Shown here piece after piece: positions 1 to 64,000 of a DNA stretch of 64,000 bases. Source of the DNA: Prevotellaceae bacterium (GTDB lineage: Bacteria > Bacteroidota > Bacteroidia > Bacteroidales > UBA932). A program made the translations under genes and the position numbers. The notes under the pieces were generated by a model that saw nothing but the letters and a program-made list of their open reading frames with translations, was not told where the DNA came from and made no database searches. Position 1 is the first letter of the stretch; every line of letters starts with the position of its first letter. The stretch covers positions 62,001 to 126,000 of the forward strand of contig JAIRNF010000056.1 of assembly GCA_031258195.1 (NCBI GenBank). The letters run 5' to 3'.

Positions 1-1
1 C

Positions 2-592
2 AAATTGCATATTGACGGCGATACGCTTGCCGCCGGAATCGAAGGTGACTTAACAACAGTTTTAGATGGACTTGTTCCTATTAAAGATAAGCTGAACGTC
101 ACGCTCGATCAGGTAAACACGCTACTATCCTCATTCAACAAAGTACTCAACGATAAATCGACAGAAAATCTAAATAAAGGTATCGAAAACTTCAGCAACA
201 TTACTGAAAGCTTAAACAGCATTGCAAAGGCTCTTGATGAATCGATAGAAGAAGAAAAAGGTACAATCTCTAAACTCCTTGGTAATGTGGAAGAATTTAC
301 CGATAATCTTAAAGGTAATAACGATAAGATTAATACAATTATAAGTAACCTTGTCGAAGTAAGCGATGGGCTGAGTGGGGCAAATTTTGGAGATCTTGCC
401 GATAACCTCAACGATATAATCCGTAAACTTAAAGAAGGAGAAGGCTCGCTGGGTAAGGCTCTTACTAACGACTCATTATATATTAATCTTGTCAATACAA
501 CAAACAGCTTAAATACATTGCTGAAAGATTTAAAAGAAAATCCGGGACGCTACGTTCAAATTTCTGTTTTCGGAAGAAAAAATAAGAACTAG
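2..592 (+). CDS. MCE/MlaD family lipid-transport protein, C-terminal part
   Basis: Partial gene: the frame is open to the left edge, so about 196 codons of the C-terminal part are visible. MCE/MlaD proteins are inner-membrane-anchored periplasmic proteins that form hexameric rings and move phospholipids between the membranes with an ABC transporter. What is visible is a long helical region rich in Asn, Leu, Ser and Lys with heptad-like spacing, as expected for the segment after the MCE beta domain. It ends in a basic motif (NPGRYVQISVFGRK) that I associate with Bacteroidota MCE proteins. The MCE domain and the membrane anchor lie outside the window. dnaA follows on the same strand after an AT-rich gap of 275 bases, with no clear hairpin between them. 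The family call rests on the C-terminal pattern only. Confidence 0.75.
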   Translation, partial: KLHIDGDTLAAGIEGDLTTVLDGLVPIKDKLNVTLDQVNTLLSSFNKVLNDKSTENLNKGIENFSNITESLNSIAKALDESIEEEKGTISKLLGNVEEFTDNLKGNNDKINTIISNLVEVSDGLSGANFGDLADNLNDIIRKLKEGEGSLGKALTNDSLYINLVNTTNSLNTLLKDLKENPGRYVQISVFGRKNKN

Positions 593-867
593 CTGTCTGT
601 ATTTTTCAGATAAAAAAGATAGCAGCTGAACTTACAAATTTAATGAGTTAACGTAAACTTCATATTATGAGGACTATCACATTTATTTTCTGATTATCAA
701 ACAAATAATCTGTTAATATTTTTTAACTTTTTTGATTTGTACAGATAATTAGTCAATTGAAAGAATATTGAATTTTGCAAGACTAAAAAAAATTTTTTTT
801 TACATTTTTTCTCTGCAATTTTGGTATTCAACTTATGCGTCAATTTTATTAAAAACTACTCAGGATT

Positions 868-2292
868 ATGGATAGACACACGGAGATTTGGGATAGTTGT
901 GTGAAAATCATAAAGGATATCGTACCTGAAACTACCTTCAAAACATGGTTTGAACCGATATCTCCTATTAAACTTCAGGATCGTATTCTTACCATTGAAG
1001 TGCCTACTCCATTTTTTTACGAGTATTTGGAAGAGCATTTTATCGACCTGCTTCGTAAAACGCTACGAAAAAATTTAGGTCCCGATGCAAAACTAGAGTA
1101 TAGCATAAAGGTTGTAGAAGGTACACCCACCATCAAGTATCCGCAACAAAACAGACCTGAATTAAAAAATAAGCCTGTATCTTACCCCAATATACAGGAA
1201 GAAGGACGAGTGATGAATCCATTTGCTATACCGGGACTAAAAAAGTTAGAGATAGATCCGCAGCTAAATCCGGACTATACATTTAATAACTTTGTTGAGA
1301 GCGAATGCAACAGGCTTGCACGTTCTGCAGGTTTAGCCATTGCACAAAATCCGGGAAAAACAGCATTCAACCCTCTTTTTATTTACGGAAATTCCGGGCT
1401 TGGAAAAACCCACCTTGCGCAAGCAATAGGCATTGAAACAAAAGAAAAACACCCAGATAAAATTGTACTGTACGTTAATGCAAATCGTTTTCAGACACAG
1501 TATGTAGATGCTCAAGTAAATAAAAATAAAGTGAACGATTTTCTACACTTCTACCAAATGATAGACGTGTTGATTATTGATGATGTTCACGATTTTGCAG
1601 GAAAAGAACGCACACAAAATACGTTTTTCCATATTTTTAATCACCTACACCAATCGAGCAAACAGCTGATTTTAACATCAGATAAACCGCCTGTTGAGCT
1701 ACAGGGTTTAGAGCAACGTCTGCTTTCTCGTTTTAAATGGGGACTATCGGCAGAGCTGCAAGCTCCCGATTTTAAAACCCGTGTAGATGTTCTAAAAAGA
1801 AAGATATACAACGACGGCATAGATATAGACGAACAAGTCTTAGAGTTTATTGCAACAAAAGTAACAACCAATATAAGAGAGCTTGAAGGCGCGCTTATTT
1901 CGTTGTTAGCCCAAGCAACTCTTAATAAAAAGGCTATTACTATAGAGCTTGCGGCCCAGATGACAGAGAAGCTGGTTTCTTCTGTTCAGAAAGAGGTATC
2001 TATTACCGAAATACAAAAAAGCGTTTGCAGTTACTTCGGTTTATCAACAGAAGCTATGACTTCTAAGACAAGAAAGCGCGAGATTGTACAAGCCCGGCAA
2101 ATTGCAATGTATTTCTGCCGTAGCTTAACTAAAACATCGCTGGCAAGCATAGGTGCGCAAATAGGAGGAAAAGATCACGCCACCGTATTGCACGCCTGTA
2201 AAACTGTTGAAGATCTGGTGGAAACAGACAAGCTCTTCCGTCAGCATGTTACCGAAATCGAAAAGAGGATACGCATTAACGCTAACCTATAA
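868..2292 (+). CDS. dnaA: chromosomal replication initiator DnaA
   Basis: 474 residues, the usual size. DnaA is the AAA+ ATPase that binds DnaA boxes and melts the replication origin. Domain I is at about 1-85, followed by a short variable linker and the AAA+ domain. That domain has Walker A GNSGLGKTH at about 174-182 and Walker B LIIDDVHDF near 235. The C-terminal DNA-binding domain carries the DnaA signature GGKDHATVLHACKTV at about 431-445. The ATG at 868 gives the conserved family N-terminus (HTEIWDSCVKIIKD). A perfect 15-bp hairpin follows the stop. The 275 bases upstream are very AT-rich, but I could not find a cluster of TTATNCACA boxes, so nothing here shows that the origin is local. 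Confidence 0.97.
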   Translation: MDRHTEIWDSCVKIIKDIVPETTFKTWFEPISPIKLQDRILTIEVPTPFFYEYLEEHFIDLLRKTLRKNLGPDAKLEYSIKVVEGTPTIKYPQQNRPELKNKPVSYPNIQEEGRVMNPFAIPGLKKLEIDPQLNPDYTFNNFVESECNRLARSAGLAIAQNPGKTAFNPLFIYGNSGLGKTHLAQAIGIETKEKHPDKIVLYVNANRFQTQYVDAQVNKNKVNDFLHFYQMIDVLIIDDVHDFAGKERTQNTFFHIFNHLHQSSKQLILTSDKPPVELQGLEQRLLSRFKWGLSAELQAPDFKTRVDVLKRKIYNDGIDIDEQVLEFIATKVTTNIRELEGALISLLAQATLNKKAITIELAAQMTEKLVSSVQKEVSITEIQKSVCSYFGLSTEAMTSKTRKREIVQARQIAMYFCRSLTKTSLASIGAQIGGKDHATVLHACKTVEDLVETDKLFRQHVTEIEKRIRINANL

Positions 2293-2308
2293 CATATACA
2301 GATTAAAG

Positions 2309-2341
2309 CTAAAAAAGCGCAACAATGTTGCGCTTTTTTAG
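2309..2341 (+). terminator. intrinsic terminator after dnaA
   Basis: Perfect 15-bp stem (2309-2323 with 2327-2341) and a 3-base AAT loop. The stem contains A6/T6 runs, so it carries its own T tract on the plus strand. It lies 17 bases after the dnaA stop and before the P-type ATPase promoter. Confidence 0.85.
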
Positions 2342-2384
2342 TTTACTCACTAATAGCCGTGATTTTTATAATACTTTTTATCTC

Positions 2385-2392
2385 TACATTTG
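2385..2392 (+). promoter_or_regulatory. -7 promoter element for the P-type ATPase
   Basis: TACATTTG matches the Bacteroidota -7 consensus TAnnTTTG, 25 bases before the ATG at 2418. A T-rich stretch near 2363 sits where the -33 element belongs but lacks the G. Confidence 0.45.
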
Positions 2393-2417
2393 CATAAGAC
2401 TTATAAAACATAATGCT

Positions 2418-4319
2418 ATGAAGCTCCTCTCCGATAAAAAATTCGTATTCCTACTGGTAATGGTTGCCATCGTTATCGGCTTAGAAGTACTATCGCTAAC
2501 AGGTATCAACATCCCCATGCCATATGCTCCGTTTATTTTTGCAGCCTTCATTCTTATTATAGGTTACGAAGTACTATGGAAAGGCGTAACAGCCTTGTTT
2601 ACGCTTACATTTAGCAGCATTAACCTGCTAATGCTGATTGCGGTTATCGGTGCTTTTTATTTAGAAGAATATCCCGAAGCCGCCGTAGTTATTGTACTGT
2701 ACGTTCTGGGTGAAAGGCTCGAAGATATCGGTCTTGAGAAAAGTAAATCGGCATTAGACGATCTGGTGTCAAAGTCGCCTAAAACCGCCATACTAAAAGG
2801 AACCGGACAAGAAACACCTATAGATCAAATACCTATTGGTAGCATTATACAAGTAAAACCCTACGAACAAATTCCTCTAGACGGCACTGTTATTGACGGA
2901 GAAACTACTGTTGACGAATCGACTATTACAGGAGAACCGCTGCCTAAAGATAAGCACAAAGGCGATGATGTTTTTGCAGGAACCAACAATAAATCGGGAT
3001 TCATAGAAGTCAGAACGGCTAAACTTGCAAACGATACCACTTTTTCTAAAATTATAGAGCTAACGTATAAAGCGCAAGCCAACAAATCGGAGAGCCAGCG
3101 CTTTATTCAGCAATTTGCAAAATACTACACACCTGCAATTATAATTATTGCCATACTCATTTTCGCAGTTCCTGTTTTTATCTTAAACCAAGACCTGAAC
3201 CATTGGTTACTGCAAGCCATTTCTCTACTTGTAATCTCATGCCCCTGCGCTTTAGTAATATCAACGCCTGTAGCAATATATGCGGCGTTAGGTAATGCAT
3301 CATCTAAGGGTATTTTGGTAAAAGGCGGAAAGTATATTGAAGCAATAGCAAAAATAAAAGCCCTATGCCTAGATAAAACTCGCACTATTACATACGGAAA
3401 TCCGATTGTATCGGATATCTATCCGCTCAACGGAACAAGCGGAGAGGAGCTGCTGGCGTGCGGGGCTGGCGCAGAGCTATTTTCCGAGCATCCGTTGGCA
3501 CAAGCCATAGTAGATGCCGCAAAAAAAGAAGGATTTGAGCCACACACCGTAGAAAAGTTTCAGAGCATCGCAGGAAAAGGCGCTACGGCTAAATGTCTTG
3601 TATGCGAAGACGAAACTATACTCATCGGAAAAATGGCTTTTATAAAAGAGTCGCAACCCGTAACAAAAGAGGAAGAAGAGCTGGTAGAGAAGCTATCGAA
3701 GGAAGGAAAGACCAGCGTAGTAGCCAGCTTTGGTAAAGGAGTTGCCGGTATTATCGCCCTGTCTGATGAAGTAAAACCCGATAGCGCAGATGCTATCAGA
3801 GAGCTAAAAAATATGGGTATAGAACCGATTATGCTTACAGGGGACAGCAAGCTCGCAGCCCAATACACAGCATCGGAAGTTGGAATTAAGGAGGTATATG
3901 GCGGACTTATGCCCGATGATAAGGCTTCTTTCGTAGCTAATGCGCTTAAGCAGTATAAATATGTTGCAATGGTTGGCGATGGCGTAAACGATGCCCCTGC
4001 TCTTGCCCAATCTATCGTTGGTATTGCTATGGGAGCAGTAGGAAGCGATACTGCTATAGAAGTTGCCAATATTGCGCTAATGAATGACAGGCTCTCGCTT
4101 ATACCCTACTTAATTCGCCTAAGCAAGGCTACTACCAGAACAATTAAAGTAAATACGATAGGTGCTATTGCAGTAAAGCTGATATTTATCTGTCTGGCGC
4201 TAATGGGCTATGCCAACTTATTGTTAGCCATTACCGCTGATGTTGGTATTACCATTATTGTTATACTAATCAGCCTGCGATTATTAAGCTTTGGCAAGAA
4301 GAAAAAAGAAAAGGCTTAA
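2418..4319 (+). CDS. heavy-metal P1B-type ATPase (Zn/Cd class), altered phosphorylation motif
   Basis: 633 residues from the ATG at 2418. The frame is open back to 2325, but that start would lie inside the dnaA terminator. The family exports Zn2+, Cd2+ or similar ions across the inner membrane. Visible motifs are the actuator TGEP (171-174), the CPC membrane metal site (275-277), HP (358-359, SEHPLAQ), MLTGDS and GDGVNDAPA (from 520). A Lys in the penultimate helix and ADVGIT in the last one are typical of the Zn/Cd subgroup. There is no N-terminal CxxC metal-binding domain. The phosphorylation loop reads DKTRT at 319-323 instead of the near-invariant DKTGT, because the codon at 3381-3383 is CGC. 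The Asp remains, but the change probably impairs activity. The stop faces the methyltransferase stop one base away. Confidence 0.9.
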   Translation: MKLLSDKKFVFLLVMVAIVIGLEVLSLTGINIPMPYAPFIFAAFILIIGYEVLWKGVTALFTLTFSSINLLMLIAVIGAFYLEEYPEAAVVIVLYVLGERLEDIGLEKSKSALDDLVSKSPKTAILKGTGQETPIDQIPIGSIIQVKPYEQIPLDGTVIDGETTVDESTITGEPLPKDKHKGDDVFAGTNNKSGFIEVRTAKLANDTTFSKIIELTYKAQANKSESQRFIQQFAKYYTPAIIIIAILIFAVPVFILNQDLNHWLLQAISLLVISCPCALVISTPVAIYAALGNASSKGILVKGGKYIEAIAKIKALCLDKTRTITYGNPIVSDIYPLNGTSGEELLACGAGAELFSEHPLAQAIVDAAKKEGFEPHTVEKFQSIAGKGATAKCLVCEDETILIGKMAFIKESQPVTKEEEELVEKLSKEGKTSVVASFGKGVAGIIALSDEVKPDSADAIRELKNMGIEPIMLTGDSKLAAQYTASEVGIKEVYGGLMPDDKASFVANALKQYKYVAMVGDGVNDAPALAQSIVGIAMGAVGSDTAIEVANIALMNDRLSLIPYLIRLSKATTRTIKVNTIGAIAVKLIFICLALMGYANLLLAITADVGITIIVILISLRLLSFGKKKKEKA

Positions 4320-4320
4320 G

Positions 4321-5085
4321 CTATTTTCTAACTACATATATAATTTCCTCTACAGGCAGCGCATATCGCTTTTGCTCTTCGGGAGACAAGGTCTTTACAA
4401 AGTCGTTTTCTTCGACCTTAAATCCTCCTTTTTGTAGCCGTTGAGCGTAGTCTTTACCGTACTCTCTCAGATGGTCGTGCTGCCCGAAGCGTTTCATGCG
4501 CTCCTTTGGGTCGATAATGGTGTCATCCTCGTAAGTTATTTCGCGGCTATAGTTGATTGGCGATTGCAGAATACCCCATCCGTCGGGCTTTAGTACACGG
4601 TGCAGCTCTTGCATTGCTCTAATATCATCTTCGACATGCTCTAGCGTATGGTTGCAGAATATTACATCGAACGAACTATCGGGAAAAGGAATATCCAGAA
4701 CATCCATTTTTACCTTTGCCAAAGGCGATTCTAGGTCGGCTGTAATATGCTGATCGCCCAGCTGCTTCTCAAAACGCTTAATAAAGCAATATTCCGGCGC
4801 TACATGCAGCATTCGGGGTTTAGAGGTATAGAAGTCTGTGCGGCTTTTCAAATACAGCTGTATTAACCGATGCCGCTCTAGCGAAAGGCAATTCGGACAA
4901 AGAGCATTCTCTCTGGGATAAACATAGCCATATGGCATAAACTTACGATAATGTTTACCGCATACGGTACACTCAACTTTATTTCCCAAATAGAATATGC
5001 TTGAAATACAAGTGCTAAACCGCGCAACCCGCTGAAGATACTTGCGAGGAACTTTTTGTAGAAAAAATCGAATAATATATTTCAT
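4321..5085 (-). CDS. class I SAM-dependent methyltransferase with N-terminal zinc knuckle
   Basis: 254 residues. A basic N-terminal helix is followed by a likely zinc site made of CTVCGKHY (about 39-46) and CPNCLSLERHR (about 64-74). A Rossmann methyltransferase core follows: the motif around DVLDIPFPDSSFDVIFCNH, then LEHVEDD and the post-I segment LHRVLKPDGWGILQSP. This is the Methyltransf_11 arrangement. Similar proteins in Bacteroidota occur near glycan genes, but no such genes are beside this one, so the substrate is unknown. The gene is tail-to-tail with the P-type ATPase, one base between the stops. Confidence 0.8.
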   Translation of the reverse strand: MKYIIRFFLQKVPRKYLQRVARFSTCISSIFYLGNKVECTVCGKHYRKFMPYGYVYPRENALCPNCLSLERHRLIQLYLKSRTDFYTSKPRMLHVAPEYCFIKRFEKQLGDQHITADLESPLAKVKMDVLDIPFPDSSFDVIFCNHTLEHVEDDIRAMQELHRVLKPDGWGILQSPINYSREITYEDDTIIDPKERMKRFGQHDHLREYGKDYAQRLQKGGFKVEENDFVKTLSPEEQKRYALPVEEIIYVVRK

Positions 5086-5167
5086 AGCTACTTTTTAGCG
5101 GCTTAAAGTTATGAAAAAGAAAGATAGCCATACCAATTTACCTTAAAACAATCCGGCTATAGTATGC

Positions 5168-5200
5168 AAGATGGCTACCTAATAAATAGGTAGCCATCTT
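5168..5200. terminator. perfect 14-bp hairpin between the sigma/anti-sigma operon and the methyltransferase
   Basis: Arms 5168-5181 and 5187-5200 with a 5-base loop (ATAAA). It follows the anti-sigma gene on the minus strand and precedes the methyltransferase. No clean T tract follows on the minus strand, so it could be a terminator or an mRNA end-stabilising hairpin. Confidence 0.55.
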
Positions 5201-5273
5201 TCTCACATCAAAATTTAATCTTACTACTCACCTTTTTGGCAAAACAACACGCTTACTACATATAAATAAGTAA

Positions 5274-6611
5274 TTAAAGGTTATATTTAAGTCCTACGTT
5301 AATACCGAACGTTAAATTCTTATCTGTTCGTATGCTTTTAGGCTGATCGTTATCAAAATAGTATGATAGACGTGGCGCTAAAAATAGGCTAAAGTTTTTA
5401 CTAAGATAGTAGCTTGCACCAATCGATGCATTTAATGAGAATTGCACCCCGTTAATACTTTCACTCCAGTTCAAAGTTGTAACTTCTCCTACTACTTCTT
5501 GTACCGTTTCTTTATACTTAGCCCGAATTCCTTTTTCTATCATCGCACCGCCGGAAGCGTATAGATTCCATCTAGAGTCTCCTCTAAATGCAAATACCGT
5601 TACATTTACAGGAATACCTATATAGTGCAAGTGTTGCTTAAGCTCTAGGTTAGAAAACTGCTCTACTCCATCATATTTCGTATATAAGTAGGTATAAGTT
5701 ATACCACCCTCAACAGAGAGCCTATTGCCTATCCGCTTACCAATAGAAAATGATAGCGACATTTCGGGAAAATGTTTTCCTTCACCATATTTATCAGAAA
5801 CCGCCTGCCCTACAATGCCAGCTCCTTCATACGAAGAGCCAACGGATGATCTCATTAATGCCGGAATTTCCACATTATTCTCACTACCCTTTCCATTTGC
5901 ACTTCCTCCGTATGCAGCAGTCAAGGTCCAATTCTTCTTTTCGTTTTTCTTTAGCAGTTCATCTTCAAAATCAAAAAAGTCTATCCATTGGGTCGGCTGT
6001 TCCTTTACCCGCTCCGGTTGCTTGCTTTCGGCCTCTGCTACTACATATTCTTGAGCGACCTTAACCTCCTGCTCCGGCTGAACATCAGCGGCAACAATAC
6101 CTTCTGTTGTTTGCTCTGTAGTGATTTTTTCTTTAGAAGTATCTTCTGCCAGTAGGTGCTGCCTAGGCTCGTCCGAAGTAGCAGCCTGATCTTCAACATA
6201 TGCAGCATAAGTCTTTCTAGACCCATGTTCTGCTATTTTTACTTCATCCGCTACAAAACTCTTACTATTTTCTGAACTAGCTGAATTGCTTTGCTCTTGA
6301 GGCGAAGCTGTATTGGCAGCTGTGGCTTTATCATTCTGATCGTTAACGATTGTATTCGTACTCTCTCCCTGTAATGGATGATCTACAGGAAATTGCTCTT
6401 CCGATGGGGAGAGAATAAACAGCAACGCAACTACGGCAGCCGATACCGCAGAGAAGACCATCCATAACCTCAACTTTTTATTACCTCCGAGCTGCTTCTT
6501 AATGCTATTCCAATCGCCGCTATCAACGGGAATTTCATGATCTTTCAATTTTTGTTGAAAGAGGTCTGCTAAAGGGTCTTTAATATTATTAGGATTAATT
6601 TTATATGACAT
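5274..6611 (-). CDS. inner-membrane-anchored anti-sigma factor fused to an outer-membrane beta-barrel (Dma-like)
   Basis: 445 residues in three parts. Residues 1-47 are cytosolic and charged (family pattern DPLADLFQQKLKDHE, then WNSIKKQL). One membrane helix is at about 48-68 (MVFSAVSAAVVALLFILS). Residues about 70-225 are a low-complexity Glu/Gln/Ser/Thr/Ala linker, and about 226-445 form alternating strands like a small porin-type barrel, with the last strand ending in NLTFGINVGLKYNL. This layout matches the dual membrane-spanning anti-sigma factors (Dma) described in Bacteroides thetaiotaomicron, where a cytosolic segment holds an ECF sigma factor and the barrel senses the outer membrane. 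The start overlaps the end of the sigma factor gene by 11 bases, which supports co-expression. The signal sensed is unknown. Confidence 0.75.
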   Translation of the reverse strand: MSYKINPNNIKDPLADLFQQKLKDHEIPVDSGDWNSIKKQLGGNKKLRLWMVFSAVSAAVVALLFILSPSEEQFPVDHPLQGESTNTIVNDQNDKATAANTASPQEQSNSASSENSKSFVADEVKIAEHGSRKTYAAYVEDQAATSDEPRQHLLAEDTSKEKITTEQTTEGIVAADVQPEQEVKVAQEYVVAEAESKQPERVKEQPTQWIDFFDFEDELLKKNEKKNWTLTAAYGGSANGKGSENNVEIPALMRSSVGSSYEGAGIVGQAVSDKYGEGKHFPEMSLSFSIGKRIGNRLSVEGGITYTYLYTKYDGVEQFSNLELKQHLHYIGIPVNVTVFAFRGDSRWNLYASGGAMIEKGIRAKYKETVQEVVGEVTTLNWSESINGVQFSLNASIGASYYLSKNFSLFLAPRLSYYFDNDQPKSIRTDKNLTFGINVGLKYNL

Positions 6612-7173
6612 ATTTTATGTTAATTCTTGCCGGTTCTATTGTATTTAAGTACGTCACGCTCTTTTGTAGAATCTGCCGTGCTCTATAATATTGTGAACGT
6701 GACGTACTTTCTTGTATATTCAACATTCGTGCTATTTCCGCGTGCGAATAACCTTCAACAACGTGTAGGTTAAATATAACTCTAAAGCCATCGGGAAGCC
6801 GAGCAACACATGCCAATAAATCATCGGCAGAAAGCTGCTCGAATGCCGATATGTTGATATCTTCAATGCTATCAACATATTCCTCTATATCTACGCTAAA
6901 CCTTAAGGCGTTATTAGCTCTTAAAAACTCTAACGCAGTAGTAACAAAGATCTTTCTTATCCAACCTGCTAAAGAACCTGTTCCTGTATATGTATTGATT
7001 TTGGTAAATATCTTAATAAATCCATCGTGCAACAAATCGCGCGCATTCTCCCTATTGCCTGTGTAGCGCATACACAAACTCAACATAGCAGGAGCGTATC
7101 GCTCATATAACTGCTTTTGAGCCCACGACTCGCCATTTTCGCACCCTTTAATTAGCTGCTGCTCTTTCATCAA
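6601..7173 (-). CDS. ECF-type RNA polymerase sigma-70 factor
   Basis: 190 residues. Region 2 is at about 25-90 (NRENARDLLHDGFIKIF, the core-binding and -10-recognition part). Region 4 is at about 125-175 (GFRVIFNLHVVEGYSHAEIARML, a helix-turn-helix, then STSRSQYYRARQIL). There is no region 1 or 3, as expected for extracytoplasmic-function sigma factors. It is the first gene of a two-gene operon with the membrane-spanning anti-sigma factor, whose start overlaps its end, and is very probably its partner. The intergenic region upstream holds a likely promoter but no clean TAnnTTTG, so autoregulation from an ECF-specific promoter is possible but unproven. Confidence 0.9.
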   Translation of the reverse strand: MMKEQQLIKGCENGESWAQKQLYERYAPAMLSLCMRYTGNRENARDLLHDGFIKIFTKINTYTGTGSLAGWIRKIFVTTALEFLRANNALRFSVDIEEYVDSIEDINISAFEQLSADDLLACVARLPDGFRVIFNLHVVEGYSHAEIARMLNIQESTSRSQYYRARQILQKSVTYLNTIEPARINIKYVI

Positions 7174-7544
7174 TACTTTCTACTATTATAGATGCAAGTT
7201 ATGCATAAAACGCTGCATGTATCCCAACTTTTTTATAGATATTTTGCAAATAATCATCTATATAACTAGTTATCAAAAGGTTAATTTGTCATTTTTTAAT
7301 TCCTACTTCATCTCCAAAACAAAACCAACCTAGCTAATTCACTTCCGATATTTCGTCATTTCACACAAAGTGAGAAATTCCTTGAAGACCAAACCAAGAA
7401 TGGTCTAAATATGATACTTGATTGATGTTGCCACGAGAAAGATTTTCACTTCGTTCGAAATGATAAAAATAATGTACTACCGCTATTGGCTTTCTGCTTT
7501 TAATTTAAAAACAATCGGATAATAGGTAACTACTATTTATTTAC
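7174..7544. repeat. intergenic region with a degenerate copy of the palindromic repeat
   Basis: 371 bases with no gene that I recognise. A worn copy of the GTCATTTCGA-type palindrome occupies about 7353-7463: the left arm begins CGTCATTTCACACAAAGTG, the right arm ends TTCACTTCGTTCGAAATGA. The middle is unrelated to the other copies. The rest is AT-rich. Confidence 0.55.
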
Positions 7545-8009
7545 TTAACTGATTGCATCATGAATTACTAAATGATCTTGATCCGTCATTTTCTCACAGT
7601 AATGACATTGTAGCAACACATCTTTTTTAGACAGAACTGTAAACTTTGTCTTTACCTTCTCTTTATTCGTAACGCACTGGGGGTTTACGCATTTTACAAG
7701 CCCTTCGATATAATCGGGCAGCTCTACAATTTTTTTCTCTACCACCTCGTAATCGCGTATAACGTTAAGCTTGGCTTGAGGAGCCACTAACGCAATACGG
7801 TTAATTTCTGCCGTTTCGAAAAAACGATCAGAAATTTTGACAATGGCTTTACTCCCCATACGTTTACTTTCTAAATTCATCCCGAAAGTTGTTTGGCTAG
7901 TACAATTCTTTAAGCCCAGTATTTCTACCACTTTAAATAAAGAGGTAGAAGGGATATGGTCTATTACCGTTCCGTTTTTGAGGGCGCTTACTTTCAGTTC
8001 TTTTTCCAT
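7545..8009 (-). CDS. pyrI: aspartate carbamoyltransferase regulatory subunit
   Basis: 154 residues, full length. PyrI binds the allosteric nucleotides that control aspartate transcarbamoylase, the first committed step of pyrimidine synthesis. The N-terminal allosteric domain contains NGTVIDHIPSTSLFKVVEIL. The C-terminal zinc domain has the four expected cysteines as Cx4C (CVNPQC) and Cx2C (CHYC), which hold the contact to the catalytic subunit. pyrB, normally directly upstream, is absent: the upstream neighbour is an amidohydrolase whose sequence is not a carbamoyltransferase. The catalytic gene must be elsewhere if the complex is made. Confidence 0.95.
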   Translation of the reverse strand: MEKELKVSALKNGTVIDHIPSTSLFKVVEILGLKNCTSQTTFGMNLESKRMGSKAIVKISDRFFETAEINRIALVAPQAKLNVIRDYEVVEKKIVELPDYIEGLVKCVNPQCVTNKEKVKTKFTVLSKKDVLLQCHYCEKMTDQDHLVIHDAIS

Positions 8010-8044
8010 ATACCAATACTTTTATTATTACGACTCGAGTATAA

Positions 8045-8052
8045 CAAAGGTA
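8045..8052 (-). promoter_or_regulatory. -7 promoter element for pyrI
   Basis: On the minus strand this reads TACCTTTG, matching TAnnTTTG, 36 bases before the pyrI ATG. No good -33 TTTG was seen at 19-21 bases, so support is partial. Confidence 0.4.
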
Positions 8053-8081
8053 GCTGTTTTTACTAAGCGTGTTTAAATTTT

Positions 8082-8118
8082 TTTTCGTCATTTCTCGCTT
8101 CGCTCGAAATGACGAAAA
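8082..8118. repeat. short palindromic repeat, GTCATTTC family
   Basis: Perfect 13-bp arms (8082-8094 and 8106-8118) around an 11-base loop. The arms are related to the longer elements at 14315, 22847 and 27248. It lies between the amidohydrolase end and pyrI on the minus strand and could also terminate the amidohydrolase transcript. Confidence 0.7.
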
Positions 8119-8152
8119 GAATAGCGGTATTTTATACTCTGGTAGGATGATG

Positions 8153-9325
8153 CTAAGGGCGAGTAAGAAGCGTTACCTTAGAATCGTCGGTTAGCTGCAT
8201 TGCGTTAAAATCAACGCCATCTATTAGTACTACATGAGGTTTTTTACCTATCTCAAAGCTACCTATATGCTCATCAAAGCCTAATGCTTTTGCACCTCCC
8301 ATAGTTGCCCACGCAAGCAGCTCTTCAAGGCTGACATCTCTAAAATACTTTCCTATAGTTTTTAGCTCTTCAAGTATAGATAAGGCTGTATTAGATGCAA
8401 GGCTATCGGTTCCGATAGCAATGTTGGCGCTCTTTTGCCTTAGCATATCAACCGGAGGCAACTGCTTTTCTATATACAAATTAGAGTTCGGGCAAAGCAC
8501 CCAGTGTGTATCTTTATTTTTAGCAACCGCAGCATCATAGTCTTCCGCAGAGGTATAAATATTATGTATCAGCAACAGCTTTATATCTTCCTTTAACTTA
8601 TCAAGAATACGGTATATAGAGGGTTTTCCGATCACTGTAGGCGGCACAAAATCATCAATAGCATACCGTCTGGAAAAAGCGCCTTTCCCATTGATAAAGT
8701 ACTCGTTCTCATCTTTACTTTCCTGATTATGAATAGAAAGGATACTTGATTTTTTTGTTTCTAAAACTACCATATCCAATAGCATATCCGACATAGAGTA
8801 TGGAGCATGAGGGGTAAGTGATGCCTTAAGCCCTCGCAGCATAGCTTGTGCAACTACCGCGGTACCTCTGTTAAAATGGCTTTCGGCAATAGCCGAATTA
8901 CTACCATATACTTCTATAAAGTTACGGTATGATATGGGACTGCTAACTTTTATATCGAAGCTGACGCTTGTATTCGAAATATCGCCAACCGCTATAATAC
9001 CATCAGCAAACATGCTGTTATCCGCTTTAAGTATTGCCGATATTTGTTCTTGCTCTTTCGGATGCTCGCGGCTATTCATATACTGAATAAATCCGAATAA
9101 ACTGGTATATTGAGGAATAGAACCCAGCATTGATGAGAGTTCGAGATGGCAATGCGCATTTACAAAGCCGGGGCAAAGAATACCATTATAAAACTCTACC
9201 GACTCTTCTTCGCCTTCAAGCCCACTAATAGCAAGAATCTCACCCTCATCGCTAAGGGTAAGCGCTCCATTCTTTATCGGCTTATCGACTATAGGAAATA
9301 TATAATGCGCTGCTATTTTTCTCAT
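8153..9325 (-). CDS. amidohydrolase, probable aminodeoxyfutalosine deaminase-like
   Basis: 390 residues from the ATG at 9325. A start at 9367 is possible in frame but would overlap the upstream gene and precede the conserved start (MRKIAAHYIFP). TIM-barrel metal-dependent deaminase motifs are present: HxH in GFVNAHCHLELS, then LTPHAPYSMS, HNQES, and the late Asp in IGTDSLASN. CPNSNLYIEKQLPP matches the family that deaminates nucleoside-like substrates. Because mqnA is also in this window, a role as the 6-amino-6-deoxyfutalosine deaminase of menaquinone synthesis is a good guess, but the motifs alone do not separate it from other chlorohydrolase-type enzymes. It starts just after the DUF4296 gene and is probably co-transcribed with it. 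Confidence 0.75.
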   Translation of the reverse strand: MRKIAAHYIFPIVDKPIKNGALTLSDEGEILAISGLEGEEESVEFYNGILCPGFVNAHCHLELSSMLGSIPQYTSLFGFIQYMNSREHPKEQEQISAILKADNSMFADGIIAVGDISNTSVSFDIKVSSPISYRNFIEVYGSNSAIAESHFNRGTAVVAQAMLRGLKASLTPHAPYSMSDMLLDMVVLETKKSSILSIHNQESKDENEYFINGKGAFSRRYAIDDFVPPTVIGKPSIYRILDKLKEDIKLLLIHNIYTSAEDYDAAVAKNKDTHWVLCPNSNLYIEKQLPPVDMLRQKSANIAIGTDSLASNTALSILEELKTIGKYFRDVSLEELLAWATMGGAKALGFDEHIGSFEIGKKPHVVLIDGVDFNAMQLTDDSKVTLLTRP

Positions 9326-9338
9326 ATAAACAAATCTT

Positions 9339-9869
9339 CTACCACCAAACCTTAATTGTATCACCAACTATTGATACATCGTAGTGAAAAAATTCTTCTA
9401 TTCCTTGAACCCCATCTCTACCTTGAAGTTCCCTCTTACTTTTAAACCCTTCTTCAATTTGGAGCCTTTCTTCAATTTGGATATCCTCCCTATCTTCCAA
9501 TTCTCTTATATTCGGGTTTTCAATATGTATATCACCGGACGCATACTGCTTTTGCATGTTTTTTAATTGCTGAATAACTTTATTATAAACACTTTCAAAC
9601 TCTCTGGGATTTTTCATATATTGATTAAGCGCTTCTCTAAAATCGGTAATGGTATAGCCATGCTTCTGCAAAATAGGAGTATATACTTGCGCAGAATCAA
9701 ATTCGTGAACACTAAATTCTTTCGACATTAAAATTCCATCTGCTAAATGAATATCAACAAGTATAGCAACCATTTTCTTTTCAGGTATGCCGAGCTTAAC
9801 TTTGCACGACATGACCAAAAAAAATAAAGATAATATCAGTATCCAGCAGATTATACTCTTTTTATTCAT
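9339..9869 (-). CDS. DUF4296 domain lipoprotein
   Basis: 176 residues. A lipoprotein signal (hydrophobic 5-20, lipobox VMSC with Cys22) is followed by the DUF4296 pattern: PEKKMVAILVDIHLADGIL, then YTPILQKHGYTITDF. The C-terminal third (about 115-165) is highly charged and partly repetitive, with several Glu-Asp/Glu-Arg-Leu-Gln-Ile repeats. The cellular role of the family is not established. It directly precedes the amidohydrolase on the same strand, and divergent from it lies the DNA glycosylase gene. Confidence 0.8.
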   Translation of the reverse strand: MNKKSIICWILILSLFFLVMSCKVKLGIPEKKMVAILVDIHLADGILMSKEFSVHEFDSAQVYTPILQKHGYTITDFREALNQYMKNPREFESVYNKVIQQLKNMQKQYASGDIHIENPNIRELEDREDIQIEERLQIEEGFKSKRELQGRDGVQGIEEFFHYDVSIVGDTIKVWW

Positions 9870-9980
9870 ACTTTTAAGTTCTGGAACAGCAAATATAGTA
9901 TTATATTGAAAAACTATATTGCTATATTTTCCTTTTTAGCCATAAATAAGGTTAGCCGTACAATAAATAATACATCTAAA

Positions 9981-10484
9981 ATGAATGTTGTACCGACAGA
10001 TTTTTTTAAACGCGACGCTCTCACAGTAGCCCCTGAACTGCTTGGAAAATATCTTGTACGTAAATATGAAAATGGAGAGATTGAACGTTTTAGAATTGTA
10101 GAAGTCGAAGCATATAGAGGACGCGAAGATTTAGCTTGCCATGCCAGCAAGGGACGTACTAAACGTACCGAAGTAATGTATAACACAGGCGGAAAGCTAT
10201 ATATGTACCTCATTTACGGTATGTACTGGATGCTAAACATTGTTACAGGTAAAAAAAACGAACCCCAAGCTATACTCATTAGAGGAGTAGAAGGGGCTAT
10301 AGGACCGGGACGATTAACCAAACGGCTCGTTCTGGACAAAAGCTTTTACGGCGAAGCAATCCCATCGTCAAGAATATGGATAGAAGACCACGGCGAGCAC
10401 CCAGCATATACAACTACGCCCCGTATAGGTATTGATTATGCAAAAAAGTGGAAAGATAAGCCGTGGAGATACATCGTAACGTAA
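9981..10484 (+). CDS. DNA-3-methyladenine glycosylase (AAG/MPG family)
   Basis: 167 residues from the ATG at 9981. The frame is open back to 9906, but only with a TTG start and a non-conserved stretch. The family removes alkylated and deaminated purines from DNA in base excision repair. Visible motifs are the catalytic-Glu segment VEVEAYRG, then DLACHASKGRTKRTEVMY, and YLIYGMYWMLNIVTG, followed by AILIRGVE and GPGRLTKRL. The sequence is somewhat shorter than most homologues but keeps all of these blocks. It is a single gene, with the DUF4296 operon divergent to the left and DUF2723 downstream on the same strand. Confidence 0.9.
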   Translation: MNVVPTDFFKRDALTVAPELLGKYLVRKYENGEIERFRIVEVEAYRGREDLACHASKGRTKRTEVMYNTGGKLYMYLIYGMYWMLNIVTGKKNEPQAILIRGVEGAIGPGRLTKRLVLDKSFYGEAIPSSRIWIEDHGEHPAYTTTPRIGIDYAKKWKDKPWRYIVT

Positions 10485-10532
10485 ATAAGCTGTCATTATT
10501 TATTGGTTATAGAGATACTTATAAAGTTTTTA

Positions 10533-10540
10533 TATTTTTG
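10533..10540 (+). promoter_or_regulatory. -7 promoter element for the DUF2723 gene
   Basis: TATTTTTG matches TAnnTTTG, 40 bases before the ATG at 10581. A TTGG at 10503 is too far (27 bases) to be a normal -33 partner. Confidence 0.4.
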
Positions 10541-10580
10541 TTGCTTAGTATTCTGAACGATAAATCCGTTATATCATCAT

Positions 10581-13500
10581 ATGAAAAGTTTTAAGACGCT
10601 CAACCTTTATACGGCATGGCTGGTTTTTGCCATAGCAGCAGTAACTTACTTAATGTGTATAGAGCCTACCGCCAGCCTTTGGGATTGTGGAGAGTTTATC
10701 TCGGCTGCTTATAAGCTGGAGGTTGGACACTCGCCGGGGGCACCTTTCTTTTTGCTGATGGGGAGATTCTTTACCCTTTTCGCTCCGGGTGTAGAGAATG
10801 TTGCCATAATGGTAAATATTATGTCGGCACTTGCAAGTGCATTCACTATACTTTTCTTGTTCTGGACAATTACGCATCTTTTCTGTAAGATGATAAGAAA
10901 ACGTGGAGATGAGCTTAACCCTACAGAGCTTATTCTATGCCTTGGCACAGGCATTGTGGGAGCCTTATCCTACACATTCTCCGATACGTTCTGGTTCTCT
11001 GCCGTTGAGGGAGAAGTTTACGCAACTTCTTCGCTTTTTACCGCCGTAGTATTTTGGGCAATACTAAAATGGGAAGATGTTGCTAACGAACCTTACGCCA
11101 ACCGCTGGCTAATACTTATAGCCTACTTAATGGGATTGTCAATAGGAGTTCACCTGCTCAACTTGCTGGCAATACCGGCTATTGTAATGGTGTACTACTT
11201 TAAAAAGTACAAATTCTCTGCATGGGGATGTACCAAAGCCGCTATTACCGCTATTCTAATTTTAGTTGCAATACTATATGGTATTATACCACTTTTACCG
11301 CTATTTGCATCTAAAGTTGAGCTGCTGTTTGTAAACAACTTCGGATTACCGATAAACTCAGGGCTGTTATTCTTCATCGCGCTAGCTATTGCTTTACTCA
11401 TTTTTGCTATATACTACACGCTGAAAAAAGGACGCGTTCTGGCAAATACAATAGCACTATGTACAGCTGTTATTTGCTTAGGGTATGGCAGCTATGCGAT
11501 GATCGTTATTCGTTCGTCGGCAAATCCGCCAATGGATCAGAATAACCCAGACAACATGTTTTCGCTAATGTCGTACCTAAATCGCGATCAATACGGTACG
11601 ACACCATTGCTTTATGGCTACTACTATAACGCCCCTCTTGATTATAGCAGCCCTTGCGAAATTAAAGATACGTACGCTAAGGTTGGCGATAAGTACGAAA
11701 AAGTTGAGGAAAAATTGGAGTATAAATATATGCCCCAGTTTAAGACCATATTCCCACGTATGTATAGCAGCTCCGACGAGCATGTTATGGTATATAAAGC
11801 TTGGGGAGGATCAGGCGGGCATCCGGTAAAAGGCGACAGAAATAGCTATATGACCGATAACGAGGGGTATGTAGTTGATAGAGATGGAGAGCGACTTTTA
11901 AAGCCGACATTTGGTAATAATCTTAGCTACTTCTTCAGCTATCAGGTTAACTGGATGTACTGGCGTTATTTCCTATGGAACTTCTCCGGTCGCCAGAACG
12001 ATTTGCAAGGTCACGGCGATCCGCTGAGAGGCAACTGGATTACCGGAATTAAATTTCTAGACGATGCTCGTTTAGGTAGTCAAGATAAGGAAGATTTGCC
12101 CGAATATTTAGCCAACAACAAAGGTCATAACAAGTACTATATGCTGCCTTTATTGCTTGGGCTTATCGGAATTGTTGTACACCTTATGGCTAATAAAAAA
12201 GACTTTACCGTAGTACTGCTTCTATTCTTTTTTACCGGTTTGGCAATTGTTGTATATCTCAACCAAACGCCCTATCAGCCAAGAGAAAGAGATTATGCCT
12301 ATGCAGGTTCTTTCTACGCATTTGCCATTTGGATCGGGCTTGGGGTAGTCGGTGTTTACGCCTTAACTAAAAAGCTGTTGCCTTCGAGAGCTGCCGCAAT
12401 TTCTTCTACCGTTGTCTCGTTATTAGCCGTACCGGTGCTTATGACTAGTGAAAACTGGGACGATCACGACAGATCGGGGAGATATCTGTTAAACGATTTT
12501 GGCTACAATATGCTAAACTCCAGCCTTCCTAATTCTGTTATTTTCACATACGGAGATAGCGACACGTTTGCCGGATGGTACTGCCAAGAAGTTGAAGGTG
12601 TGAGAACAGATGTCAGAGTTTCAAACGTATCATACCTATATTCCGATTGGTACTACGAGCAAATGATGCGCAAGACGTATGAGTCTGACGCCCTAAAAAC
12701 TTCTGCCACACCCGAGAGTATCGCAGGTTCGCGAAGAAACGTTATAGGCGTTGATCATCGTGTTGATGGTGTTTACACCTTCAAGTCGGCATTAGATTTT
12801 GTAATGTTGGAGAATCCGAAAGCAAAAACGATGAGCCCCTACTACCCCAGACCTGTTAGCTACTTCCCAATTGACACCGTAATGTTAGATTTCGATATTA
12901 ACCGATTAAAGAAGGCTGGTGTCGTTCCTGATACTGTTAGCGAAGAAAACATTCGTAAACCTTATATTATTAATCTGGATAAATCGATGTATGGGAAAAA
13001 TCAGCTGGCTATCTTCGATATTATTGTAAATAACTACAACGACAGACCGATTTATTTCTTTAATACTCCTTCCAGCTTTAGTAGCGAGTTTGCTCCTTAC
13101 GTTCAGACTTCCGGCTTAGCAAAAACCATAACTCCGTACGTAAGTCCGACACGTGTTGACACAGAGCGATCTTACGACTTATTTATGAATAAATTCCGTT
13201 TCCGTGGACTAAATGATAGCAGTATATATGTAGATGAGTCGGTATTGCGACAGATTGTTGTTTACAGAACTTGCTTTATTCAACTTGTCGAAGCTCTTAT
13301 AAAAGAAGAGAGATACGAAAAAGCAAAAAATATTCTGGATAAGTGCGTAGAAGTAATGCCACTATTCATGGAACCTTATTCAGAGTATGTGGTTCCTATT
13401 GGACGGCTATATGCACGCATGGGCGAAGCTGCAAAAGCCGAGGACATCTTATCTAAAACGTTGGCTGAAGTGCAAAAAGAGCTTAAGCTGTACGCTTCGT

Positions 13501-13664
13501 TCCCTCAAAAAGAATGGTACACATTGGCTCGCGACATCTGGGTTTCTCTTAAAGCGTTAGATAGTATTTACAGCATAGCTACAGATTATAAATATAGCAT
13601 ACAGCAAGAGGCGCATAATGTATATGCAACGTACAGCCCTATATTCGCACCGCTATTTAGATAA
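10581..13664 (+). CDS. DUF2723 multi-membrane GT-C-like glycosyltransferase with TPR-like tail
   Basis: 1027 residues. The N-terminal half has about ten membrane helices. The first loop carries the acidic motif typical of the family (SLWDCGEFISAAYKLEVGH, then SPGAPFFLLMGR), resembling the catalytic Asp loop of GT-C enzymes of the O-mannosyltransferase type that use lipid-linked sugars. A large soluble region follows (about 310-510 and after 640, including TPYQPRERDYAYAGSFYAFA), and the C-terminus (about 900-1000) looks helical and TPR-like. Bacteroidota O-glycosylate many secreted proteins, and this family is a candidate transferase, but the substrate is not shown. The deacetylase gene starts three bases after the stop, so the two form an operon. 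Confidence 0.85.
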   Translation: MKSFKTLNLYTAWLVFAIAAVTYLMCIEPTASLWDCGEFISAAYKLEVGHSPGAPFFLLMGRFFTLFAPGVENVAIMVNIMSALASAFTILFLFWTITHLFCKMIRKRGDELNPTELILCLGTGIVGALSYTFSDTFWFSAVEGEVYATSSLFTAVVFWAILKWEDVANEPYANRWLILIAYLMGLSIGVHLLNLLAIPAIVMVYYFKKYKFSAWGCTKAAITAILILVAILYGIIPLLPLFASKVELLFVNNFGLPINSGLLFFIALAIALLIFAIYYTLKKGRVLANTIALCTAVICLGYGSYAMIVIRSSANPPMDQNNPDNMFSLMSYLNRDQYGTTPLLYGYYYNAPLDYSSPCEIKDTYAKVGDKYEKVEEKLEYKYMPQFKTIFPRMYSSSDEHVMVYKAWGGSGGHPVKGDRNSYMTDNEGYVVDRDGERLLKPTFGNNLSYFFSYQVNWMYWRYFLWNFSGRQNDLQGHGDPLRGNWITGIKFLDDARLGSQDKEDLPEYLANNKGHNKYYMLPLLLGLIGIVVHLMANKKDFTVVLLLFFFTGLAIVVYLNQTPYQPRERDYAYAGSFYAFAIWIGLGVVGVYALTKKLLPSRAAAISSTVVSLLAVPVLMTSENWDDHDRSGRYLLNDFGYNMLNSSLPNSVIFTYGDSDTFAGWYCQEVEGVRTDVRVSNVSYLYSDWYYEQMMRKTYESDALKTSATPESIAGSRRNVIGVDHRVDGVYTFKSALDFVMLENPKAKTMSPYYPRPVSYFPIDTVMLDFDINRLKKAGVVPDTVSEENIRKPYIINLDKSMYGKNQLAIFDIIVNNYNDRPIYFFNTPSSFSSEFAPYVQTSGLAKTITPYVSPTRVDTERSYDLFMNKFRFRGLNDSSIYVDESVLRQIVVYRTCFIQLVEALIKEERYEKAKNILDKCVEVMPLFMEPYSEYVVPIGRLYARMGEAAKAEDILSKTLAEVQKELKLYASFPQKEWYTLARDIWVSLKALDSIYSIATDYKYSIQQEAHNVYATYSPIFAPLFR

Positions 13665-13667
13665 GCT

Positions 13668-14285
13668 ATGTACTTTAGACCGCCTAAGTTATTAAAGCGT
13701 TTGTTCCCTTCTTTAATCTGGAATTTTCCGGAAGAAGAAGTAGGACGTACTATCTTTCTTACTTTCGACGATGGACCTACGCCCGAAGTTACACCGCGGG
13801 TATTAGATACGCTTGATAAGTATGAGGCAAAGGCTACGTTCTTTTGTTTGGGAAAAAATGTAGAACAGCATCCCGAAGTATATAACGAGATACGCGGAAG
13901 GGGGCATGCTGTGGGCAGCCACTCATACAGCCATCAAAAAGGATGGGGAATGAGCCTTAGCCGCTACATTGAAGACTATAATTTTTCCGATTCTTTTATC
14001 GAGACGAACCTAATTCGCCCACCCTATGGTAGAATAACGCCCAGGCAGGCAAAGGTTTTAAGCGAACGATATAAAATTATAATGTGGGACGTTTTAACGC
14101 ACGATTATAGCAGAACCGTATCACGTAAAGGTTGTTTAAAAGCCGTAACAAAGCATGCCAGACCCGGGTCTATCATTGTTTTCCATGACTCTAAAAAAGC
14201 TGAAAAGAATCTTATATATGCGCTTCCTCGCGCGTTGGAGTTTTTGAAAAAAGAAGGCTACGAATGTCGGCGTATAGAGCTGTAA
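13668..14285 (+). CDS. polysaccharide deacetylase (NodB/CE4 family)
   Basis: 205 residues. NodB-fold metal-dependent deacetylase with all five motifs: TFDDGPTPEVTP (catalytic Asp-Asp), the metal motif HSYSH, RPPYGR, WDVLTHDYS, and IIVFHDS near the end. It acts on N- or O-acetyl sugars of glycans or peptidoglycan. There is no signal peptide or clear membrane anchor, so the site of action is uncertain. It is coupled to the DUF2723 gene (three-base gap), which suggests that the two work on the same glycan. A palindromic repeat follows. Confidence 0.88.
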   Translation: MYFRPPKLLKRLFPSLIWNFPEEEVGRTIFLTFDDGPTPEVTPRVLDTLDKYEAKATFFCLGKNVEQHPEVYNEIRGRGHAVGSHSYSHQKGWGMSLSRYIEDYNFSDSFIETNLIRPPYGRITPRQAKVLSERYKIIMWDVLTHDYSRTVSRKGCLKAVTKHARPGSIIVFHDSKKAEKNLIYALPRALEFLKKEGYECRRIEL

Positions 14286-14314
14286 AGTAGAACCTAACAA
14301 CCTACCGATAAGAA

Positions 14315-14404
14315 TCATGTCATTCCGACCATAGGGAGAAATCTGCCAATAAGCAACATTACACCAAGTAAGCAGATGTCTCGCTTTCGTTCGACATGAC
14401 GAAA
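14315..14404. repeat. imperfect palindromic repeat, GTCATTTC family
   Basis: About 90 bases between the convergent deacetylase and Crp/Fnr genes. The left arm starts TCATGTCATTCCGACC and contains AGGGAGAAATCTGC. The right arm is GCAGATGTCTCGCTTTCG followed by TTCGACATGACG. Several mismatches exist between the arms. It is related to the perfect copies at 22847 and 27248. Confidence 0.7.
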
Positions 14405-14446
14405 AAAACAAGGTTCTTTAGGTAGCTTCTTACAGAAAAACCCTTC

Positions 14447-15148
14447 TTATCCTCGTTCGCTAATCTTTTCTAAGCGTGGCAAATCGAGTATTTTTATCTT
14501 CCGTCCGTCCAGCGATATAATATTTTCTTCGCTAAAGTTAGATAAGGTACGTATAGCGTTAGATGTGGTCATGTTCGAAAGGTTTGCCAAATCTTCACGT
14601 AAAAGGTAAATCTTTAAAGTTTTTCCATCGGGTTCTAAGCCATATGTGTCTTTAAGAAAGATTAAAGACTCGGCAAGCCTTCCTCTAATATGCTTTTGGG
14701 TTAATGTAACTGTTCGGCTGTTAGAAAACCCTAACTCTGTAGCAAGCCCTTTCAAAATATCCAACGTAAGACCTACGTTAGAACGAAGTATATCGTACAG
14801 ACAAGATTTATCTACCGTTGCAATAATAGAGTTCTCAATTGTTTGAGCCGATGCTATATGATTCTCTTCTGCAAATAGCGCCCTAAACCCGAATAATCCT
14901 ACAGGTTTTGCCATTCGTACTATTTGGTCTCTACCTCCTACCCCTTCTTTAAACACTTTCACCTTACCTTTTACCAGAACAATTAAGCCGGTTGGTCTTT
15001 CTCCTTCCTTATATACCATTTCGTTCTTACGACAGTTGGTAAAAGTTGTATGCTGCTTCATAAACTCTTTTTCTTCTTCCCTAAGCTTAGGAAAGAGAGT
15101 AAAAACAGCACTCATACACTTATTGAAGTCTATTGGATTTTGGTTCAT
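14447..15148 (-). CDS. Crp/Fnr family transcriptional regulator
   Basis: 233 residues. The N-terminal cyclic-nucleotide-binding-type beta roll is at about 20-130 (RPTGLIVLVKGKVKVFKEG, GLFGFRALFAEENHIASAQ). A long dimer helix follows, then a winged helix-turn-helix at about 165-220 (LREDLANLSNMTTSNAIRTLSNF). Two cysteines lie in the N-terminal part (in FNKCMSAVF and TNCRKNE), but there is no FNR-type four-cysteine set, so an iron-sulfur sensor is unlikely. Ligand and targets are unknown. It is a single gene with its own well-formed promoter, and nadE ends on the same strand just upstream. Confidence 0.88.
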   Translation of the reverse strand: MNQNPIDFNKCMSAVFTLFPKLREEEKEFMKQHTTFTNCRKNEMVYKEGERPTGLIVLVKGKVKVFKEGVGGRDQIVRMAKPVGLFGFRALFAEENHIASAQTIENSIIATVDKSCLYDILRSNVGLTLDILKGLATELGFSNSRTVTLTQKHIRGRLAESLIFLKDTYGLEPDGKTLKIYLLREDLANLSNMTTSNAIRTLSNFSEENIISLDGRKIKILDLPRLEKISERG

Positions 15149-15172
15149 AAACAGAAAATATGTTTTTCAACA

Positions 15173-15203
15173 CAAATCTACGTGAAATTTTCTGATTTAA
15201 CAA
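15173..15203 (-). promoter_or_regulatory. promoter of the Crp/Fnr regulator
   Basis: On the minus strand TTG (15201-15203), 20 bases, then TAGATTTG (15173-15180). This fits the Bacteroidota primary sigma consensus TTTG-N19-21-TAnnTTTG with one -33 base lacking, 25 bases before the ATG. Confidence 0.65.
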
Positions 15204-15230
15204 GAAAGCACATTCGAAATATGTGCAGAA

Positions 15231-16070
15231 TTACACCCATTTATACTCTGCCACCAATGGTTTAGATGAAGCTTTAATAATAGGGGGGCACTGAAGGGCT
15301 TTAAATTTATTGGATTTTGTTAACGCCGACACTCTGCCTACCAACTTCTTATCTATTCCGTTATTGATAATTTCTTCTTCTGATAGTCCCTGCTCATTAA
15401 GCATAAAAAGGATGGCGTCCAGCTCTTCATATTCGGGTAATGAATCAGAATCCTTCTGATCATGACGAAGCTCAGCAGATGGCGCTTTCGTAATAATATT
15501 AACCGGAATCAGCTCTTTATTACGATTAATAAACCTCGCAAGGTCGTATGCCTGTGTTTTATAAACATCACCTAATACAGATACGGCACCACATAGGTCT
15601 CCGTATAGCGTACCATAGCCCACAGACAGCTCGCTTTTATTACTGGTATTAAGTAAAATATGACCACACGTATTCGACAGCGCCATCAATAGCGTACCAC
15701 GTATTCGGGCTTGCAAATTCTCCTCCGCTACGTCATGCTCTTTACCTTTAAAAACAGGCGATAACGATCTATTAAACTCCTTAAAAATAGGCGTAATCTC
15801 AATTATATCATAGTCAACATTCAGGATATCCGCCATTTGTACCGCATCGGTAATCGAATGTACGGTAGAGTATTCTGAGGGCATCAGCAACGCTTTTATA
15901 TTTTTCGCACCTAAAGCATCTACTGCCAACGCCAAAACAACAGCAGAATCAAGTCCGCCCGATAAGCCGAGAGTTGCCTTTTTAGTATTTAACGATGAAA
16001 AAAAACGCTGTAGCCCCTCTACCAACAGCCTGTATATTTCTTCTGTGCTTTTCTCAAACCTCACATTCAT
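15231..16070 (-). CDS. nadE: NAD+ synthetase
   Basis: 279 residues. It adenylates and amidates nicotinic acid adenine dinucleotide to NAD+. The PP-loop motif is SGGLDS (37-42), followed by LVxxMPSxYS-type recognition (ALLMPSEYSTVHS) and NLQARIRG, then LLNTSNKSELSVGYGTLYGDLCG. The C-terminal motif is around KAPSAELRHDQKD and DSLPEYEELDAIL. There is no N-terminal nitrilase domain, so it should use ammonia or a separate glutaminase. On the minus strand TAAATTTG (16132-16139) 60 bases upstream could be its -7 element. The stop lies 27 bases before the promoter of the Crp/Fnr gene. Confidence 0.93.
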   Translation of the reverse strand: MNVRFEKSTEEIYRLLVEGLQRFFSSLNTKKATLGLSGGLDSAVVLALAVDALGAKNIKALLMPSEYSTVHSITDAVQMADILNVDYDIIEITPIFKEFNRSLSPVFKGKEHDVAEENLQARIRGTLLMALSNTCGHILLNTSNKSELSVGYGTLYGDLCGAVSVLGDVYKTQAYDLARFINRNKELIPVNIITKAPSAELRHDQKDSDSLPEYEELDAILFMLNEQGLSEEEIINNGIDKKLVGRVSALTKSNKFKALQCPPIIKASSKPLVAEYKWV

Positions 16071-16186
16071 AGTAGCTATCTGATTAATTGTCTCTTAATG
16101 CTCTGTTATATTATTAGTAGATTATTGCTGACAAATTTATAAATTTACCTCTTCTAACTTATCAGCTTACAAATAAAAAATACACT

Positions 16187-17188
16187 ATGTACAAAAATAT
16201 CATTGTTCTACTTTCTGCCATTATACTATGGGGTTGTGGAGGCAACGATCCGAAACTTAATGATGATAATACTGCTGAAATGCTACCTGGTAAGCTAATC
16301 CGTTTTGATAAAGAGCTATTCGCTATAAATCCCGATAATATTTCCACACAAATAGAACCGCTAATCCAGAAATATGGAACTTTTTTTGAGCTATACTGTA
16401 CTGGCATACTTGGCATAGCACATCCCTCAGACCCTGTTTTCGAAGAGCAACTATACTCATTTTTTACCAACGACGTTATAATGGAGGCGCACAAAAAAGT
16501 GGCGGCTTCTTTTACAGACGTATCAGACATAAACATAGAGCTGGAAGCCGGATTTAAACGGTACTCCGAAATATTTAACGACAAGCCTATACCTAAAGTT
16601 TACAGCTACATATCCGGTTTTAATCAGGCGCTAATGCTAACAGACGACGCCGTTGGTGTCTCGTTGGATATGTTTTTAGGTCAGAACGACTCTATTTATA
16701 CCGATCTTAGCTTTCCGCGATATAAGCAGAAAAATTTATATAGAGAACGTATTCCGCTAAACGTAATAACAGCATGGGCTATTGGTGAATTTTACTGGGA
16801 TAAAATGGGACAAACCCTACTTGCGACAATGATATACGAAGGCAAGCTTACATATCTCGGAAAAACCATGCTACCAAAAACAGCCGATACAACTCTTTTT
16901 GGTTTCAGAGGCGAGGAACTTCAATGGTGCCTTGACAATGAGAAATATATGTGGGTTGAGCTGGTAGAGAACAGGCTGCTATTCGAGACCAGCTATACCA
17001 CAGTTAAGCGCATGACGGAAGATGGTCCGTTTACACCTAATATCTCCGGTTCGCCGGGAAAAGCGCCTAACTGGATTGGCTACCGTATTGTAGAACAATA
17101 CATGAAGCAAAGCAGCTCTACCCTTCCGGGGCTAATGGCAGATAATGATTACAGAAAAATACTGGAAGTGTCGGCTTACAACCCTTAA
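16187..17188 (+). CDS. GldB-like lipoprotein
   Basis: 333 residues. Lipoprotein signal with lipobox (IILWGCGG, Cys17), then a family pattern beginning KLIRFDKELFAI and YGTFFELYCTGILGI. Conserved blocks include SYISGFNQALMLTDDAVGVSLDMFLGQND and ending in WIGYRIVEQYM. The GldB family is named for gliding motility in Flavobacteria, but it is widespread in non-gliding Bacteroidales, where its role is unknown. No other gld genes are near it. The C-terminal four bases overlap the convergent AlbA_2 gene. Confidence 0.85.
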   Translation: MYKNIIVLLSAIILWGCGGNDPKLNDDNTAEMLPGKLIRFDKELFAINPDNISTQIEPLIQKYGTFFELYCTGILGIAHPSDPVFEEQLYSFFTNDVIMEAHKKVAASFTDVSDINIELEAGFKRYSEIFNDKPIPKVYSYISGFNQALMLTDDAVGVSLDMFLGQNDSIYTDLSFPRYKQKNLYRERIPLNVITAWAIGEFYWDKMGQTLLATMIYEGKLTYLGKTMLPKTADTTLFGFRGEELQWCLDNEKYMWVELVENRLLFETSYTTVKRMTEDGPFTPNISGSPGKAPNWIGYRIVEQYMKQSSSTLPGLMADNDYRKILEVSAYNP

Positions 17189-17826
17189 TCGGTATTAACG
17201 ACAGAAAAATAGGTATTGGTATCTGTGGTTTCTATGCTCACCAGCTGGGCTAAGATAAGTTCGATAAGTATTTCTTCCACCTCTTTTTCCGAGCTGAATG
17301 CTTTTTTGCTTAGCTGGAGCAGTGTAAGCTTTTCGTTAATTCGTAGTGCATCTAAAACCGCATCATACTTATGTGAATAGACAAAGGGCTTAGGCTGTTT
17401 ACTTGCTTTTTTTTTCCATACTTTAACTTGTATCGGACTGGCAATAAAATTCTCGTCCTTAACTCTGATATATGCCGTATACTTACCATTTTTATCGGGA
17501 GCCAGATGCGGACGCTTATCGCTCTTTTGTACTATAACCTCAAGTACTACTTTTCCGCTTATCTGCCAGCGCTGTACTTCTAACTTTACCGATGGTTTAC
17601 AGTATAAATCCGCCGCGGATTCCATCATGTAATATTCTTCATCGCTATTTACCCCAACAATGCGTCCGTTATCTTTTACACCTAGCAGTAAAGTTCCGCC
17701 ATCGGTATTAGCAAAAGCGGCTAGCGTGCGTGCAATTTTTTTAGAGTCGTTTACGGCAAACTTAAAGTCTAGCCGTTGATGTTCGCCTTGCTCGATAAGC
17801 TTGTTTATATATTCGTTTACATCCAT
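17185..17826 (-). CDS. AlbA_2 (Schlafen-like) DNA-binding domain protein
   Basis: 213 residues. The N-terminal AlbA_2 domain is at about 10-125: HQRLDFKFAVNDSKKIARTLAAFAN, then GGTLLLGVKDNGRIVG and HLAPDKNGKYTAYIRVKDEN. A C-terminal helical segment at about 145-205 looks like a winged helix (ALRINEKLTLLQLSKKAFSSE). Such proteins are putative transcription or nucleic-acid-binding regulators. The target is unknown. Gene is convergent with the GldB-like gene (4-base overlap of the ends) and divergent from dtd. Confidence 0.8.
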   Translation of the reverse strand: MDVNEYINKLIEQGEHQRLDFKFAVNDSKKIARTLAAFANTDGGTLLLGVKDNGRIVGVNSDEEYYMMESAADLYCKPSVKLEVQRWQISGKVVLEVIVQKSDKRPHLAPDKNGKYTAYIRVKDENFIASPIQVKVWKKKASKQPKPFVYSHKYDAVLDALRINEKLTLLQLSKKAFSSEKEVEEILIELILAQLVSIETTDTNTYFSVVNTD

Positions 17827-17898
17827 TCTTTAAAAAATCACGCTTCAAATTGAAGCGTAAAATTACTATACCTAAGTCGCAATAAAAAATTTGTCTGT

Positions 17899-17906
17899 TA
17901 TCTTTG
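17899..17906 (+). promoter_or_regulatory. -7 promoter element for dtd
   Basis: TATCTTTG matches TAnnTTTG and lies 18 bases before the dtd ATG at 17925, giving a very short leader. No clear -33 was seen. Confidence 0.4.
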
Positions 17907-17924
17907 CCGATAAATACACTTATT

Positions 17925-18377
17925 ATGCGCGTTTTAGTTCAAAGAGTAAGCAAAAGTTCGGTTACTATCGAAGAACAGGTGGTAGCAACTATCGGAAAAG
18001 GAATGCTATTACTTGTTGGTTTTGAAGAAGCCGATACCAAAGAGGATATCGAATGGATGGCTGCAAAGCTTGTCAAACTCCGCATATTCGATGATAACGA
18101 AGGAGTAATGAACTTATCTATACAGGATACTAACGTCGATGTAATTATTGTTAGCCAGTTTACCTTACACGCCCAGACAAAAAAGGGGAACCGTCCGTCG
18201 TATATTAAAGCCGCACGACCCGAACAGGCGATACCTTTATACAAAGAATTTATTGCAGCTATGGAAAAAGAACTGGGGAAGCCGGTACAGACCGGAGAGT
18301 TTGGAGCAGAAATGATGGTGGAACTGATAAACGATGGCCCTGTAACCATTTGGATTGATACGAAAAACAAAGAATAG
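17925..18377 (+). CDS. dtd: D-aminoacyl-tRNA deacylase
   Basis: 150 residues from the ATG at 17925; the upstream in-frame TTG (17904) lies inside the promoter element and is rejected. The enzyme clears D-amino acids (and mischarged Gly) from tRNA. Hallmarks are MRVLVQRVSKSSVTI at the start, SQFTLHAQTKKGNRPSY in the centre and the NDGPVT segment (GPxT cross-subunit site) near the end. It is a single gene, followed directly by a perfect hairpin. Confidence 0.95.
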   Translation: MRVLVQRVSKSSVTIEEQVVATIGKGMLLLVGFEEADTKEDIEWMAAKLVKLRIFDDNEGVMNLSIQDTNVDVIIVSQFTLHAQTKKGNRPSYIKAARPEQAIPLYKEFIAAMEKELGKPVQTGEFGAEMMVELINDGPVTIWIDTKNKE

Positions 18378-18383
18378 CAAGCC

Positions 18384-18421
18384 ATCCTAAAGCGATGATT
18401 GTATAATCATCGCTTTAGGAT
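18384..18421 (+). terminator. terminator after dtd
   Basis: Perfect 17-bp stem (18384-18400 with 18405-18421), loop GTAT, seven bases after the dtd stop. It also lies just after the end of the convergent 67-residue gene, so it could serve both. Confidence 0.75.
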
Positions 18422-18437
18422 AACAATTTATACCCGC

Positions 18438-18641
18438 CTACTTCTTTTCAATCTCTGTTACGATTTTTTCGCCGTTACTTTTTTCTTTGACTACAATCTT
18501 ATCGCCTTTATCTTTAACCTTCAGCACTTCTTTATCTCCATCTTCTTTTACCTTTTCTACATACTTACCATCGCTTTCCTTAAGCTTTTCAACAGTCTTT
18601 TCATCTCCCACATGCTCTTTCAATACCTCATTTATAGCCAT
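18438..18641 (-). CDS. small lysine/glutamate-rich protein made of 11-residue repeats
   Basis: 67 residues. After residue 16 the sequence is an almost exact 11-residue repeat: VEKLKESDGKY, VEKVKEDGDKE, VLKVKDKGDKI, VVKEKSNGEKI, then VTEIEKK (residues 17-27, 28-38, 39-49, 50-60, 61-67). The pattern is V-x-K-x-K-x-x-G-[DEK]-K-x, alternating in a way that suggests short beta strands and Gly turns. No signal peptide. It begins two bases after the DUF4878-like lipoprotein stop, so it is probably translated from the same mRNA. I do not recognise a family, and a lost connection (frameshift) with the upstream gene is possible but not required. Confidence 0.55.
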   Translation of the reverse strand: MAINEVLKEHVGDEKTVEKLKESDGKYVEKVKEDGDKEVLKVKDKGDKIVVKEKSNGEKIVTEIEKK

Positions 18642-18643
18642 TG

Positions 18644-19156
18644 TTAGTAGTCGTTTTCTTTTAGTGTAAAGCTAACGTTTGTTCCGTCGGCAAGCTTAGT
18701 TTTCCACACCTCTCTATTTTTTCCGGCATTCACCTTCCGTACGTCATCCATTAAAACCAAATCATACGTTACATCCTCCGTTTGACCATTATTATACTCA
18801 TGGTTCAAAGTAGCGTTTGCCGATTTTCCATCTGAGGCAACATTTTCCGACTTAACGGTAATATTCTTGAGCCCCTCGTTCTTCTGTATGTGAGGTTCTA
18901 CATTTGATTTTAAGGCTTTTACATGCTGTACTTTCATAGCCTTTACGTCGGATGAATTTACATCTTTTTTTGTGTTAGGTGTCGCTACAGGAATCTCGTC
19001 GATATAGACATATTCGATAAAACCATCGTAATCATTATTTTTAATACGCTCGGTATATTCTTTAGCGCTTTCGCTTGCTGTTTTATGTTTCTTCGAACAG
19101 CTCGACATTGCCCTTACAACCAATAGCGGCATCAATAAAAAAATCATTCTTTTCAT
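18644..19156 (-). CDS. DUF4878-like lipoprotein
   Basis: 170 residues. Signal peptide with lipobox-like AMSSCSKK (Cys20). The mature part has the pattern ESAKEYTERIKNNDYDGFIEYV, typical of DUF4878/NTF2-like lipoproteins, followed by a variable middle and a C-terminal strand region (NREVWKTKLADGTNVSFTLKE). Role unknown. Followed two bases later by the 67-residue repeat protein on the same strand. Confidence 0.65.
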   Translation of the reverse strand: MKRMIFLLMPLLVVRAMSSCSKKHKTASESAKEYTERIKNNDYDGFIEYVYIDEIPVATPNTKKDVNSSDVKAMKVQHVKALKSNVEPHIQKNEGLKNITVKSENVASDGKSANATLNHEYNNGQTEDVTYDLVLMDDVRKVNAGKNREVWKTKLADGTNVSFTLKENDY

Positions 19157-19510
19157 AAGTTTTCAATATTTATTATTAATAATTCGTATTAATCTCATTA
19201 TGAGATTTAAAATTCTATCACCAGAATTTTAAGCATTAGCAGGTTAACAATCAAATTATCAACCTAATAGAGTGACAGTCACACTAAGCTTCTAGTAACT
19301 CCCCATAAACACACATTTTTGTAATATGTTCTGCTCAAATGTGTTAAAGTAGTAAAATTGTATGGTGGGACTACGATTTGAATAGCAAGAAATTGTTATC
19401 GTTAAAATTCGGCATAGAATAAGTGTTCCAAATGGTATTTACAAGATAGGGTCGGTTGGTAATTACCAACCGACCCTATCTTGTCTGCTTGTATCGGATA
19501 AGACCGATGG
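19157..19510. other. intergenic region upstream of the DUF4878 gene and downstream of purB
   Basis: 354 bases. Apart from the 44-bp palindrome at 19441-19484, I see no gene or recognisable RNA. A short TG-rich stretch near 19360-19430 could be decayed coding sequence, but I could not assign it. Confidence 0.4.
19441..19484 (-). terminator. perfect 44-bp palindrome, probable purB terminator
   Basis: Arms of 20 bp (19441-19460 and 19465-19484) joined by AATT, which is itself self-complementary, so all 44 bases form a perfect palindrome. It stands 27 bases after the purB stop on the minus strand. Confidence 0.7.
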
Positions 19511-20854
19511 CTAGATTCCCGTGTAACTTTGTGGAGTAATAGCTTTCAGCTCATTCTTTACATTGTCAGAAACATCCAGCTTAGCAATAAACTCTTCTAT
19601 ATCTTCTTTTGTAATCGGTTTATTGGTACGCGTCAACGACTTCAAAGCCTCATACGGATTAGGGTACAACTCTCTACGAAGTATTGTTTGAATACCTTCT
19701 GCAACTACCGCCCAGTTGTCCTCAAGATCGCAATTAAGCGCATCGTTATCTACAATAAGCTTACCTAAGCCTTTCATAATTGATTTAAACCCAAGTATGG
19801 TATGAGCCATTGGTACGCCTATGTTACGAAGTACGGTAGAGTCAGTTAAATCGCGCTGCAAACGAGAGATAGGAAGCTTAAGTGACAGATGCTCGAAGAC
19901 GGCATTTGCCATCCCGAAGTTACCTTCGGCATTCTCAAAATCAATAGGGTTTACTTTATGCGGCATAGCCGAAGAGCCGACTTCTCCTTCTTTAATCCTT
20001 TGCTTAAAGTAGCCCATTGAAATGTATGTCCAAATATCTCGACAAAGGTCGATGAGAATCGTATTAATACGTTTAAAGCTATCGAAAATGGCAGCAAGGC
20101 TATCGTAATGATCTATTTGTGTGGTTAGCCGCGAGCGTTCCAACCCTAATACTTCGCTTACAAAATTGTTGGCAAAAGCAATCCAATCAATCTTTGGATA
20201 TGCTACATAATGCGCGTTAAAGTTGCCTGTTGCCCCGCCAAATTTCGCCGAGCAAGGCAATGCTCTAAGCAGCTCTACCTGCTTTTCTAAACGCTCTACA
20301 AACACGCCTATCTCCTTACCTAAACGAGTTGGAGAAGCCGGCTGTCCGTGAGTATGTGCCAACATGGATAGCCGAGCCCACTCCGTCTGCATCTGCTGCA
20401 GCTTCTTCTGTAGCTCATCCAACTCAGGATAGTAAACATCGTGTACCATCTTACGTAGGCTGTATGGCGTTGCCGTATTATTAACGTCCTGAGAAGTTAG
20501 CCCAAAGTGTATAAACTCACGCCATTGGGTTAATCCCAGCCGGTCGAATTTTTCTTTTAAAAAATATTCAACAGCTTTAACATCATGGTTAGTTACTTTT
20601 TCTATATCTTTTATTTGTTGAGCATCATCGATAGAAAAATTCTTATACAAATCTCGCAATTTAGGATAGCTCAGCTTATCCATATCTTCAAGCTGTGGTA
20701 ACGGGATCTCGCATAGCGCGATAAAATACTCGACCTCTACCAATACCCTATAGCGTATAAGCGTATATTCCGAAAAATATTCACTTAAAATGTTAACCTG
20801 TTTTCTATACCTGCCATCAATCGGAGATATTGCCGTTAGCTCATTCAATGTCAT
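19511..20854 (-). CDS. purB: adenylosuccinate lyase
   Basis: 447 residues. It catalyses two fumarate-releasing steps of purine synthesis (SAICAR to AICAR and adenylosuccinate to AMP). It belongs to the fumarase/aspartase fold: an early block is TSQDVNNTA, then HTHGQPASPT, and the family signature GSSAMPHKVNPIDFEN around residue 290. The start ELTAISPIDGRYRKQV is conserved. It is divergent from mqnA, and the two promoters share the 157-base gap. Confidence 0.96.
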   Translation of the reverse strand: MTLNELTAISPIDGRYRKQVNILSEYFSEYTLIRYRVLVEVEYFIALCEIPLPQLEDMDKLSYPKLRDLYKNFSIDDAQQIKDIEKVTNHDVKAVEYFLKEKFDRLGLTQWREFIHFGLTSQDVNNTATPYSLRKMVHDVYYPELDELQKKLQQMQTEWARLSMLAHTHGQPASPTRLGKEIGVFVERLEKQVELLRALPCSAKFGGATGNFNAHYVAYPKIDWIAFANNFVSEVLGLERSRLTTQIDHYDSLAAIFDSFKRINTILIDLCRDIWTYISMGYFKQRIKEGEVGSSAMPHKVNPIDFENAEGNFGMANAVFEHLSLKLPISRLQRDLTDSTVLRNIGVPMAHTILGFKSIMKGLGKLIVDNDALNCDLEDNWAVVAEGIQTILRRELYPNPYEALKSLTRTNKPITKEDIEEFIAKLDVSDNVKNELKAITPQSYTGI

Positions 20855-20896
20855 ATGATATATAGTTTAATGGCGATCTTGCCAATAGATTAAGTA

Positions 20897-20904
20897 CAAA
20901 AGTA
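20897..20904 (-). promoter_or_regulatory. -7 promoter element for purB
   Basis: Minus strand reads TACTTTTG (TAnnTTTG), 42 bases before the purB ATG. It is inside a short GTACAAAAGTAC-like palindrome. A -33 match at correct spacing was not found. Confidence 0.4.
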
Positions 20905-20928
20905 CAAATTTTACAGTTTTACTCCACA

Positions 20929-20960
20929 TTGGCAATAACCAACTAATTTGATTACCTTTG
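20929..20960 (+). promoter_or_regulatory. promoter of mqnA
   Basis: TTG (20929-20931), 21 bases, TACCTTTG (20953-20960). Fits the Bacteroidota consensus. A tiny in-frame ATG-to-TAG reading of five codons follows at 20976 in the leader. Confidence 0.6.
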
Positions 20961-21011
20961 CGCCGAAAAATTAGCATGCAGATGCCCTCAGGATAGTAAC
21001 ATAAAGCTAAT

Positions 21012-21794
21012 ATGGTGATGAAAAAAGTTAGAGTTTCAGCAATATCGTACCTTAACACGATGCCTTTCGTGTATGGTCTGCAAAATTCAGCAGTAGCCAA
21101 CCATATAGAGCTAACGTTAAACTACCCGGCAGAATGCGCGACGATGCTTAAAGAAGACAAGACAGACATTGGTATCGTACCTGTTGCCGTTGTTCCCGAC
21201 CTACCCGAATATCATATTATAAGCGATTACTGTATAGGCGCCACCGGAAAGGTACGCTCCGTTGCGGTTTACGGCACGGCTCCTCTGCATGAGCTGAATA
21301 CTATATATCTCGATTTCGAATCAAGAACATCGGTTCTTTTATGTCAAGTTTTAGCAAAAAAATTCTGGTTCATCTCTCCTGTATTTACTAACCTAAGCAG
21401 TCTAAAAGAGGTTGATGCTAGTAAAGAAAAGACAGGTTACGTGCTGATTGGCGATAAGACTTTCGATTTTGATGGTAAGCTTCCTTACAAGTGCGATTTA
21501 GCCGAAGAGTGGATAAAATTCCGTAAGTTGCCCTTCGTATTCGCCGCTTGGGTTGCAAATAAAAAGCTTGAGCCCGAATTCGTAAGTATGCTTAACGATG
21601 CTCTGCAAAAGGGCGTAAATAACATACCCCATGTGGTTGAACACGAGGTAAAAAACTTTGATAAGCAGCTGGCGCTAGATTACCTGCAAAATAACCTTAG
21701 CTATAATTTTGATTGTGAAAAGAAAAAAGGGCTGATTGATTTCTGGAACCTGGCTTTAGGTGTGATAAAATCGAAAGTCCGATGTAGCCAATAG
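21012..21794 (+). CDS. mqnA: chorismate dehydratase of the futalosine menaquinone pathway
   Basis: 260 residues. MqnA (periplasmic-binding-protein-like fold) dehydrates chorismate to 3-enolpyruvylbenzoate as the first step of futalosine-dependent menaquinone synthesis. Visible family pattern: RVSAISYLNTMPFVYGL, YPAECATML, DIGIVPVAVVPDLPEY, then the SDYCIGATGKVRSVAVYG block. ATG codons at 21012 and 21018 are both usable; the second gives the cleaner start MKKVRVSA. It is a single gene divergent from purB; corA follows after 60 bases. Other mqn genes are not here, but see the amidohydrolase at 8153. Confidence 0.88.
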   Translation: MVMKKVRVSAISYLNTMPFVYGLQNSAVANHIELTLNYPAECATMLKEDKTDIGIVPVAVVPDLPEYHIISDYCIGATGKVRSVAVYGTAPLHELNTIYLDFESRTSVLLCQVLAKKFWFISPVFTNLSSLKEVDASKEKTGYVLIGDKTFDFDGKLPYKCDLAEEWIKFRKLPFVFAAWVANKKLEPEFVSMLNDALQKGVNNIPHVVEHEVKNFDKQLALDYLQNNLSYNFDCEKKKGLIDFWNLALGVIKSKVRCSQ

Positions 21795-21854
21795 CTGTAA
21801 GCAAGACTACACTTGCCCAATCAACTATTATTACACTCTTTAACACCGAATACT

Positions 21855-22805
21855 ATGGTTATTATTTACTATAAAACACCAGAAAAAATAGTTCGCAGCA
21901 GCGACATTAAACTGCTCGACCAACTAAAGAGAGAAAGCATTATCTGGATTGACCTTATTGATCCTTCGGGAGATGATAAACGTAAGGTTGAAGACTTTCT
22001 TGGTACCGATCTACAAAGCCGTTCGCAAGCCGAAGAAATTGAAAGCAGCTCGCGTTACTCGGAAACAGAAACGGAAATTTTTGCAAACACTAACTTTTTA
22101 ATCTCTCAGCCCGACAGCTTTACCTACGAAACTGTTTCGTTTACTATTACTAACGATGGAATAATGGCTACGCTTCACAATTCTGACCTCAGAACGTTAA
22201 ACGAAATCGGTAAAAAAATTCAGCTAAACCATAAAATAAATACTACAGGCTATCATTTAATGGTTGCTATACTCGAAAGCCGTATAGACCTTGATGCCGA
22301 TATGGTTGAGGGCATTGCTAAAGAAATTGCGTACCTTAGTAAGCAGATAAACTTAGGCAATAAGGTAAACGAAGACATGCTACTGGACATTAGCCAGCTG
22401 CAAGAAAACACGATGGTAATCCGTGAGAATATAATCGACAAACAGCGTGTGGTATCAAGCATTCTAAGAAGCAGCAAGTTTCCGGCAGATGTTTACCCCA
22501 TACTTAATGTGCTGATAAAAGACGTAAACTCGCTTATCAATCACACCGACTTCAGCTTTGATCGTCTGGAGTACCTACAAAATACCATAGTCGGTCTTAT
22601 CAATATCGAACAGAATAAAATTATTAAAGTGTTTACCGTTGTTACCGTATTCTTTATGCCTCCAACTCTTATTGCAAGCATGTACGGTATGAATCTTTGG
22701 CTGCCTTTATTTGGTGATGGTTTAGACCTAGTCGTTTCTGTCGTACTAATGATAGTATCGGTAATAATAACCTTCTTCTTCTTCAAACGAAAAAAGATTC
22801 TATAA
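21855..22805 (+). CDS. corA: CorA-type magnesium transporter
   Basis: 316 residues from the ATG at 21855. An upstream TTG start (21813) would add 14 poorly conserved residues. Large cytosolic N-terminal domain, a long stalk helix (about 200-255), then two C-terminal membrane helices. The signature YGMN stands right after the first (ASMYGMNLWLPLFGDG). The second is VVSVVLMIVSVIITFFFF with a basic tail. The family forms pentameric channels for Mg2+ (and Co2+ or Ni2+). It is followed by a perfect palindrome shared with the convergent nitroreductase gene. Confidence 0.93.
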   Translation: MVIIYYKTPEKIVRSSDIKLLDQLKRESIIWIDLIDPSGDDKRKVEDFLGTDLQSRSQAEEIESSSRYSETETEIFANTNFLISQPDSFTYETVSFTITNDGIMATLHNSDLRTLNEIGKKIQLNHKINTTGYHLMVAILESRIDLDADMVEGIAKEIAYLSKQINLGNKVNEDMLLDISQLQENTMVIRENIIDKQRVVSSILRSSKFPADVYPILNVLIKDVNSLINHTDFSFDRLEYLQNTIVGLINIEQNKIIKVFTVVTVFFMPPTLIASMYGMNLWLPLFGDGLDLVVSVVLMIVSVIITFFFFKRKKIL

Positions 22806-22846
22806 GTTTTTAACGCCATTTTTATTTATAGCGAATCACAATATTT

Positions 22847-22911
22847 GTCATTTCGACCGAAGGGAGAAATCTACTCAAAAAAGGCAGATTTCTCCCTTCG
22901 GTCGAAATGAC
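22847..22911. repeat. perfect palindromic repeat, GTCATTTC family
   Basis: 26-bp arms (22847-22872 and 22886-22911) that are exact reverse complements, with a 13-base loop. Left arm begins GTCATTTCGACCGAAGGGAG. Located between the convergent corA and nitroreductase genes, where it could end both transcripts. Confidence 0.85.
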
Positions 22912-22946
22912 GGGGCTATAGCATTTACTATTCTTTATATCCTAAG

Positions 22947-23573
22947 TTATTCTATCCAACTAATCACATCCGGATTAAACTTATCTTTAGGCATATGCTC
23001 CCCATCGGGATAGCCAACCGGTATAATATTTAACGGCATAATATTCTCTGGCAACCGTAAGGACTCTTGCACAGCTTTTACCCTGTCGCTATAAGGAAAA
23101 ACGCCTGTCCATACAGCACCTAATCCTTCAGCCTCTGCAGCCAAAAGTAAGTTCTGAGATGCAGCAGAACAATCCAATGCCCAATTTAACGATCGCTCCG
23201 GGTTAACTACACCTTTTGTATTATCGCCGCATACAACAATAGCAAGGGGGGCTTTAGCCAGCATCTTTGCAAAAGGTAATTGCTCAGCTAGCTTGGTAAG
23301 TACCTCTCTATTGGTAATTACATAAAACGACCATGGTTGATTATTTTTAGAAGAGGGTGCAGCCATCGCCGCCTTTAGCAATATTTCTATTTTTTCTTTT
23401 GGTACCACTTGATCTGTGTACCTACGCACACTCGTACGGTTGTGAATGGTTTCTAACGTATTATTCATTGTTTCTTTTGTTGTTGTTTGATTACAAGATA
23501 ATAACACGCAAGACACAAAAATAGCTGTGCAGATTATCATCTTTTTGCCGTCCAAAAAAGTAATTTTATTCAT
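22947..23573 (-). CDS. nitroreductase family protein with lipoprotein signal
   Basis: 208 residues. The enzyme part (from about residue 36) is a normal FMN-binding nitroreductase: NRTSVRRYTDQVVPKEKIE, AAPSSKNNQPW, then GLGAVWTGVFP and a C-terminal IPVGYPDGE. In front is a hydrophobic signal with lipobox-like VLLSCNQ (Cys27), which would place a flavoenzyme outside the cytoplasm. The internal ATG (Met36, MNNTLETIHNRTS) is the usual start of cytosolic relatives and is an alternative. The substrate is unknown. The gene is monocistronic, convergent with corA and divergent from a lipoprotein gene. Confidence 0.85.
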   Translation of the reverse strand: MNKITFLDGKKMIICTAIFVSCVLLSCNQTTTKETMNNTLETIHNRTSVRRYTDQVVPKEKIEILLKAAMAAPSSKNNQPWSFYVITNREVLTKLAEQLPFAKMLAKAPLAIVVCGDNTKGVVNPERSLNWALDCSAASQNLLLAAEAEGLGAVWTGVFPYSDRVKAVQESLRLPENIMPLNIIPVGYPDGEHMPKDKFNPDVISWIE

Positions 23574-23624
23574 ATCTTCACATATTAAATTGCCAGTACG
23601 AAGATAACAGCTAAAACATATATA

Positions 23625-24398
23625 ATGAAACGTTTGCTATATATTTTGTTGGGAATAATCACCCTGTCTTCGTGTTCGAGTACATACTACTACTACTCCA
23701 CTTTAAGCACCAACGATGAGGGCATTGATAGAGATGAAATAGGTTCCTTCATTTTTGATACCGATACGATACAGGTGGTTTACTCCTTTAAAGGGCAAGA
23801 TGGTCCTATTCAAATTAGCATACATAACAAATTAGATATGCCCATGTACATTGATTGGTCTCGATCTGCCATCCTTATTAATGATGTGGCGACTAGCTAT
23901 ATGGGAGAAAAGTCAACCCTTAATAGCTACCGAGTAGCCGCCACAACAACCACTGGCTACGAATACGATCCAAGCTATGTAAGTTTCGTTCCACCCATGC
24001 GGAAAATTGAACATTGCAACTTATGGCTATCAAACCTTAACTTCGACTATATCGATAAGAAAGAATATACAAATACTTCTATATCCAACCGCTCTAGCCA
24101 AGCGATGAAAGTAAAAATGCTTAATTTTTCCGAAGAAAATTCTCCACTATTTTTCGAAAGCTATCTAACAATCTTTTTAGAAGATGGTACTACATACGCT
24201 ATCACACAAAGCTTTTATATAGCTAGGCTAATTCGAGCAAAGAGATTAGCACCTAATGAGCTGGCCAACGATTTTTCTCAAAGAAACGATTTAATGTTTA
24301 CTCTTATCCAAGCAAATAACAAAGGGTGGGAGGTTGCCGCTATAGGTGGAATTATTATTGGCTCAACTATTTTGGATGCAGTTTTTAATAGCCACTAA
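23625..24398 (+). CDS. hypothetical lipoprotein with C-terminal membrane segment
   Basis: 257 residues. Signal peptide with lipobox LSSCSS (Cys17). Then a Tyr/Ser-rich start, and a mature part of mixed strands (DTIQVVYSFKGQDGPIQISIHN, MYIDWSRSAILIN). A hydrophobic stretch near the C-terminus (VAAIGGIIIGSTILDAVF) may be a membrane or packing helix. I do not recognise a family. The nitroreductase gene is divergent; the CPBP protease follows on the same strand after 99 bases. Confidence 0.7.
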   Translation: MKRLLYILLGIITLSSCSSTYYYYSTLSTNDEGIDRDEIGSFIFDTDTIQVVYSFKGQDGPIQISIHNKLDMPMYIDWSRSAILINDVATSYMGEKSTLNSYRVAATTTTGYEYDPSYVSFVPPMRKIEHCNLWLSNLNFDYIDKKEYTNTSISNRSSQAMKVKMLNFSEENSPLFFESYLTIFLEDGTTYAITQSFYIARLIRAKRLAPNELANDFSQRNDLMFTLIQANNKGWEVAAIGGIIIGSTILDAVFNSH

Positions 24399-24468
24399 TA
24401 TATTTTATTCGTCGGTATTTTAGCCAGTAAAATTTATCTTTTTAACTAGGATTTCTCTAAGGACTTTT

Positions 24469-24476
24469 TAACTTTG
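24469..24476 (+). promoter_or_regulatory. -7 promoter element for the CPBP gene
   Basis: TAACTTTG matches TAnnTTTG, 21 bases before the ATG at 24498. No good -33 partner was found. Confidence 0.4.
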
Positions 24477-24497
24477 CATAATAATTAAGAATAGGTT

Positions 24498-25346
24498 ATG
24501 AACAATCAACAAGCTATACTATCGTTTAAATTCCAGATTAAGCATGCCTGGATGGTTGTTGGGCTATTCTTTGCTGTTACACTTGCCGTAACTATACCTG
24601 TCTTTATCGCCGATTTAATTATTTCGAAATTATCGATAAACAGCCAACCGCTCGAATCATGGATTACCGTACTTTCTAACATTGTAACCTATGCCTTTTT
24701 ATTTTTTCTGATCAATCAAATCTTTGGAAAATCCACCATATCAAAACCTCTGTTTGGGGATAAGCGTATTGATTGGACTGTTTATATTCTTTTACTACTG
24801 GCAACTCTGTCTATTGCCATTATATTAGAGCCACTAAATACCCTCATCGTAAAGCTACTACCAATGCCCGATTGGGTTGAGGAGATTTTTAGTAGTGCAT
24901 TTACTCCAAGCATTGCAACCTTTATTATGGTCGCTATAATTGCTCCTTTGTGCGAAGAAATACTTCTGAGGGGAGTTATTCTTAGGGGTTTACTTAATAG
25001 CTCATCGCCGAGGAAAGCGATTATTTGGTCGGCTTTTCTTTTTGCTTTAATCCATCTCAACCCCTGGCAAGGAGTGTTTGCTTTTCTCATCGGTTTGTTT
25101 TTAGGCTGGGTATATTGGAAAACCCGCTCAATTTGGACTTGTATTTTTATTCATTTTATCAATAATAGCCTCAGCTTTGTAGGGCTGGTTATCGCGGAAT
25201 CAAAAGGTTTAGGAGTAGATGCCACTCTAGAAGATATAACAGGCGAATACTTCGTATCGCTATTTTTTGTTGCTGCAGTTTTGCTTATTGTTTCATTGGG
25301 ATTACTTCACAAGAGGTATAGGTTAAAGAAGGGAATCGTTCCTTAA
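24498..25346 (+). CDS. CPBP family intramembrane glutamic endopeptidase
   Basis: 282 residues with about seven or eight membrane helices. The protease motifs are present: EExxxR (CEEILLRGVILRGL), motif 2 FALIHLNP, and motif 3 HFINNSLSF. The long first loop and C-terminal helix are typical of bacterial CAAX/CPBP-type (ABI) proteases. Substrate unknown; some relatives process bacteriocin or membrane peptides. Appears as a single gene with its own -7 element. Confidence 0.88.
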   Translation: MNNQQAILSFKFQIKHAWMVVGLFFAVTLAVTIPVFIADLIISKLSINSQPLESWITVLSNIVTYAFLFFLINQIFGKSTISKPLFGDKRIDWTVYILLLLATLSIAIILEPLNTLIVKLLPMPDWVEEIFSSAFTPSIATFIMVAIIAPLCEEILLRGVILRGLLNSSSPRKAIIWSAFLFALIHLNPWQGVFAFLIGLFLGWVYWKTRSIWTCIFIHFINNSLSFVGLVIAESKGLGVDATLEDITGEYFVSLFFVAAVLLIVSLGLLHKRYRLKKGIVP

Positions 25347-25414
25347 CCAACAACTTTATTCGCCTTTATCCTATTATTTTCAGCTAATTGTTTTCACATT
25401 CTAAATTAGGTGCT

Positions 25415-25422
25415 TACCTTTG
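25415..25422 (+). promoter_or_regulatory. -7 promoter element for typA
   Basis: TACCTTTG matches TAnnTTTG, 18 bases before the typA ATG at 25441. The nearest TTG upstream (25388) is 24 bases away, slightly too far. Confidence 0.45.
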
Positions 25423-25440
25423 CACCCTAATTTTTATTTA

Positions 25441-27237
25441 ATGCAGAAAATACGAAACATTGCAATTATTGCTCATGTTGACCATGGAAAAACTACGCTG
25501 GTTGACAAAATGATTCTACAAGGAAAGCTATTCCGCGACAACGAAAAAACAGGAGACTTAATTCTCGATAACAACGATCTGGAAAGAGAAAGGGGCATAA
25601 CCATTCTCGCTAAAAACGTTTCTGTTCCCTATAAAGGCTATAAAATAAACATTATTGACACACCTGGTCACGTTGATTTTGGAGGCGAAGTAGAACGCGT
25701 TCTCAATATGGCTGATGGTGTATTACTTCTTGTTGATGCTTTTGAAGGAACCATGCCACAAACCCGGTTTGTTCTTCAAAAAGCTTTGGCACTGGGGCTT
25801 AAACCAATTGTTGTAGTAAATAAGGTTGACAAGCCAAATTGTCGCCCCGACGAGGTAAATGAGCAGGTGTTCGACTTGATGTTTGCACTTGAAGCAAATG
25901 AAGAACAGCTGGAGTTCAAAACCATATACGGAAGCGCTAAACAAGGCTGGATGTCGGAAGATTGGCGTAACCCTACAGCGGATATCACTCCCTTGCTCGA
26001 TTGCATTATAAGCGAGATTTCTGCCCCTAAAAAAGTAGAAGGTACACCTCAGATGCTTATTACTTCCCTGGAATATTCGCCTTATGTAGGTCGTATCGCA
26101 GTAGGTCGTATATCTAGAGGATCGTTAAAATCGGGGCAAAATGTTTCGCTGGTAAAACGCGACGGTACAATCGAAAAGACAAAGATCAAAGATTTGATGG
26201 TTTTTGAAGGCTTAGAAAAAACGAAGGTCGAAGAGGTTGATTGCGGAGATATTTGTGCTTTAGTCGGTATTGAAGGGTTTGAAATTGGCGATACCGTTGC
26301 CGACCACGAAAATCCCGAAGCCCTTCCTCCTATTGCTGTTGACGAACCTACCATGAGCATGTTGTTTACCATTAACAACTCTCCGTTCTTCGGTAAAGAT
26401 GGAAAATACGTTACCTCTCGACATCTTAAAGATCGCTTAGATAGAGAGCTTGAGAAAAATCTTGCTTTACGTGTTAAAGAAGACACTTCGGCAGATTCAT
26501 TCGTTGTATATGGTCGTGGAGTACTGCATCTCAGCGTACTGATTGAAACTATGCGTAGAGAAGGCTATGAGCTACAGGTTGGTCAACCAAGAGTTGTAGA
26601 TAAGAATATAAACGGTGTACGCTGCGAGCCCGTCGAACACTTAACTATAGACCTACCAGAAGAATTTGCAGGTAAAGCCATCGAGATGGTTACGCGCCGT
26701 AAAGGAGTGCTGCTTCATATCGACCATAGAGATGATCGCAGCTATCTGGATTTCGACATTCCATCTCGCGGATTGATTGGACTTCGCAGCAACTTGCTTA
26801 CCGCAACACAAGGAGAAGCTATCGTATCTCACCGCTTTAAAGATTTTGAACCTTACAAAGGAGAGATTGAGAAACGTAATAACGGCTCATTAATAGCAAT
26901 GGAAACAGGTACTGCCATCGCCTATGCTATGGATAAGCTACAAGACAGAGGTCGCTTCTTTATTCCTCCGGGAGAAGAAGTTTATGCCGGACAAGTAATT
27001 GGAGAGCATACACGTGCCGACGACTTAACTATTAATATCTGCAAAACAAAGAAGCTTACAAACATTCGTGCCTCAGGCACCGACGATAAGGCAACCTTAC
27101 CTCCGCCTGTTATTTTCAGCCTAGAGGAAGCGTTAGAATACATTCAAGAGGATGAATACGTAGAAGTAACTCCCCACGCTATGCGCATGCGTAAAATATA
27201 CCTCGATGAGAACGAGCGTAAGCGCAGAACTAGATAA
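25441..27237 (+). CDS. typA: ribosome-associated translational GTPase TypA/BipA
   Basis: 598 residues from the ATG at 25441; an upstream in-frame TTG lies inside the -7 element. EF-G-like GTPase that assists ribosome assembly and stress adaptation. GTPase motifs are AHVDHGKTT (G1), RERGITI (G2), DTPGHVD (G3) and NKVD (G4). Domains II and III are followed by the BipA-specific C-terminal part (around [19 protein letters not shown] and [11 protein letters not shown]). Complete and intact. A perfect palindrome follows the stop. Confidence 0.96.
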
Positions 27238-27247
27238 AAATCGCCGT

Positions 27248-27325
27248 CGTGTCGAACGTAGTGAGACATCTCTTGAATAGCCGCAGTACGCTATAATGAG
27301 GAGATGTCTCACTACGTTCGACACG
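27248..27325. repeat. perfect palindromic repeat, GTCATTTC family (variant)
   Basis: 25-bp arms (27248-27272 and 27301-27325) that are exact reverse complements, with a 28-base loop. Left arm begins CGTGTCGAACGTAGTGAGAC. Lies between the convergent typA and DUF6599 genes. Confidence 0.8.
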
Positions 27326-27348
27326 GCAGGGGCTTATTAAGAGCTTAT

Positions 27349-28122
27349 CTAAAATGCGAAATTCCCGAGATCTTCTTTTTGCATTTCTTTCTTTACACAC
27401 TCAAAAAAGACGAGGTTATCTCCTATAGATAAAATATTTTCCTCTGCTATGTCGGCTTTCAGCCTGGTCAAATCATCTTTTGTCTTCACAAAAACCAAAG
27501 CCTTATTTTCTTTTGTCTGCCGATTCTGTATATACCACACATCCGTATAGGCAATATCTGTGAGCATTGTAGCCAAAGAGAAATCGGTATTAGAAATGGA
27601 TAACGGTCCTTTCAGATATTTAAGCCGTCCCGAATATGGTAATGATAGCTGAAGTTCCGCAGGAATTGATAACTTCTCTTCTTTATCAATAGCCACATAT
27701 TTCTTTATCAGCTTCTCTGCACTGCTACGTGCCTCGTCTGAGCCCGACTGAAATACAACGGATATATACTTATTCCCCACTGCAAACAGCAGCTGATAAG
27801 TAGAAAGACAATCAAAATATCCTAACTCATCCGCCTTATCGCACTTAAACACATTTACAGAATATATACCAAAAGCATCGGCAGCAGAAGGCATAGTATA
27901 GATATCAACAGTATATTCTTCTCCTCTAAAAACAACATCTCTGGTTACCAGCTCCTGTACTCCGTACTCAAGGTACAGATCGGCTCCACCATTCATAAAG
28001 CCATACAAGCCTTCGCCTGTAAATGTTCTTTCTCGTTTTACAGTAACATCTTGTACGCTCTGTGAATAAAGAGCTACAGACGATAACAGAATTAAGCAGA
28101 CAATACATATTACTCTTTTCAT
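27349..28122 (-). CDS. DUF6599 family secreted protein
   Basis: 257 residues with a Sec signal peptide (about 1-20, ending near ALYSQ). The mature part matches DUF6599: TGEGLYGFMNGGADLYLEYG and YTMPSAADAFGIYSVNVF, then LLFAVGNKYISVVFQSG and LPYSGRLKYLKGP. The function is not known; it directly follows (no gap) the DUF362 gene, so the two are translated from one mRNA and probably act together outside the cytoplasm. Confidence 0.8.
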   Translation of the reverse strand: MKRVICIVCLILLSSVALYSQSVQDVTVKRERTFTGEGLYGFMNGGADLYLEYGVQELVTRDVVFRGEEYTVDIYTMPSAADAFGIYSVNVFKCDKADELGYFDCLSTYQLLFAVGNKYISVVFQSGSDEARSSAEKLIKKYVAIDKEEKLSIPAELQLSLPYSGRLKYLKGPLSISNTDFSLATMLTDIAYTDVWYIQNRQTKENKALVFVKTKDDLTRLKADIAEENILSIGDNLVFFECVKKEMQKEDLGNFAF

Positions 28123-29268
28123 CTAATCCAGATTTATTTCATCCAATTCTATCCTGCTCCTATCGGCTATTCCAAGCTTAAGGTTTTGCGCCAGCTCCAT
28201 AAACTTTCGTGCCCCTGCTTTTTCTTCCGATTGTAGCCCCTCTTCAATTCGTTTTGCAATAACGGTTTCATAACCTATACAATCAACTGCAACCGCATCG
28301 CTACCTACCATCAGCGTGTTGTAGTTACAAATAAACTGCGGGTTTGCCGACGGTCCGCCATCAAAACAACCAATAAGTCCATCAACAATATTTAGCACCA
28401 CTTTATCTCTTAAAGGCGGAAAGGCACAAGCATACGCGCACGTTTCGTGCCATAGCTTTTGATGCAATCGTCCCGTGTTGCTGATAGCCCCAAAAGCCAG
28501 ATTTTTCAAGCAAAGCGTAACCGATGTACCGGCATTTTTTAGTATGGGAACGTTGATAATCTTTGTTACCTGCTCGGTGCATATTTTTGTAAAATACGAG
28601 TATTTTCCACCATTAACCATAAAAGGCATGGTATATGCATCGTACTCCCCCTCTACATCGGCATAGAAGTAATGATTCTTATCGACTCTATCCTCGCTGT
28701 AAAGACGACCTTCTTTATTAATATATCCGCCATCGGCATCTTGGCACTCCGTACCTGTAATTTTTATACCCGGATAGCTCTCTTCGGTATATCCAACCTC
28801 ATGCAGTTGCATTTCTCTTCTATCCCATAAAACCAAGCCGCTAAGGGGTACGCCCGCTTCTTCCAGCTGCTTAATAATAGCCTTTGTTACAGCATGAGAA
28901 GTTGACAGCAATTTCCCCGCCACGGGGTTAAGCTTAAGCCCGATAATATCGCTAGGCGAAACAAACTGCAGCCACGCTCTCTCTATGCTGTCCTCATTTG
29001 TAAGGCTTAGCATAGCGGCTTTCAGCATATCGTACGCAGCCTCTTCTGAGGGTTTACCATTAACCACGCTTCCGATATGGTTAACCTTAGTTACTTTTCC
29101 GGGATATTTACCCGGCATAGAACTGCTATTACGGGGAACTGCCAATGCATCTTGCAGGTTTGTTTCGGGAGTATCGTCGGTAAAGGCGGCAGATGCTTTA
29201 AGCGCAGGAGAAACGGCCAAGCCAAGCCCTCCAGCAACAATCGACTTGAAAAATTTTCGTCTTTGCAT
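28123..29268 (-). CDS. DUF362 domain protein with Tat-type signal
   Basis: 381 residues. The N-terminus has a twin-arginine-like signal (RRKFFKSIVAGGLGLAVSP), so it is probably exported folded. DUF362 region: VTKVNHIGSVVNG, IIGLKLNPVAGKLLSTSHAVTKAIIKQL, then INVPILKNAGTSVTLCLKNLAFG and a C-terminal VGSDAVAVDCIGYE. DUF362 proteins are sometimes linked to iron-sulfur clusters, but no ferredoxin CxxCxxC motif is seen here. First gene of the operon with DUF6599. Confidence 0.82.
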   Translation of the reverse strand: MQRRKFFKSIVAGGLGLAVSPALKASAAFTDDTPETNLQDALAVPRNSSSMPGKYPGKVTKVNHIGSVVNGKPSEEAAYDMLKAAMLSLTNEDSIERAWLQFVSPSDIIGLKLNPVAGKLLSTSHAVTKAIIKQLEEAGVPLSGLVLWDRREMQLHEVGYTEESYPGIKITGTECQDADGGYINKEGRLYSEDRVDKNHYFYADVEGEYDAYTMPFMVNGGKYSYFTKICTEQVTKIINVPILKNAGTSVTLCLKNLAFGAISNTGRLHQKLWHETCAYACAFPPLRDKVVLNIVDGLIGCFDGGPSANPQFICNYNTLMVGSDAVAVDCIGYETVIAKRIEEGLQSEEKAGARKFMELAQNLKLGIADRSRIELDEINLD

Positions 29269-29365
29269 ACCTCTTGGTTTTGGTTTTACGATGTAGTAAA
29301 GATAGAAATTGAAACTGTTATTTCATAGCATCACACAAAATAATTTACTAATAATGAGTAAACTA

Positions 29366-29398
29366 AAAAGAGGATAATAGTTCGTATTATCCTCTTTT
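29366..29398 (-). terminator. terminator of the HAD/MBL operon
   Basis: Perfect 14-bp stem (29366-29379 with 29385-29398) and loop of five. On the minus strand it is followed by T-rich TAGTTT. It lies 21 bases after the HAD gene stop. Confidence 0.8.
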
Positions 29399-29418
29399 CA
29401 ATACATATTGTTTACCTT

Positions 29419-30114
29419 CTATAAGAGGTTTTTCAATTCGGCTAAGCTAACTAAACTATAGTAGCTATCATTACTTACATCTTCGGAAACCACTTCGTGC
29501 TGCCAAGTAACATGAAACGGAATATGTATGCCCTTCCCTCCCAGCGAAACTATTGGTAAGATATCAGACTTAAGAGAGTTACCAATCATTAAAAACTCTT
29601 CTGGTTTGATATCAAGATGCTTGATTAACGCCGCATAGTCCTCCTCTCTTTTATCGCTCATTATCTCTACATGATGGAAATAATGCTCAAGACCGGATTT
29701 TCTCAGCTTGCGCTGCTGGTCAAGCAAATCTCCTTTTGTAGCAACAATTAACCAATACTTTTCTTTTAACGCCTCTAGCGCCTCTACCACACCTTCGAGC
29801 AGAACAACCGGCTTTTCCAGCAACGATCTGCCCAACTCTATGATTTGCCCGACCCTATGTGCAGAACATTCGCTATCTAGACGTAACGCCGTTTCTATTA
29901 ATGATAGCGTAAACGCTTTTATCCCATAGCCATAAATGGCAAGATTTTTCATCTCGACAGAAAACAATTCAGTCGAAACCTCTTCTGCTGTGTAGGTGCT
30001 ACTAAATAAGCCGCAAAACTCCTTCTCTGCCTCCTGAAAGTAGGATTCGTTTACCCAAAGCGTATCGTCAGCATCAAAGCTCACCACTTTAACGCCCTGC
30101 AACATACTACCCAA
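29419..30114 (-). CDS. HAD family hydrolase
   Basis: 231 residues. Haloacid-dehalogenase-type phosphatase. Motif I is SFDADDTLW (nucleophile Asp plus acid/base Asp), motif II is in IVATKGD, motif III is around KSGLEHYFHHVEIMSDK, and motif IV is MIGNSLKSDILP. A helical cap lies between motifs I and II. Substrate unknown. The start overlaps the end of the metallo-beta-lactamase gene by 8 bases (or starts cleanly at Met4, 30105), so the two are coupled. Confidence 0.87.
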   Translation of the reverse strand: MGSMLQGVKVVSFDADDTLWVNESYFQEAEKEFCGLFSSTYTAEEVSTELFSVEMKNLAIYGYGIKAFTLSLIETALRLDSECSAHRVGQIIELGRSLLEKPVVLLEGVVEALEALKEKYWLIVATKGDLLDQQRKLRKSGLEHYFHHVEIMSDKREEDYAALIKHLDIKPEEFLMIGNSLKSDILPIVSLGGKGIHIPFHVTWQHEVVSEDVSNDSYYSLVSLAELKNLL

Positions 30115-31510
30115 GACCTATCTCCTCGTGCATTTTAGGAATATGAACGTCATCAAAACCTTTTTTTATCAGACGCTTGCGAAACGCTTCCTGTACTTCG
30201 GGTTCGCCATGAACAATAAATATACGCTTTACCCGTTCGGGATCTTGGCAAGCCAAGTACTGGCTAAGATCATCGTAATCGGCATGCGCACTCATCGAAT
30301 CAATAGTTCTGATATCGGCGCTAACCTTAAGTCTTTCGCCAAAAATAGTAACCTCCTCGGGACGTTGCTTTAAACGAGCACCCAGCGAGTTAGGTTCGCA
30401 GTAACCAACAAGCATAATTGTATTACGCTTATTCTCTATATTATTCAGAATATGATGTTTTACACGTCCTGCATCCGCCATGCCCGAAGCGGATATAATA
30501 ACACATGGATCGTGCTTTCCGTTAAGCGATTTAGACTCTTCTACATCTTTTACATAGCGCAAACCTTTAAATTCAAACGGATCGGGATCAAATCTCATTA
30601 AGCGAATAACCGACTTATTGAAACACTCCGTATGTCTTTTTACGATTTCCGTTGCCTCAATCGATAGAGGGCTATCAACGTAATATTTTATGGGGGGTAA
30701 TACGCCGTTTTCTTCGAGCTCGTTTAAACCGAAAAGCAGCTCTTGCGTACGTCCCACGCTAAAAGCTGGAATAATAAGCTTGCCCCCCTTCCCCATACAG
30801 GTTTCTTCTATATGACGCTTAAGCTCATTAGCATAGGTATCAACCTCTTGATGTAGCTTATCTCCGTATGTTGATTCGATAATTACAAAATCTGCCTGCG
30901 GAAAACGTTGTGGAGACTTGAGTATAGGGTCGCCATATCGTCCTACGTCACCACTATATGCAATACGCGTATATCCGCCATTTTCTTTTATAGTAAGAAA
31001 TACCGTAACGGCACCAACAATATGACCAACGTTGAAGAATTGCAGCTCTATATCCTCTTCTATTTTACGAGATTCGTTATAATCTAGTACCTCGAAATGC
31101 TGTATAGCCTTCCGAGCATCTTCTTCATTATATAAAGGCTCGATAGGGGGCTTGTTTTCTTTTGCTCTGCGTTTATTAATAAAACGGACATCGGATGTTT
31201 GAATCTCGGCAGAGTTGAGTAAAAGTATTTCGGAAAGATCTGCCGTACCCGATGTTGCCCATACCCTACCCCGAAAGCCATCTTTTACAAGTTTTGGTAT
31301 TAAACCGCTATGATCGATATGGGCATGAGAAAGTACAATATGGTTTATATCCTTAGGATTAAAACCCCAATCGTTATTTAGGGGTTCGGTATCCTCTCCT
31401 TCTCCCTGAGACATACCGCAATCAAGCAGTATTTTCTTACCATTAGTTAAAGATATTAGGTGCTTCGAACCTGTTACATGTCCTGCTGCTCCGTGGAAAG
31501 TTATTTTCAT
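30107..31510 (-). CDS. metallo-beta-lactamase/beta-CASP RNA-processing protein
   Basis: 467 residues. The MBL domain has the HxHxDH motif in SHAHIDHSG (His62, His64, Asp66, His67). The beta-CASP insertion follows (about 210-380), and conserved motifs near the end include IISASGMADAGRVKHH and a C-terminal HGEP. Such proteins are zinc nucleases of the RNase J/CPSF-73 kind. It is the first gene of a two-gene operon with the HAD hydrolase; elbB lies just upstream on the same strand with a 23-base gap. Confidence 0.88.
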   Translation of the reverse strand: MKITFHGAAGHVTGSKHLISLTNGKKILLDCGMSQGEGEDTEPLNNDWGFNPKDINHIVLSHAHIDHSGLIPKLVKDGFRGRVWATSGTADLSEILLLNSAEIQTSDVRFINKRRAKENKPPIEPLYNEEDARKAIQHFEVLDYNESRKIEEDIELQFFNVGHIVGAVTVFLTIKENGGYTRIAYSGDVGRYGDPILKSPQRFPQADFVIIESTYGDKLHQEVDTYANELKRHIEETCMGKGGKLIIPAFSVGRTQELLFGLNELEENGVLPPIKYYVDSPLSIEATEIVKRHTECFNKSVIRLMRFDPDPFEFKGLRYVKDVEESKSLNGKHDPCVIISASGMADAGRVKHHILNNIENKRNTIMLVGYCEPNSLGARLKQRPEEVTIFGERLKVSADIRTIDSMSAHADYDDLSQYLACQDPERVKRIFIVHGEPEVQEAFRKRLIKKGFDDVHIPKMHEEIGLG

Positions 31511-31533
31511 TCTATTGGATTTAATTCTATACT

Positions 31534-32184
31534 CTACATCATAGCTATAAGCTCCTTTACAAGTTTATCTGCTTCTTCAAAGATATTGGTAATGTTAGCA
31601 TTGAGCATATAGCAGGGTGCAGTAACCACCTTATTAGCCTTATCGATACAAATATTTCCGCTAGTAGTTGCTACATGAGTAGCTCCTACTCCTCCTATTG
31701 CTTTTGCCGCGTCATCGTCAGAGCTACCAATGGTAACAGAAACTTTTCCTAATGATTTTGCTAAAAGTATAGGGGCGATGCACATGGCACCTATCGGCTT
31801 ACCTTGCGCATACATCGATCCAATCAGCTCGCCTACTTCTGGCAATACATCATAGTCCGCACCTTTAAACGCATAGCTGCTTAGATTCTTTGCTACGCCA
31901 AACCCTCCGGGGAATAAAATAGCATCAACGGCGTTAATATCTAACTCTCGTAATGGTTTGATATTGCCACGAGCAATACGCGCAGCCTCAACCAACACAT
32001 TGCGGTACTCATCGCTTTGTTGTCCATGATAGTGATCTACAACATCGTATTGTGTTTTATCCGGAGCATAAATCTCATACTCTGCTCCGTTACGTTTTAC
32101 AGCCAATAAAGCCATTGTTGCCTCGTGTATTTCGGAACCGTCGTACACGCCACATCCCGAAAGAATTACTGCTATCTTTTTCAT
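31534..32184 (-). CDS. elbB: isoprenoid biosynthesis glyoxalase ElbB
   Basis: 216 residues. DJ-1/PfpI superfamily, class I amidotransferase-like fold. The start MKKIAVILSGCGVYDGSEIHE is typical of ElbB, followed by FPGGFGVAKNLSS and the nucleophile elbow GAMCIAP with Cys134-type nucleophile. ElbB of E. coli has weak glyoxalase activity and was named for increasing lycopene yield; its role here is unknown. Followed by the MBL/HAD pair after 23 bases, perhaps in one transcript. Confidence 0.92.
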   Translation of the reverse strand: MKKIAVILSGCGVYDGSEIHEATMALLAVKRNGAEYEIYAPDKTQYDVVDHYHGQQSDEYRNVLVEAARIARGNIKPLRELDINAVDAILFPGGFGVAKNLSSYAFKGADYDVLPEVGELIGSMYAQGKPIGAMCIAPILLAKSLGKVSVTIGSSDDDAAKAIGGVGATHVATTSGNICIDKANKVVTAPCYMLNANITNIFEEADKLVKELIAMM

Positions 32185-32395
32185 TTCATTATCGTTATAA
32201 ATATTATCTATTCTTCGTTACAACATCGCAACCACTATAGCTGAAACCAAGCATCATTATATTATTCGTGTTCCTATGCAAATATAACAGAAATATAAAC
32301 AGAATTTAGACTACAGAATAAATAATAGCTAGCCGTAAATTAAATCATCCTACTAGTATCATAAAGGATATTTATACCAAAATAGATTTTATCAG

Positions 32396-32427
32396 TTTGA
32401 CTGGCATATCTTAACATTGTATTTTTG
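32396..32427 (+). promoter_or_regulatory. promoter of dps
   Basis: TTTG (32396-32399), exactly 20 bases, then TATTTTTG (32420-32427): a complete match to the Bacteroidota consensus TTTG-N19-21-TAnnTTTG, 55 bases before the dps ATG. Best promoter in the window. Confidence 0.75.
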
Positions 32428-32482
32428 TATCAGAAATAAGAAAGAAACATATTCTGACAAATAATAATAAAAACATATAACC

Positions 32483-32971
32483 ATGAAAACATTAGACTAT
32501 TTAAGTTTAGACGAAAAATCGACTGGTAAAATTGTAGAATCCTTACAACAACTTTTGGCGGATTTTCAAGTATTTTACACGAATCTTCGCGGATTCCATT
32601 GGAATATTAAAGGACATAGCTTCTTTACGCTACACAGCAAATTTGAGGAAATGTATGACGATACAGCTGAAAAAGTTGATGAAATTGCAGAACGCATACT
32701 TATGCTAGGAGGTGTTCCTGTTAATAAGTTTAGCGATTATCTAAAAGCCGCAAAAGTAACAGAGGTTGCAAATATCTCTCGCGGAGAAGAAGCAGTAAAG
32801 AATATTCTCGATACATATAAGGTTATCATTGCCGAAGAAAGAAAACTTCTTGCATTGGCATCGGAAACAGCAGATGAGGCAACTGTTTCTTTAATGAGCG
32901 ATTACCTTACTAAGCAAGAAAAGCTTGTTTGGATGTTGGCTGCATACTCTACCAACGATTGCAAAAAATAA
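32483..32971 (+). CDS. dps: DNA starvation/stationary-phase protection protein Dps (ferritin-like)
   Basis: 162 residues, normal length. Four-helix ferritin-like protein forming 12-mer cages that oxidise and store iron and protect DNA from peroxide. Family signature: DFQVFYTNLRGFHWNIKGHSFF with the ferroxidase His, then LHSKFEEMYDDTAEKVDEIAERI. The C-terminus (KLVWMLAAYS) is also conserved. Monocistronic, with its own promoter and a perfect terminator. In other Bacteroidales dps responds to OxyR; I see no clear OxyR site. Confidence 0.93.
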   Translation: MKTLDYLSLDEKSTGKIVESLQQLLADFQVFYTNLRGFHWNIKGHSFFTLHSKFEEMYDDTAEKVDEIAERILMLGGVPVNKFSDYLKAAKVTEVANISRGEEAVKNILDTYKVIIAEERKLLALASETADEATVSLMSDYLTKQEKLVWMLAAYSTNDCKK

Positions 32972-33011
32972 AGAGTATTTCACTTTCATGTATTCATGTT
33001 TTAATAAGGGA

Positions 33012-33043
33012 GAAGAGGGGAAAGCGTAGGCTTTCCCCTCTTC
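33012..33043 (+). terminator. terminator of dps
   Basis: Perfect 14-bp GC-rich stem (33012-33025 with 33030-33043), loop GTAG, then ATTTTAC on the plus strand, 41 bases after the dps stop. Confidence 0.85.
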
Positions 33044-33067
33044 ATTTTACATGGAGCTAAAGATTTT

Positions 33068-33351
33068 CTACTTCTTTATTCTTACTATTTTATCCTCAAA
33101 AAATGTTTCCTGGTATTCTACCTGATCGCGTTTATCATACCGACTCCTCAAATCATGCTTCTTACCATCCTTAAAATTACTAATTTGCCATAGCTGTCCG
33201 GTTTTTCTATAAAATATCCATTCTCCTTCCATCTTTTCATTGATATATAATCCCTTTGCCTTTATTCCTCCGGTTTTAAAAAGTAGGTCAACATATCGCC
33301 TTGCAGCATATAAACTTTCTGACCATTGGCATATGTCTTTTTGCTTAGCAT
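33068..33351 (-). pseudogene. MORN/YwqK-like small protein, one frameshift
   Basis: A short gene split between two frames. The first part reads MLSKKTYANGQKVYMLQGDM and continues LTYFLKPEE before a stop. In the next frame the protein continues KTGGIKAKGLYINEKMEGEW, then IFYRKTGQLWQISNFKDGKK to IVRIKK and a stop. One T missing from the TACTTTTTAAAACC run (about 33275) would restore a complete 94-residue protein. The repeats Gly-x-Trp-x-x-Tyr-x-x-x-Gly-x-Leu are of the MORN-like YwqK type. It stands 27 bases after the broken SGNH gene on the same strand. Either a real pseudogene or a homopolymer sequencing error. Confidence 0.6.
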
Positions 33352-33377
33352 AATTATTACTGAGTATTAAGCGAAAA

Positions 33378-34081
33378 TTAGTGGCTTTTTGTCTTCAAGT
33401 ATCCCACAGTAATTCCCGCAATCATTTTATGGCACATGGCAGAAGGATGTACGCCATCGGGAATTAAAGGATTATAGACATCCGGAGAGGTAGGGTCTGC
33501 TCCTTGCAGCGTTCTACCAACATGAGGATTTACCATACTTTCGTTATGCAAGTCTAGAACCGGGAGACTATAATACGCTCCCACTTCTTTTACGGCGTTA
33601 GCCCATGCCTGGAGCGTAGATCATATACCCAGTGTGTACTAGTTAAAAACTTAAGAGGTGTAAATAGAACAACTGTTGCCGGCACGAGATTGGAAGCCAC
33701 TCTTGCCGTATGATATTTCAGAATCAATTTTTCACATAAAATTTTCAATGCCCCATAGTAGGTAATTTCCGTAGTATCGGCAAATGTATCAAGCGGAATA
33801 TTTTGCCTGTAATCGTTGGTTCCTCCCATTACCGTTATCAAATCTGCATCATCGTCCAGCCCGTCCACGCAGTACACCATCGGACTTCGCTCTACTGTGC
33901 CAATAGATAAAGCGGCTAATGTACTTCCATTTATACCAACATTAATAAACTCATCGGCTATCTCGTCAGCTGTTAACTTTGCATAAGATTCCAGCGGCAT
34001 GCCTGTACCCTGATTATTACGCGGAGTAAAGCCCCAGGTAATACTATCTCCTAACGCTATATATTTCCTAAATAACTTCAT
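33378..34081 (-). pseudogene. SGNH/GDSL-type hydrolase, frameshifted
   Basis: About 234 residues if the frame were whole. The first 150 or so residues have block I GDSITWG and block III GGTNDYRQ. In another frame the gene continues LQAWANAVKEVGAYYSLPVL to the block V motif DGVHPSAMCHKMI and ends GYLKTKSH. A one-base change near 33612-33618 (around GATCTACGCTCCAG) would join the halves: the first frame runs on for about 10 foreign residues (LRSRHGLTP) and stops. All catalytic blocks survive across the two parts, so the damage is recent or is a sequencing error. A family of esterases/acetylhydrolases of glycans; substrate unknown. Confidence 0.8.
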
Positions 34082-34117
34082 TTTACAGCTATAACTAATT
34101 CATAAATTATATAAATT

Positions 34118-34150
34118 TAGGGCTGTAAATACATCGCATTTACAGCCCTA
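34118..34150 (-). terminator. terminator after the tRNA
   Basis: Perfect 13-bp stem (34118-34130 with 34138-34150) and 7-base loop. On the minus strand it follows the tRNA by 14 bases and is followed by T-rich sequence, so it should end the tRNA transcript. Confidence 0.7.
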
Positions 34151-34164
34151 TTCAACTATGATTG

Positions 34165-34237
34165 AGCGAGAAACGAGGTTCGAACTCGCGACCCTCAGCT
34201 TGGGAAGCTGATGCTCTACCGACTGAGCTATTCTCGC
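34165..34237 (-). tRNA. tRNA-Gly (CCC)
   Basis: 73 bases. The cloverleaf closes fully: acceptor GCGAGAA/TTCTCGC, D stem GCTC/GAGC, anticodon stem TCAGC/GCTGA, T stem GCGAG/CTCGT (one G-U pair) with TTCGAAC loop. Anticodon loop TTCCCAA gives anticodon CCC, read at 34202-34204 on the plus strand as GGG. Discriminator base is U, as in bacterial tRNA-Gly. CCA is not encoded. Confidence 0.93.
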
Positions 34238-34359
34238 AATGTACTTTACAAATGTAGTAATTTGTTTGAAAATATATAGATAAACATGCCTGTTAACAGA
34301 TTAACGAAAAGTAAATCTATTTCAATATGTTTGTTAACCATTAAACCCGACCTCCGAAT

Positions 34360-37300
34360 ATGAGACACCGTTTAGTATCAAAAAACATACTAACCTTTTT
34401 GTTGCTACTCGCCGTTACTGTAAGCCACTCAAAAGAGAAATTCAGCAGTAAACAGGACTACTATACCGCTTTTAAAAATATCGATATTAGCAATGGTTTA
34501 AGCTCAAATCTCGTTCTGAATATTATTCAGGATAAATATGGTATCATGTGGTTTGCCACAGGAAACGGACTAACCCGATATGACGGACATTCGTTTACCA
34601 TTTACCAGAAACAAAAAGAAAATGAGCAGAGCTTATCCGATAATTTTGTTACTTCACTAGCCGAGGATATTTACGGCAACTTATGGGTTGGAACCCGTAA
34701 CGGTCTTAACTTGTACGATCGTGAGCTGAACCGATTTACCGGCTATTATTATGACCCCAACAATAAAAATAGCCTTAGAAATAACTATATTAAGGCTTTA
34801 CATGCTGATAAAGAAGGGAACTTATGGGTTGAAACAAGCCAAGGATTCCTAAGCAAGCTCAACATAAAAAGTAAGGTATGGGAACACACACACCATTTTT
34901 CTGTACAGTTTGAGGGAGACTACTATTACCACCATATCTTCGAAGATTCGAAAGGTAACTTATGGATAGCCGGACGTTGCAGGTCGTTAATAAAAATTCC
35001 AGCAAAAAATATAAATATTGTCCAAGACGTATATAGCTGGGCTTCTTGCTCCGTTGAGAGGCAAGATGGAGAGCTCTTTTTTGGCTCTTATAATAAATTT
35101 TTTGAGCGTTATTCCCCTCAAACAGACAGCGCCGAGATTTGTGCAAATATTGATGTTGGCGTAACATCGGCAACATGTGATAAAAACGGAATACTATGGT
35201 TTGGAGGAAAAGGAGGAATCGCATTGGCTAACCTAGAGCGTAATGAGATTATACAGCTTAACCATAATTCTCTAAATCCACAATCCATTGCTTCTGATGA
35301 AGTTCTTTGCCTTTATAAAGATCGAAATAATTGTATTTGGATAGGTACAGATAAAGGTATTAGCATGTATTCTGAGGACCTCAATATTTTCAGGCATTAC
35401 CGACAGCTAAGCAGGATACAAAACAGTATGACTTCAAACGCCGTCACTGCTTTAATGCAAGATGCAGACGGGTTAATATGGGTTGGTACTCCTGAAAGCG
35501 GAGTTGATACATTTTCTGTAGAAAATGAAAAATTCGGTAACCTCACTTATAATCTACTAACCAAAAATATAGACAAACGGACATTCGACCGAGAAAACCC
35601 CACGTTAAGGCAATACTTTAGGCACGAAGCAATTACTTCACAAAATGCCAGCTTAAAGGAAGATGATATTTTTCGAGATTACCAACACTTCCAACAAGCG
35701 CCTTTGGTTTTTTCTAAACGTAATGAAAATAAAGTTTCAGCCCTATACCAAGATAAAGAAGGCAAGATATATGTCGGCTTATGGACACATCTGGGTTTTA
35801 ATACATACGATAAAATACGAAAAGAGTTTAATCGCCACGCCCTATGGGGAGTTCCCCATACACGGTATATGCCATACATTCTTGAGGGTAATCCTTATGG
35901 AGGTAATTGGTATAACGATTTTTTAGAAGATAATCGGGGGAATTTATGGTGCGCTACATGGGAAGCTACGGGTTTAAATTTATTTGATCGAGAAAAAGGA
36001 GAGTTTACTCAAAAACACTATACACCCACGCATACACCAAGGAAATATCACTTCCCTTACTTATCTTATGATTCTATTAGGCAACGAATGTTTATAGAAA
36101 CCGGCGCGTTTTATGGCTACTATAGCTTAAAAACAAAATCGTTTAATAAGTACAGCCAACCTGTATTTGACAGCTATACCAACAGTGATATTTTCAAAAG
36201 ATATGCAAAGTATAGCGATGTTGTATATGCCAAGAGTTTTCCTATCAACTTTAGCAGAACAGGCTCTATAATTCACGATGATATTATGTGGATCACCACA
36301 TTCCACGGATTGGTAAAGCATACCTTTGCTACAGATAACTTTGAAATTATAAAAGAATACGATAAAGCTATACCTAACACCGTTTTTACAAAAGGTATTC
36401 AAAAACAGAACATTTGGGTAGGTAGAGGCAACTTGCTTGAAAAAATTGATGTGAAAGTAAACAAGGTGCACTCTATGGCGACCTTAGATGAAACAATTAC
36501 GTCTCTATATGAAGACCGCTCAGGGATATTATGGATAGGTAGTAAAAAAGGTATGTACATCTTTGATACTGAAAAAAGGCAGCTCGGCTTTAGCGATTTA
36601 GGCTTCATCAATGTTCGATCGATAGTAGGCGATCATCGTGGCTTTGTATATGTTGCTAACTCAAACGGATTAACAAAGTTCGACGGCAAAAAGATTGTAA
36701 AAGAATATCCCTTTAGCTACATGGATGCTAACGGAATTATTGGCAGCAGCATATCACGCATATATATAGCCAGCGATAGTAGCATATGGCTTGCTACCGA
36801 CCAAGGACTAGCAAAGCTAAACCCCATAACAAACGAAGTTACAACTTTTACAATCGATTCCTCTGATCAGTTTTCTCTTTTGGATAACAATATAATTGAT
36901 ATATGCGAAGATGGTGAGAAAAACATATGGGTTTCTACCGGCAGAGGGATATGTACGCTAAAGCATAATACCGGAACATTTATAGATTTAAGCAAGCCAG
37001 ACGACAAAACAGTAGTATCAAGACTACTAAGCTGTCTTATGCAAGATAGGCATGGCAATATATGGATAGGCAGTACCGAAGAAGGCATCAGCGTTCTTAA
37101 TCTGGATACGGACAGGTTTAAGCATTATAGGCATGAAACTTGGAATGATAATAGTATTTCTGACAACTATATCGCTTTCATTTATGAGGATAGTCGGTTC
37201 AATATCTGGGTTGGTACTCGTAAAGGTATAAACAGATATAACCCAAACAAAGACAGCGTTGAACGTATAGAACAGCTTAGCGAATACCAAACTCTTAATA

Positions 37301-38754
37301 TGCAAGAAGACCGCTTCGGATACTTGTGGGTAAGCACCAACGACGGGCTATTTTGTCTCGATTCTCTCGGAAAAATCATTCGTAAATATGCTAATTTTCC
37401 TGGTATGCAAAGCAACGAATTCAACTCTGCCGGATGTAAGCTGAATAACGGTTACCTCGCATTTGGCGGCGACTCAGGATTTAATATATTCAACCCTGAA
37501 AAGTTGATTAATAATAGCTTCAATCCTAAGCCTATCGTATTTTCAAATCTTATTGTTAGAGATTCAACTCATTACTTTGATTTAAACGGGCTAGAAACGA
37601 TCTGCTTAAGCTACTTAGACAATGATTTTTCTATCACCTTCTGCTCTACCGACTACGAATATGCAAACCTTATAAGCTATAGGTATAAGCTGGATGGTGT
37701 TGATGATAGCTGGAGCTATACCAGCGCGCCTATTTTAACAGCAAAGTATAACAGCATCCCTTTTGGCAGCTATACATTTACTGTTGAAGCGTCAAACTGT
37801 TTCGGCGAATGGGTAGGCGCAACAAGAAGCCTGACCGTAAATATTGCTGCCCCTTGGTACTATCGATGGTGGTTCTTCGCCCTATTTGCGGTAATTATTG
37901 TTGGGGTAATTTATAGTATTATTCGAATAAGAGAACGTCAGCTGAAGCTAGAGAATATAAGGCTCGAAAGCATAGTAGAAGAACGTACTTCTGAGCTAAG
38001 AAATACCAACCAGAAGCTGCTTGCATCAGAAAAAGAGCTTCGCTCAATGAACGATTCAAAAAATAAGTTTTTCAGCATTATCTCTCACGACTTACGTAAC
38101 CCGCTGAAAGCACTAAACCTTACAACACGGTCGCTATACGAACAGTATGATAGTCTGAGCGAGGATGAAAAGTATAGCATCATCAGCATTATTCATAAAA
38201 CGACTAACAAAACCGGAATGTTGCTTGAGAATCTTCTTACATGGGTTGTTTCTCAAATGAACCTTTTAAAGCCTCATCTCAAAAAAGCAGAGCTATCGGC
38301 AATTGTTGATTCCAACATCGAGTTTATGCAAATAGAAGCCCAGAAGAAAAAGGTTAACTTGGCAAGCAATGTAACGAAGAGTATTTATGTATTAGCAGAC
38401 GGCAATTTGCTTTCAACCATTTTCCGTAACTTAATCAGCAACGCCATACGCTACTCTTTTCCCGGCTCAACAATTACGATATCGGCAAAAGATAATAACG
38501 ATGTAATTGAAGTATCGGTCGCAGACCAAGGAATCGGTATAAGCCCGGAAAATATAAAACGAATATTCTCTTTAGATTCAAAAATACAAACAAAAGGTAC
38601 GGATAACGAACAAGGCACAGGGCTAGGGTTAATCATCACCCATGAATTTGTACAGCTGCATGGAGGAAAAATTTGGGTAGAAAGCGAGGTTAATAAAGGT
38701 ACGATATTTATATTTACCTTGTGGAAATTTTCGGAAGATGACAGAGGTAACTAA
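34360..38754 (+). CDS. two-component sensor kinase with Reg_prop propellers and Y_Y_Y domain
   Basis: 1464 residues. A signal peptide (about 1-25) is followed by at least eleven two-component-regulator propeller blades (IMWFATGNGLTRYDG, NLWVGTRNGLNLYDR, CIWIGTDKGISMY, NIWVGTRKGINRYNP). The Y_Y_Y domain is at about 1085-1160, one membrane helix at about 1169-1190, and the HisKA box FFSIISHDLRNP with His1243. The C-terminal HATPase has GIGISPENIKRIFSL and GTGLGL. Hybrid regulators of this type usually carry their own receiver and AraC helix-turn-helix; this one lacks both and instead overlaps a separate response regulator by 17 bases. Ligand unknown; periplasmic propellers of this type often bind glycan fragments. 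Divergent from the tRNA. Confidence 0.9.
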   Translation: MRHRLVSKNILTFLLLLAVTVSHSKEKFSSKQDYYTAFKNIDISNGLSSNLVLNIIQDKYGIMWFATGNGLTRYDGHSFTIYQKQKENEQSLSDNFVTSLAEDIYGNLWVGTRNGLNLYDRELNRFTGYYYDPNNKNSLRNNYIKALHADKEGNLWVETSQGFLSKLNIKSKVWEHTHHFSVQFEGDYYYHHIFEDSKGNLWIAGRCRSLIKIPAKNINIVQDVYSWASCSVERQDGELFFGSYNKFFERYSPQTDSAEICANIDVGVTSATCDKNGILWFGGKGGIALANLERNEIIQLNHNSLNPQSIASDEVLCLYKDRNNCIWIGTDKGISMYSEDLNIFRHYRQLSRIQNSMTSNAVTALMQDADGLIWVGTPESGVDTFSVENEKFGNLTYNLLTKNIDKRTFDRENPTLRQYFRHEAITSQNASLKEDDIFRDYQHFQQAPLVFSKRNENKVSALYQDKEGKIYVGLWTHLGFNTYDKIRKEFNRHALWGVPHTRYMPYILEGNPYGGNWYNDFLEDNRGNLWCATWEATGLNLFDREKGEFTQKHYTPTHTPRKYHFPYLSYDSIRQRMFIETGAFYGYYSLKTKSFNKYSQPVFDSYTNSDIFKRYAKYSDVVYAKSFPINFSRTGSIIHDDIMWITTFHGLVKHTFATDNFEIIKEYDKAIPNTVFTKGIQKQNIWVGRGNLLEKIDVKVNKVHSMATLDETITSLYEDRSGILWIGSKKGMYIFDTEKRQLGFSDLGFINVRSIVGDHRGFVYVANSNGLTKFDGKKIVKEYPFSYMDANGIIGSSISRIYIASDSSIWLATDQGLAKLNPITNEVTTFTIDSSDQFSLLDNNIIDICEDGEKNIWVSTGRGICTLKHNTGTFIDLSKPDDKTVVSRLLSCLMQDRHGNIWIGSTEEGISVLNLDTDRFKHYRHETWNDNSISDNYIAFIYEDSRFNIWVGTRKGINRYNPNKDSVERIEQLSEYQTLNMQEDRFGYLWVSTNDGLFCLDSLGKIIRKYANFPGMQSNEFNSAGCKLNNGYLAFGGDSGFNIFNPEKLINNSFNPKPIVFSNLIVRDSTHYFDLNGLETICLSYLDNDFSITFCSTDYEYANLISYRYKLDGVDDSWSYTSAPILTAKYNSIPFGSYTFTVEASNCFGEWVGATRSLTVNIAAPWYYRWWFFALFAVIIVGVIYSIIRIRERQLKLENIRLESIVEERTSELRNTNQKLLASEKELRSMNDSKNKFFSIISHDLRNPLKALNLTTRSLYEQYDSLSEDEKYSIISIIHKTTNKTGMLLENLLTWVVSQMNLLKPHLKKAELSAIVDSNIEFMQIEAQKKKVNLASNVTKSIYVLADGNLLSTIFRNLISNAIRYSFPGSTITISAKDNNDVIEVSVADQGIGISPENIKRIFSLDSKIQTKGTDNEQGTGLGLIITHEFVQLHGGKIWVESEVNKGTIFIFTLWKFSEDDRGN

Positions 38755-39403
38755 AATATTTATTGTTGACGACTCTCAAATACACCTTGAGGGGTTAAAG
38801 TTAATTCTCAGACCGCATAGTAATTTCAAAATAGTAGGAGAAACAAACAGCACTAAAGAGGCTTTAGACCTTCTGAAAAACGAGATTCCTGATATTGCGA
38901 TTCTTGATATCAGCCTCGAAAAAGATATGGATGGTATTGAGCTGGCTTTAGCTATTAAAAATACCCATTCTGAAACAAAAATTATTTTCCTATCTCATCA
39001 TAAAGAAGTCAGCTATCTTGTAAATGCGTTAAGAGCCGGCGCATCCGCCTACCTCGCCAAAGATATGGATCCCGAAGAGTTGATACATGCTATCAATGCA
39101 ACTAAAGAAGGAAAAGGTGTTTATTTTGGCGACACTATTCCTCTTGCCGTTTTACTAGAAACGTTTGGCTCTGAAGATAACCTCACAAAAAATAAAATTT
39201 TCGACCTCACAAACCGCGAAGTTGAAGTTATTAAGTATCTGGCTAAAGGGTACTCTACAAAAGAAATAGCATCAATTCTAGACATAGAGGTAAATACTGT
39301 AGAATCTCATAAAGAGCGTATAAAAGAGAAATTAAACGTAAAAACCATTATTCAAATCGTTATTCTTGCCTTAAAAAAAGGCATCATTACCCTCGACGAT
39401 TAG
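38738..39403 (+). CDS. LuxR/NarL-type response regulator
   Basis: 221 residues. Receiver domain at 1-125 with the phosphorylated Asp57 (AILDISLE) and the other conserved residues (DDSQ at the start, a Lys at the end). LuxR-type helix-turn-helix at about 153-215 (LTNREVEVIKYLAKGYSTKE, VNTVESHKERIKEKL). Its start lies inside the end of the sensor kinase gene (17-base overlap), so the two are translationally coupled partners. Targets unknown; the neighbouring DUF805 gene is a candidate. Confidence 0.92.
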   Translation: MTEVTKIFIVDDSQIHLEGLKLILRPHSNFKIVGETNSTKEALDLLKNEIPDIAILDISLEKDMDGIELALAIKNTHSETKIIFLSHHKEVSYLVNALRAGASAYLAKDMDPEELIHAINATKEGKGVYFGDTIPLAVLLETFGSEDNLTKNKIFDLTNREVEVIKYLAKGYSTKEIASILDIEVNTVESHKERIKEKLNVKTIIQIVILALKKGIITLDD

Positions 39404-39595
39404 TCCTTTTCACCAAAGTAATTTCTTTCATGGTAAAAATTCAGGGACAAAAATCCCTATTTTTTACCCCTGACCGGTATTACCCCTTTTCCTACTATTG
39501 TAGTATATTTTTAGAGCACTACAAATGCTTATCTTCTTTTGCCACAGATATTCTTAATGAACTAGATAGAACCTAACCCCATAAACAAATTCACT

Positions 39596-40960
39596 ATGAG
39601 CTGGTATCTAAAAGTTTTCAAGCTGTACGCCGATTTTACCGGACGTGCCAGAAGAAAAGAGTATTGGATGTTCATACTGTTCAACTTTATTGCTCTTGTT
39701 GTCGTATCCCTTCTTGATTTTCTTATCATTTCTACGGTAGAATACGTTCCATACGGATCGTTAAGCATTTTATATGCATTTAGCGTTATGATACCAAATT
39801 TAGCCGTTTTTGTAAGGCGATTGCACGATACGACCCATAGCGCATGGTGGTATTTTATTGCTTTTGTACCGCTAGTTGGTTGGATATGGCTACTCGTTCT
39901 TTTAGTATCAGACAGTACTCCGGGGATAAACCAGTTTGGTGTTAATCCTAAAGAAATCAAGGAATACCATCAGAAAGACAGGACAAAAAGTGCTGCACTT
40001 TCGCTGATAATTGCATCCTCCATATGGCTTGCGGTAATTATCTCCAATATAATCATAATGTGGGTAAACGGCTCTTTTCATTTTAGAACCACAACAGGTA
40101 TTATCCTTCAGAATTTAAACCATCTTATCCCAGTAGCACTACTCATTACGGGAATTTCGTTGCTATCAAAGAATTGCAAGAAACAAGCCGCTGCGTATAT
40201 CCTGATTATAGCCGCTCTCGTTAGCCTAGTATTACGAATCATAATAGCTATAGCAGACACCATTTTTCGTGGCACCTTAGTATTCGATATTTCATCACTA
40301 CTCGAAATACTATTCATTATCATACCTCTTGCTCTACTAATCCTTGGCTTATCAATGCTAAGAAAGAATGGAAAAGTTCTTATTGATTCCCAAATTGCCG
40401 GATTATCTCTCTTAGCCGTTGGCTGTTTCTGGATATTATATATTATCTACCGTACCGTAATCTTTCCGATTATGTTAAGCGGCATGGATATAGCGCTCAG
40501 CGGAAGCGACATCCTTCCGTCAGCCGCAACGATAGCTGTGCCGATATCGCTTATCGTACTGGCATTCTCGCTATTACAGGATAAAGAAAAAATTCCGGCA
40601 GAAGACGAAAGAGTTATTGCATACAGAGAAGAGCTAAAGCGTTTGCGAGCGGAAAGAGAACCAAAAATATGTATAGGATTTGCAATTGTAAATATTGTAA
40701 TCGGAATAACTCCTTTTATTTCCGGTATCGCCCTATTCTTTGAAAGACATGTGGGGTTTTATGCTATTATTCCTTTTAGCGTGGGCTTATTCTTATGGGG
40801 AAGCGGCGTGTATGGTCTGTATGTTAGAAGAAAACATACAGAAAATAAACCGTTAACTAAGAATGTAAAGCTTATTGTATTGATTGGTCTTATTCTATCG
40901 TGCGCTATTGTTGCCTTCCTTGCCACAATGGCTACGCTATCTGTAATATTTGACTGGTAA
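39596..40960 (+). CDS. DUF805 membrane protein, long form
   Basis: 454 residues. The N-terminal 115 residues are a typical DUF805 domain: FTGRARRKEYWMFILFNFIA with two or three helices, then VRRLHDT and WIWLLVLLVSDSTPG-type block. The rest adds about ten further hydrophobic helices that I cannot assign, with a charged loop (ERVIAYREELKRLRAERE) at about 335-355. DUF805 has no assigned function. It follows the two-component pair after 190 bases, on the same strand, with no visible terminator, so it may be a target or an associated gene. Confidence 0.75.
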   Translation: MSWYLKVFKLYADFTGRARRKEYWMFILFNFIALVVVSLLDFLIISTVEYVPYGSLSILYAFSVMIPNLAVFVRRLHDTTHSAWWYFIAFVPLVGWIWLLVLLVSDSTPGINQFGVNPKEIKEYHQKDRTKSAALSLIIASSIWLAVIISNIIIMWVNGSFHFRTTTGIILQNLNHLIPVALLITGISLLSKNCKKQAAAYILIIAALVSLVLRIIIAIADTIFRGTLVFDISSLLEILFIIIPLALLILGLSMLRKNGKVLIDSQIAGLSLLAVGCFWILYIIYRTVIFPIMLSGMDIALSGSDILPSAATIAVPISLIVLAFSLLQDKEKIPAEDERVIAYREELKRLRAEREPKICIGFAIVNIVIGITPFISGIALFFERHVGFYAIIPFSVGLFLWGSGVYGLYVRRKHTENKPLTKNVKLIVLIGLILSCAIVAFLATMATLSVIFDW

Positions 40961-40989
40961 ATATTTTATAGTTCAATATACCATTTTTA

Positions 40990-41740
40990 ATTTTGGTTCA
41001 AACCTAGTTAAGTAGTAATAAAAACTATTTAACTATCTTTGACTTAATGAGTAACAAGTATTTTTTTCGCGGCAAGATTTCTGACGAGAAATTCAGGACG
41101 GCTTTACGACTTTTTTGTCTGGACACGGAGGCTAAAAAGACGGCTGAATTTACAGGCTTAAATCAAGACACGGTAAACAATATTTACAATAAGTTTCGAG
41201 AGCGGATCGCCTTGCTTTGTGAGTCGGAAAGCCCGTTCGCAAACGGCGATGTCGAACTCGACGAGAGCTATTCCGGGGCGCGACGCGTACGCCGGGATCC
41301 GAGGAAGAGGGACCAAGGGCAAAATCCCTGTTTTCGGAATGCTCAAACGAGGGGATAAAGCTTACGCCCGGATCGTTAAAAGCCGCTCTATAAGTGAGCC
41401 GTCGCCCATTACTAAGGGCAAGACAGCTACAGAAGCCGTTATTTATTCCGAGGGTTTTAAGACCTATGACGGCCTTGTTAATTACGGGTATAAAAAGCAT
41501 TATCGCGTCAAGCGTGGCGAGAGGCGAATTTGCCGCCGGGCACAACCATATTAATGGAATCGAGAACTTCCGGGGACTATGCGAAGTCAGACTTTCAAAG
41601 CTCCGCGGAGTACATAAACACACGTTCTATTTACACATAAAAGAGTGTGAGCTTAGGTACAACTATCGAAACCAAAATATTTATCTAATTTTACTCAAAG
41701 AACTAAGAAAAAACAAACTTAACTAGGTTTGAACCAAAAT
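40990..41740. mobile_element. IS1595-type insertion sequence, dead
   Basis: 751 bases bounded by perfect 24-bp inverted repeats (40990-41013 and 41717-41740; left end starts ATTTTGGTTCAAACC). It contains one transposase gene broken by at least two frameshifts. No matching direct repeats flank it: left flank CCATTTTTA and right flank ATAACCCGG differ. The left side joins the DUF805 gene and the right side joins the middle of a mobile-element gene, so a deletion or rearrangement through the element is likely. Confidence 0.8.
41047..41726 (+). pseudogene. IS1595-type (ISXO2-like) transposase, frameshifted
   Basis: About 226 codons spread over three frames. The first (41047 on) has the N-terminal domain MSNKYFFRGKISDEKFRTAL and a partly normal catalytic start (GDVELDESYSGARRVRRD). 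The second (about 41285-41520) reads RGRGTKGKIPVFGMLKRG to VNYGYKKHYRVKRGE. The third reads EFAAGHNHINGIENFRGLCE to the end KELRKNKLN inside the right repeat. These are the DDE blocks of the ISXO2 family, interrupted near 41285 and 41520. It cannot make an active transposase. Confidence 0.85.
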
Positions 41741-42097
41741 ATAACCCGGGATAGAATACAGCAATTAGCATTTACTGCTTATGCTGAATTTTTGCTGATT
41801 CACCCCCAGGATGACGGTAGCCGGAGGATGAGCGGAATCATACTCCGCTCTATTGAGACGATGTTTAATACCCCCCTAACCAAAGTTAGTGTAGCAGATA
41901 TAGTAGACTATTCTTCTACCCTTGAGATTTTTTTGGATAAAAAAGATACTTCGAAGTTCAATGATTTTATGTTACTTCAACATGTGAATACGGTAAAGGA
42001 GGATATTAGGCTTCTTTCTTCAAAGAGAATGGATTTTTTAAATAACTATAACGATGATGAGCAAGAAAGAGCCGGTGGACTTCAGACGGGCATCTGA
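41741..42097 (+). pseudogene. mobile-element protein, 5' end replaced by the insertion sequence
   Basis: Open frame that enters from the right inverted repeat and runs 119 codons (ITRDRIQQLAFTAYAEFLLI to QERAGGLQTGI). There is no start codon before the repeat except TTG in the repeat itself, so the original 5' end was probably lost when the insertion sequence moved or recombined. It overlaps the next gene by 44 bases in another frame, typical of coupled genes in Bacteroidota mobile elements. I do not recognise a family. Confidence 0.5.
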
Positions 42098-43192
42098 GGA
42101 GCTTAGTATTATTGATTTTTGTCTTGCACATAATTATTCTATAGACAGATCTCGAACAACAAAGAAACATACTGTAATGGTGGATAATGCCGATGGAGAG
42201 CGCATTATTGTGGTCAAAACGCCAAAGGGAGAACGTTTCTTTATCGCCGGCATACAGAGTGTTGACAACATTGTTGTCTTTATCAAGAATAGGCTTCATA
42301 AGTTTTTCTCTAGCGGTAAGGATGATTGGGAGCAGGTATCTAACATCTTGCGGAACTATATGTCAAATGCACCAACTATTGTAGCGACAAGTAACGAAGG
42401 AGCCGGAGGTAAGGAAAGCCAGTTTAATGTCGAAAACTACAAGCTAAAACCGATTTATAAGTTCGACTACCTAAATGGGAGATGGTTAGAAACCTCTTTT
42501 TTAGACCAATTCAAAAATAGAATTTTCAATAACCCTACAAGGGGGAAGATTACACAATATTCCCTTATTTCGATGAAAAAAACCAAATAAGAGGCCTCGG
42601 ATTACGGACAAGTAATCCCCAATTTGATAAGCGCATTTCTCCCCATGCGGATATTTCATCTTCATACTGGTACACACCTGCAAATCTTTCTGAACAAAAT
42701 ACAATTATTGTACTTGCTGAAGCACCTATTGATGCTCTCTCTTATGAGCAAATTCATTATAAAAAGGATATTTCGAATAGTAATATCTCCTTAGCCAGCT
42801 TCGACGGGAGCGTTAGGCAAGGCGTGATAAGCCGCATCAAACAACATATGACCAACAATCCGGCTTTAAAAATTATTCTTGCAGTTGATAGAGATATTGC
42901 CGGTATTCAACACGCTGTAAATATTTATAATAAGCTATTTGACGATTTCCCCCTTTCATTTACCAAGATAGGTTCAAAGATGGAGGAACATGGGTACTCC
43001 ATTAACGGGAAGGTTTTCAAATTGAATAACGATCTTGATAGTTATCTTTTATTTCTTAAAACTACATTTAAGACAGTCTCTCAAAAGTATAGTAATATAA
43101 AAATTCATCTACCGGAAACAGAAAAAGACTGGAATAAGCAATTGATGGTTTATTATGAGAGCACACACATATACTTAATAATGCTAATTTAA
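42054..43192 (+). pseudogene. toprim/DUF3991-like mobile-element primase, frameshifted
   Basis: The first frame (42054-42590) begins MSKKEPVDFRRASEELSIID, with a zinc-less N-terminal domain like DUF3991 (IQSVDNIVVFIKNRLHKF). After about 42555 the protein continues in the third frame: FPYFDEKNQIRGLGLRTSN, then the toprim-like core IIVLAEAPIDALSY and ISLASFDGSVRQG, ending at 43192. One base missing from the TATTCCC near 42560 would join them into about 379 residues. Such proteins occur on mobilisable elements of Bacteroidota. It is a pseudogene or has an indel error. Confidence 0.7.
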
Positions 43193-43274
43193 ACCAAATC
43201 CATCAGCAAAAAAATCTTCAACTTTGATGAATACTCCTAAGACATTACAATGATTTTAGTTTTCGGTACACTAG

Positions 43275-43372
43275 TGGTGCGTTAATTTTTTGATTTCGTT
43301 TGTAATTAATTGAATTACATATAGATATCAAAGAATAACTAAATTTATTTAGCGATTATTTTTAACGCACCA
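43275..43372. repeat. 98-bp AT-rich segment with 11-bp inverted ends
   Basis: TGGTGCGTTAA (43275-43285) and its exact reverse complement (43362-43372) flank 76 AT-rich bases. It lies between the primase remnant and the first gene of the efflux locus. It could be a MITE-like remnant or the end region of the acquired locus. No direct repeat flanks were seen. Confidence 0.5.
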
Positions 43373-43403
43373 GCACTGTTTTTGGTATAAGGATGTGAAA
43401 CTA

Positions 43404-46400
43404 TCAAACTTTAATATTTTTCCCGACACCCATAAATAGGGGCAAAAAGAGAAAAGATCCTATCAAGGATACAATCAATCCTCCAATAGTCCCCGCTGCC
43501 AACGGAAACCAAAAAGCCTCTCTTTCGCCGATCATAAAAGGAATAAATCCTAAGATTGTAGATACCACAGTTAAGAATATAGGAGTAATCTTGATATTCC
43601 ATGCCTTAATGTATGCTCTTAATTTGCTAATATGGGGCTTTGCAACACGTATATTATTATACTGATTCAAAATATAAATGTTAGTATTAACAGATATACC
43701 ACAAAGGAGCACAAAAGATGCAAATCCTCCTTGATCAAAATTCAGATCAAAAATGTAGAAAGAAAGAAATATACCAATAAAAGAAATCGGTATTACAAAA
43801 ACTATAGACAAAGGTTGCACTAAAGAATTAAATAGAATACCGCAAGAAAAATAAATAACAACAAAGATAAGAAACAGTAAACCGTATTGATTTTTTTCTT
43901 CTTTTCCCAAAAACCATCGTTGACCAGATCTTTTTATTGAGTAACCCAAAGGAAGTTTTGTTTTTAGTGCTTCTATTTTTTCATCCAGAACTTTTTCACC
44001 TTGCTCGGAGTTGCCAATATACTCATATTGAATACATACTTGATATTGTTGGTTTATTTTAACTATTTTTTGCAGGCTTTGACTTTTTTGAACATTTACT
44101 AATTCGGATAGTTTATATGTAGTTGCTTTTGTATGACCAATTTGCTGATTGCGAGTATTCCATAAATCGTATTCTTGTGACTGTTGTGACTGTAAATTAA
44201 TTGCTTCGTTTCCATATATCCCATATATTTTTGTTACATATACCCCCTTTCCTAATAAGGAATTTAAAGAAGAAAATAGTTGTATAGGAGAGATACCTAC
44301 AACGGCTAACCGTTCTTTATCCATATTAAAAACAAATTCTTGGTAATCGTTTTTGAAAAAACTGAACTCCGAACTAATAGAAACATCTCTGATACGACGA
44401 TGAGTGAGTAATTCTTTTTTAAAAAATTCAGCCCAAACCATTAACTCATCATAGTTAAATCCAAACATTTGTACTCGATGTGACCCAGCAGATTCGCGAG
44501 AGTCATTGGAAAACCCATCGCCAAAACCCATCACGCTCCAACTACCACCTCCCAACTGGAAAGATTGAGAAATAAGATTTGACCTTAATTGATATGGAAA
44601 GTTACTACGTTCGGCTTCTTTTGTAAATTGTATATCAATACTTGCTTGTTGAGCACTATTAATCTGTGTTTGGAATCGTTTTACACCTTTAAATTGGCTT
44701 ATAAACTGCTCCATTTGCTGTATCAAATGGTTCATCTGCTCCATAGTAGAACCATTGGGCAAAGAGGCTGCTACATATAAAGAAGTTTCTCCTCTATCAG
44801 TAAGATATGATCCTTGATATACCTTTTGAACAAATAATCGCAAACTTCCTCCAAATATGATATCAATATATGGCTTAAGGTTATTTTTATAATAATCAGA
44901 TCCAAGAGTATTATTATATAGTTTGCTTGATCGATTTTCTTCTTTGATTTTCTCTGGTAACAGAAAGATTGGCAAGCCAAAGCCTAATATAAGAAAGGTT
45001 ATAACAACAACGCGCCAGCGCCAGATAAAGTGACAGAAAAAAGCATAAAATTGATTGAATCGAACATATTTGCGCTTTCCTTTCAAAAACCGAAAAAACG
45101 TTGTTTTTACTAGAATCTTTGTTCTTTTCCTTTTTCTACTCTGTATTCCCAATTTATCAACCAAAGCTGGGAGTAAAAATAAGGCTATTAATAATGATAC
45201 CGCAAGGTTAATAATAACAACACAAGCAAAATCAAGCAGGTTTAGGCGCAACTTTTCTTCTAAAAAAAAGATAATTCCAAGCGCTCCAATCGTTGTAACC
45301 GTTGCCGCCAAGATCGCCATGTATGCTCTTTTGTTCTTTTGTCTGATTAATCGATCAGACATTATAATCGTATTATCAATTATAAGTGTTAGCGAAATTG
45401 TGATGCCAGCCAATGAATATAGCTGCATTTCCAACTTAAACAGATAGTAAAAGATAGCGGCAACTGCAATATTCACAAATAATGAAATAAAGAGGAGCAA
45501 TAAATACTTGACATTACGATAGATTAGAGCAACGAAAAATAAAAGAATAAATAGCGTTAGGCCTGTTCTGTAGTAAATCTTATTCAACTCATCTTTTATA
45601 TATTCAGTTGCATCATAGTTCATGTATAGTTCATATCCAATAGGAAAAGATTTTTTTAAAAAGGCAATCTCCTCTTTTATTTTTTTACTTAACTCTAACT
45701 GGTTTGCGTAGTCTTCAGCGGTAATGGAAAGATATATTGAGTTCAACCCATTGATCCGATAATAACTATCTGGGCTAGACTCTAGATGGAATACATTGAC
45801 CAATTGGTCTAATAATATAAGTTTACCATTGATGTTTCTAACTTGAATTTTTGATACATCAAGTTGATTGTTTTCGCTCCCTCTAGAATTAAGAACAACT
45901 CTTAACCATTGTTTCTTACCTGAGTCGGAATATATAGTTGCAACTCCCAAATATTCTTTGCGCAAAAAGTCTTGAATAGCCGATTGTATATCTTGGGCTG
46001 TAATATCTAGCAGTCTTAGCTGTTCATAGTTGTATTCTAGCAGCCATTCCATCGGTTGGGCCCCATATACGTTAACCTTGTACACCCCTTCTATTTGCGA
46101 CAGCTTTGGACTAATATTACTATTTGCGAATCGTTGAATATCAATCGCATTAGCAGAGGCATTTATCGTGTATGTTAGAAATGGGCGATTTGCATTATCA
46201 TCAGATCTGCTAATAGATATTGTTGGATAGTGAACGTCTTTGGGTAGCGATGACCATGTTTGCCTGATAATTGTTGATATTTCAAATCTAGCAGCATCAA
46301 TATTTGTATGCTTATTTAAATGAATGCTAATATAGCCCCATCCATTTCCGGAGGTAGAGTTTATTTTCTCTATCCCTTTTAAACGGCTAAGCATCGCCTC

Positions 46401-46604
46401 TAACTTTGATGTAACCTGCATTTCTATTACGCGGGGAGAGTTTCCAGGCATAGAAAACCTAACGTTTACCTGCGGAGTTTGCTGAGAGGGATTAAGTTTT
46501 ACCGATAACCGTGGAATTAACGCCAACCCGACAATTGCAAGGCAAACAAATACAATTATGATAGAAAAAGAAGAAGTTCGCTTATAGCCCATATTTACCA
46601 TCAA
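43404..46604 (-). CDS. RND efflux permease (second pump of the locus)
   Basis: About 1066 residues from the ATG at 46604, chosen because MVNMGYKRTSSFSIIIVF matches the usual RND start. An upstream in-frame start (46640) overlaps tolC-like sequence by 59 bases. Two repeats of the RND fold: helix 1, porter domain (LNPSQQTPQVNVRFSMPG), helices 2-6 with LIIDNTIIM (proton-relay Asp in helix 4), a long cytosolic loop, and a second porter and helices 7-12 (GLLFLIFVVIYFSCG). AcrB-type proton antiporter. The substrate is unknown. It is last in the minus-strand locus. The sequence is AT-rich and differs from housekeeping neighbours. Confidence 0.88.
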   Translation of the reverse strand: MMVNMGYKRTSSFSIIIVFVCLAIVGLALIPRLSVKLNPSQQTPQVNVRFSMPGNSPRVIEMQVTSKLEAMLSRLKGIEKINSTSGNGWGYISIHLNKHTNIDAARFEISTIIRQTWSSLPKDVHYPTISISRSDDNANRPFLTYTINASANAIDIQRFANSNISPKLSQIEGVYKVNVYGAQPMEWLLEYNYEQLRLLDITAQDIQSAIQDFLRKEYLGVATIYSDSGKKQWLRVVLNSRGSENNQLDVSKIQVRNINGKLILLDQLVNVFHLESSPDSYYRINGLNSIYLSITAEDYANQLELSKKIKEEIAFLKKSFPIGYELYMNYDATEYIKDELNKIYYRTGLTLFILLFFVALIYRNVKYLLLLFISLFVNIAVAAIFYYLFKLEMQLYSLAGITISLTLIIDNTIIMSDRLIRQKNKRAYMAILAATVTTIGALGIIFFLEEKLRLNLLDFACVVIINLAVSLLIALFLLPALVDKLGIQSRKRKRTKILVKTTFFRFLKGKRKYVRFNQFYAFFCHFIWRWRVVVITFLILGFGLPIFLLPEKIKEENRSSKLYNNTLGSDYYKNNLKPYIDIIFGGSLRLFVQKVYQGSYLTDRGETSLYVAASLPNGSTMEQMNHLIQQMEQFISQFKGVKRFQTQINSAQQASIDIQFTKEAERSNFPYQLRSNLISQSFQLGGGSWSVMGFGDGFSNDSRESAGSHRVQMFGFNYDELMVWAEFFKKELLTHRRIRDVSISSEFSFFKNDYQEFVFNMDKERLAVVGISPIQLFSSLNSLLGKGVYVTKIYGIYGNEAINLQSQQSQEYDLWNTRNQQIGHTKATTYKLSELVNVQKSQSLQKIVKINQQYQVCIQYEYIGNSEQGEKVLDEKIEALKTKLPLGYSIKRSGQRWFLGKEEKNQYGLLFLIFVVIYFSCGILFNSLVQPLSIVFVIPISFIGIFLSFYIFDLNFDQGGFASFVLLCGISVNTNIYILNQYNNIRVAKPHISKLRAYIKAWNIKITPIFLTVVSTILGFIPFMIGEREAFWFPLAAGTIGGLIVSLIGSFLFLPLFMGVGKNIKV

Positions 46605-48057
46605 ATTCAACACCAAGTTTCTCTCGCTTTTCAAAATCAAACAAGGTTAACTTACGTATTTTATAGTAACTCAACCAATAGTTTTTTAGTGCAGAGATAT
46701 AGTTTTGCTGCGCCTCTTTATGCCTGTTTAAGGAAAGGGTAAGAGCGCTTAAATCCGCTTTGCCAATTTTAAATCTCTCTTTTGTGCTGTTGTATGCAAT
46801 AATAGCAATATCCATAGCCTCATCAACGCTTTGAATAAGGTCTTTTTGGATGCCAAAATCGTTTAGTGTCATTATAATATCGTTATTAAGTACTCTTGCT
46901 TTTTGCTGACCGGATATCCTTGCCACATTAAGGTTATTCTGTGCCATATTGACTTTCCCCTTTCTAACACCCCAATCAATGATAGGAACAGAAAGCCCAA
47001 TAGTTATAATATCTTGCCGGGAAGGGTCTTTGTATGCTTTTCTAAAGTTATCCGCCACTTGGTTAAACCCTATGCTGGCGTATAAGGATACATTAAAAAC
47101 TGATTTTTTTGCTTCATCTATATCTCTTTCCGCTTCCAATTCGCTTTGTTTATACTCTAAATAGTCGGGGTTATTCTCTTTTGCCTGGAGTAGGGCCTCG
47201 TTAACGGGTATGTCTATAATCGCAGGTACTTCTGGTAGCTTCAACCGTATTTGAACATTCTCTTCTAAATTAAGAAAAGAGGCTAGTGCGAACATGGCCC
47301 TCTTTAGGTCAATTTCGGCCGTTTTAAGGCTATTTCGTGCATTAAGGGCGTCCAGCCTTAGCGTCATTAAGTCAGATTGAGGAATAGACATGATTTTGAA
47401 TCGTTCTTCTCCTATCCTATAAAGGCTATCGGTTGAAACAATATTTTCTTTTGCCATATCATATTCGGCTTGCGCCGTCGCCAAATCGAAAAAGTACTCT
47501 GTTGCTTCTTCCGATATGCTTTCGCGCTCATACAGGTATGTTTTTTTTGCTTTCTCATACTTGAGCGGCTCTATCTTTCTTTCCCACTTAAAACTGTTAA
47601 ATCCAAATAGGCTTTGCGAGTACCCTACCCGAATCGGAACACTTGTGTATTGTGTATAAGTATTGTCTCCAAAGTTTCTCATGAACGTCAAATCTGAATC
47701 GACAAAAAATGTTCCTCCCGTAATATCTACGTTTTGCTGAATAGATAATCCACCCGAAGAGTATAAAGACTGCTGTTCTCTATAAATATCAATATTATTA
47801 TCTGAGTCATAACGCCGCGTGATATCCCGATAGTATTGCAAGGGGGTCATATCTAAATTTAACGACGGTAACCGGGATGCTTTATACGAGCGAAACTCCC
47901 AATGGCTTGCCAGATATAAGTTTTTTGCAATAAAAGCCTGTAGCGAACTATCCGCTGCTATTTCTATCGCTTGCTTTAAATTCAACTCCATCACTACCTG
48001 AGATTTTGAATGGGCAGCAAAAGCCATAAGCAATATAATAAGTAGAGTATGCTTCAT
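46582..48057 (-). CDS. TolC-family outer-membrane efflux channel
   Basis: 491 residues. Signal peptide (about 1-20, HSKSQV). Two TolC repeats: LNLKQAIEIAADSSLQAFI, the outer-membrane strand region SLNLDMTPLQYYRDITRRY, SIQQNVDITGGTF, a helical stretch, then the second repeat VNEALLQAKENNPDYLEYKQ and ITIGLSVPIIDWGVRKGKV. The trimeric channel takes substrate from the adaptor/pump to outside. Overlaps the start of the second RND gene by 23 bases and lies 26 bases after the first RND gene, so all are one operon. Confidence 0.88.
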   Translation of the reverse strand: MKHTLLIILLMAFAAHSKSQVVMELNLKQAIEIAADSSLQAFIAKNLYLASHWEFRSYKASRLPSLNLDMTPLQYYRDITRRYDSDNNIDIYREQQSLYSSGGLSIQQNVDITGGTFFVDSDLTFMRNFGDNTYTQYTSVPIRVGYSQSLFGFNSFKWERKIEPLKYEKAKKTYLYERESISEEATEYFFDLATAQAEYDMAKENIVSTDSLYRIGEERFKIMSIPQSDLMTLRLDALNARNSLKTAEIDLKRAMFALASFLNLEENVQIRLKLPEVPAIIDIPVNEALLQAKENNPDYLEYKQSELEAERDIDEAKKSVFNVSLYASIGFNQVADNFRKAYKDPSRQDIITIGLSVPIIDWGVRKGKVNMAQNNLNVARISGQQKARVLNNDIIMTLNDFGIQKDLIQSVDEAMDIAIIAYNSTKERFKIGKADLSALTLSLNRHKEAQQNYISALKNYWLSYYKIRKLTLFDFEKREKLGVEFDGKYGL

Positions 48058-48082
48058 AAGACGGAATACTTATATAATAAAT

Positions 48083-51000
48083 TTAAATGTTGGCCTTTTT
48101 TCTATATATACACCAATATGCTAGCGGAACAACAAACAGGCTTATTATCGTTCCGATTACCATTCCTCCGATTGTTGCAATAGCCAAAGGCTTCTCCAAC
48201 TCAGATCCCATGTCGGAGCTAAAGAGTAAAGGAGCCATACATACTATGGTGGTAAGGCTTGTCATGATAATAGCTTTTAAGCGACGGCGACCTCCTTCAT
48301 GTATCGCGTCCATCAGCTCCACTCCCTCTTCTCTAAGTTGATTTATAACATCTATTTTTAAAATACTATCATTAATTATAATACCGCATGTTACGATAAT
48401 ACCTATTGCCGACATTAGGTTTAGGCTATGTCCCATAATCATTAGCAACCCGATAGCAGCTGTAATGTCAATAGGGATTTCCAATAATACGATCAATGGC
48501 TGAACAAAACTTTCAAATTGAGCAGCCAATATAAAATACATGAGTAGTATAGAGATAAACAGTATAACCATCAGTTCCTGTATCATTTTTTTATTGGAAA
48601 AAAAACTGCCTGAAAAATCAACTTCCCAGCTGCTGTTGCTAGCAGCATTATCTCTTACATCGCTCACTACCGATTCAACATTATCAATATCAAAGAAATT
48701 GAACGGAATGTACTCGCCATTTCGTCCGGCTATAATTGTTTTAAGGTCTTCTGCAGCCGTAACCGTTACAAAAGAACTTAGCGGTAAACGGTTCTTTTCT
48801 CCTTTATCATTTTCTTCTGTATAAACCAACGTATTTTCTAAGATTTCGAGAATGCTTAAATCTTCACTACCGATTAAAACAGGTAGATAGCGATGGAATG
48901 AACGCATTTCTGTTACTTGATTCTCTCTGAATGCTGTTTTTAAAGTATTGTGGATTTCATCATATGAGACATTATATAGTAACAACTTATCTCTATCAAC
49001 TTGTATATTTAGCTGCTTTTGAAAAGAAATACCTGAGGGAGTTGTTCCAGCTAAGTGCGTCAGCTGAGTTTCTATTGTTCTGATATTCATAGAATTTTGT
49101 TCTTGAGATGTATTTCTTGTATAATACTCCACTGTCAGCTTCGCTTCTCCGATATCAAATATTTTCTCAAAAATGGTAGATGGTGGAGTGAATGAAACAA
49201 CAGCATGTGGATAGTGGGTGTTGAAGAAAATAGCGATATCGTCTTTTAATCCTGCTATACCATTCACATGTGGCGTTTTAAAATAAACTTCTGCTTCAGA
49301 AGAAGTAAGCTCGCGTTCTCTGTTTAAAAGATATTGTTGTTGGGCAACTAATGCAGAGTACTCAATTACATTTTTTTCAATAGCCTTGAATAGGCTTAAT
49401 ACCCGTTCTTTATTTTCTTCTACATGGATGTTCTCATTCCATTCAACGTTAACAATTAATTCGTTTTGGCTTATTTCAGGCATTCGTTCTTTAGGAATGT
49501 TATTGAAAAGTAGCACACAGAGTGGAAATACAGAAAGCATTACCACTAATACGATAATTTTGTGGCTAAAAACCCACTTAACTCCAGCATGATAACACTT
49601 TTCTAAAAAAGATTCTTTTTGCTCTTGTTTCTTCTCTTTGTTTTGAATATTATTTTCGGTTGCATCGCGTTTTTTTGAACTTTTCCTTTTAAAAGAAAAT
49701 ACTAGTTTATATAAAACAGGTAGTAAAATTATACCAGTTAAATATGAGACAAGCAGTCCGATGGTTACAGAGAAGGCCTGATCAAAAAATATGGCACCTG
49801 CTATTCCGCTTAAAAATATAAGAGGAACAAATACCGCGATGGTTGTTAAAGATGAACTTAGCATGGGAGCTATTACTTCACTTGTTCCTTTAACGCAAGA
49901 ATCTTCAAAGTTTAACCCTCGTTGTTGATATTGCCCTATATTGTCTGTTACGATAATAGAGTTATCAATCATCATTCCAAGCGCCAGAATTAACCCTGTA
50001 AGCGAAATAACATTCAATGACACATTAAAAAGATAGAAGAAAAGCAGGCTTATAATTAGCGAAACAAACATGCTAAGACCAATAATTAAAGGCGAGCGAA
50101 CGTCTTTTAAAAATAGGGCGGAAACAATACAAATAAATAAGAAAGCTAGTATTAAGTTTTGTTGTAGGTTAGAGATGGTATAATCCAACAGCTCTGTTTG
50201 ATTCTGAGAAATATTAAAATCAATATGAGGATAGAGTTCTTCAAAGTCTGAGATAGTACTATTTAGGCTTGCCTGCATATTGCTCATGTTTTCATCGGCC
50301 TGCTTAATAACGGCCATTGAAATGGCTCGCTTACCATTATATAGCACTAAGCCTTTTTCTTTTTCCGAGACAAGGGCAACCTCTGCAAAGTCCTTTAGTT
50401 GGAATATTTTATCGTTTTTTTTGATATATATGTTTTGTATGTCTTCTATTGTCCGTAGAACAGATGAGAACTTAACGTTGTATTCGTAATATCCATCACG
50501 GATAACCATACTCCCTGGCTCGATATTGTTGTTTTGCAAAACTTCTTCCAGTTCTCCAAGCGTAATTCCAACTATCTCGAGGTAGCTTGCATTGGGCGTT
50601 ATCAGCACCTGCTTGTTGACAATACCTGACATATCAACCATTGCTACTTGTGGAAGTTGCTCAATACGTCTGTGAATCACGGCTTCAGCAAATTGGCATA
50701 GTTCTAAAAAGTCTTCTTCCTCTGACTCTCCAAAAGCGGTGGGATTCTTCAAGGTGAGATAAAGATAGAACACGGGTATATCGGTTGCACTCGCCTTAAC
50801 CACGCGCGGCCTATCAACTTCTTTGGGAATATAGTTCAGTGCCTCGTCAACTTTCTCATTGATTTCTATAAAGGCCAGATCTGTATCTACGCCAAATTCA
50901 AAGTTTAACTTAATGATAGCGCTACCGTCTCTTGTTTCGCTACGAATATCCCTTAACTTACCTACCTGTAAAAGTTGCTGGCGAACGGGTAAAACAACGG

Positions 51001-51178
51001 TGTTTTCCAGTTCACGTGCAGATGTATTATCCCCAGATATTTGGATAGTAATTTCGGGTATAGCGATATCGGGAAGTAGCGATACCGGTATGTTGATATA
51101 AGTAATAATTCCCAGCAAAAAGAATGCTACGAAAGCCATACAAACAGCGACAGGATGGCGAACAAGAAATCTAACCAT
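48083..51178 (-). CDS. RND efflux permease (first pump of the locus)
   Basis: 1031 residues, full length. Start MVRFLVRHPVAVCMAFVAFF with the first helix, then the porter domain (PVSLLPDIAIPEITIQISG, ELENTVVLPVRQQLLQV), helices 2-6 with LGMMIDNSIIVTDNI (proton-relay Asp), a cytosolic loop rich in Lys/Glu (KRKSSKKRDATENN), and the second half ending GVELMDAIHEGGRRRLKAI, EKPLAIATIGG. AcrB/CusA-type. Starts four bases after the adaptor gene ends (51183), so it pairs with that adaptor. The other permease may form a MdtBC-like hetero-complex with it, which is only inference. Confidence 0.9.
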   Translation of the reverse strand: MVRFLVRHPVAVCMAFVAFFLLGIITYINIPVSLLPDIAIPEITIQISGDNTSARELENTVVLPVRQQLLQVGKLRDIRSETRDGSAIIKLNFEFGVDTDLAFIEINEKVDEALNYIPKEVDRPRVVKASATDIPVFYLYLTLKNPTAFGESEEEDFLELCQFAEAVIHRRIEQLPQVAMVDMSGIVNKQVLITPNASYLEIVGITLGELEEVLQNNNIEPGSMVIRDGYYEYNVKFSSVLRTIEDIQNIYIKKNDKIFQLKDFAEVALVSEKEKGLVLYNGKRAISMAVIKQADENMSNMQASLNSTISDFEELYPHIDFNISQNQTELLDYTISNLQQNLILAFLFICIVSALFLKDVRSPLIIGLSMFVSLIISLLFFYLFNVSLNVISLTGLILALGMMIDNSIIVTDNIGQYQQRGLNFEDSCVKGTSEVIAPMLSSSLTTIAVFVPLIFLSGIAGAIFFDQAFSVTIGLLVSYLTGIILLPVLYKLVFSFKRKSSKKRDATENNIQNKEKKQEQKESFLEKCYHAGVKWVFSHKIIVLVVMLSVFPLCVLLFNNIPKERMPEISQNELIVNVEWNENIHVEENKERVLSLFKAIEKNVIEYSALVAQQQYLLNRERELTSSEAEVYFKTPHVNGIAGLKDDIAIFFNTHYPHAVVSFTPPSTIFEKIFDIGEAKLTVEYYTRNTSQEQNSMNIRTIETQLTHLAGTTPSGISFQKQLNIQVDRDKLLLYNVSYDEIHNTLKTAFRENQVTEMRSFHRYLPVLIGSEDLSILEILENTLVYTEENDKGEKNRLPLSSFVTVTAAEDLKTIIAGRNGEYIPFNFFDIDNVESVVSDVRDNAASNSSWEVDFSGSFFSNKKMIQELMVILFISILLMYFILAAQFESFVQPLIVLLEIPIDITAAIGLLMIMGHSLNLMSAIGIIVTCGIIINDSILKIDVINQLREEGVELMDAIHEGGRRRLKAIIMTSLTTIVCMAPLLFSSDMGSELEKPLAIATIGGMVIGTIISLFVVPLAYWCIYRKKANI

Positions 51179-51182
51179 AGGA

Positions 51183-52250
51183 TTATTTAATGTTTCTTAC
51201 CTTTACCGGTGCTTCATGTGCAAGATTTAGATTACCCTCGTAAATTAAGCTGTCGCCTTCATTTAGCCCCTCTACTACAATATATTCCGTTGAATTTTGC
51301 AGTCCGGTTTGTACATATACCCATTGAGCTTTTTCATTCTTCAACGTGAACACTACCTCTTTATTTGACCTAAGCACCAATGCTTCTTTAGGAATTACCA
51401 GTTGATTAGGGATTACTTGTTGTATCTTTACTTTTACATTCATCCCATCATACAAATTCTTAATTTTATCATTGATGGATGCCTTTACCCATACCATTCC
51501 ATTTTTATCAACACTAGGGTTTATTTCCGAAATGTAGCTGTTGGTAGAATAATCCAGTATAGCAAAAGGAGAAATTTGAACCTTATCATTCAATTGAATA
51601 GCAGACAGTTCACTTTCTAAAATATAAAAAATAACCTCAAAAGAAGAGTTGTTTACAATAGAGCAAAAAGTTTCGTTGGTATTGGCAGTGTTATGCTCTT
51701 TTAAAAATAGGTTTGCAACAACTCCCGAAAAGGGGGCTCGTAGCACTGCATTGTCTAAATTATGCTTACTCAACTCATATTGTATGGTGGATTGATCATA
51801 GTTACTTTTAATCTTGGCTATCTTCATGATTTCGTCTGGCACCCGCAGGGAATCACTCGGCAGATAACCCTGACTGATTAGCGCATCTTGTAACTCTAGT
51901 TTTGCTCTTTCTAGGTTGTCTTTAGCCTGATCGTACTCATTTCGGATTTTGAATAAATCAAGAGAAGCGAGTTGCTGTCCCTTATTTACAACATCTCCAT
52001 TTTTCACGTAGATATTCTCTATTCTTTCTACGGACTCAAAATATAAGTCTGCCTTTTGAGTGGCGCTAATAGTTCCATTAGACATGATTTCTTGGTGAAA
52101 ATCTTTTGGAGCCAGCATCATTACACTTACCTCATTTCCTGTTTCGGGAAGTATGGTTAGCGGATTATTTTCATCTGCATTTTTATTCGTACTAGTGGAT
52201 GCACAAGAAAGAAAAATTATTGATAATAATAAAATGACTATTGCTTTCAT
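51183..52250 (-). CDS. periplasmic adaptor (membrane fusion) lipoprotein
   Basis: 355 residues. Lipoprotein signal with lipobox SIIFLSCAS (Cys16). HlyD/AcrA-type layout: beta-barrel/lipoyl half (YVKNGDVVNKGQQLASLDL), coiled-coil hairpin (YDQAKDNLERAKLELQDAL), the second lipoyl half (LRAPFSGVVANLFLKEHNT), and a beta-barrel (VWVKASINDKIKNLYDGMNV). It links the RND pump to the TolC-type channel. Anchored to the inner membrane by lipid. It lies between the transglutaminase remnant and the first RND gene. Confidence 0.88.
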   Translation of the reverse strand: MKAIVILLLSIIFLSCASTSTNKNADENNPLTILPETGNEVSVMMLAPKDFHQEIMSNGTISATQKADLYFESVERIENIYVKNGDVVNKGQQLASLDLFKIRNEYDQAKDNLERAKLELQDALISQGYLPSDSLRVPDEIMKIAKIKSNYDQSTIQYELSKHNLDNAVLRAPFSGVVANLFLKEHNTANTNETFCSIVNNSSFEVIFYILESELSAIQLNDKVQISPFAILDYSTNSYISEINPSVDKNGMVWVKASINDKIKNLYDGMNVKVKIQQVIPNQLVIPKEALVLRSNKEVVFTLKNEKAQWVYVQTGLQNSTEYIVVEGLNEGDSLIYEGNLNLAHEAPVKVRNIK

Positions 52251-52281
52251 ATGATTAGAACTAAGAGTTTCTACATTTTAA

Positions 52282-54073
52282 CTATTTTCCATACACAATA
52301 TTTTCTTTACCTGCGAAAACTTGTACCCCATTTTTTATATAAAAAACCTGTTCCTCTTCTCCTCTTGTATGATTTCTTAGCCAGAGTAAAGCGTTCGAAG
52401 GTATATTCGTATATTTTAGATAAAGATTTTTTGCTTGCTGTTGACCTAAAGACTTCCAGCCTTCTTCTCCTCCATGATAGAATAGCTCATATACATCACC
52501 TATTCGTATGAAGTTATCATCTGTGCGAGGCAACAACTCGATACGATCAAGGGGTATTGGTTTTAAAAGATCAAATGTTATTGTTGCGGCAGAATCTGCG
52601 GATATATAATAGGTTAAGATATCCCCATCAATGAGGTTCTCAAATATTATTCTCTTTTTAGGATGAGGTACAGGATTTGCTCCTGATATTTCCATATTTC
52701 TTATAGGGATAGAATTTCCAATAGCATAAACATAGACTTCTGCTATATCTATTATGCTACTATCTGATGAAGTATATCTGATATATTGAACGGTTTTTCC
52801 CCCAATAGAAAATATTTTTTCGATATCATATAAAATAGAGTCTTGTAATTGGTATGAAAAAGTAATATCAGAGAAATTACGGTTAGCAGAGCCTTCGAGT
52901 GTAGAGTTAACTATTGAATTAATAGACGTATAAAGCCATTTGGGCAAAAACCACTTGCGGTAAATGGTAAGATTTTGCATATCAGACAGGTTGGGTGTAA
53001 AAGTATGAATGGATCCCATCGAATCAATGCTAACTGGGTACCCGGCAGGCACTAGCATTCCATTGTTATATTGTAACAATTGGTACACAAGCCCAGGTTC
53101 AACATCGGCAAATACTGCCTTCCCATCCTTTGCTTTAGTTACCGCAATAGGTATCGTCTTTGGAGGAGGGAGCACTCCTAAATATATATACGGATTTTTG
53201 GAGGAGAAAAAATTAATCTCAAGTTTATTCCTACCCGAATAAGCGGCAGTAACATCTTTGAGCAATGGATCCATAAAAAACGATGCAACATATCTATTAT
53301 CATACTCCCCCTTATCTTGACATTCATAGCAAAGTTGATACACCTTGCCCTTCTTTTTGATATCTTGTGCCCCCCTTTCTATAGAGAGACCTATGTTGTT
53401 AAATGCAATATGTGCTCCTGTTGTATCTCGAATAGCCGTCCATGAATGCCCAATATTGTAATCATCAGGAGCAGATATGTAAAAATGTCTAACGGCAGGT
53501 ATTCCAACAGAGCGAAGAGCATATATTGTTGCATTTGTTAGATCTATACAATTGCCACTTTTGTTATTTAAGAAAAAAAGTGGCTCCACATCAATAAAGG
53601 TAGAATGGTGATAGTGCACGATGTCCTCTGATTTATCTACATATAAACTAAGTTGGTTAGCGGCCTCTATGATATCTGCTCCAGAATAGATAGAGTCTAA
53701 AATTTGACCATACTTTTTATAGTAAACAGTTCTCCAATTTTCTAAAGGTTCATTTCCTAATCTATATGGAAGTAAATATTCGCAGAAATCACCAAAAGAA
53801 AGGTTTTTATTCCATGAAAGATTTTGCCATTGATTGTAAGCCATATCTATATTCTCTATCAAATAGTCAGAAGTAATAATATCAATATCATATACCTTAT
53901 CCAAACTTTCAACAGTAAAGCACACTTGCAGATTTTTGTATCTCTTCTGGAATATTAAGAATATCTTTAGAAGCATAAATCAACGCCTCTTTTCTTTTCT
54001 CTAGGTCTTTTCCTTTATAACCAAATTTGCCAGGCATATTTTCAATAAGAAATACCGCAGCCGGATTTTTTTC
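52282..54073 (-). pseudogene. transglutaminase-domain protein, N-terminally truncated and frameshifted
   Basis: The main frame starts at 53976 and has 564 codons. Before it, another frame from 54073 reads EKNPAAVFLIENMPGKFGYK, then GKDLEKRKEALIYAS and ends near SASVLYC. A single-base change near 53925 would join that to TVESLDKVYDIDIIT in the main frame. The usual lipoprotein signal and first segment are missing. In the main frame the transglutaminase core is intact: GNC (Cys143), GHSW (His177), RDTTG (Asp184). A beta-rich C-terminal half follows. Large proteins of this kind are common in Bacteroidota, beside propeller and thioredoxin-like genes. Followed by the adaptor gene. Confidence 0.75.
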
Positions 54074-54078
54074 TTATA

Positions 54079-54642
54079 TTAGTTTTCATAATTACATATT
54101 ACATCATAATATAATTGCGCGAGACCCTCATTTAGGGTAGGATCCCCGATTAGTATTACCTCATCATTTTTATTTAGCAATACAGTTTGTAGTCTAGGAT
54201 CATATATTTCATTTTTTTGAAAGTAACTATGGCCTAGGTCTAATATCCATGGGCATTCAAACCCTACCTCTAGAAGGGGGTTTGTATTTTCCTGGGTATT
54301 ATATTCCGGTAGGTCAATAAAAAAATAGAACCTACAATCTTTCCGTTCTTTATATATTTTTATCATGAAGTCTTTCCAAAAGGCGAGATTTACCATGCAT
54401 GCACTACATGACCCATCTACAAATGTTGCGACTTTTAAAGTATTGCCTTTTTGGGTTATGTCATACTGATCCAAAGTCCCAAATGATATAATATACATAG
54501 AATCAGGCAAGGGCATTTTTTCTCCACTCCATTTTTCTACTATTGCTTCTGTTTTTTCATTCCACCTTTTATTTTTAGTTTGTCCACAAGAACACAGTGT
54601 TATGACACATATAAAAAATAGTGGAATACAGCATCTATTCAT
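54079..54642 (-). CDS. thioredoxin-like lipoprotein
   Basis: 187 residues. Lipoprotein signal with lipobox TLCSCGQ (Cys19). One CxxC redox centre in DGSCSACMVNLAFW (about residues 98-101). Otherwise the C-terminal part is a thioredoxin-like fold: KVATFVDGSC strand, CRFYFFIDLPEY strand, LLNKNDEVILIGDP near the end. Likely periplasmic disulfide handling of a partner such as the neighbouring Cys-containing peptide. Starts four bases inside the end of the propeller gene, so it is translationally coupled to it. Confidence 0.78.
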   Translation of the reverse strand: MNRCCIPLFFICVITLCSCGQTKNKRWNEKTEAIVEKWSGEKMPLPDSMYIISFGTLDQYDITQKGNTLKVATFVDGSCSACMVNLAFWKDFMIKIYKERKDCRFYFFIDLPEYNTQENTNPLLEVGFECPWILDLGHSYFQKNEIYDPRLQTVLLNKNDEVILIGDPTLNEGLAQLYYDVICNYEN

Positions 54643-55730
54643 AATTTACTTTTTTGTTTTAAATTAAATTCTACAATAGCAAATTCTCCATTATTTAAAG
54701 CTATACCATAGAGTTTATCACCATTTTCATCAACCACTATTCTTTTTAAAGGATAGTCAACATGTAGTTCATATGTTTCTTTTCCACCCCAATCTACTAC
54801 TCTAATTATATTTGCATAGTAATAATCTTTTGTATCCATCTTCCTTCCAGAAAACAAGGCGTATACATTTTCTTTTGAGGAGGTTATATCAAGATAACCA
54901 TTTCTGGATTGGGCAGTATAAGCTGCTACAGGTGGATAGTTCTCAAATTCAATAATCTTTAAATTATGAGGCAGATAAGTTTGATAATGCCATATAGAAT
55001 CGAGCCTATTACCTTTCATCTCATAAATATCAATAATGTCTGCCATATGTGTAGATAAAGCAACCTTCTTTCTGTCTGGGCTAATTGTTATATCGGATGA
55101 AAATAATTTTGCATTCTGCCTTTCATTTAATCTCGAATCTATGGTGTCCGTTATAGGTATATAATAACTGATATCATGAGTTTTTTTGTTGATTAATCCC
55201 AGTCGTCCTTTACTCGAATTTAAAACACCAAGAAGATAATCTTCGGTAAAATAATAGTATTTAGAAATAAGTTCATCTTTGTCGATCTGATTTAGATTGT
55301 AGTATGGTTCAACAACAATATTCTCTCCTTTCTTTTTTAGAGAATTTTTTTCTACTTTAAGCATTTTCATTCCAATCAGATCATATAAAAAAACGTACTC
55401 TTCACCAGGAGCAGCTTGAACAGCGCTCAAGGCTAGAACCTCGGTAGGGCCTGAGCCGATTTGTAGAAATGAATTGATGAAGTTACCTGTGTAGTTATCA
55501 TATACTTCTGCCAACGGTTCTCCTTTTGAGTTGCTAATAATAAGCAAAGAATCAACCAAACCAATAGACCAGGGGTCTTGTAGCAATTCTTCACTGATAA
55601 GTAAGGTACCTTTGATTTGAAATTTTTCCTCGAACTGTGCCACTTCCTCGTGCTTACAGGAAGAAAAAAATAGCAGCAAGTATAGTACCAAGCCAAAATA
55701 TATTAATCTTTGTATTGTATTAATCATCAT
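54639..55730 (-). CDS. six-bladed beta-propeller (TolB-like) lipoprotein
   Basis: 363 residues. Lipoprotein signal with lipobox FFSSCKHE (Cys26 or so). Six-bladed propeller region of the BF3164/TolB-like type: LLQDPWSIGLVDSLLIISNS, IGSGPTEVLALSAVQ, SSDITISPDRKKVALSTHMA, RIVVDENGDKLYGIALN. These lipoproteins usually stand next to small NVEALA-type peptide genes in Bacteroidales, as here. Their function is unknown. Lies 122 bases after the peptide gene, with a GC hairpin in the gap, and overlaps the thioredoxin-like gene by four bases. Confidence 0.8.
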   Translation of the reverse strand: MMINTIQRLIYFGLVLYLLLFFSSCKHEEVAQFEEKFQIKGTLLISEELLQDPWSIGLVDSLLIISNSKGEPLAEVYDNYTGNFINSFLQIGSGPTEVLALSAVQAAPGEEYVFLYDLIGMKMLKVEKNSLKKKGENIVVEPYYNLNQIDKDELISKYYYFTEDYLLGVLNSSKGRLGLINKKTHDISYYIPITDTIDSRLNERQNAKLFSSDITISPDRKKVALSTHMADIIDIYEMKGNRLDSIWHYQTYLPHNLKIIEFENYPPVAAYTAQSRNGYLDITSSKENVYALFSGRKMDTKDYYYANIIRVVDWGGKETYELHVDYPLKRIVVDENGDKLYGIALNNGEFAIVEFNLKQKSKL

Positions 55731-55805
55731 GTTAATTTTTAGTAGTTGTATGGAGAAGATAAAACCATTTATTGTTTATTGGAAGGTAATTCTATTTTAA
55801 TTTAA

Positions 55806-55827
55806 CATGGGGGGTTACCCCCTCATG
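55806..55827 (-). terminator. GC-rich hairpin between peptide and propeller genes
   Basis: Five G-C pairs (GGGGG 55810-55814 with CCCCC 55818-55822) around TTA, with flanking CATG copies that can extend the stem. It stands 25 bases after the peptide gene stop on the minus strand. It could act as a partial terminator, so that the peptide mRNA is made in excess of the other genes. Confidence 0.5.
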
Positions 55828-55852
55828 AAATTATTTGGTTCTTAACTGTTGC

Positions 55853-56065
55853 TTAACCGAAAATTAATGCTCCAGTTCCTTCGCCAATACCGTATATTAC
55901 ACATTGATTCGTATTTGATGCATCGCATTTAGCTTCAGAAGCAGATGACTGTGGCATCATAACGTTTTTTAAAGAAATGTCGTTTCCTTCATTCTTATTA
56001 GTGGTTACAAGTAAAGATGTAGCCATGGCAAATGTAAATAATGCTGGTAGTATAAACTTTTTCAT
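55853..56065 (-). CDS. small secreted peptide, NVEALA-like, two cysteines
   Basis: 70 residues. Hydrophobic leader (residues 3-19, FILPALFTFAMATSLLV), then a polar segment and a region with ISLKNV at the place where NVEALA-type peptides carry their motif. The mature part has two cysteines eight residues apart (KCDASNTNQCV) and a glycine-rich end (IYGIGEGTGALIFG). NVEALA-type peptides are common in Bacteroidales next to propeller lipoproteins; their function is not established. This gene is first in the minus-strand locus, followed by propeller, thioredoxin-like, transglutaminase and RND genes. The match to NVEALA is partial (no exact NVEALA motif). Confidence 0.6.
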   Translation of the reverse strand: MKKFILPALFTFAMATSLLVTTNKNEGNDISLKNVMMPQSSASEAKCDASNTNQCVIYGIGEGTGALIFG

Positions 56066-56977
56066 GATTTAATAATTTAAAGTCTGCTCAAATTGCTATT
56101 AACTAACGCAATATACTCAAACAAACTTTTGTTTTTATTGCTTTAATTCTTACTGTATCTATCATTTCAACAGCACCACCTTATAAGGTAGTAATTCATC
56201 CTAATAATAAACTATATTTGCACCACCTCCTTTTTATAGATGGGAGTCAGGAGAGAGGGTGAATCCCTTTATTAGCATGAATAGAAACCCTCTTCTCCTT
56301 TTCCCTAGTTTATATCTGAATATTTTACCACCCGAAATAGATTATTATTGTATATTGGAGCGAGAAAACAAAGATCTAAAATCTCTTTAAGTAGTTAAAT
56401 TGCTTTATTAACAATTTAAACCCTACTCCGCTGGTCTGCAAAACAAGACTATTTTTAGTTTTAATGAGTCTTCTCCATACTGCACAGGGCACAGAGAATT
56501 TTTGTTTGTTATTGGTAAACAAAATGTAAAACATAAACAAATCTAAGATAAATATAGTAATAATCCGAATATGACTATCTAACATTTCATTATGTGAAAT
56601 TAAATACTATTTATAAATAAATAGTTAGTTGGCCGTTAGAAAAGAGTTTCAGCTGGAGAAATCTCCGCTATGACATAAATTTTAGTATGAATAACCTCTT
56701 TATATAATATATCTTACAATATTAGTTATGTTTTTCTAGCCATTAATCCCGTTAACCACCATTAATACAAGAATATAGTTATGTAACACTAGCCGACATG
56801 TTTAATTGTAAAAATATTCGCCTACAAATTGTTGATTTCTAGTTGAAAAAAGGAGAGTGTTATGTAGCGCTAGCCGTATTTTTGCTTATTTTTGGACAAA
56901 ATAAAGTTAGCGAATATGAGCGAAGTTATTATTACGGCTAGTGATACCGAAGAAACAAACGGCTTATTGATGTTTTA
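56066..56977. other. 912-base intergenic region
   Basis: AT-rich, no gene that I can support. It contains: an imperfect hairpin (56249-56260 with 56287-56299, AGGAGAGAGGGT-type); a TATATTTG at 56213-56220 on the plus strand; and three copies of a CACTAGCCG-related motif at 56778-56943. A minus-strand open frame of 69 codons at 56376-56585 has no sign of being real. Confidence 0.6.
56778..56943. repeat. repeated CTAGCCG-type motif upstream of ccsA remnant
   Basis: GTTATGTARCRCTAGCCG occurs at 56778-56795 and 56859-56876 (two mismatches), 81 bases apart. A shorter inverted copy, CGGCTAGTG, stands at 56935-56943. Could be an operator set or a recombination site. Confidence 0.5.
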
Positions 56978-57649
56978 ATGCTTACAGGTATAGTTGTTTT
57001 TACGGTATTCATCATCGGATTATGGATTGGTCAGGAACGACCTCCAATGCGCACTATGGGCGAAACAAGGCTATGGTATTCGTTTTTCTTATCGCTAGTT
57101 GGATATATTACGTATAAACATTGGAAATATCAATGGCTACTCCCATTCAGCGGACTAGTTGTCTGCGTATTTGTATGCATCAATATATTCAAACCCGAAA
57201 TTCATTCAAAGAACCTAATGCCTGCGCTACGGAGCTATTAGTTTATTCCGCACGTAACGGTATATATACTTTCGTATGCAATGCTTGGCGCAGCAACTAT
57301 AGCCTCAATAATACAGCTGAATAAGCTTAGCAAAAATATAGCGGATATAAACCTCTACCGTATTATGGATAACCTTGTATATGTCGGCTTTGGTTTCTTA
57401 ATGCTAGGCATGCCGATGGGTTGTATATGGGCTAAAGAAGCCTGGGGGCACTATGGGTCGTGGGATCCTAAAGAAACTTGGGCTTTCGTTACTGCCTCGG
57501 CATACTTAATCTATATCCATATGCGGAGACAAAAGTATTACCCAAAAGCTACTTTACGGGTTTTGTCTATAGCATTTGTTTTACTAATGATAACATGGAT
57601 TGGAGTAAGCTATCTGCCTTCTGCGCGAAACAGTATCCATACATATTAA
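56978..57649 (+). pseudogene. ccsA: cytochrome c biogenesis protein CcsA, in-frame amber
   Basis: Two open stretches in one frame, separated by one stop. From 56978 the protein reads VGLWIG-type motif (FIIGLWIGQERPPMRTMGET) and continues to NLMPALRSY, then TAG at 57239-57241, then FIPHVTVYILSYAMLGAATI and on to the end at 57649. Homologues have Trp at the stop (TGG), so one base explains it. The haem-binding motif WGxxWxWDxxE is WGHYGSWDPKE, with Gly (GGG, 57455-57457) in place of the second Trp. Two independent losses at tryptophans point to a true pseudogene. CcsA ligates haem to c-type cytochromes. No ccsB/resB is seen upstream. A 20-codon ATG-to-TAA reading (56916-56978) overlaps its start. 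Confidence 0.85.
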
Positions 57650-57664
57650 ACTTTTACCTAGGCT

Positions 57665-58216
57665 ATGCTTACGATTAACGGTTCTGTAGTTGAAACTATA
57701 CTGGGCGACATTACAACTATTAAAGTAGATGCTATTGTAAATGCCGCCAACTCGTCTTTACTTGGTGGTGGAGGCGTGGATGGCGCCATACATCGGGCTG
57801 GTGGAGAAGCTATACTAAACGAATGTAGAGCCATCAGACAAAAACAAGGAGGGTGTAAAACAGGTAAGGCTGTTATTACAACAGCAGGTAACCTTCCGGC
57901 AAAATATGTAATTCATACCGTAGGTCCGGTATGGAATGGAGGTAACAACAACGAAGAACAGCCGCTGCTTTCTGCCTACTTAAACAGCCTGGAACTTGCA
58001 GTTGAGAATAAAGTTGAATCAATCGCTTTTCCTAATATCAGTACAGGCGTATATCGTTTTCCAAAAGAACAAGCGGCACAAATCGCCTTTAAAACGGTCA
58101 CATCCTTTCTAGAAACAACAGATAAAATAAGAAAAGTTATTTTTGTTTGCTTCGATAACGATAGCTATCAGCTATACCAAAAATTAATAACGGAAAAGGC
58201 TAATAGGCTCATTTAA
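57665..58216 (+). CDS. macrodomain ADP-ribosylglycohydrolase/O-acetyl-ADP-ribose deacetylase
   Basis: 183 residues, a single macro domain. Family blocks: [26 protein letters not shown] (adenosine/ribose loop), then [22 protein letters not shown], and the second loop [12 protein letters not shown]. Related to E. coli YmdB/MacroD types that remove ADP-ribose or deacetylate O-acetyl-ADP-ribose. Cytosolic. It starts 15 bases after the ccsA remnant and ends before the terminator shared with the convergent susD gene. Confidence 0.9.
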
Positions 58217-58237
58217 GATTAGGCGAAATATATATAG

Positions 58238-58271
58238 ATATAGCCATTGCTCTTTTTAGCAATGGCTATAT
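58238..58271. terminator. bidirectional terminator between macrodomain and susD genes
   Basis: Perfect 14-bp stem (58238-58251 with 58258-58271) with loop CTTTTT, between the convergent ends. T- and A-rich flanks fit either direction. Confidence 0.75.
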
Positions 58272-58290
58272 TTACAAATTATTACCCCAA

Positions 58291-59763
58291 CTATTCTGTA
58301 AGATATCCGGGGTTTTGCTGCTCTTTTAATGCAGGATTCGGCTTAAACTGATCAAGCGGAATAGGTAATACACATCTTTCAAAATCCCAATTTATAACCA
58401 TATTAGCAGCGCCATAATGGTAGCCGCCCGTACGTTGATATGTCTTGCCGTTACGCAATAAATCGAAGTAACGATGACCTTCGCCTATAAGCTCTAGACG
58501 ACGCTCGTCCAGCACTCTATCCAGCGTATAATCTCCAGCAGCAACAGAGCTATTCGGATCTCCACGCTTAACGATGTCGTTTAAATATTCAAGCCCCCTT
58601 GTTTGGTACGCCGCATTAGATCCTTTAATAGCGGCTTCCGCTGCTATTAAATAAACTTCAGATAGCCGAATTAACGGATAGTTGTTATCAAACACGGCTG
58701 TACCATATTGCGGACCCGGATATTTATATAAATACGGCGCTCCGTTACTCCAATACCCGATAACTGAATTACGAATATCATCGGGATATTGTGAAATGAA
58801 GTTCTTAAAATCCGACGTTACCATGATAGCTCCATATCCACCGGGAGTCGCCATATAGCCGGTACCATCCCGCCCCGGATTATCTGCCGGCGTATTAAAT
58901 ACTTCTAATAATGATTCAGGATCGTAATTTGTTCCTTGCGAGTTATAGCTGAATGCCTTAGGATATTCTTCATTCGTATATAATCTATATACCCCCGAAG
59001 ATTTTAAATCCTCAATCAACTCGCTTGCAACCTCAAAAGCTTTGTCGTTCTTTTCCCAGTATAGATACGCACGGGCAAGCAATGCGCGAGCGCCATATCT
59101 ATTCATCCTATTAAGCGGATCTTTTGCTGTACTCATAAGCGGTATAGCTAACTCTAGCTCTCTGGTAATAAAATCGAACGTTTGATCTACCGTACTGCGA
59201 AGAGGTAGCTCATCTTCAGCCAACACGTGGTCGATAATAATAGCCCCCCATGAGGAACCGTTATTTTTCTTATACGGATAGCCAAATACTTTTACCTGAT
59301 CGAAATGCGCCATTGCGCGTAGGGCAATGGCGTGTCCCTTAATATTATCCAGCCGCATTTGCGTTGCATCGGTAATAACTCCGTTATCAATTACTTCAAT
59401 TATTCGAGATGCATTTCTGCTTAAGTACATAGGGTTATGCCAAAAACGTCCCGACATAGTGGTAATTGAGGTAGCATTAGCAGAATGATGGTTAAACGTG
59501 TACATGTGGTAAGATATCTGCGTACTTCCGTCCGACTGGATATCGTCTCCGCGAATATCTCCATAGATCATAAAGTAGTGATTATAGTACGTATTTCTTT
59601 GCAGAATATCGTATAGCCCGTTAATCGCGCCTTCCGCGTCAACTAGCGTTTTAATAGCAGATGCTGTAGGCAAACCTGTAGGAGGATCTGTATCTAAGAA
59701 ATCGCTACAGGAAGTAAAAGTAAGCGCAACGCCCACTATGAATGATATGATAATTTTTTTCAT
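58291..59763 (-). CDS. SusD/RagB family nutrient-binding lipoprotein
   Basis: 490 residues. Lipoprotein signal with lipobox TFTSCSDF (Cys19). Then the SusD start DFLDTDPPTG, TPR-like helical repeats, a middle GARALLARAYLYWEKNDKAF, and the RagB end motif RLELIGEGHRYFDLLRNGK. It is the outer-leaflet lid that captures a substrate for the SusC pore. Substrate unknown: no glycosidases are in the visible part. Starts 28 bases after the susC stop, in the same transcript. Confidence 0.93.
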   Translation of the reverse strand: MKKIIISFIVGVALTFTSCSDFLDTDPPTGLPTASAIKTLVDAEGAINGLYDILQRNTYYNHYFMIYGDIRGDDIQSDGSTQISYHMYTFNHHSANATSITTMSGRFWHNPMYLSRNASRIIEVIDNGVITDATQMRLDNIKGHAIALRAMAHFDQVKVFGYPYKKNNGSSWGAIIIDHVLAEDELPLRSTVDQTFDFITRELELAIPLMSTAKDPLNRMNRYGARALLARAYLYWEKNDKAFEVASELIEDLKSSGVYRLYTNEEYPKAFSYNSQGTNYDPESLLEVFNTPADNPGRDGTGYMATPGGYGAIMVTSDFKNFISQYPDDIRNSVIGYWSNGAPYLYKYPGPQYGTAVFDNNYPLIRLSEVYLIAAEAAIKGSNAAYQTRGLEYLNDIVKRGDPNSSVAAGDYTLDRVLDERRLELIGEGHRYFDLLRNGKTYQRTGGYHYGAANMVINWDFERCVLPIPLDQFKPNPALKEQQNPGYLTE

Positions 59764-59791
59764 AATACTTTTCTTTTACGTTTTAATAAGA

Positions 59792-62700
59792 TTAGAAACC
59801 TACCTCAATACCAAAAGAGAATGTTTTCATCGGAGGAATTCCAATTCCTACAACAGTTCCAAGTTCAGGATCGTACTGGTCGTATGCGGCCCATGTCAGC
59901 AAATTACTTCCCGAAAAGAATACTCGGGCAGATTCTAACCTCACTGCTTTTAGCCATTTTTCAGGCATCCTCGCGCCTACCGATATGTTTTTCAACCTTA
60001 AATGGTCTGTACTATGTATGGCACGAGATGTAGTATAATATCCACCATGCATATAACCATTTACGTAGCGGGGCACATCTGTTATATCTCCCGGCTTTTG
60101 CCAACGCCGACGTAACTCGGTACTCTTGTTATAGTAGTCGCGATAACCATCGTCTTGCGCAGCCCACATTTCTTGGTCGAGGCTATATCCACCTAAAGTA
60201 AACGAAAGCATAAACGAAAGATCGATAAACTTATAGCTGAATGTATTGGTTAAACCTCCCGATAGGTTAGGGTCTGCGTCTTTTAGAGGAGTTCTTGCCG
60301 CCTGACGAACATCGTAAGTAAGCTGTCTTTTTAATGGTTCGCCGTTAGCATCCACTCCGTCGGTATTATAGTAGTATTGCATTTTTCCATTGTCAGGATC
60401 AACACCCGCCGACTCTATTACGTATAGCGTATTAAAGGGTAAACCTACACGATGTATTCTATAGCTACTGAAAAGGTCTGCGTTGTTTTCATCAGTTCTG
60501 ATAACCTTAGACTTATTAGAAGACAAGTTTAAGGATGTTGTCCATCTGAAATCTTTCTTACGCATATTGTTTGACGTAATATCTATCTCGAAGCCACGAT
60601 TTCTAAAATGACCCACATTTGTTATTTTACTATATAAGCCAACAGCAGCATATATCGGCTTATCCATAAGCAAATCTTTCGTATCCCGTTGATAGAAGCT
60701 GAGATCCAACATAATCTTTCCGAACAAAGTTAAATCTACCCCAATATTTGCATTATAACCTTTCTCCCACGATAAGCGGTCATAACCAAGATTTGACTCA
60801 CGGATAGCACTATTGCCCGAATACCTTTCTGCTGAAGAATACATATACATATATGAATACCAACCTCCGGGTAAAGTTCCGTTTACACCATACGATGCTC
60901 TCAGCTTAAGATCGGTTAGCCAAGACTTAAGGCTATTCATAAAAGGCTCGTGGGTAATACGCCATGAACCTGATAGCGACCAAAAATTTGCCCATCTATG
61001 ATCGGGATTGAGGCGAGACGATCCATCTCTACGATAGGTCGCTGTAAAGTAATACTTATCTTTATAGTCGTAGTTTAAAAATCCGATAACAGACAGCTGT
61101 CTGTCGTTTTCTGTATATTGACGGGTCAGTATTGGATTTGCGGTATTACTTATATCGTGATTAGTTTTTTGCCCGTAACCCTCGCCCCTCATGTACATAA
61201 ACTCATAGTCTCTTGCATAGCTTTCAAAACCGGCAGTAAAGTTAAGACGATGATTGCCGAATACTTCTGTAAATATAAGCCGCGTATCGGTTTTAATTTG
61301 AAGAACCGAAGGGCTCCAATACATTCCGGCTCCTTTAACCGAAGCTCCATCTCTAGAATCCGGACTCCAGTATTTAAAATCTTTTGTACCTGAGTACTCA
61401 ACACCTAATGTGGTAGAAACTTTTAGCTGATCGATTATCTTATACCCAACACCGGCGCTTCCTAAAAAATGTGAAATTCTAGTATATTTTTCGGTTTCCT
61501 GATCTTCCAGTAAAGGGTTATAGTTATTATTACCTGAAAGATTTGTATTAAAAGTCCCATCAGGATTATAAATGGGATTAGATGGAGTAAGAGTGGTTGT
61601 AATACCATAGATAGGGCTCGCGTAGTAATAGTTTTCTAATGCCGGGCTATTTTCTGTTTGAGAAAACATCGCGCTAACAGCCAAATCAAACTTATTAACA
61701 ACATGGTTAACCGACACTCTACCGGTATATCGTTCAAAACCACTGGAGAGCGTATTACCGTTATTGTCCGTATATCCTAAGCTGGCAGCAAAGGTAGTAC
61801 CTCCTGTTCCTCCCGATACAGATACATCATAATTTTGCTGAAATGCTGTCTGAAACATCGCGTCTTTCCAGTCAGCCCAGCCGTTCACAGGCATCGCGGC
61901 ATAGTTATCGATTTTACCATCTGCGTAGCTGATAGCCTGAGCTTCTGTATATCCATTTTCTAGCCGTTCGTTTACATATCCTTCGTAAATCAACTCTCGA
62001 CGTTCTTCTCCTCCCATTACCGGACGATATTTAGTCGCAAAGTCTGAGAAGTTAAATGATGATTTAAAAGAAACTCTGGTTTTTCCGACTTTTCCTTTTT
62101 TAGTAACAATATTAATAACACCATTCGATCCTCTGGCTCCATATAGAGCGGTTGACGTAGCATCTTTAAGAATAGTCATACTCTCTATATCGTTAGGATT
62201 TATGGTTGATAAAGCATCCAGTCCCGCATTGTTATCTGAATCGTTTGACATGTCTCCCGAAATAATTGGTATCCCGTCAAGTACAATCAGAGGCATGTTA
62301 CTGGCATTGATCGATCCTATACCACGAATTGTCATGCTTTTGTTCGCTCCTGCTTGCCCCGATGTCGAGGATACTTTTAGACCCGGAACTTGAGCTTCGA
62401 GCATTTGCGCAACAGAAATTACGGGAACGTCCTTGATATCGTCCGTACTTAAAACTGTTGCAGCGCCCGTATAGGCTGATTTATTGATATTACCGTAACC
62501 TGTAACAACGGCAGCCTCCAGCGTTTCGCCATCTTCAAATAAAGTAATGCTTAAAGGTTGCTGGTTAATAACCGTGACTTCAACTGTTTGGTAGCCAATA
62601 AAGCTGACTCTTAACGTCTCTCCCTGTTCTGCCTCGATAGAAAAAGATCCGTCTGTATCGGCAAGAACAATTTTATTTGATTTTAAAGCAAGAATACTTG

Positions 62701-63151
62701 CCCCAATAATAGGCTCTCCAGCTTCGTCTTTTACCACTCCTGTAACTTTATTTTGCGATTGTTGAGCTACAGAAAGCGTTTCGGACGAACTACCCTTTTT
62801 TAATACAATGTAGTTGTTATCAAACAAAAAATCGATATTAGCCTGATTTAATGCATCGGTCAGCACATCTTTTACTGTTGCCGCTCCCCTTTTTAGGTTA
62901 ACGACATGGTTGGTATTCATATCGTCGTTACTAAAAACAACGAGATAACCTGTTTGGTTTTCTATCTCGCTGATAAGCCGTTTAATAGTCATTTCATTTT
63001 GCGAAATAGTAATTAAAGCATCTGGCGAAGTTGCCGCTTTTACCAACAGCGGGAAACTTAACAAAGATAATATTAGAGATAGGGAAATGGCATATGCGCG
63101 CCTAGCGGAAGTACTTAACCGCTTTAGTTGTTTTTTAGGTTTTATTTTCAT
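59792..63151 (-). CDS. SusC/RagA TonB-dependent outer-membrane transporter with STN domain
   Basis: 1119 residues. After a long signal peptide (about 1-38) there is an STN domain at about 45-118 (IKRLISEIENQTGYLVVFSN), which in FecA-type transporters contacts FecR and starts sigma signalling. Next is a CarboxypepD_reg domain (GVVKDEAGEPIIGASILAL), the plug (LIVLDGIPIISGDMS, TILKDATSTALYGARGSNG), and the barrel to the end MKTFSFGIEVGF. Energised by TonB, it imports the substrate caught by SusD. The FecR gene lies 92 bases upstream on the same strand, consistent with sensing of the same nutrient. Confidence 0.95.
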   Translation of the reverse strand: MKIKPKKQLKRLSTSARRAYAISLSLILSLLSFPLLVKAATSPDALITISQNEMTIKRLISEIENQTGYLVVFSNDDMNTNHVVNLKRGAATVKDVLTDALNQANIDFLFDNNYIVLKKGSSSETLSVAQQSQNKVTGVVKDEAGEPIIGASILALKSNKIVLADTDGSFSIEAEQGETLRVSFIGYQTVEVTVINQQPLSITLFEDGETLEAAVVTGYGNINKSAYTGAATVLSTDDIKDVPVISVAQMLEAQVPGLKVSSTSGQAGANKSMTIRGIGSINASNMPLIVLDGIPIISGDMSNDSDNNAGLDALSTINPNDIESMTILKDATSTALYGARGSNGVINIVTKKGKVGKTRVSFKSSFNFSDFATKYRPVMGGEERRELIYEGYVNERLENGYTEAQAISYADGKIDNYAAMPVNGWADWKDAMFQTAFQQNYDVSVSGGTGGTTFAASLGYTDNNGNTLSSGFERYTGRVSVNHVVNKFDLAVSAMFSQTENSPALENYYYASPIYGITTTLTPSNPIYNPDGTFNTNLSGNNNYNPLLEDQETEKYTRISHFLGSAGVGYKIIDQLKVSTTLGVEYSGTKDFKYWSPDSRDGASVKGAGMYWSPSVLQIKTDTRLIFTEVFGNHRLNFTAGFESYARDYEFMYMRGEGYGQKTNHDISNTANPILTRQYTENDRQLSVIGFLNYDYKDKYYFTATYRRDGSSRLNPDHRWANFWSLSGSWRITHEPFMNSLKSWLTDLKLRASYGVNGTLPGGWYSYMYMYSSAERYSGNSAIRESNLGYDRLSWEKGYNANIGVDLTLFGKIMLDLSFYQRDTKDLLMDKPIYAAVGLYSKITNVGHFRNRGFEIDITSNNMRKKDFRWTTSLNLSSNKSKVIRTDENNADLFSSYRIHRVGLPFNTLYVIESAGVDPDNGKMQYYYNTDGVDANGEPLKRQLTYDVRQAARTPLKDADPNLSGGLTNTFSYKFIDLSFMLSFTLGGYSLDQEMWAAQDDGYRDYYNKSTELRRRWQKPGDITDVPRYVNGYMHGGYYTTSRAIHSTDHLRLKNISVGARMPEKWLKAVRLESARVFFSGSNLLTWAAYDQYDPELGTVVGIGIPPMKTFSFGIEVGF

Positions 63152-63157
63152 AGTAGT

Positions 63158-63218
63158 GTTTCTTAAGTTTAAAGTATTTACATCAAAACATAATACTATA
63201 GTTCTATAGTTTCTTAAG
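63158..63218. promoter_or_regulatory. repeat-rich control region between fecR and susC
   Basis: GTTTCTTAAG occurs twice in direct orientation (63158-63167 and 63209-63218). ACTATAG-TT-CTATAGT (63195-63210) forms a small palindrome beside the second copy. On the minus strand this is the leader of susC. It may be a sigma-factor or regulator binding region. Confidence 0.4.
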
Positions 63219-63243
63219 CTACTGTTTCCATAGGCATAACTTT

Positions 63244-64000
63244 TTATTTTAAAATGTATAAAGTACTGAGATCCTCTCTTTCTATTTGAAATTCACATGT
63301 TTTTGCAATAATTCTTAAAATTTCGCCTACCCCGTCTTGCTGTCGAAATTTTCCTGTATAAATTTTATCTTTCAGGCTAGCGTTTTGTATATCAATGGTT
63401 ACATCATAGTATGTTTCCAACTTTTTAGCAATGTCCGCTAACGGAACACTATTAAAATGGTAGATACCCGTTTTCCACAAAAAGTGATTTTCGTCATACC
63501 GACCTTTACTAACTACTCCGTTAGAAAGGCTTAAAAATTCACCCGGAGTTAACCGATGTACATCATTTTCAATATATATTTCAACCGCCCCTTGCTCTAA
63601 AGCTACTTCTGCATAATCTGCTGTTTCGTAATCAATAACATTAAATGATGTTCCTAATACTTTTACTGAAAGGGATGGTGTGTCCGCAGTAAAAGGACGA
63701 ACAGGATCGGAAACAACTTTGAAAAAGCCTTCGCCCTGTATTTCTACCTTTCTATTCTTACTTCCAAAAATAGCAGGATATTTTAACGTTGATCCGGCAT
63801 TTAGCCACACTTCTGTTCCATCGCTTAGTATAACTGTTACACGCTGTCCCGGAGGAACAGAAATTTCGTTATATGGAGTGTTATTGATTAATCGTTCGTG
63901 GGCAATATGCTGAGAAACAAACCACGTTGTCAAAAGAATGACAAGCACAGCGGCTGCTTGGGATACTCTGGCTAAAATCTTTCGCTTTGCTACTCTAGGC
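63244..64000 (-). CDS. FecR family anti-sigma factor, N-terminal end off-window
   Basis: The frame continues to the right edge. About 251 codons are visible. A hydrophobic helix near the edge (AAAVLVILLTTWFVSQH) is the inner-membrane segment. It is followed by the FecR domain: ISVPPGQRVTVILSDGTEVWLNAGS, IQGEGFFKVV-type motif, FTADTPSLSVKVLGTSFNV, and the C-terminal DUF4974-like part FNSVPLADIAKKLETYYDV. The family holds a cytosolic ECF sigma factor until SusC signals. The sigma gene is expected just beyond the window. Same strand as susC and susD, forming a FecIR-type locus. Confidence 0.92.
   Translation of the reverse strand, partial: PRVAKRKILARVSQAAAVLVILLTTWFVSQHIAHERLINNTPYNEISVPPGQRVTVILSDGTEVWLNAGSTLKYPAIFGSKNRKVEIQGEGFFKVVSDPVRPFTADTPSLSVKVLGTSFNVIDYETADYAEVALEQGAVEIYIENDVHRLTPGEFLSLSNGVVSKGRYDENHFLWKTGIYHFNSVPLADIAKKLETYYDVTIDIQNASLKDKIYTGKFRQQDGVGEILRIIAKTCEFQIEREDLSTLYILK

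Follow-up and report, generated by a model that had tools for sequence, protein, structure and literature searches.

We analyzed a window of 64,000 nucleotides from a Prevotellaceae bacterium, in which eight genes follow one another on the minus strand between positions 43404 and 56065 (Table 1). In their order of reading they encode a small peptide, a propeller protein, a thioredoxin-like protein, a transglutaminase-like protein, an adaptor, a first RND permease (RND1), a TolC-type channel, and a second RND permease (RND2). All eight open reading frames of a preliminary description made from the sequence were confirmed, as was the close spacing it reported, with intergenic distances of 122, −4, 102, 31, 4, 25, and −59 bases. 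The last value, the overlap between the TolC and RND2 genes, arises because a mechanical TTG start was assigned to RND2. Relatives align only from about residue 14 to 17 of RND2, and the true overlap is therefore shorter than 59 bases.

Table 1. Features of the peptide and pump locus, from the peptide gene to the last pump gene
Feature	Positions in window	Strand	Evidence
Secreted Cys-containing peptide, 70 aa (NVEALA-leader-like/DUF6520-like)	55853..56065	-	DUF6520 score, NVEALA-leader HMM
Stem-loop, 9 bp, GC-rich, between peptide and propeller genes	55806..55827	-	local z −1.3
TolB-like 6-blade propeller lipoprotein	54639..55730	-	PF15869
Thioredoxin-like lipoprotein with CSAC	54079..54642	-	family profile, invariant residues
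Out-of-frame remnant of transglutaminase N-terminal region	53921..54070	-	comparison with family alignment
Transglutaminase-like protein, N-terminally truncated, with C-terminal discoidin/CBM-like domains	52282..53976	-	PF01841, CBM6-like and CBM32-like PDB matches
RND periplasmic adaptor of peptide-linked pump clade	51183..52250	-	TIGR01730 above cut-off; HlyD_D23/RND_mfp
RND permease 1	48083..51178	-	ACR_tran PF00873, E 1e-168
TolC-type outer-membrane channel	46582..48057	-	OEP PF02321, E 2e-39
RND permease 2 (TTG start assigned mechanically; translation probably begins 14-17 residues further in)	43404..46640	-	PF00873, E 2e-104

The peptide had been taken for a member of the Pfam NVEALA family, and this assignment did not hold, since the peptide was not matched by PF14055 (cut-off, 27 bits) and the search of its own genome came back empty. 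DUF6520 (PF20130) aligned with residues 1 to 56 of the peptide at 24.2 bits (E 4e-5), just short of its curated cut-off of 25.4 bits. We rejected membership in either family, neither cut-off being reached. When we built a profile from 35 NVEALA leaders, the window peptide ranked first among 2003 small open reading frames (E ~0.005). Its leader aligns with the NVEALA leaders as far as L-K-N-V, MMPQ stands in place of EALA, and the tail holds two Cys residues. We infer that the window peptide is probably a diverged relative of the NVEALA peptides in the same genetic position. The hairpin between the peptide and propeller genes is insignificant by itself, with a local z of only −1.3, and a scan of the locus for sigma-70 promoters gave matches no more frequent than those in shuffled sequences.

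The propeller protein matched PF15869 (TolB_like) with 66.9 bits against a cut-off of 29.2 (E 2.5e-18); its gene is present in a single copy in the genome, and a PDB sequence search with it returned no matches. The thioredoxin-like protein proved to be a lipoprotein that carries the CxxC motif noted in the preliminary description. Both this motif and the lipobox Cys are unchanged in all 18 relatives compared, and the family profile matches TlpA/ResA-type thioredoxins (StoA, 3erw; E 4e-7). It differs from these thioredoxins in that no Pfam family recognizes it in a Pfam search and in that some of its relatives carry DUF1573.

The transglutaminase-like gene had been called damaged, and our analysis bore this out, with both a truncation and a frameshift. 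The open reading frame lacks a signal peptide and approximately 50 residues, and residues matching the N-terminal part of the family (AAVFLIENMPGKFGYKGKDLEKRK...) are found in another frame just upstream of it. The gene is not intact in this genome, and intact relatives exist elsewhere. The remaining protein still scored 27.9 bits for the Transglut_core domain (PF01841; cut-off, 23) and keeps the catalytic Cys and His residues that are conserved in 15 of 15 family members, and its C-terminal part gave CBM6-like and CBM32-like matches in the PDB. An AlphaFold model of an intact relative, computed from a three-row alignment, had a mean pLDDT of 40.6 and was unusable.

Homologues of an adaptor, RND permeases, and TolC lie in one operon, the composition of an RND tripartite exporter. 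The adaptor scored 513 bits against a profile of its clade, compared with at most 173 bits for control adaptors. The RND1 and RND2 proteins of loci of this type form two clades with a support of 1.0 each, although two proteins scored as RND1 fall inside the RND2 clade, and both clades stand apart from all controls but one (support, 0.95). The RND subunits of the clade do not have the proton relay of an Asp-Asp pair in TM4 and a Lys in TM10. TM4 carries D-N or D-S in nearly all RND1 and RND2 proteins, whereas 23 of 26 controls have D-D, and the TM10 Lys is missing from 49 of 49 RND1 and 59 of 59 RND2 proteins and present in 20 of 26 controls.

The pump resembles MdtABC-TolC in having two different RND genes, one adaptor, and TolC, and MdtB was the best solved-structure match for the window RND1 and for the RND2 profile. 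It differs from MdtABC-TolC in the altered TM4 pair and the absent TM10 Lys of both subunits and in its operon, which includes TolC, often includes propeller genes, and is linked to peptide genes. On the separate clades and the different relay residues, we rejected a plain MdtABC drug pump. A broken second copy of RND1-TolC-RND2 lies on contig 21 of the same genome, where RND1 is split around an insert that carries an unrelated gene. Between the window and contig 21 copies, RND1 and RND2 have a dN of ~0.09 to 0.14 and a dS of ~1.3 to 1.65, and TolC has a dN of 0.10 with saturated dS. The dN/dS ratio of RND2 (~0.08) records past selection only. The low dN relative to dS indicates that both copies descend from constrained genes.

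With locally built profiles, we annotated the surroundings of transglutaminase or NVEALA places in sixty regions, almost all of them taken from an order-wide sample. These regions contained recurrent same-strand sets of genes for an NVEALA peptide, propeller, thioredoxin, transglutaminase, Wzy_C protein, signal peptidase I, adaptor, RND1, TolC, and RND2. Such cassettes recur in loci L092 to L129, and their gene order varies among loci. The direct continuation of peptide genes into a pump, which the preliminary description singled out as unusual, is instead recurrent across relatives. One relative (G025) keeps the order peptide, propeller, thioredoxin, transglutaminase, adaptor, RND1, TolC, and RND2, with two NVEALA peptides; its pump proteins are 54 to 67% identical to those of the window, and its transglutaminase is 30% identical. 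The window locus combines a pump of this clade with same-strand peptide, propeller, thioredoxin, and transglutaminase genes, the combination by which we recognized a cassette. Genes for signal peptidase I and a Wzy_C protein, which usually complete the cassette, are absent at the window locus, and a search of this genome with one relative's Wzy_C protein as the query found none.

We scored 344 Bacteroidales genomes for these genes and found the pump in 61 (called by the RND2 profile at E ≤1e-180), the transglutaminase in 51, and NVEALA in 20. Pump and NVEALA shared a genome in 17 cases versus 3.5 expected (p = 2e-11), pump and transglutaminase in 26 versus 9.0 (p = 2e-9), and transglutaminase and NVEALA in 16 versus 3.0 (p = 2e-11), all by a hypergeometric test that ignores phylogeny. 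The linkage also held at short range: NVEALA and the pump were no more than 25 kb apart in 7 of the 17 genomes with both (0.7 expected). That description took peptide groups and RND genes in unrelated places among relatives as the sign of a chance arrangement, and this is not what we found. A same-strand RND pump lay within 12 kb of 19 of 51 transglutaminase loci, against ~1.7 expected, and nearly all of these pumps belong to the one clade; the other 32 loci had no nearby pump, many owing to contig ends.

The pumps themselves gave the same picture. At least one same-strand cassette gene lay within 10 kb of 29 of 41 order-sample pumps, compared with 0 of 26 ordinary RND operons taken mostly from the same genomes as the sampled pumps (Fisher p = 1e-9), and of 10 of 18 pumps from a scan of named genomes (p = 2e-5 versus the same controls). 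Twenty of 40 extra pump loci were read for their neighbors. No cassette gene was nearby for 12 of the 41 order-sample pumps and 8 of the 18 named pumps, several of them on short contigs. These results support a genuine functional neighborhood of the peptide group and the pump. That the genes are neighbors by chance in this genome is hardly credible. As far as gene association goes, this reading is refuted, since many families keep the arrangement, as do loci of named Bacteroidales and Capnocytophaga, and the statistics against matched control operons are strong. In its favor, the genome is decaying at this spot, with a broken transglutaminase and a broken second pump copy.

Relatives of the cassette hold bona fide NVEALA peptides, and a propeller gene usually follows each. 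We collected 47 distinct peptides, all of which have a hydrophobic N terminus and a shared motif. The last motif position (−1) is A, G, T, or S (40, 4, 2, and 1 peptides), −2 is L in 46 of 47, and −3 is A in 45 of 47, residues that the search pattern partly fixes. The motif looks like a signal peptidase I site. Cys makes up 7.8% of the tails and 0.3% of the leaders, 34 of the 47 peptides have an even number of Cys residues, and the tails are little alike between loci. A stem-loop with z below −2 was present in 15 of 17 peptide-propeller gaps of relatives, and the mean z of these gaps was −4.2 versus −0.5 in 86 control gaps (p = 1e-7). A hairpin behind the peptide gene is what one would expect if the peptide is needed in excess. 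Among the signal-peptidase-like proteins, 18 of 35 have the Ser box SMxP[TS] by a strict pattern, and 31 of 35 have the Lys box.

The pump clade is also found with other peptide genes. In Capnocytophaga canis an NVEALA gene lies within the pump operon, between TolC and RND2, and in another genome (G450) one lies directly behind RND2. The same clade occurs in radical-SAM GG-samocin RiPP clusters (L197 and L198). In one genome (G168) it lies beside a radical-SAM maturase (TIGR04148), a pseudo-rSAM protein (TIGR04150), and a glycosyltransferase (TIGR04157), relatives of which are present in G275, and in C. felis it adjoins LanC-like and HlyD genes. Since the clade lies beside NVEALA, radical-SAM, and LanC-like genes, peptides of different chemistry are its common neighbor.

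Based on these results, we lean toward the view that a conserved Bacteroidota cassette matures and exports small Cys-rich peptides and that the window locus is a copy of it in partial decay. From the sequences, we predict that Sec would deliver the peptide precursor to the membrane, where its N-terminal hydrophobic segment would hold it, and that a conserved pro-region after this segment would end in N[VIL]EAL[A/G/S/T]. The CxxC thioredoxin-like lipoproteins would set the peptide disulfides, and the dedicated signal peptidase I, where its gene is present, would cut after the EALA-type site because of the residues at −3 and −1. More speculatively, the transglutaminase-like lipoprotein might cut or crosslink the peptide or a partner, and each propeller might bind its cognate peptide, the one whose gene directly precedes its own. 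An MdtABC-like exporter made of two different RND subunits, the adaptor, and TolC would then carry the released peptide out of the periplasm. Signs of partial decay in this genome are the damage to the transglutaminase, the loss of EALA, and the absence of Wzy_C and signal peptidase I from the locus. Together with the Wzy_C search that found none and the decayed second pump copy, they make activity in this genome uncertain.

We put forward only tentatively the broader proposal that ribosomal Cys-rich peptides with NVEALA-type leaders mature in the periplasm by means of thioredoxins, a transglutaminase-like enzyme, and a dedicated signal peptidase I, are exported by a specialized two-subunit RND pump with a noncanonical relay that is reused elsewhere for radical-SAM and LanC-type peptides, and so travel an undescribed Bacteroidota secretion route. 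The best-surviving alternative, which we regard as unlikely, is that the cargo of the pump is a glycan, lipid, or drug. The peptide-propeller genes would then belong to an envelope system of their own, linked to the pump through common regulation or mobility, and their peptide would remain attached to the envelope. The Wzy_C O-antigen-ligase-like proteins and glycosyltransferases that recur beside the pump, the CBM/discoidin-like domains on the transglutaminase-like protein, and the third of pumps with no nearby cassette gene are consistent with such a cargo. However, the same clade accompanies unrelated ribosomal-peptide clusters of the radical-SAM and LanC-like types, so that peptides are the common denominator, and two lineages have peptide genes inside or directly behind the pump operon.

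A role of the pump in immunity is still less probable. The pump would expel antimicrobial NVEALA-type peptides that have leaked back or originate from rivals, and the peptides would leave by another route. Efflux has been noted as antimicrobial-peptide self-immunity in other Gram-negative bacteria (PMC10352776), and the variable tails rich in Cys, together with the tandem pairs of peptide and propeller, are reminiscent of bacteriocin-immunity arrays. The shared signal peptidase and Wzy_C protein would not be needed for this role, and casual inspection of the cassettes turned up no other exporter, for example a peptidase-containing ABC transporter.

Peptide export, which we favor over these two roles, would be a different use of an RND clade that accompanies peptide genes and has lost the standard relay residues in both subunits, perhaps with different energy coupling; RND pumps have mostly been studied as drug and metal exporters. 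To our knowledge, the Pfam description of NVEALA and TolB_like includes neither a pump nor a processing set. The literature that we searched, which took in few subscription papers or preprints, had no mention of NVEALA or DUF6520 and gave no description of peptide export by an RND system of this kind. The combined peptide-processing and two-RND gene set suggests a dedicated peptide-export system for which we found no description, and the NVEALA peptides, to which that literature assigns no function, would gain a testable pathway of maturation, release, and a cognate propeller.

Export of the ABC type (PCAT) is described in a survey of RiPPs from Bacteroidales, and neither "RND" nor "propeller" occurs in the text of that survey (PMC10352776). 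The PCAT-exported GG-leader peptides of Bacteroidales, which include the bacteroidetocins (PMC10352776), are likewise small leader-core peptides with dedicated export genes. They differ in that the GG leader is cytoplasmic and the exporter is of the ABC type, where the cassette combines a Sec-type hydrophobic N terminus and an EALA site with a periplasmic RND pump.

The cassette is probably also present in Bacteroides thetaiotaomicron, a genetically tractable gut commensal, as judged from listed gene names (BT0662 to BT0669). A transcriptome table for this species lists BT0662 as an O-antigen ligase, BT0664 as a propeller protein, BT0667 as signal peptidase I, and BT0669 as an RND adaptor (PMC10434189).

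The genome carrying the window holds another RND1-TolC-RND2 set on contig 21 (L049), with 67-86% identity to the window copy. In this set, RND2 is broken into two pieces, and RND1 is disrupted by an insertion bearing an unrelated gene.

The exporter clade of the cassette was also found beside other peptide-type genes. In two regions (L197 and L198), propellers and a pump of this clade are preceded upstream by radical-SAM GG-samocin RiPP genes (families TIGR04148, TIGR04150, and TIGR04157), and in Capnocytophaga felis (L079), the pump is immediately preceded by HlyD-type adaptor, LanC-like, and galactosyltransferase-like genes. A conserved trio encoding a functionally uncharacterized membrane protein, signal peptidase I, and a GtrA-like protein precedes the adaptor in 2 genomes (L072 and L196).

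Pairs of an NVEALA peptide and a propeller are arranged in tandem at L063, L136, L140, and L093, with up to ~10 consecutive propellers. These arrays suggest diversifying cognate peptide-propeller pairs.

Flanking the cassette in the window are ORF fragments resembling a decayed CcsA-type cytochrome c biogenesis gene, with WGHYGSWDPKETWAF, and a cluster of short overlapping ORFs without clear genes, which is probably the remains of a mobile element. The SusD/SusC pair and FecR-like anti-sigma gene upstream of the cassette are an ordinary regulated uptake locus.

Coordinates of the exporter-associated regions and of the cassette flanks
Region	Coordinates	Strand	Feature
L049	11719-19701		second pump set
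L197	1-10081		RiPP genes, propellers, pump
L198			RiPP genes, propellers, pump
L079	1-1991		genes preceding pump
L072	543-3059		trio
L196	10572-13134		trio
Window	41047-43192	plus	short ORFs
Window	56978-57649	plus	CcsA-like fragments
Window	58291-63948		SusD/SusC, FecR-like
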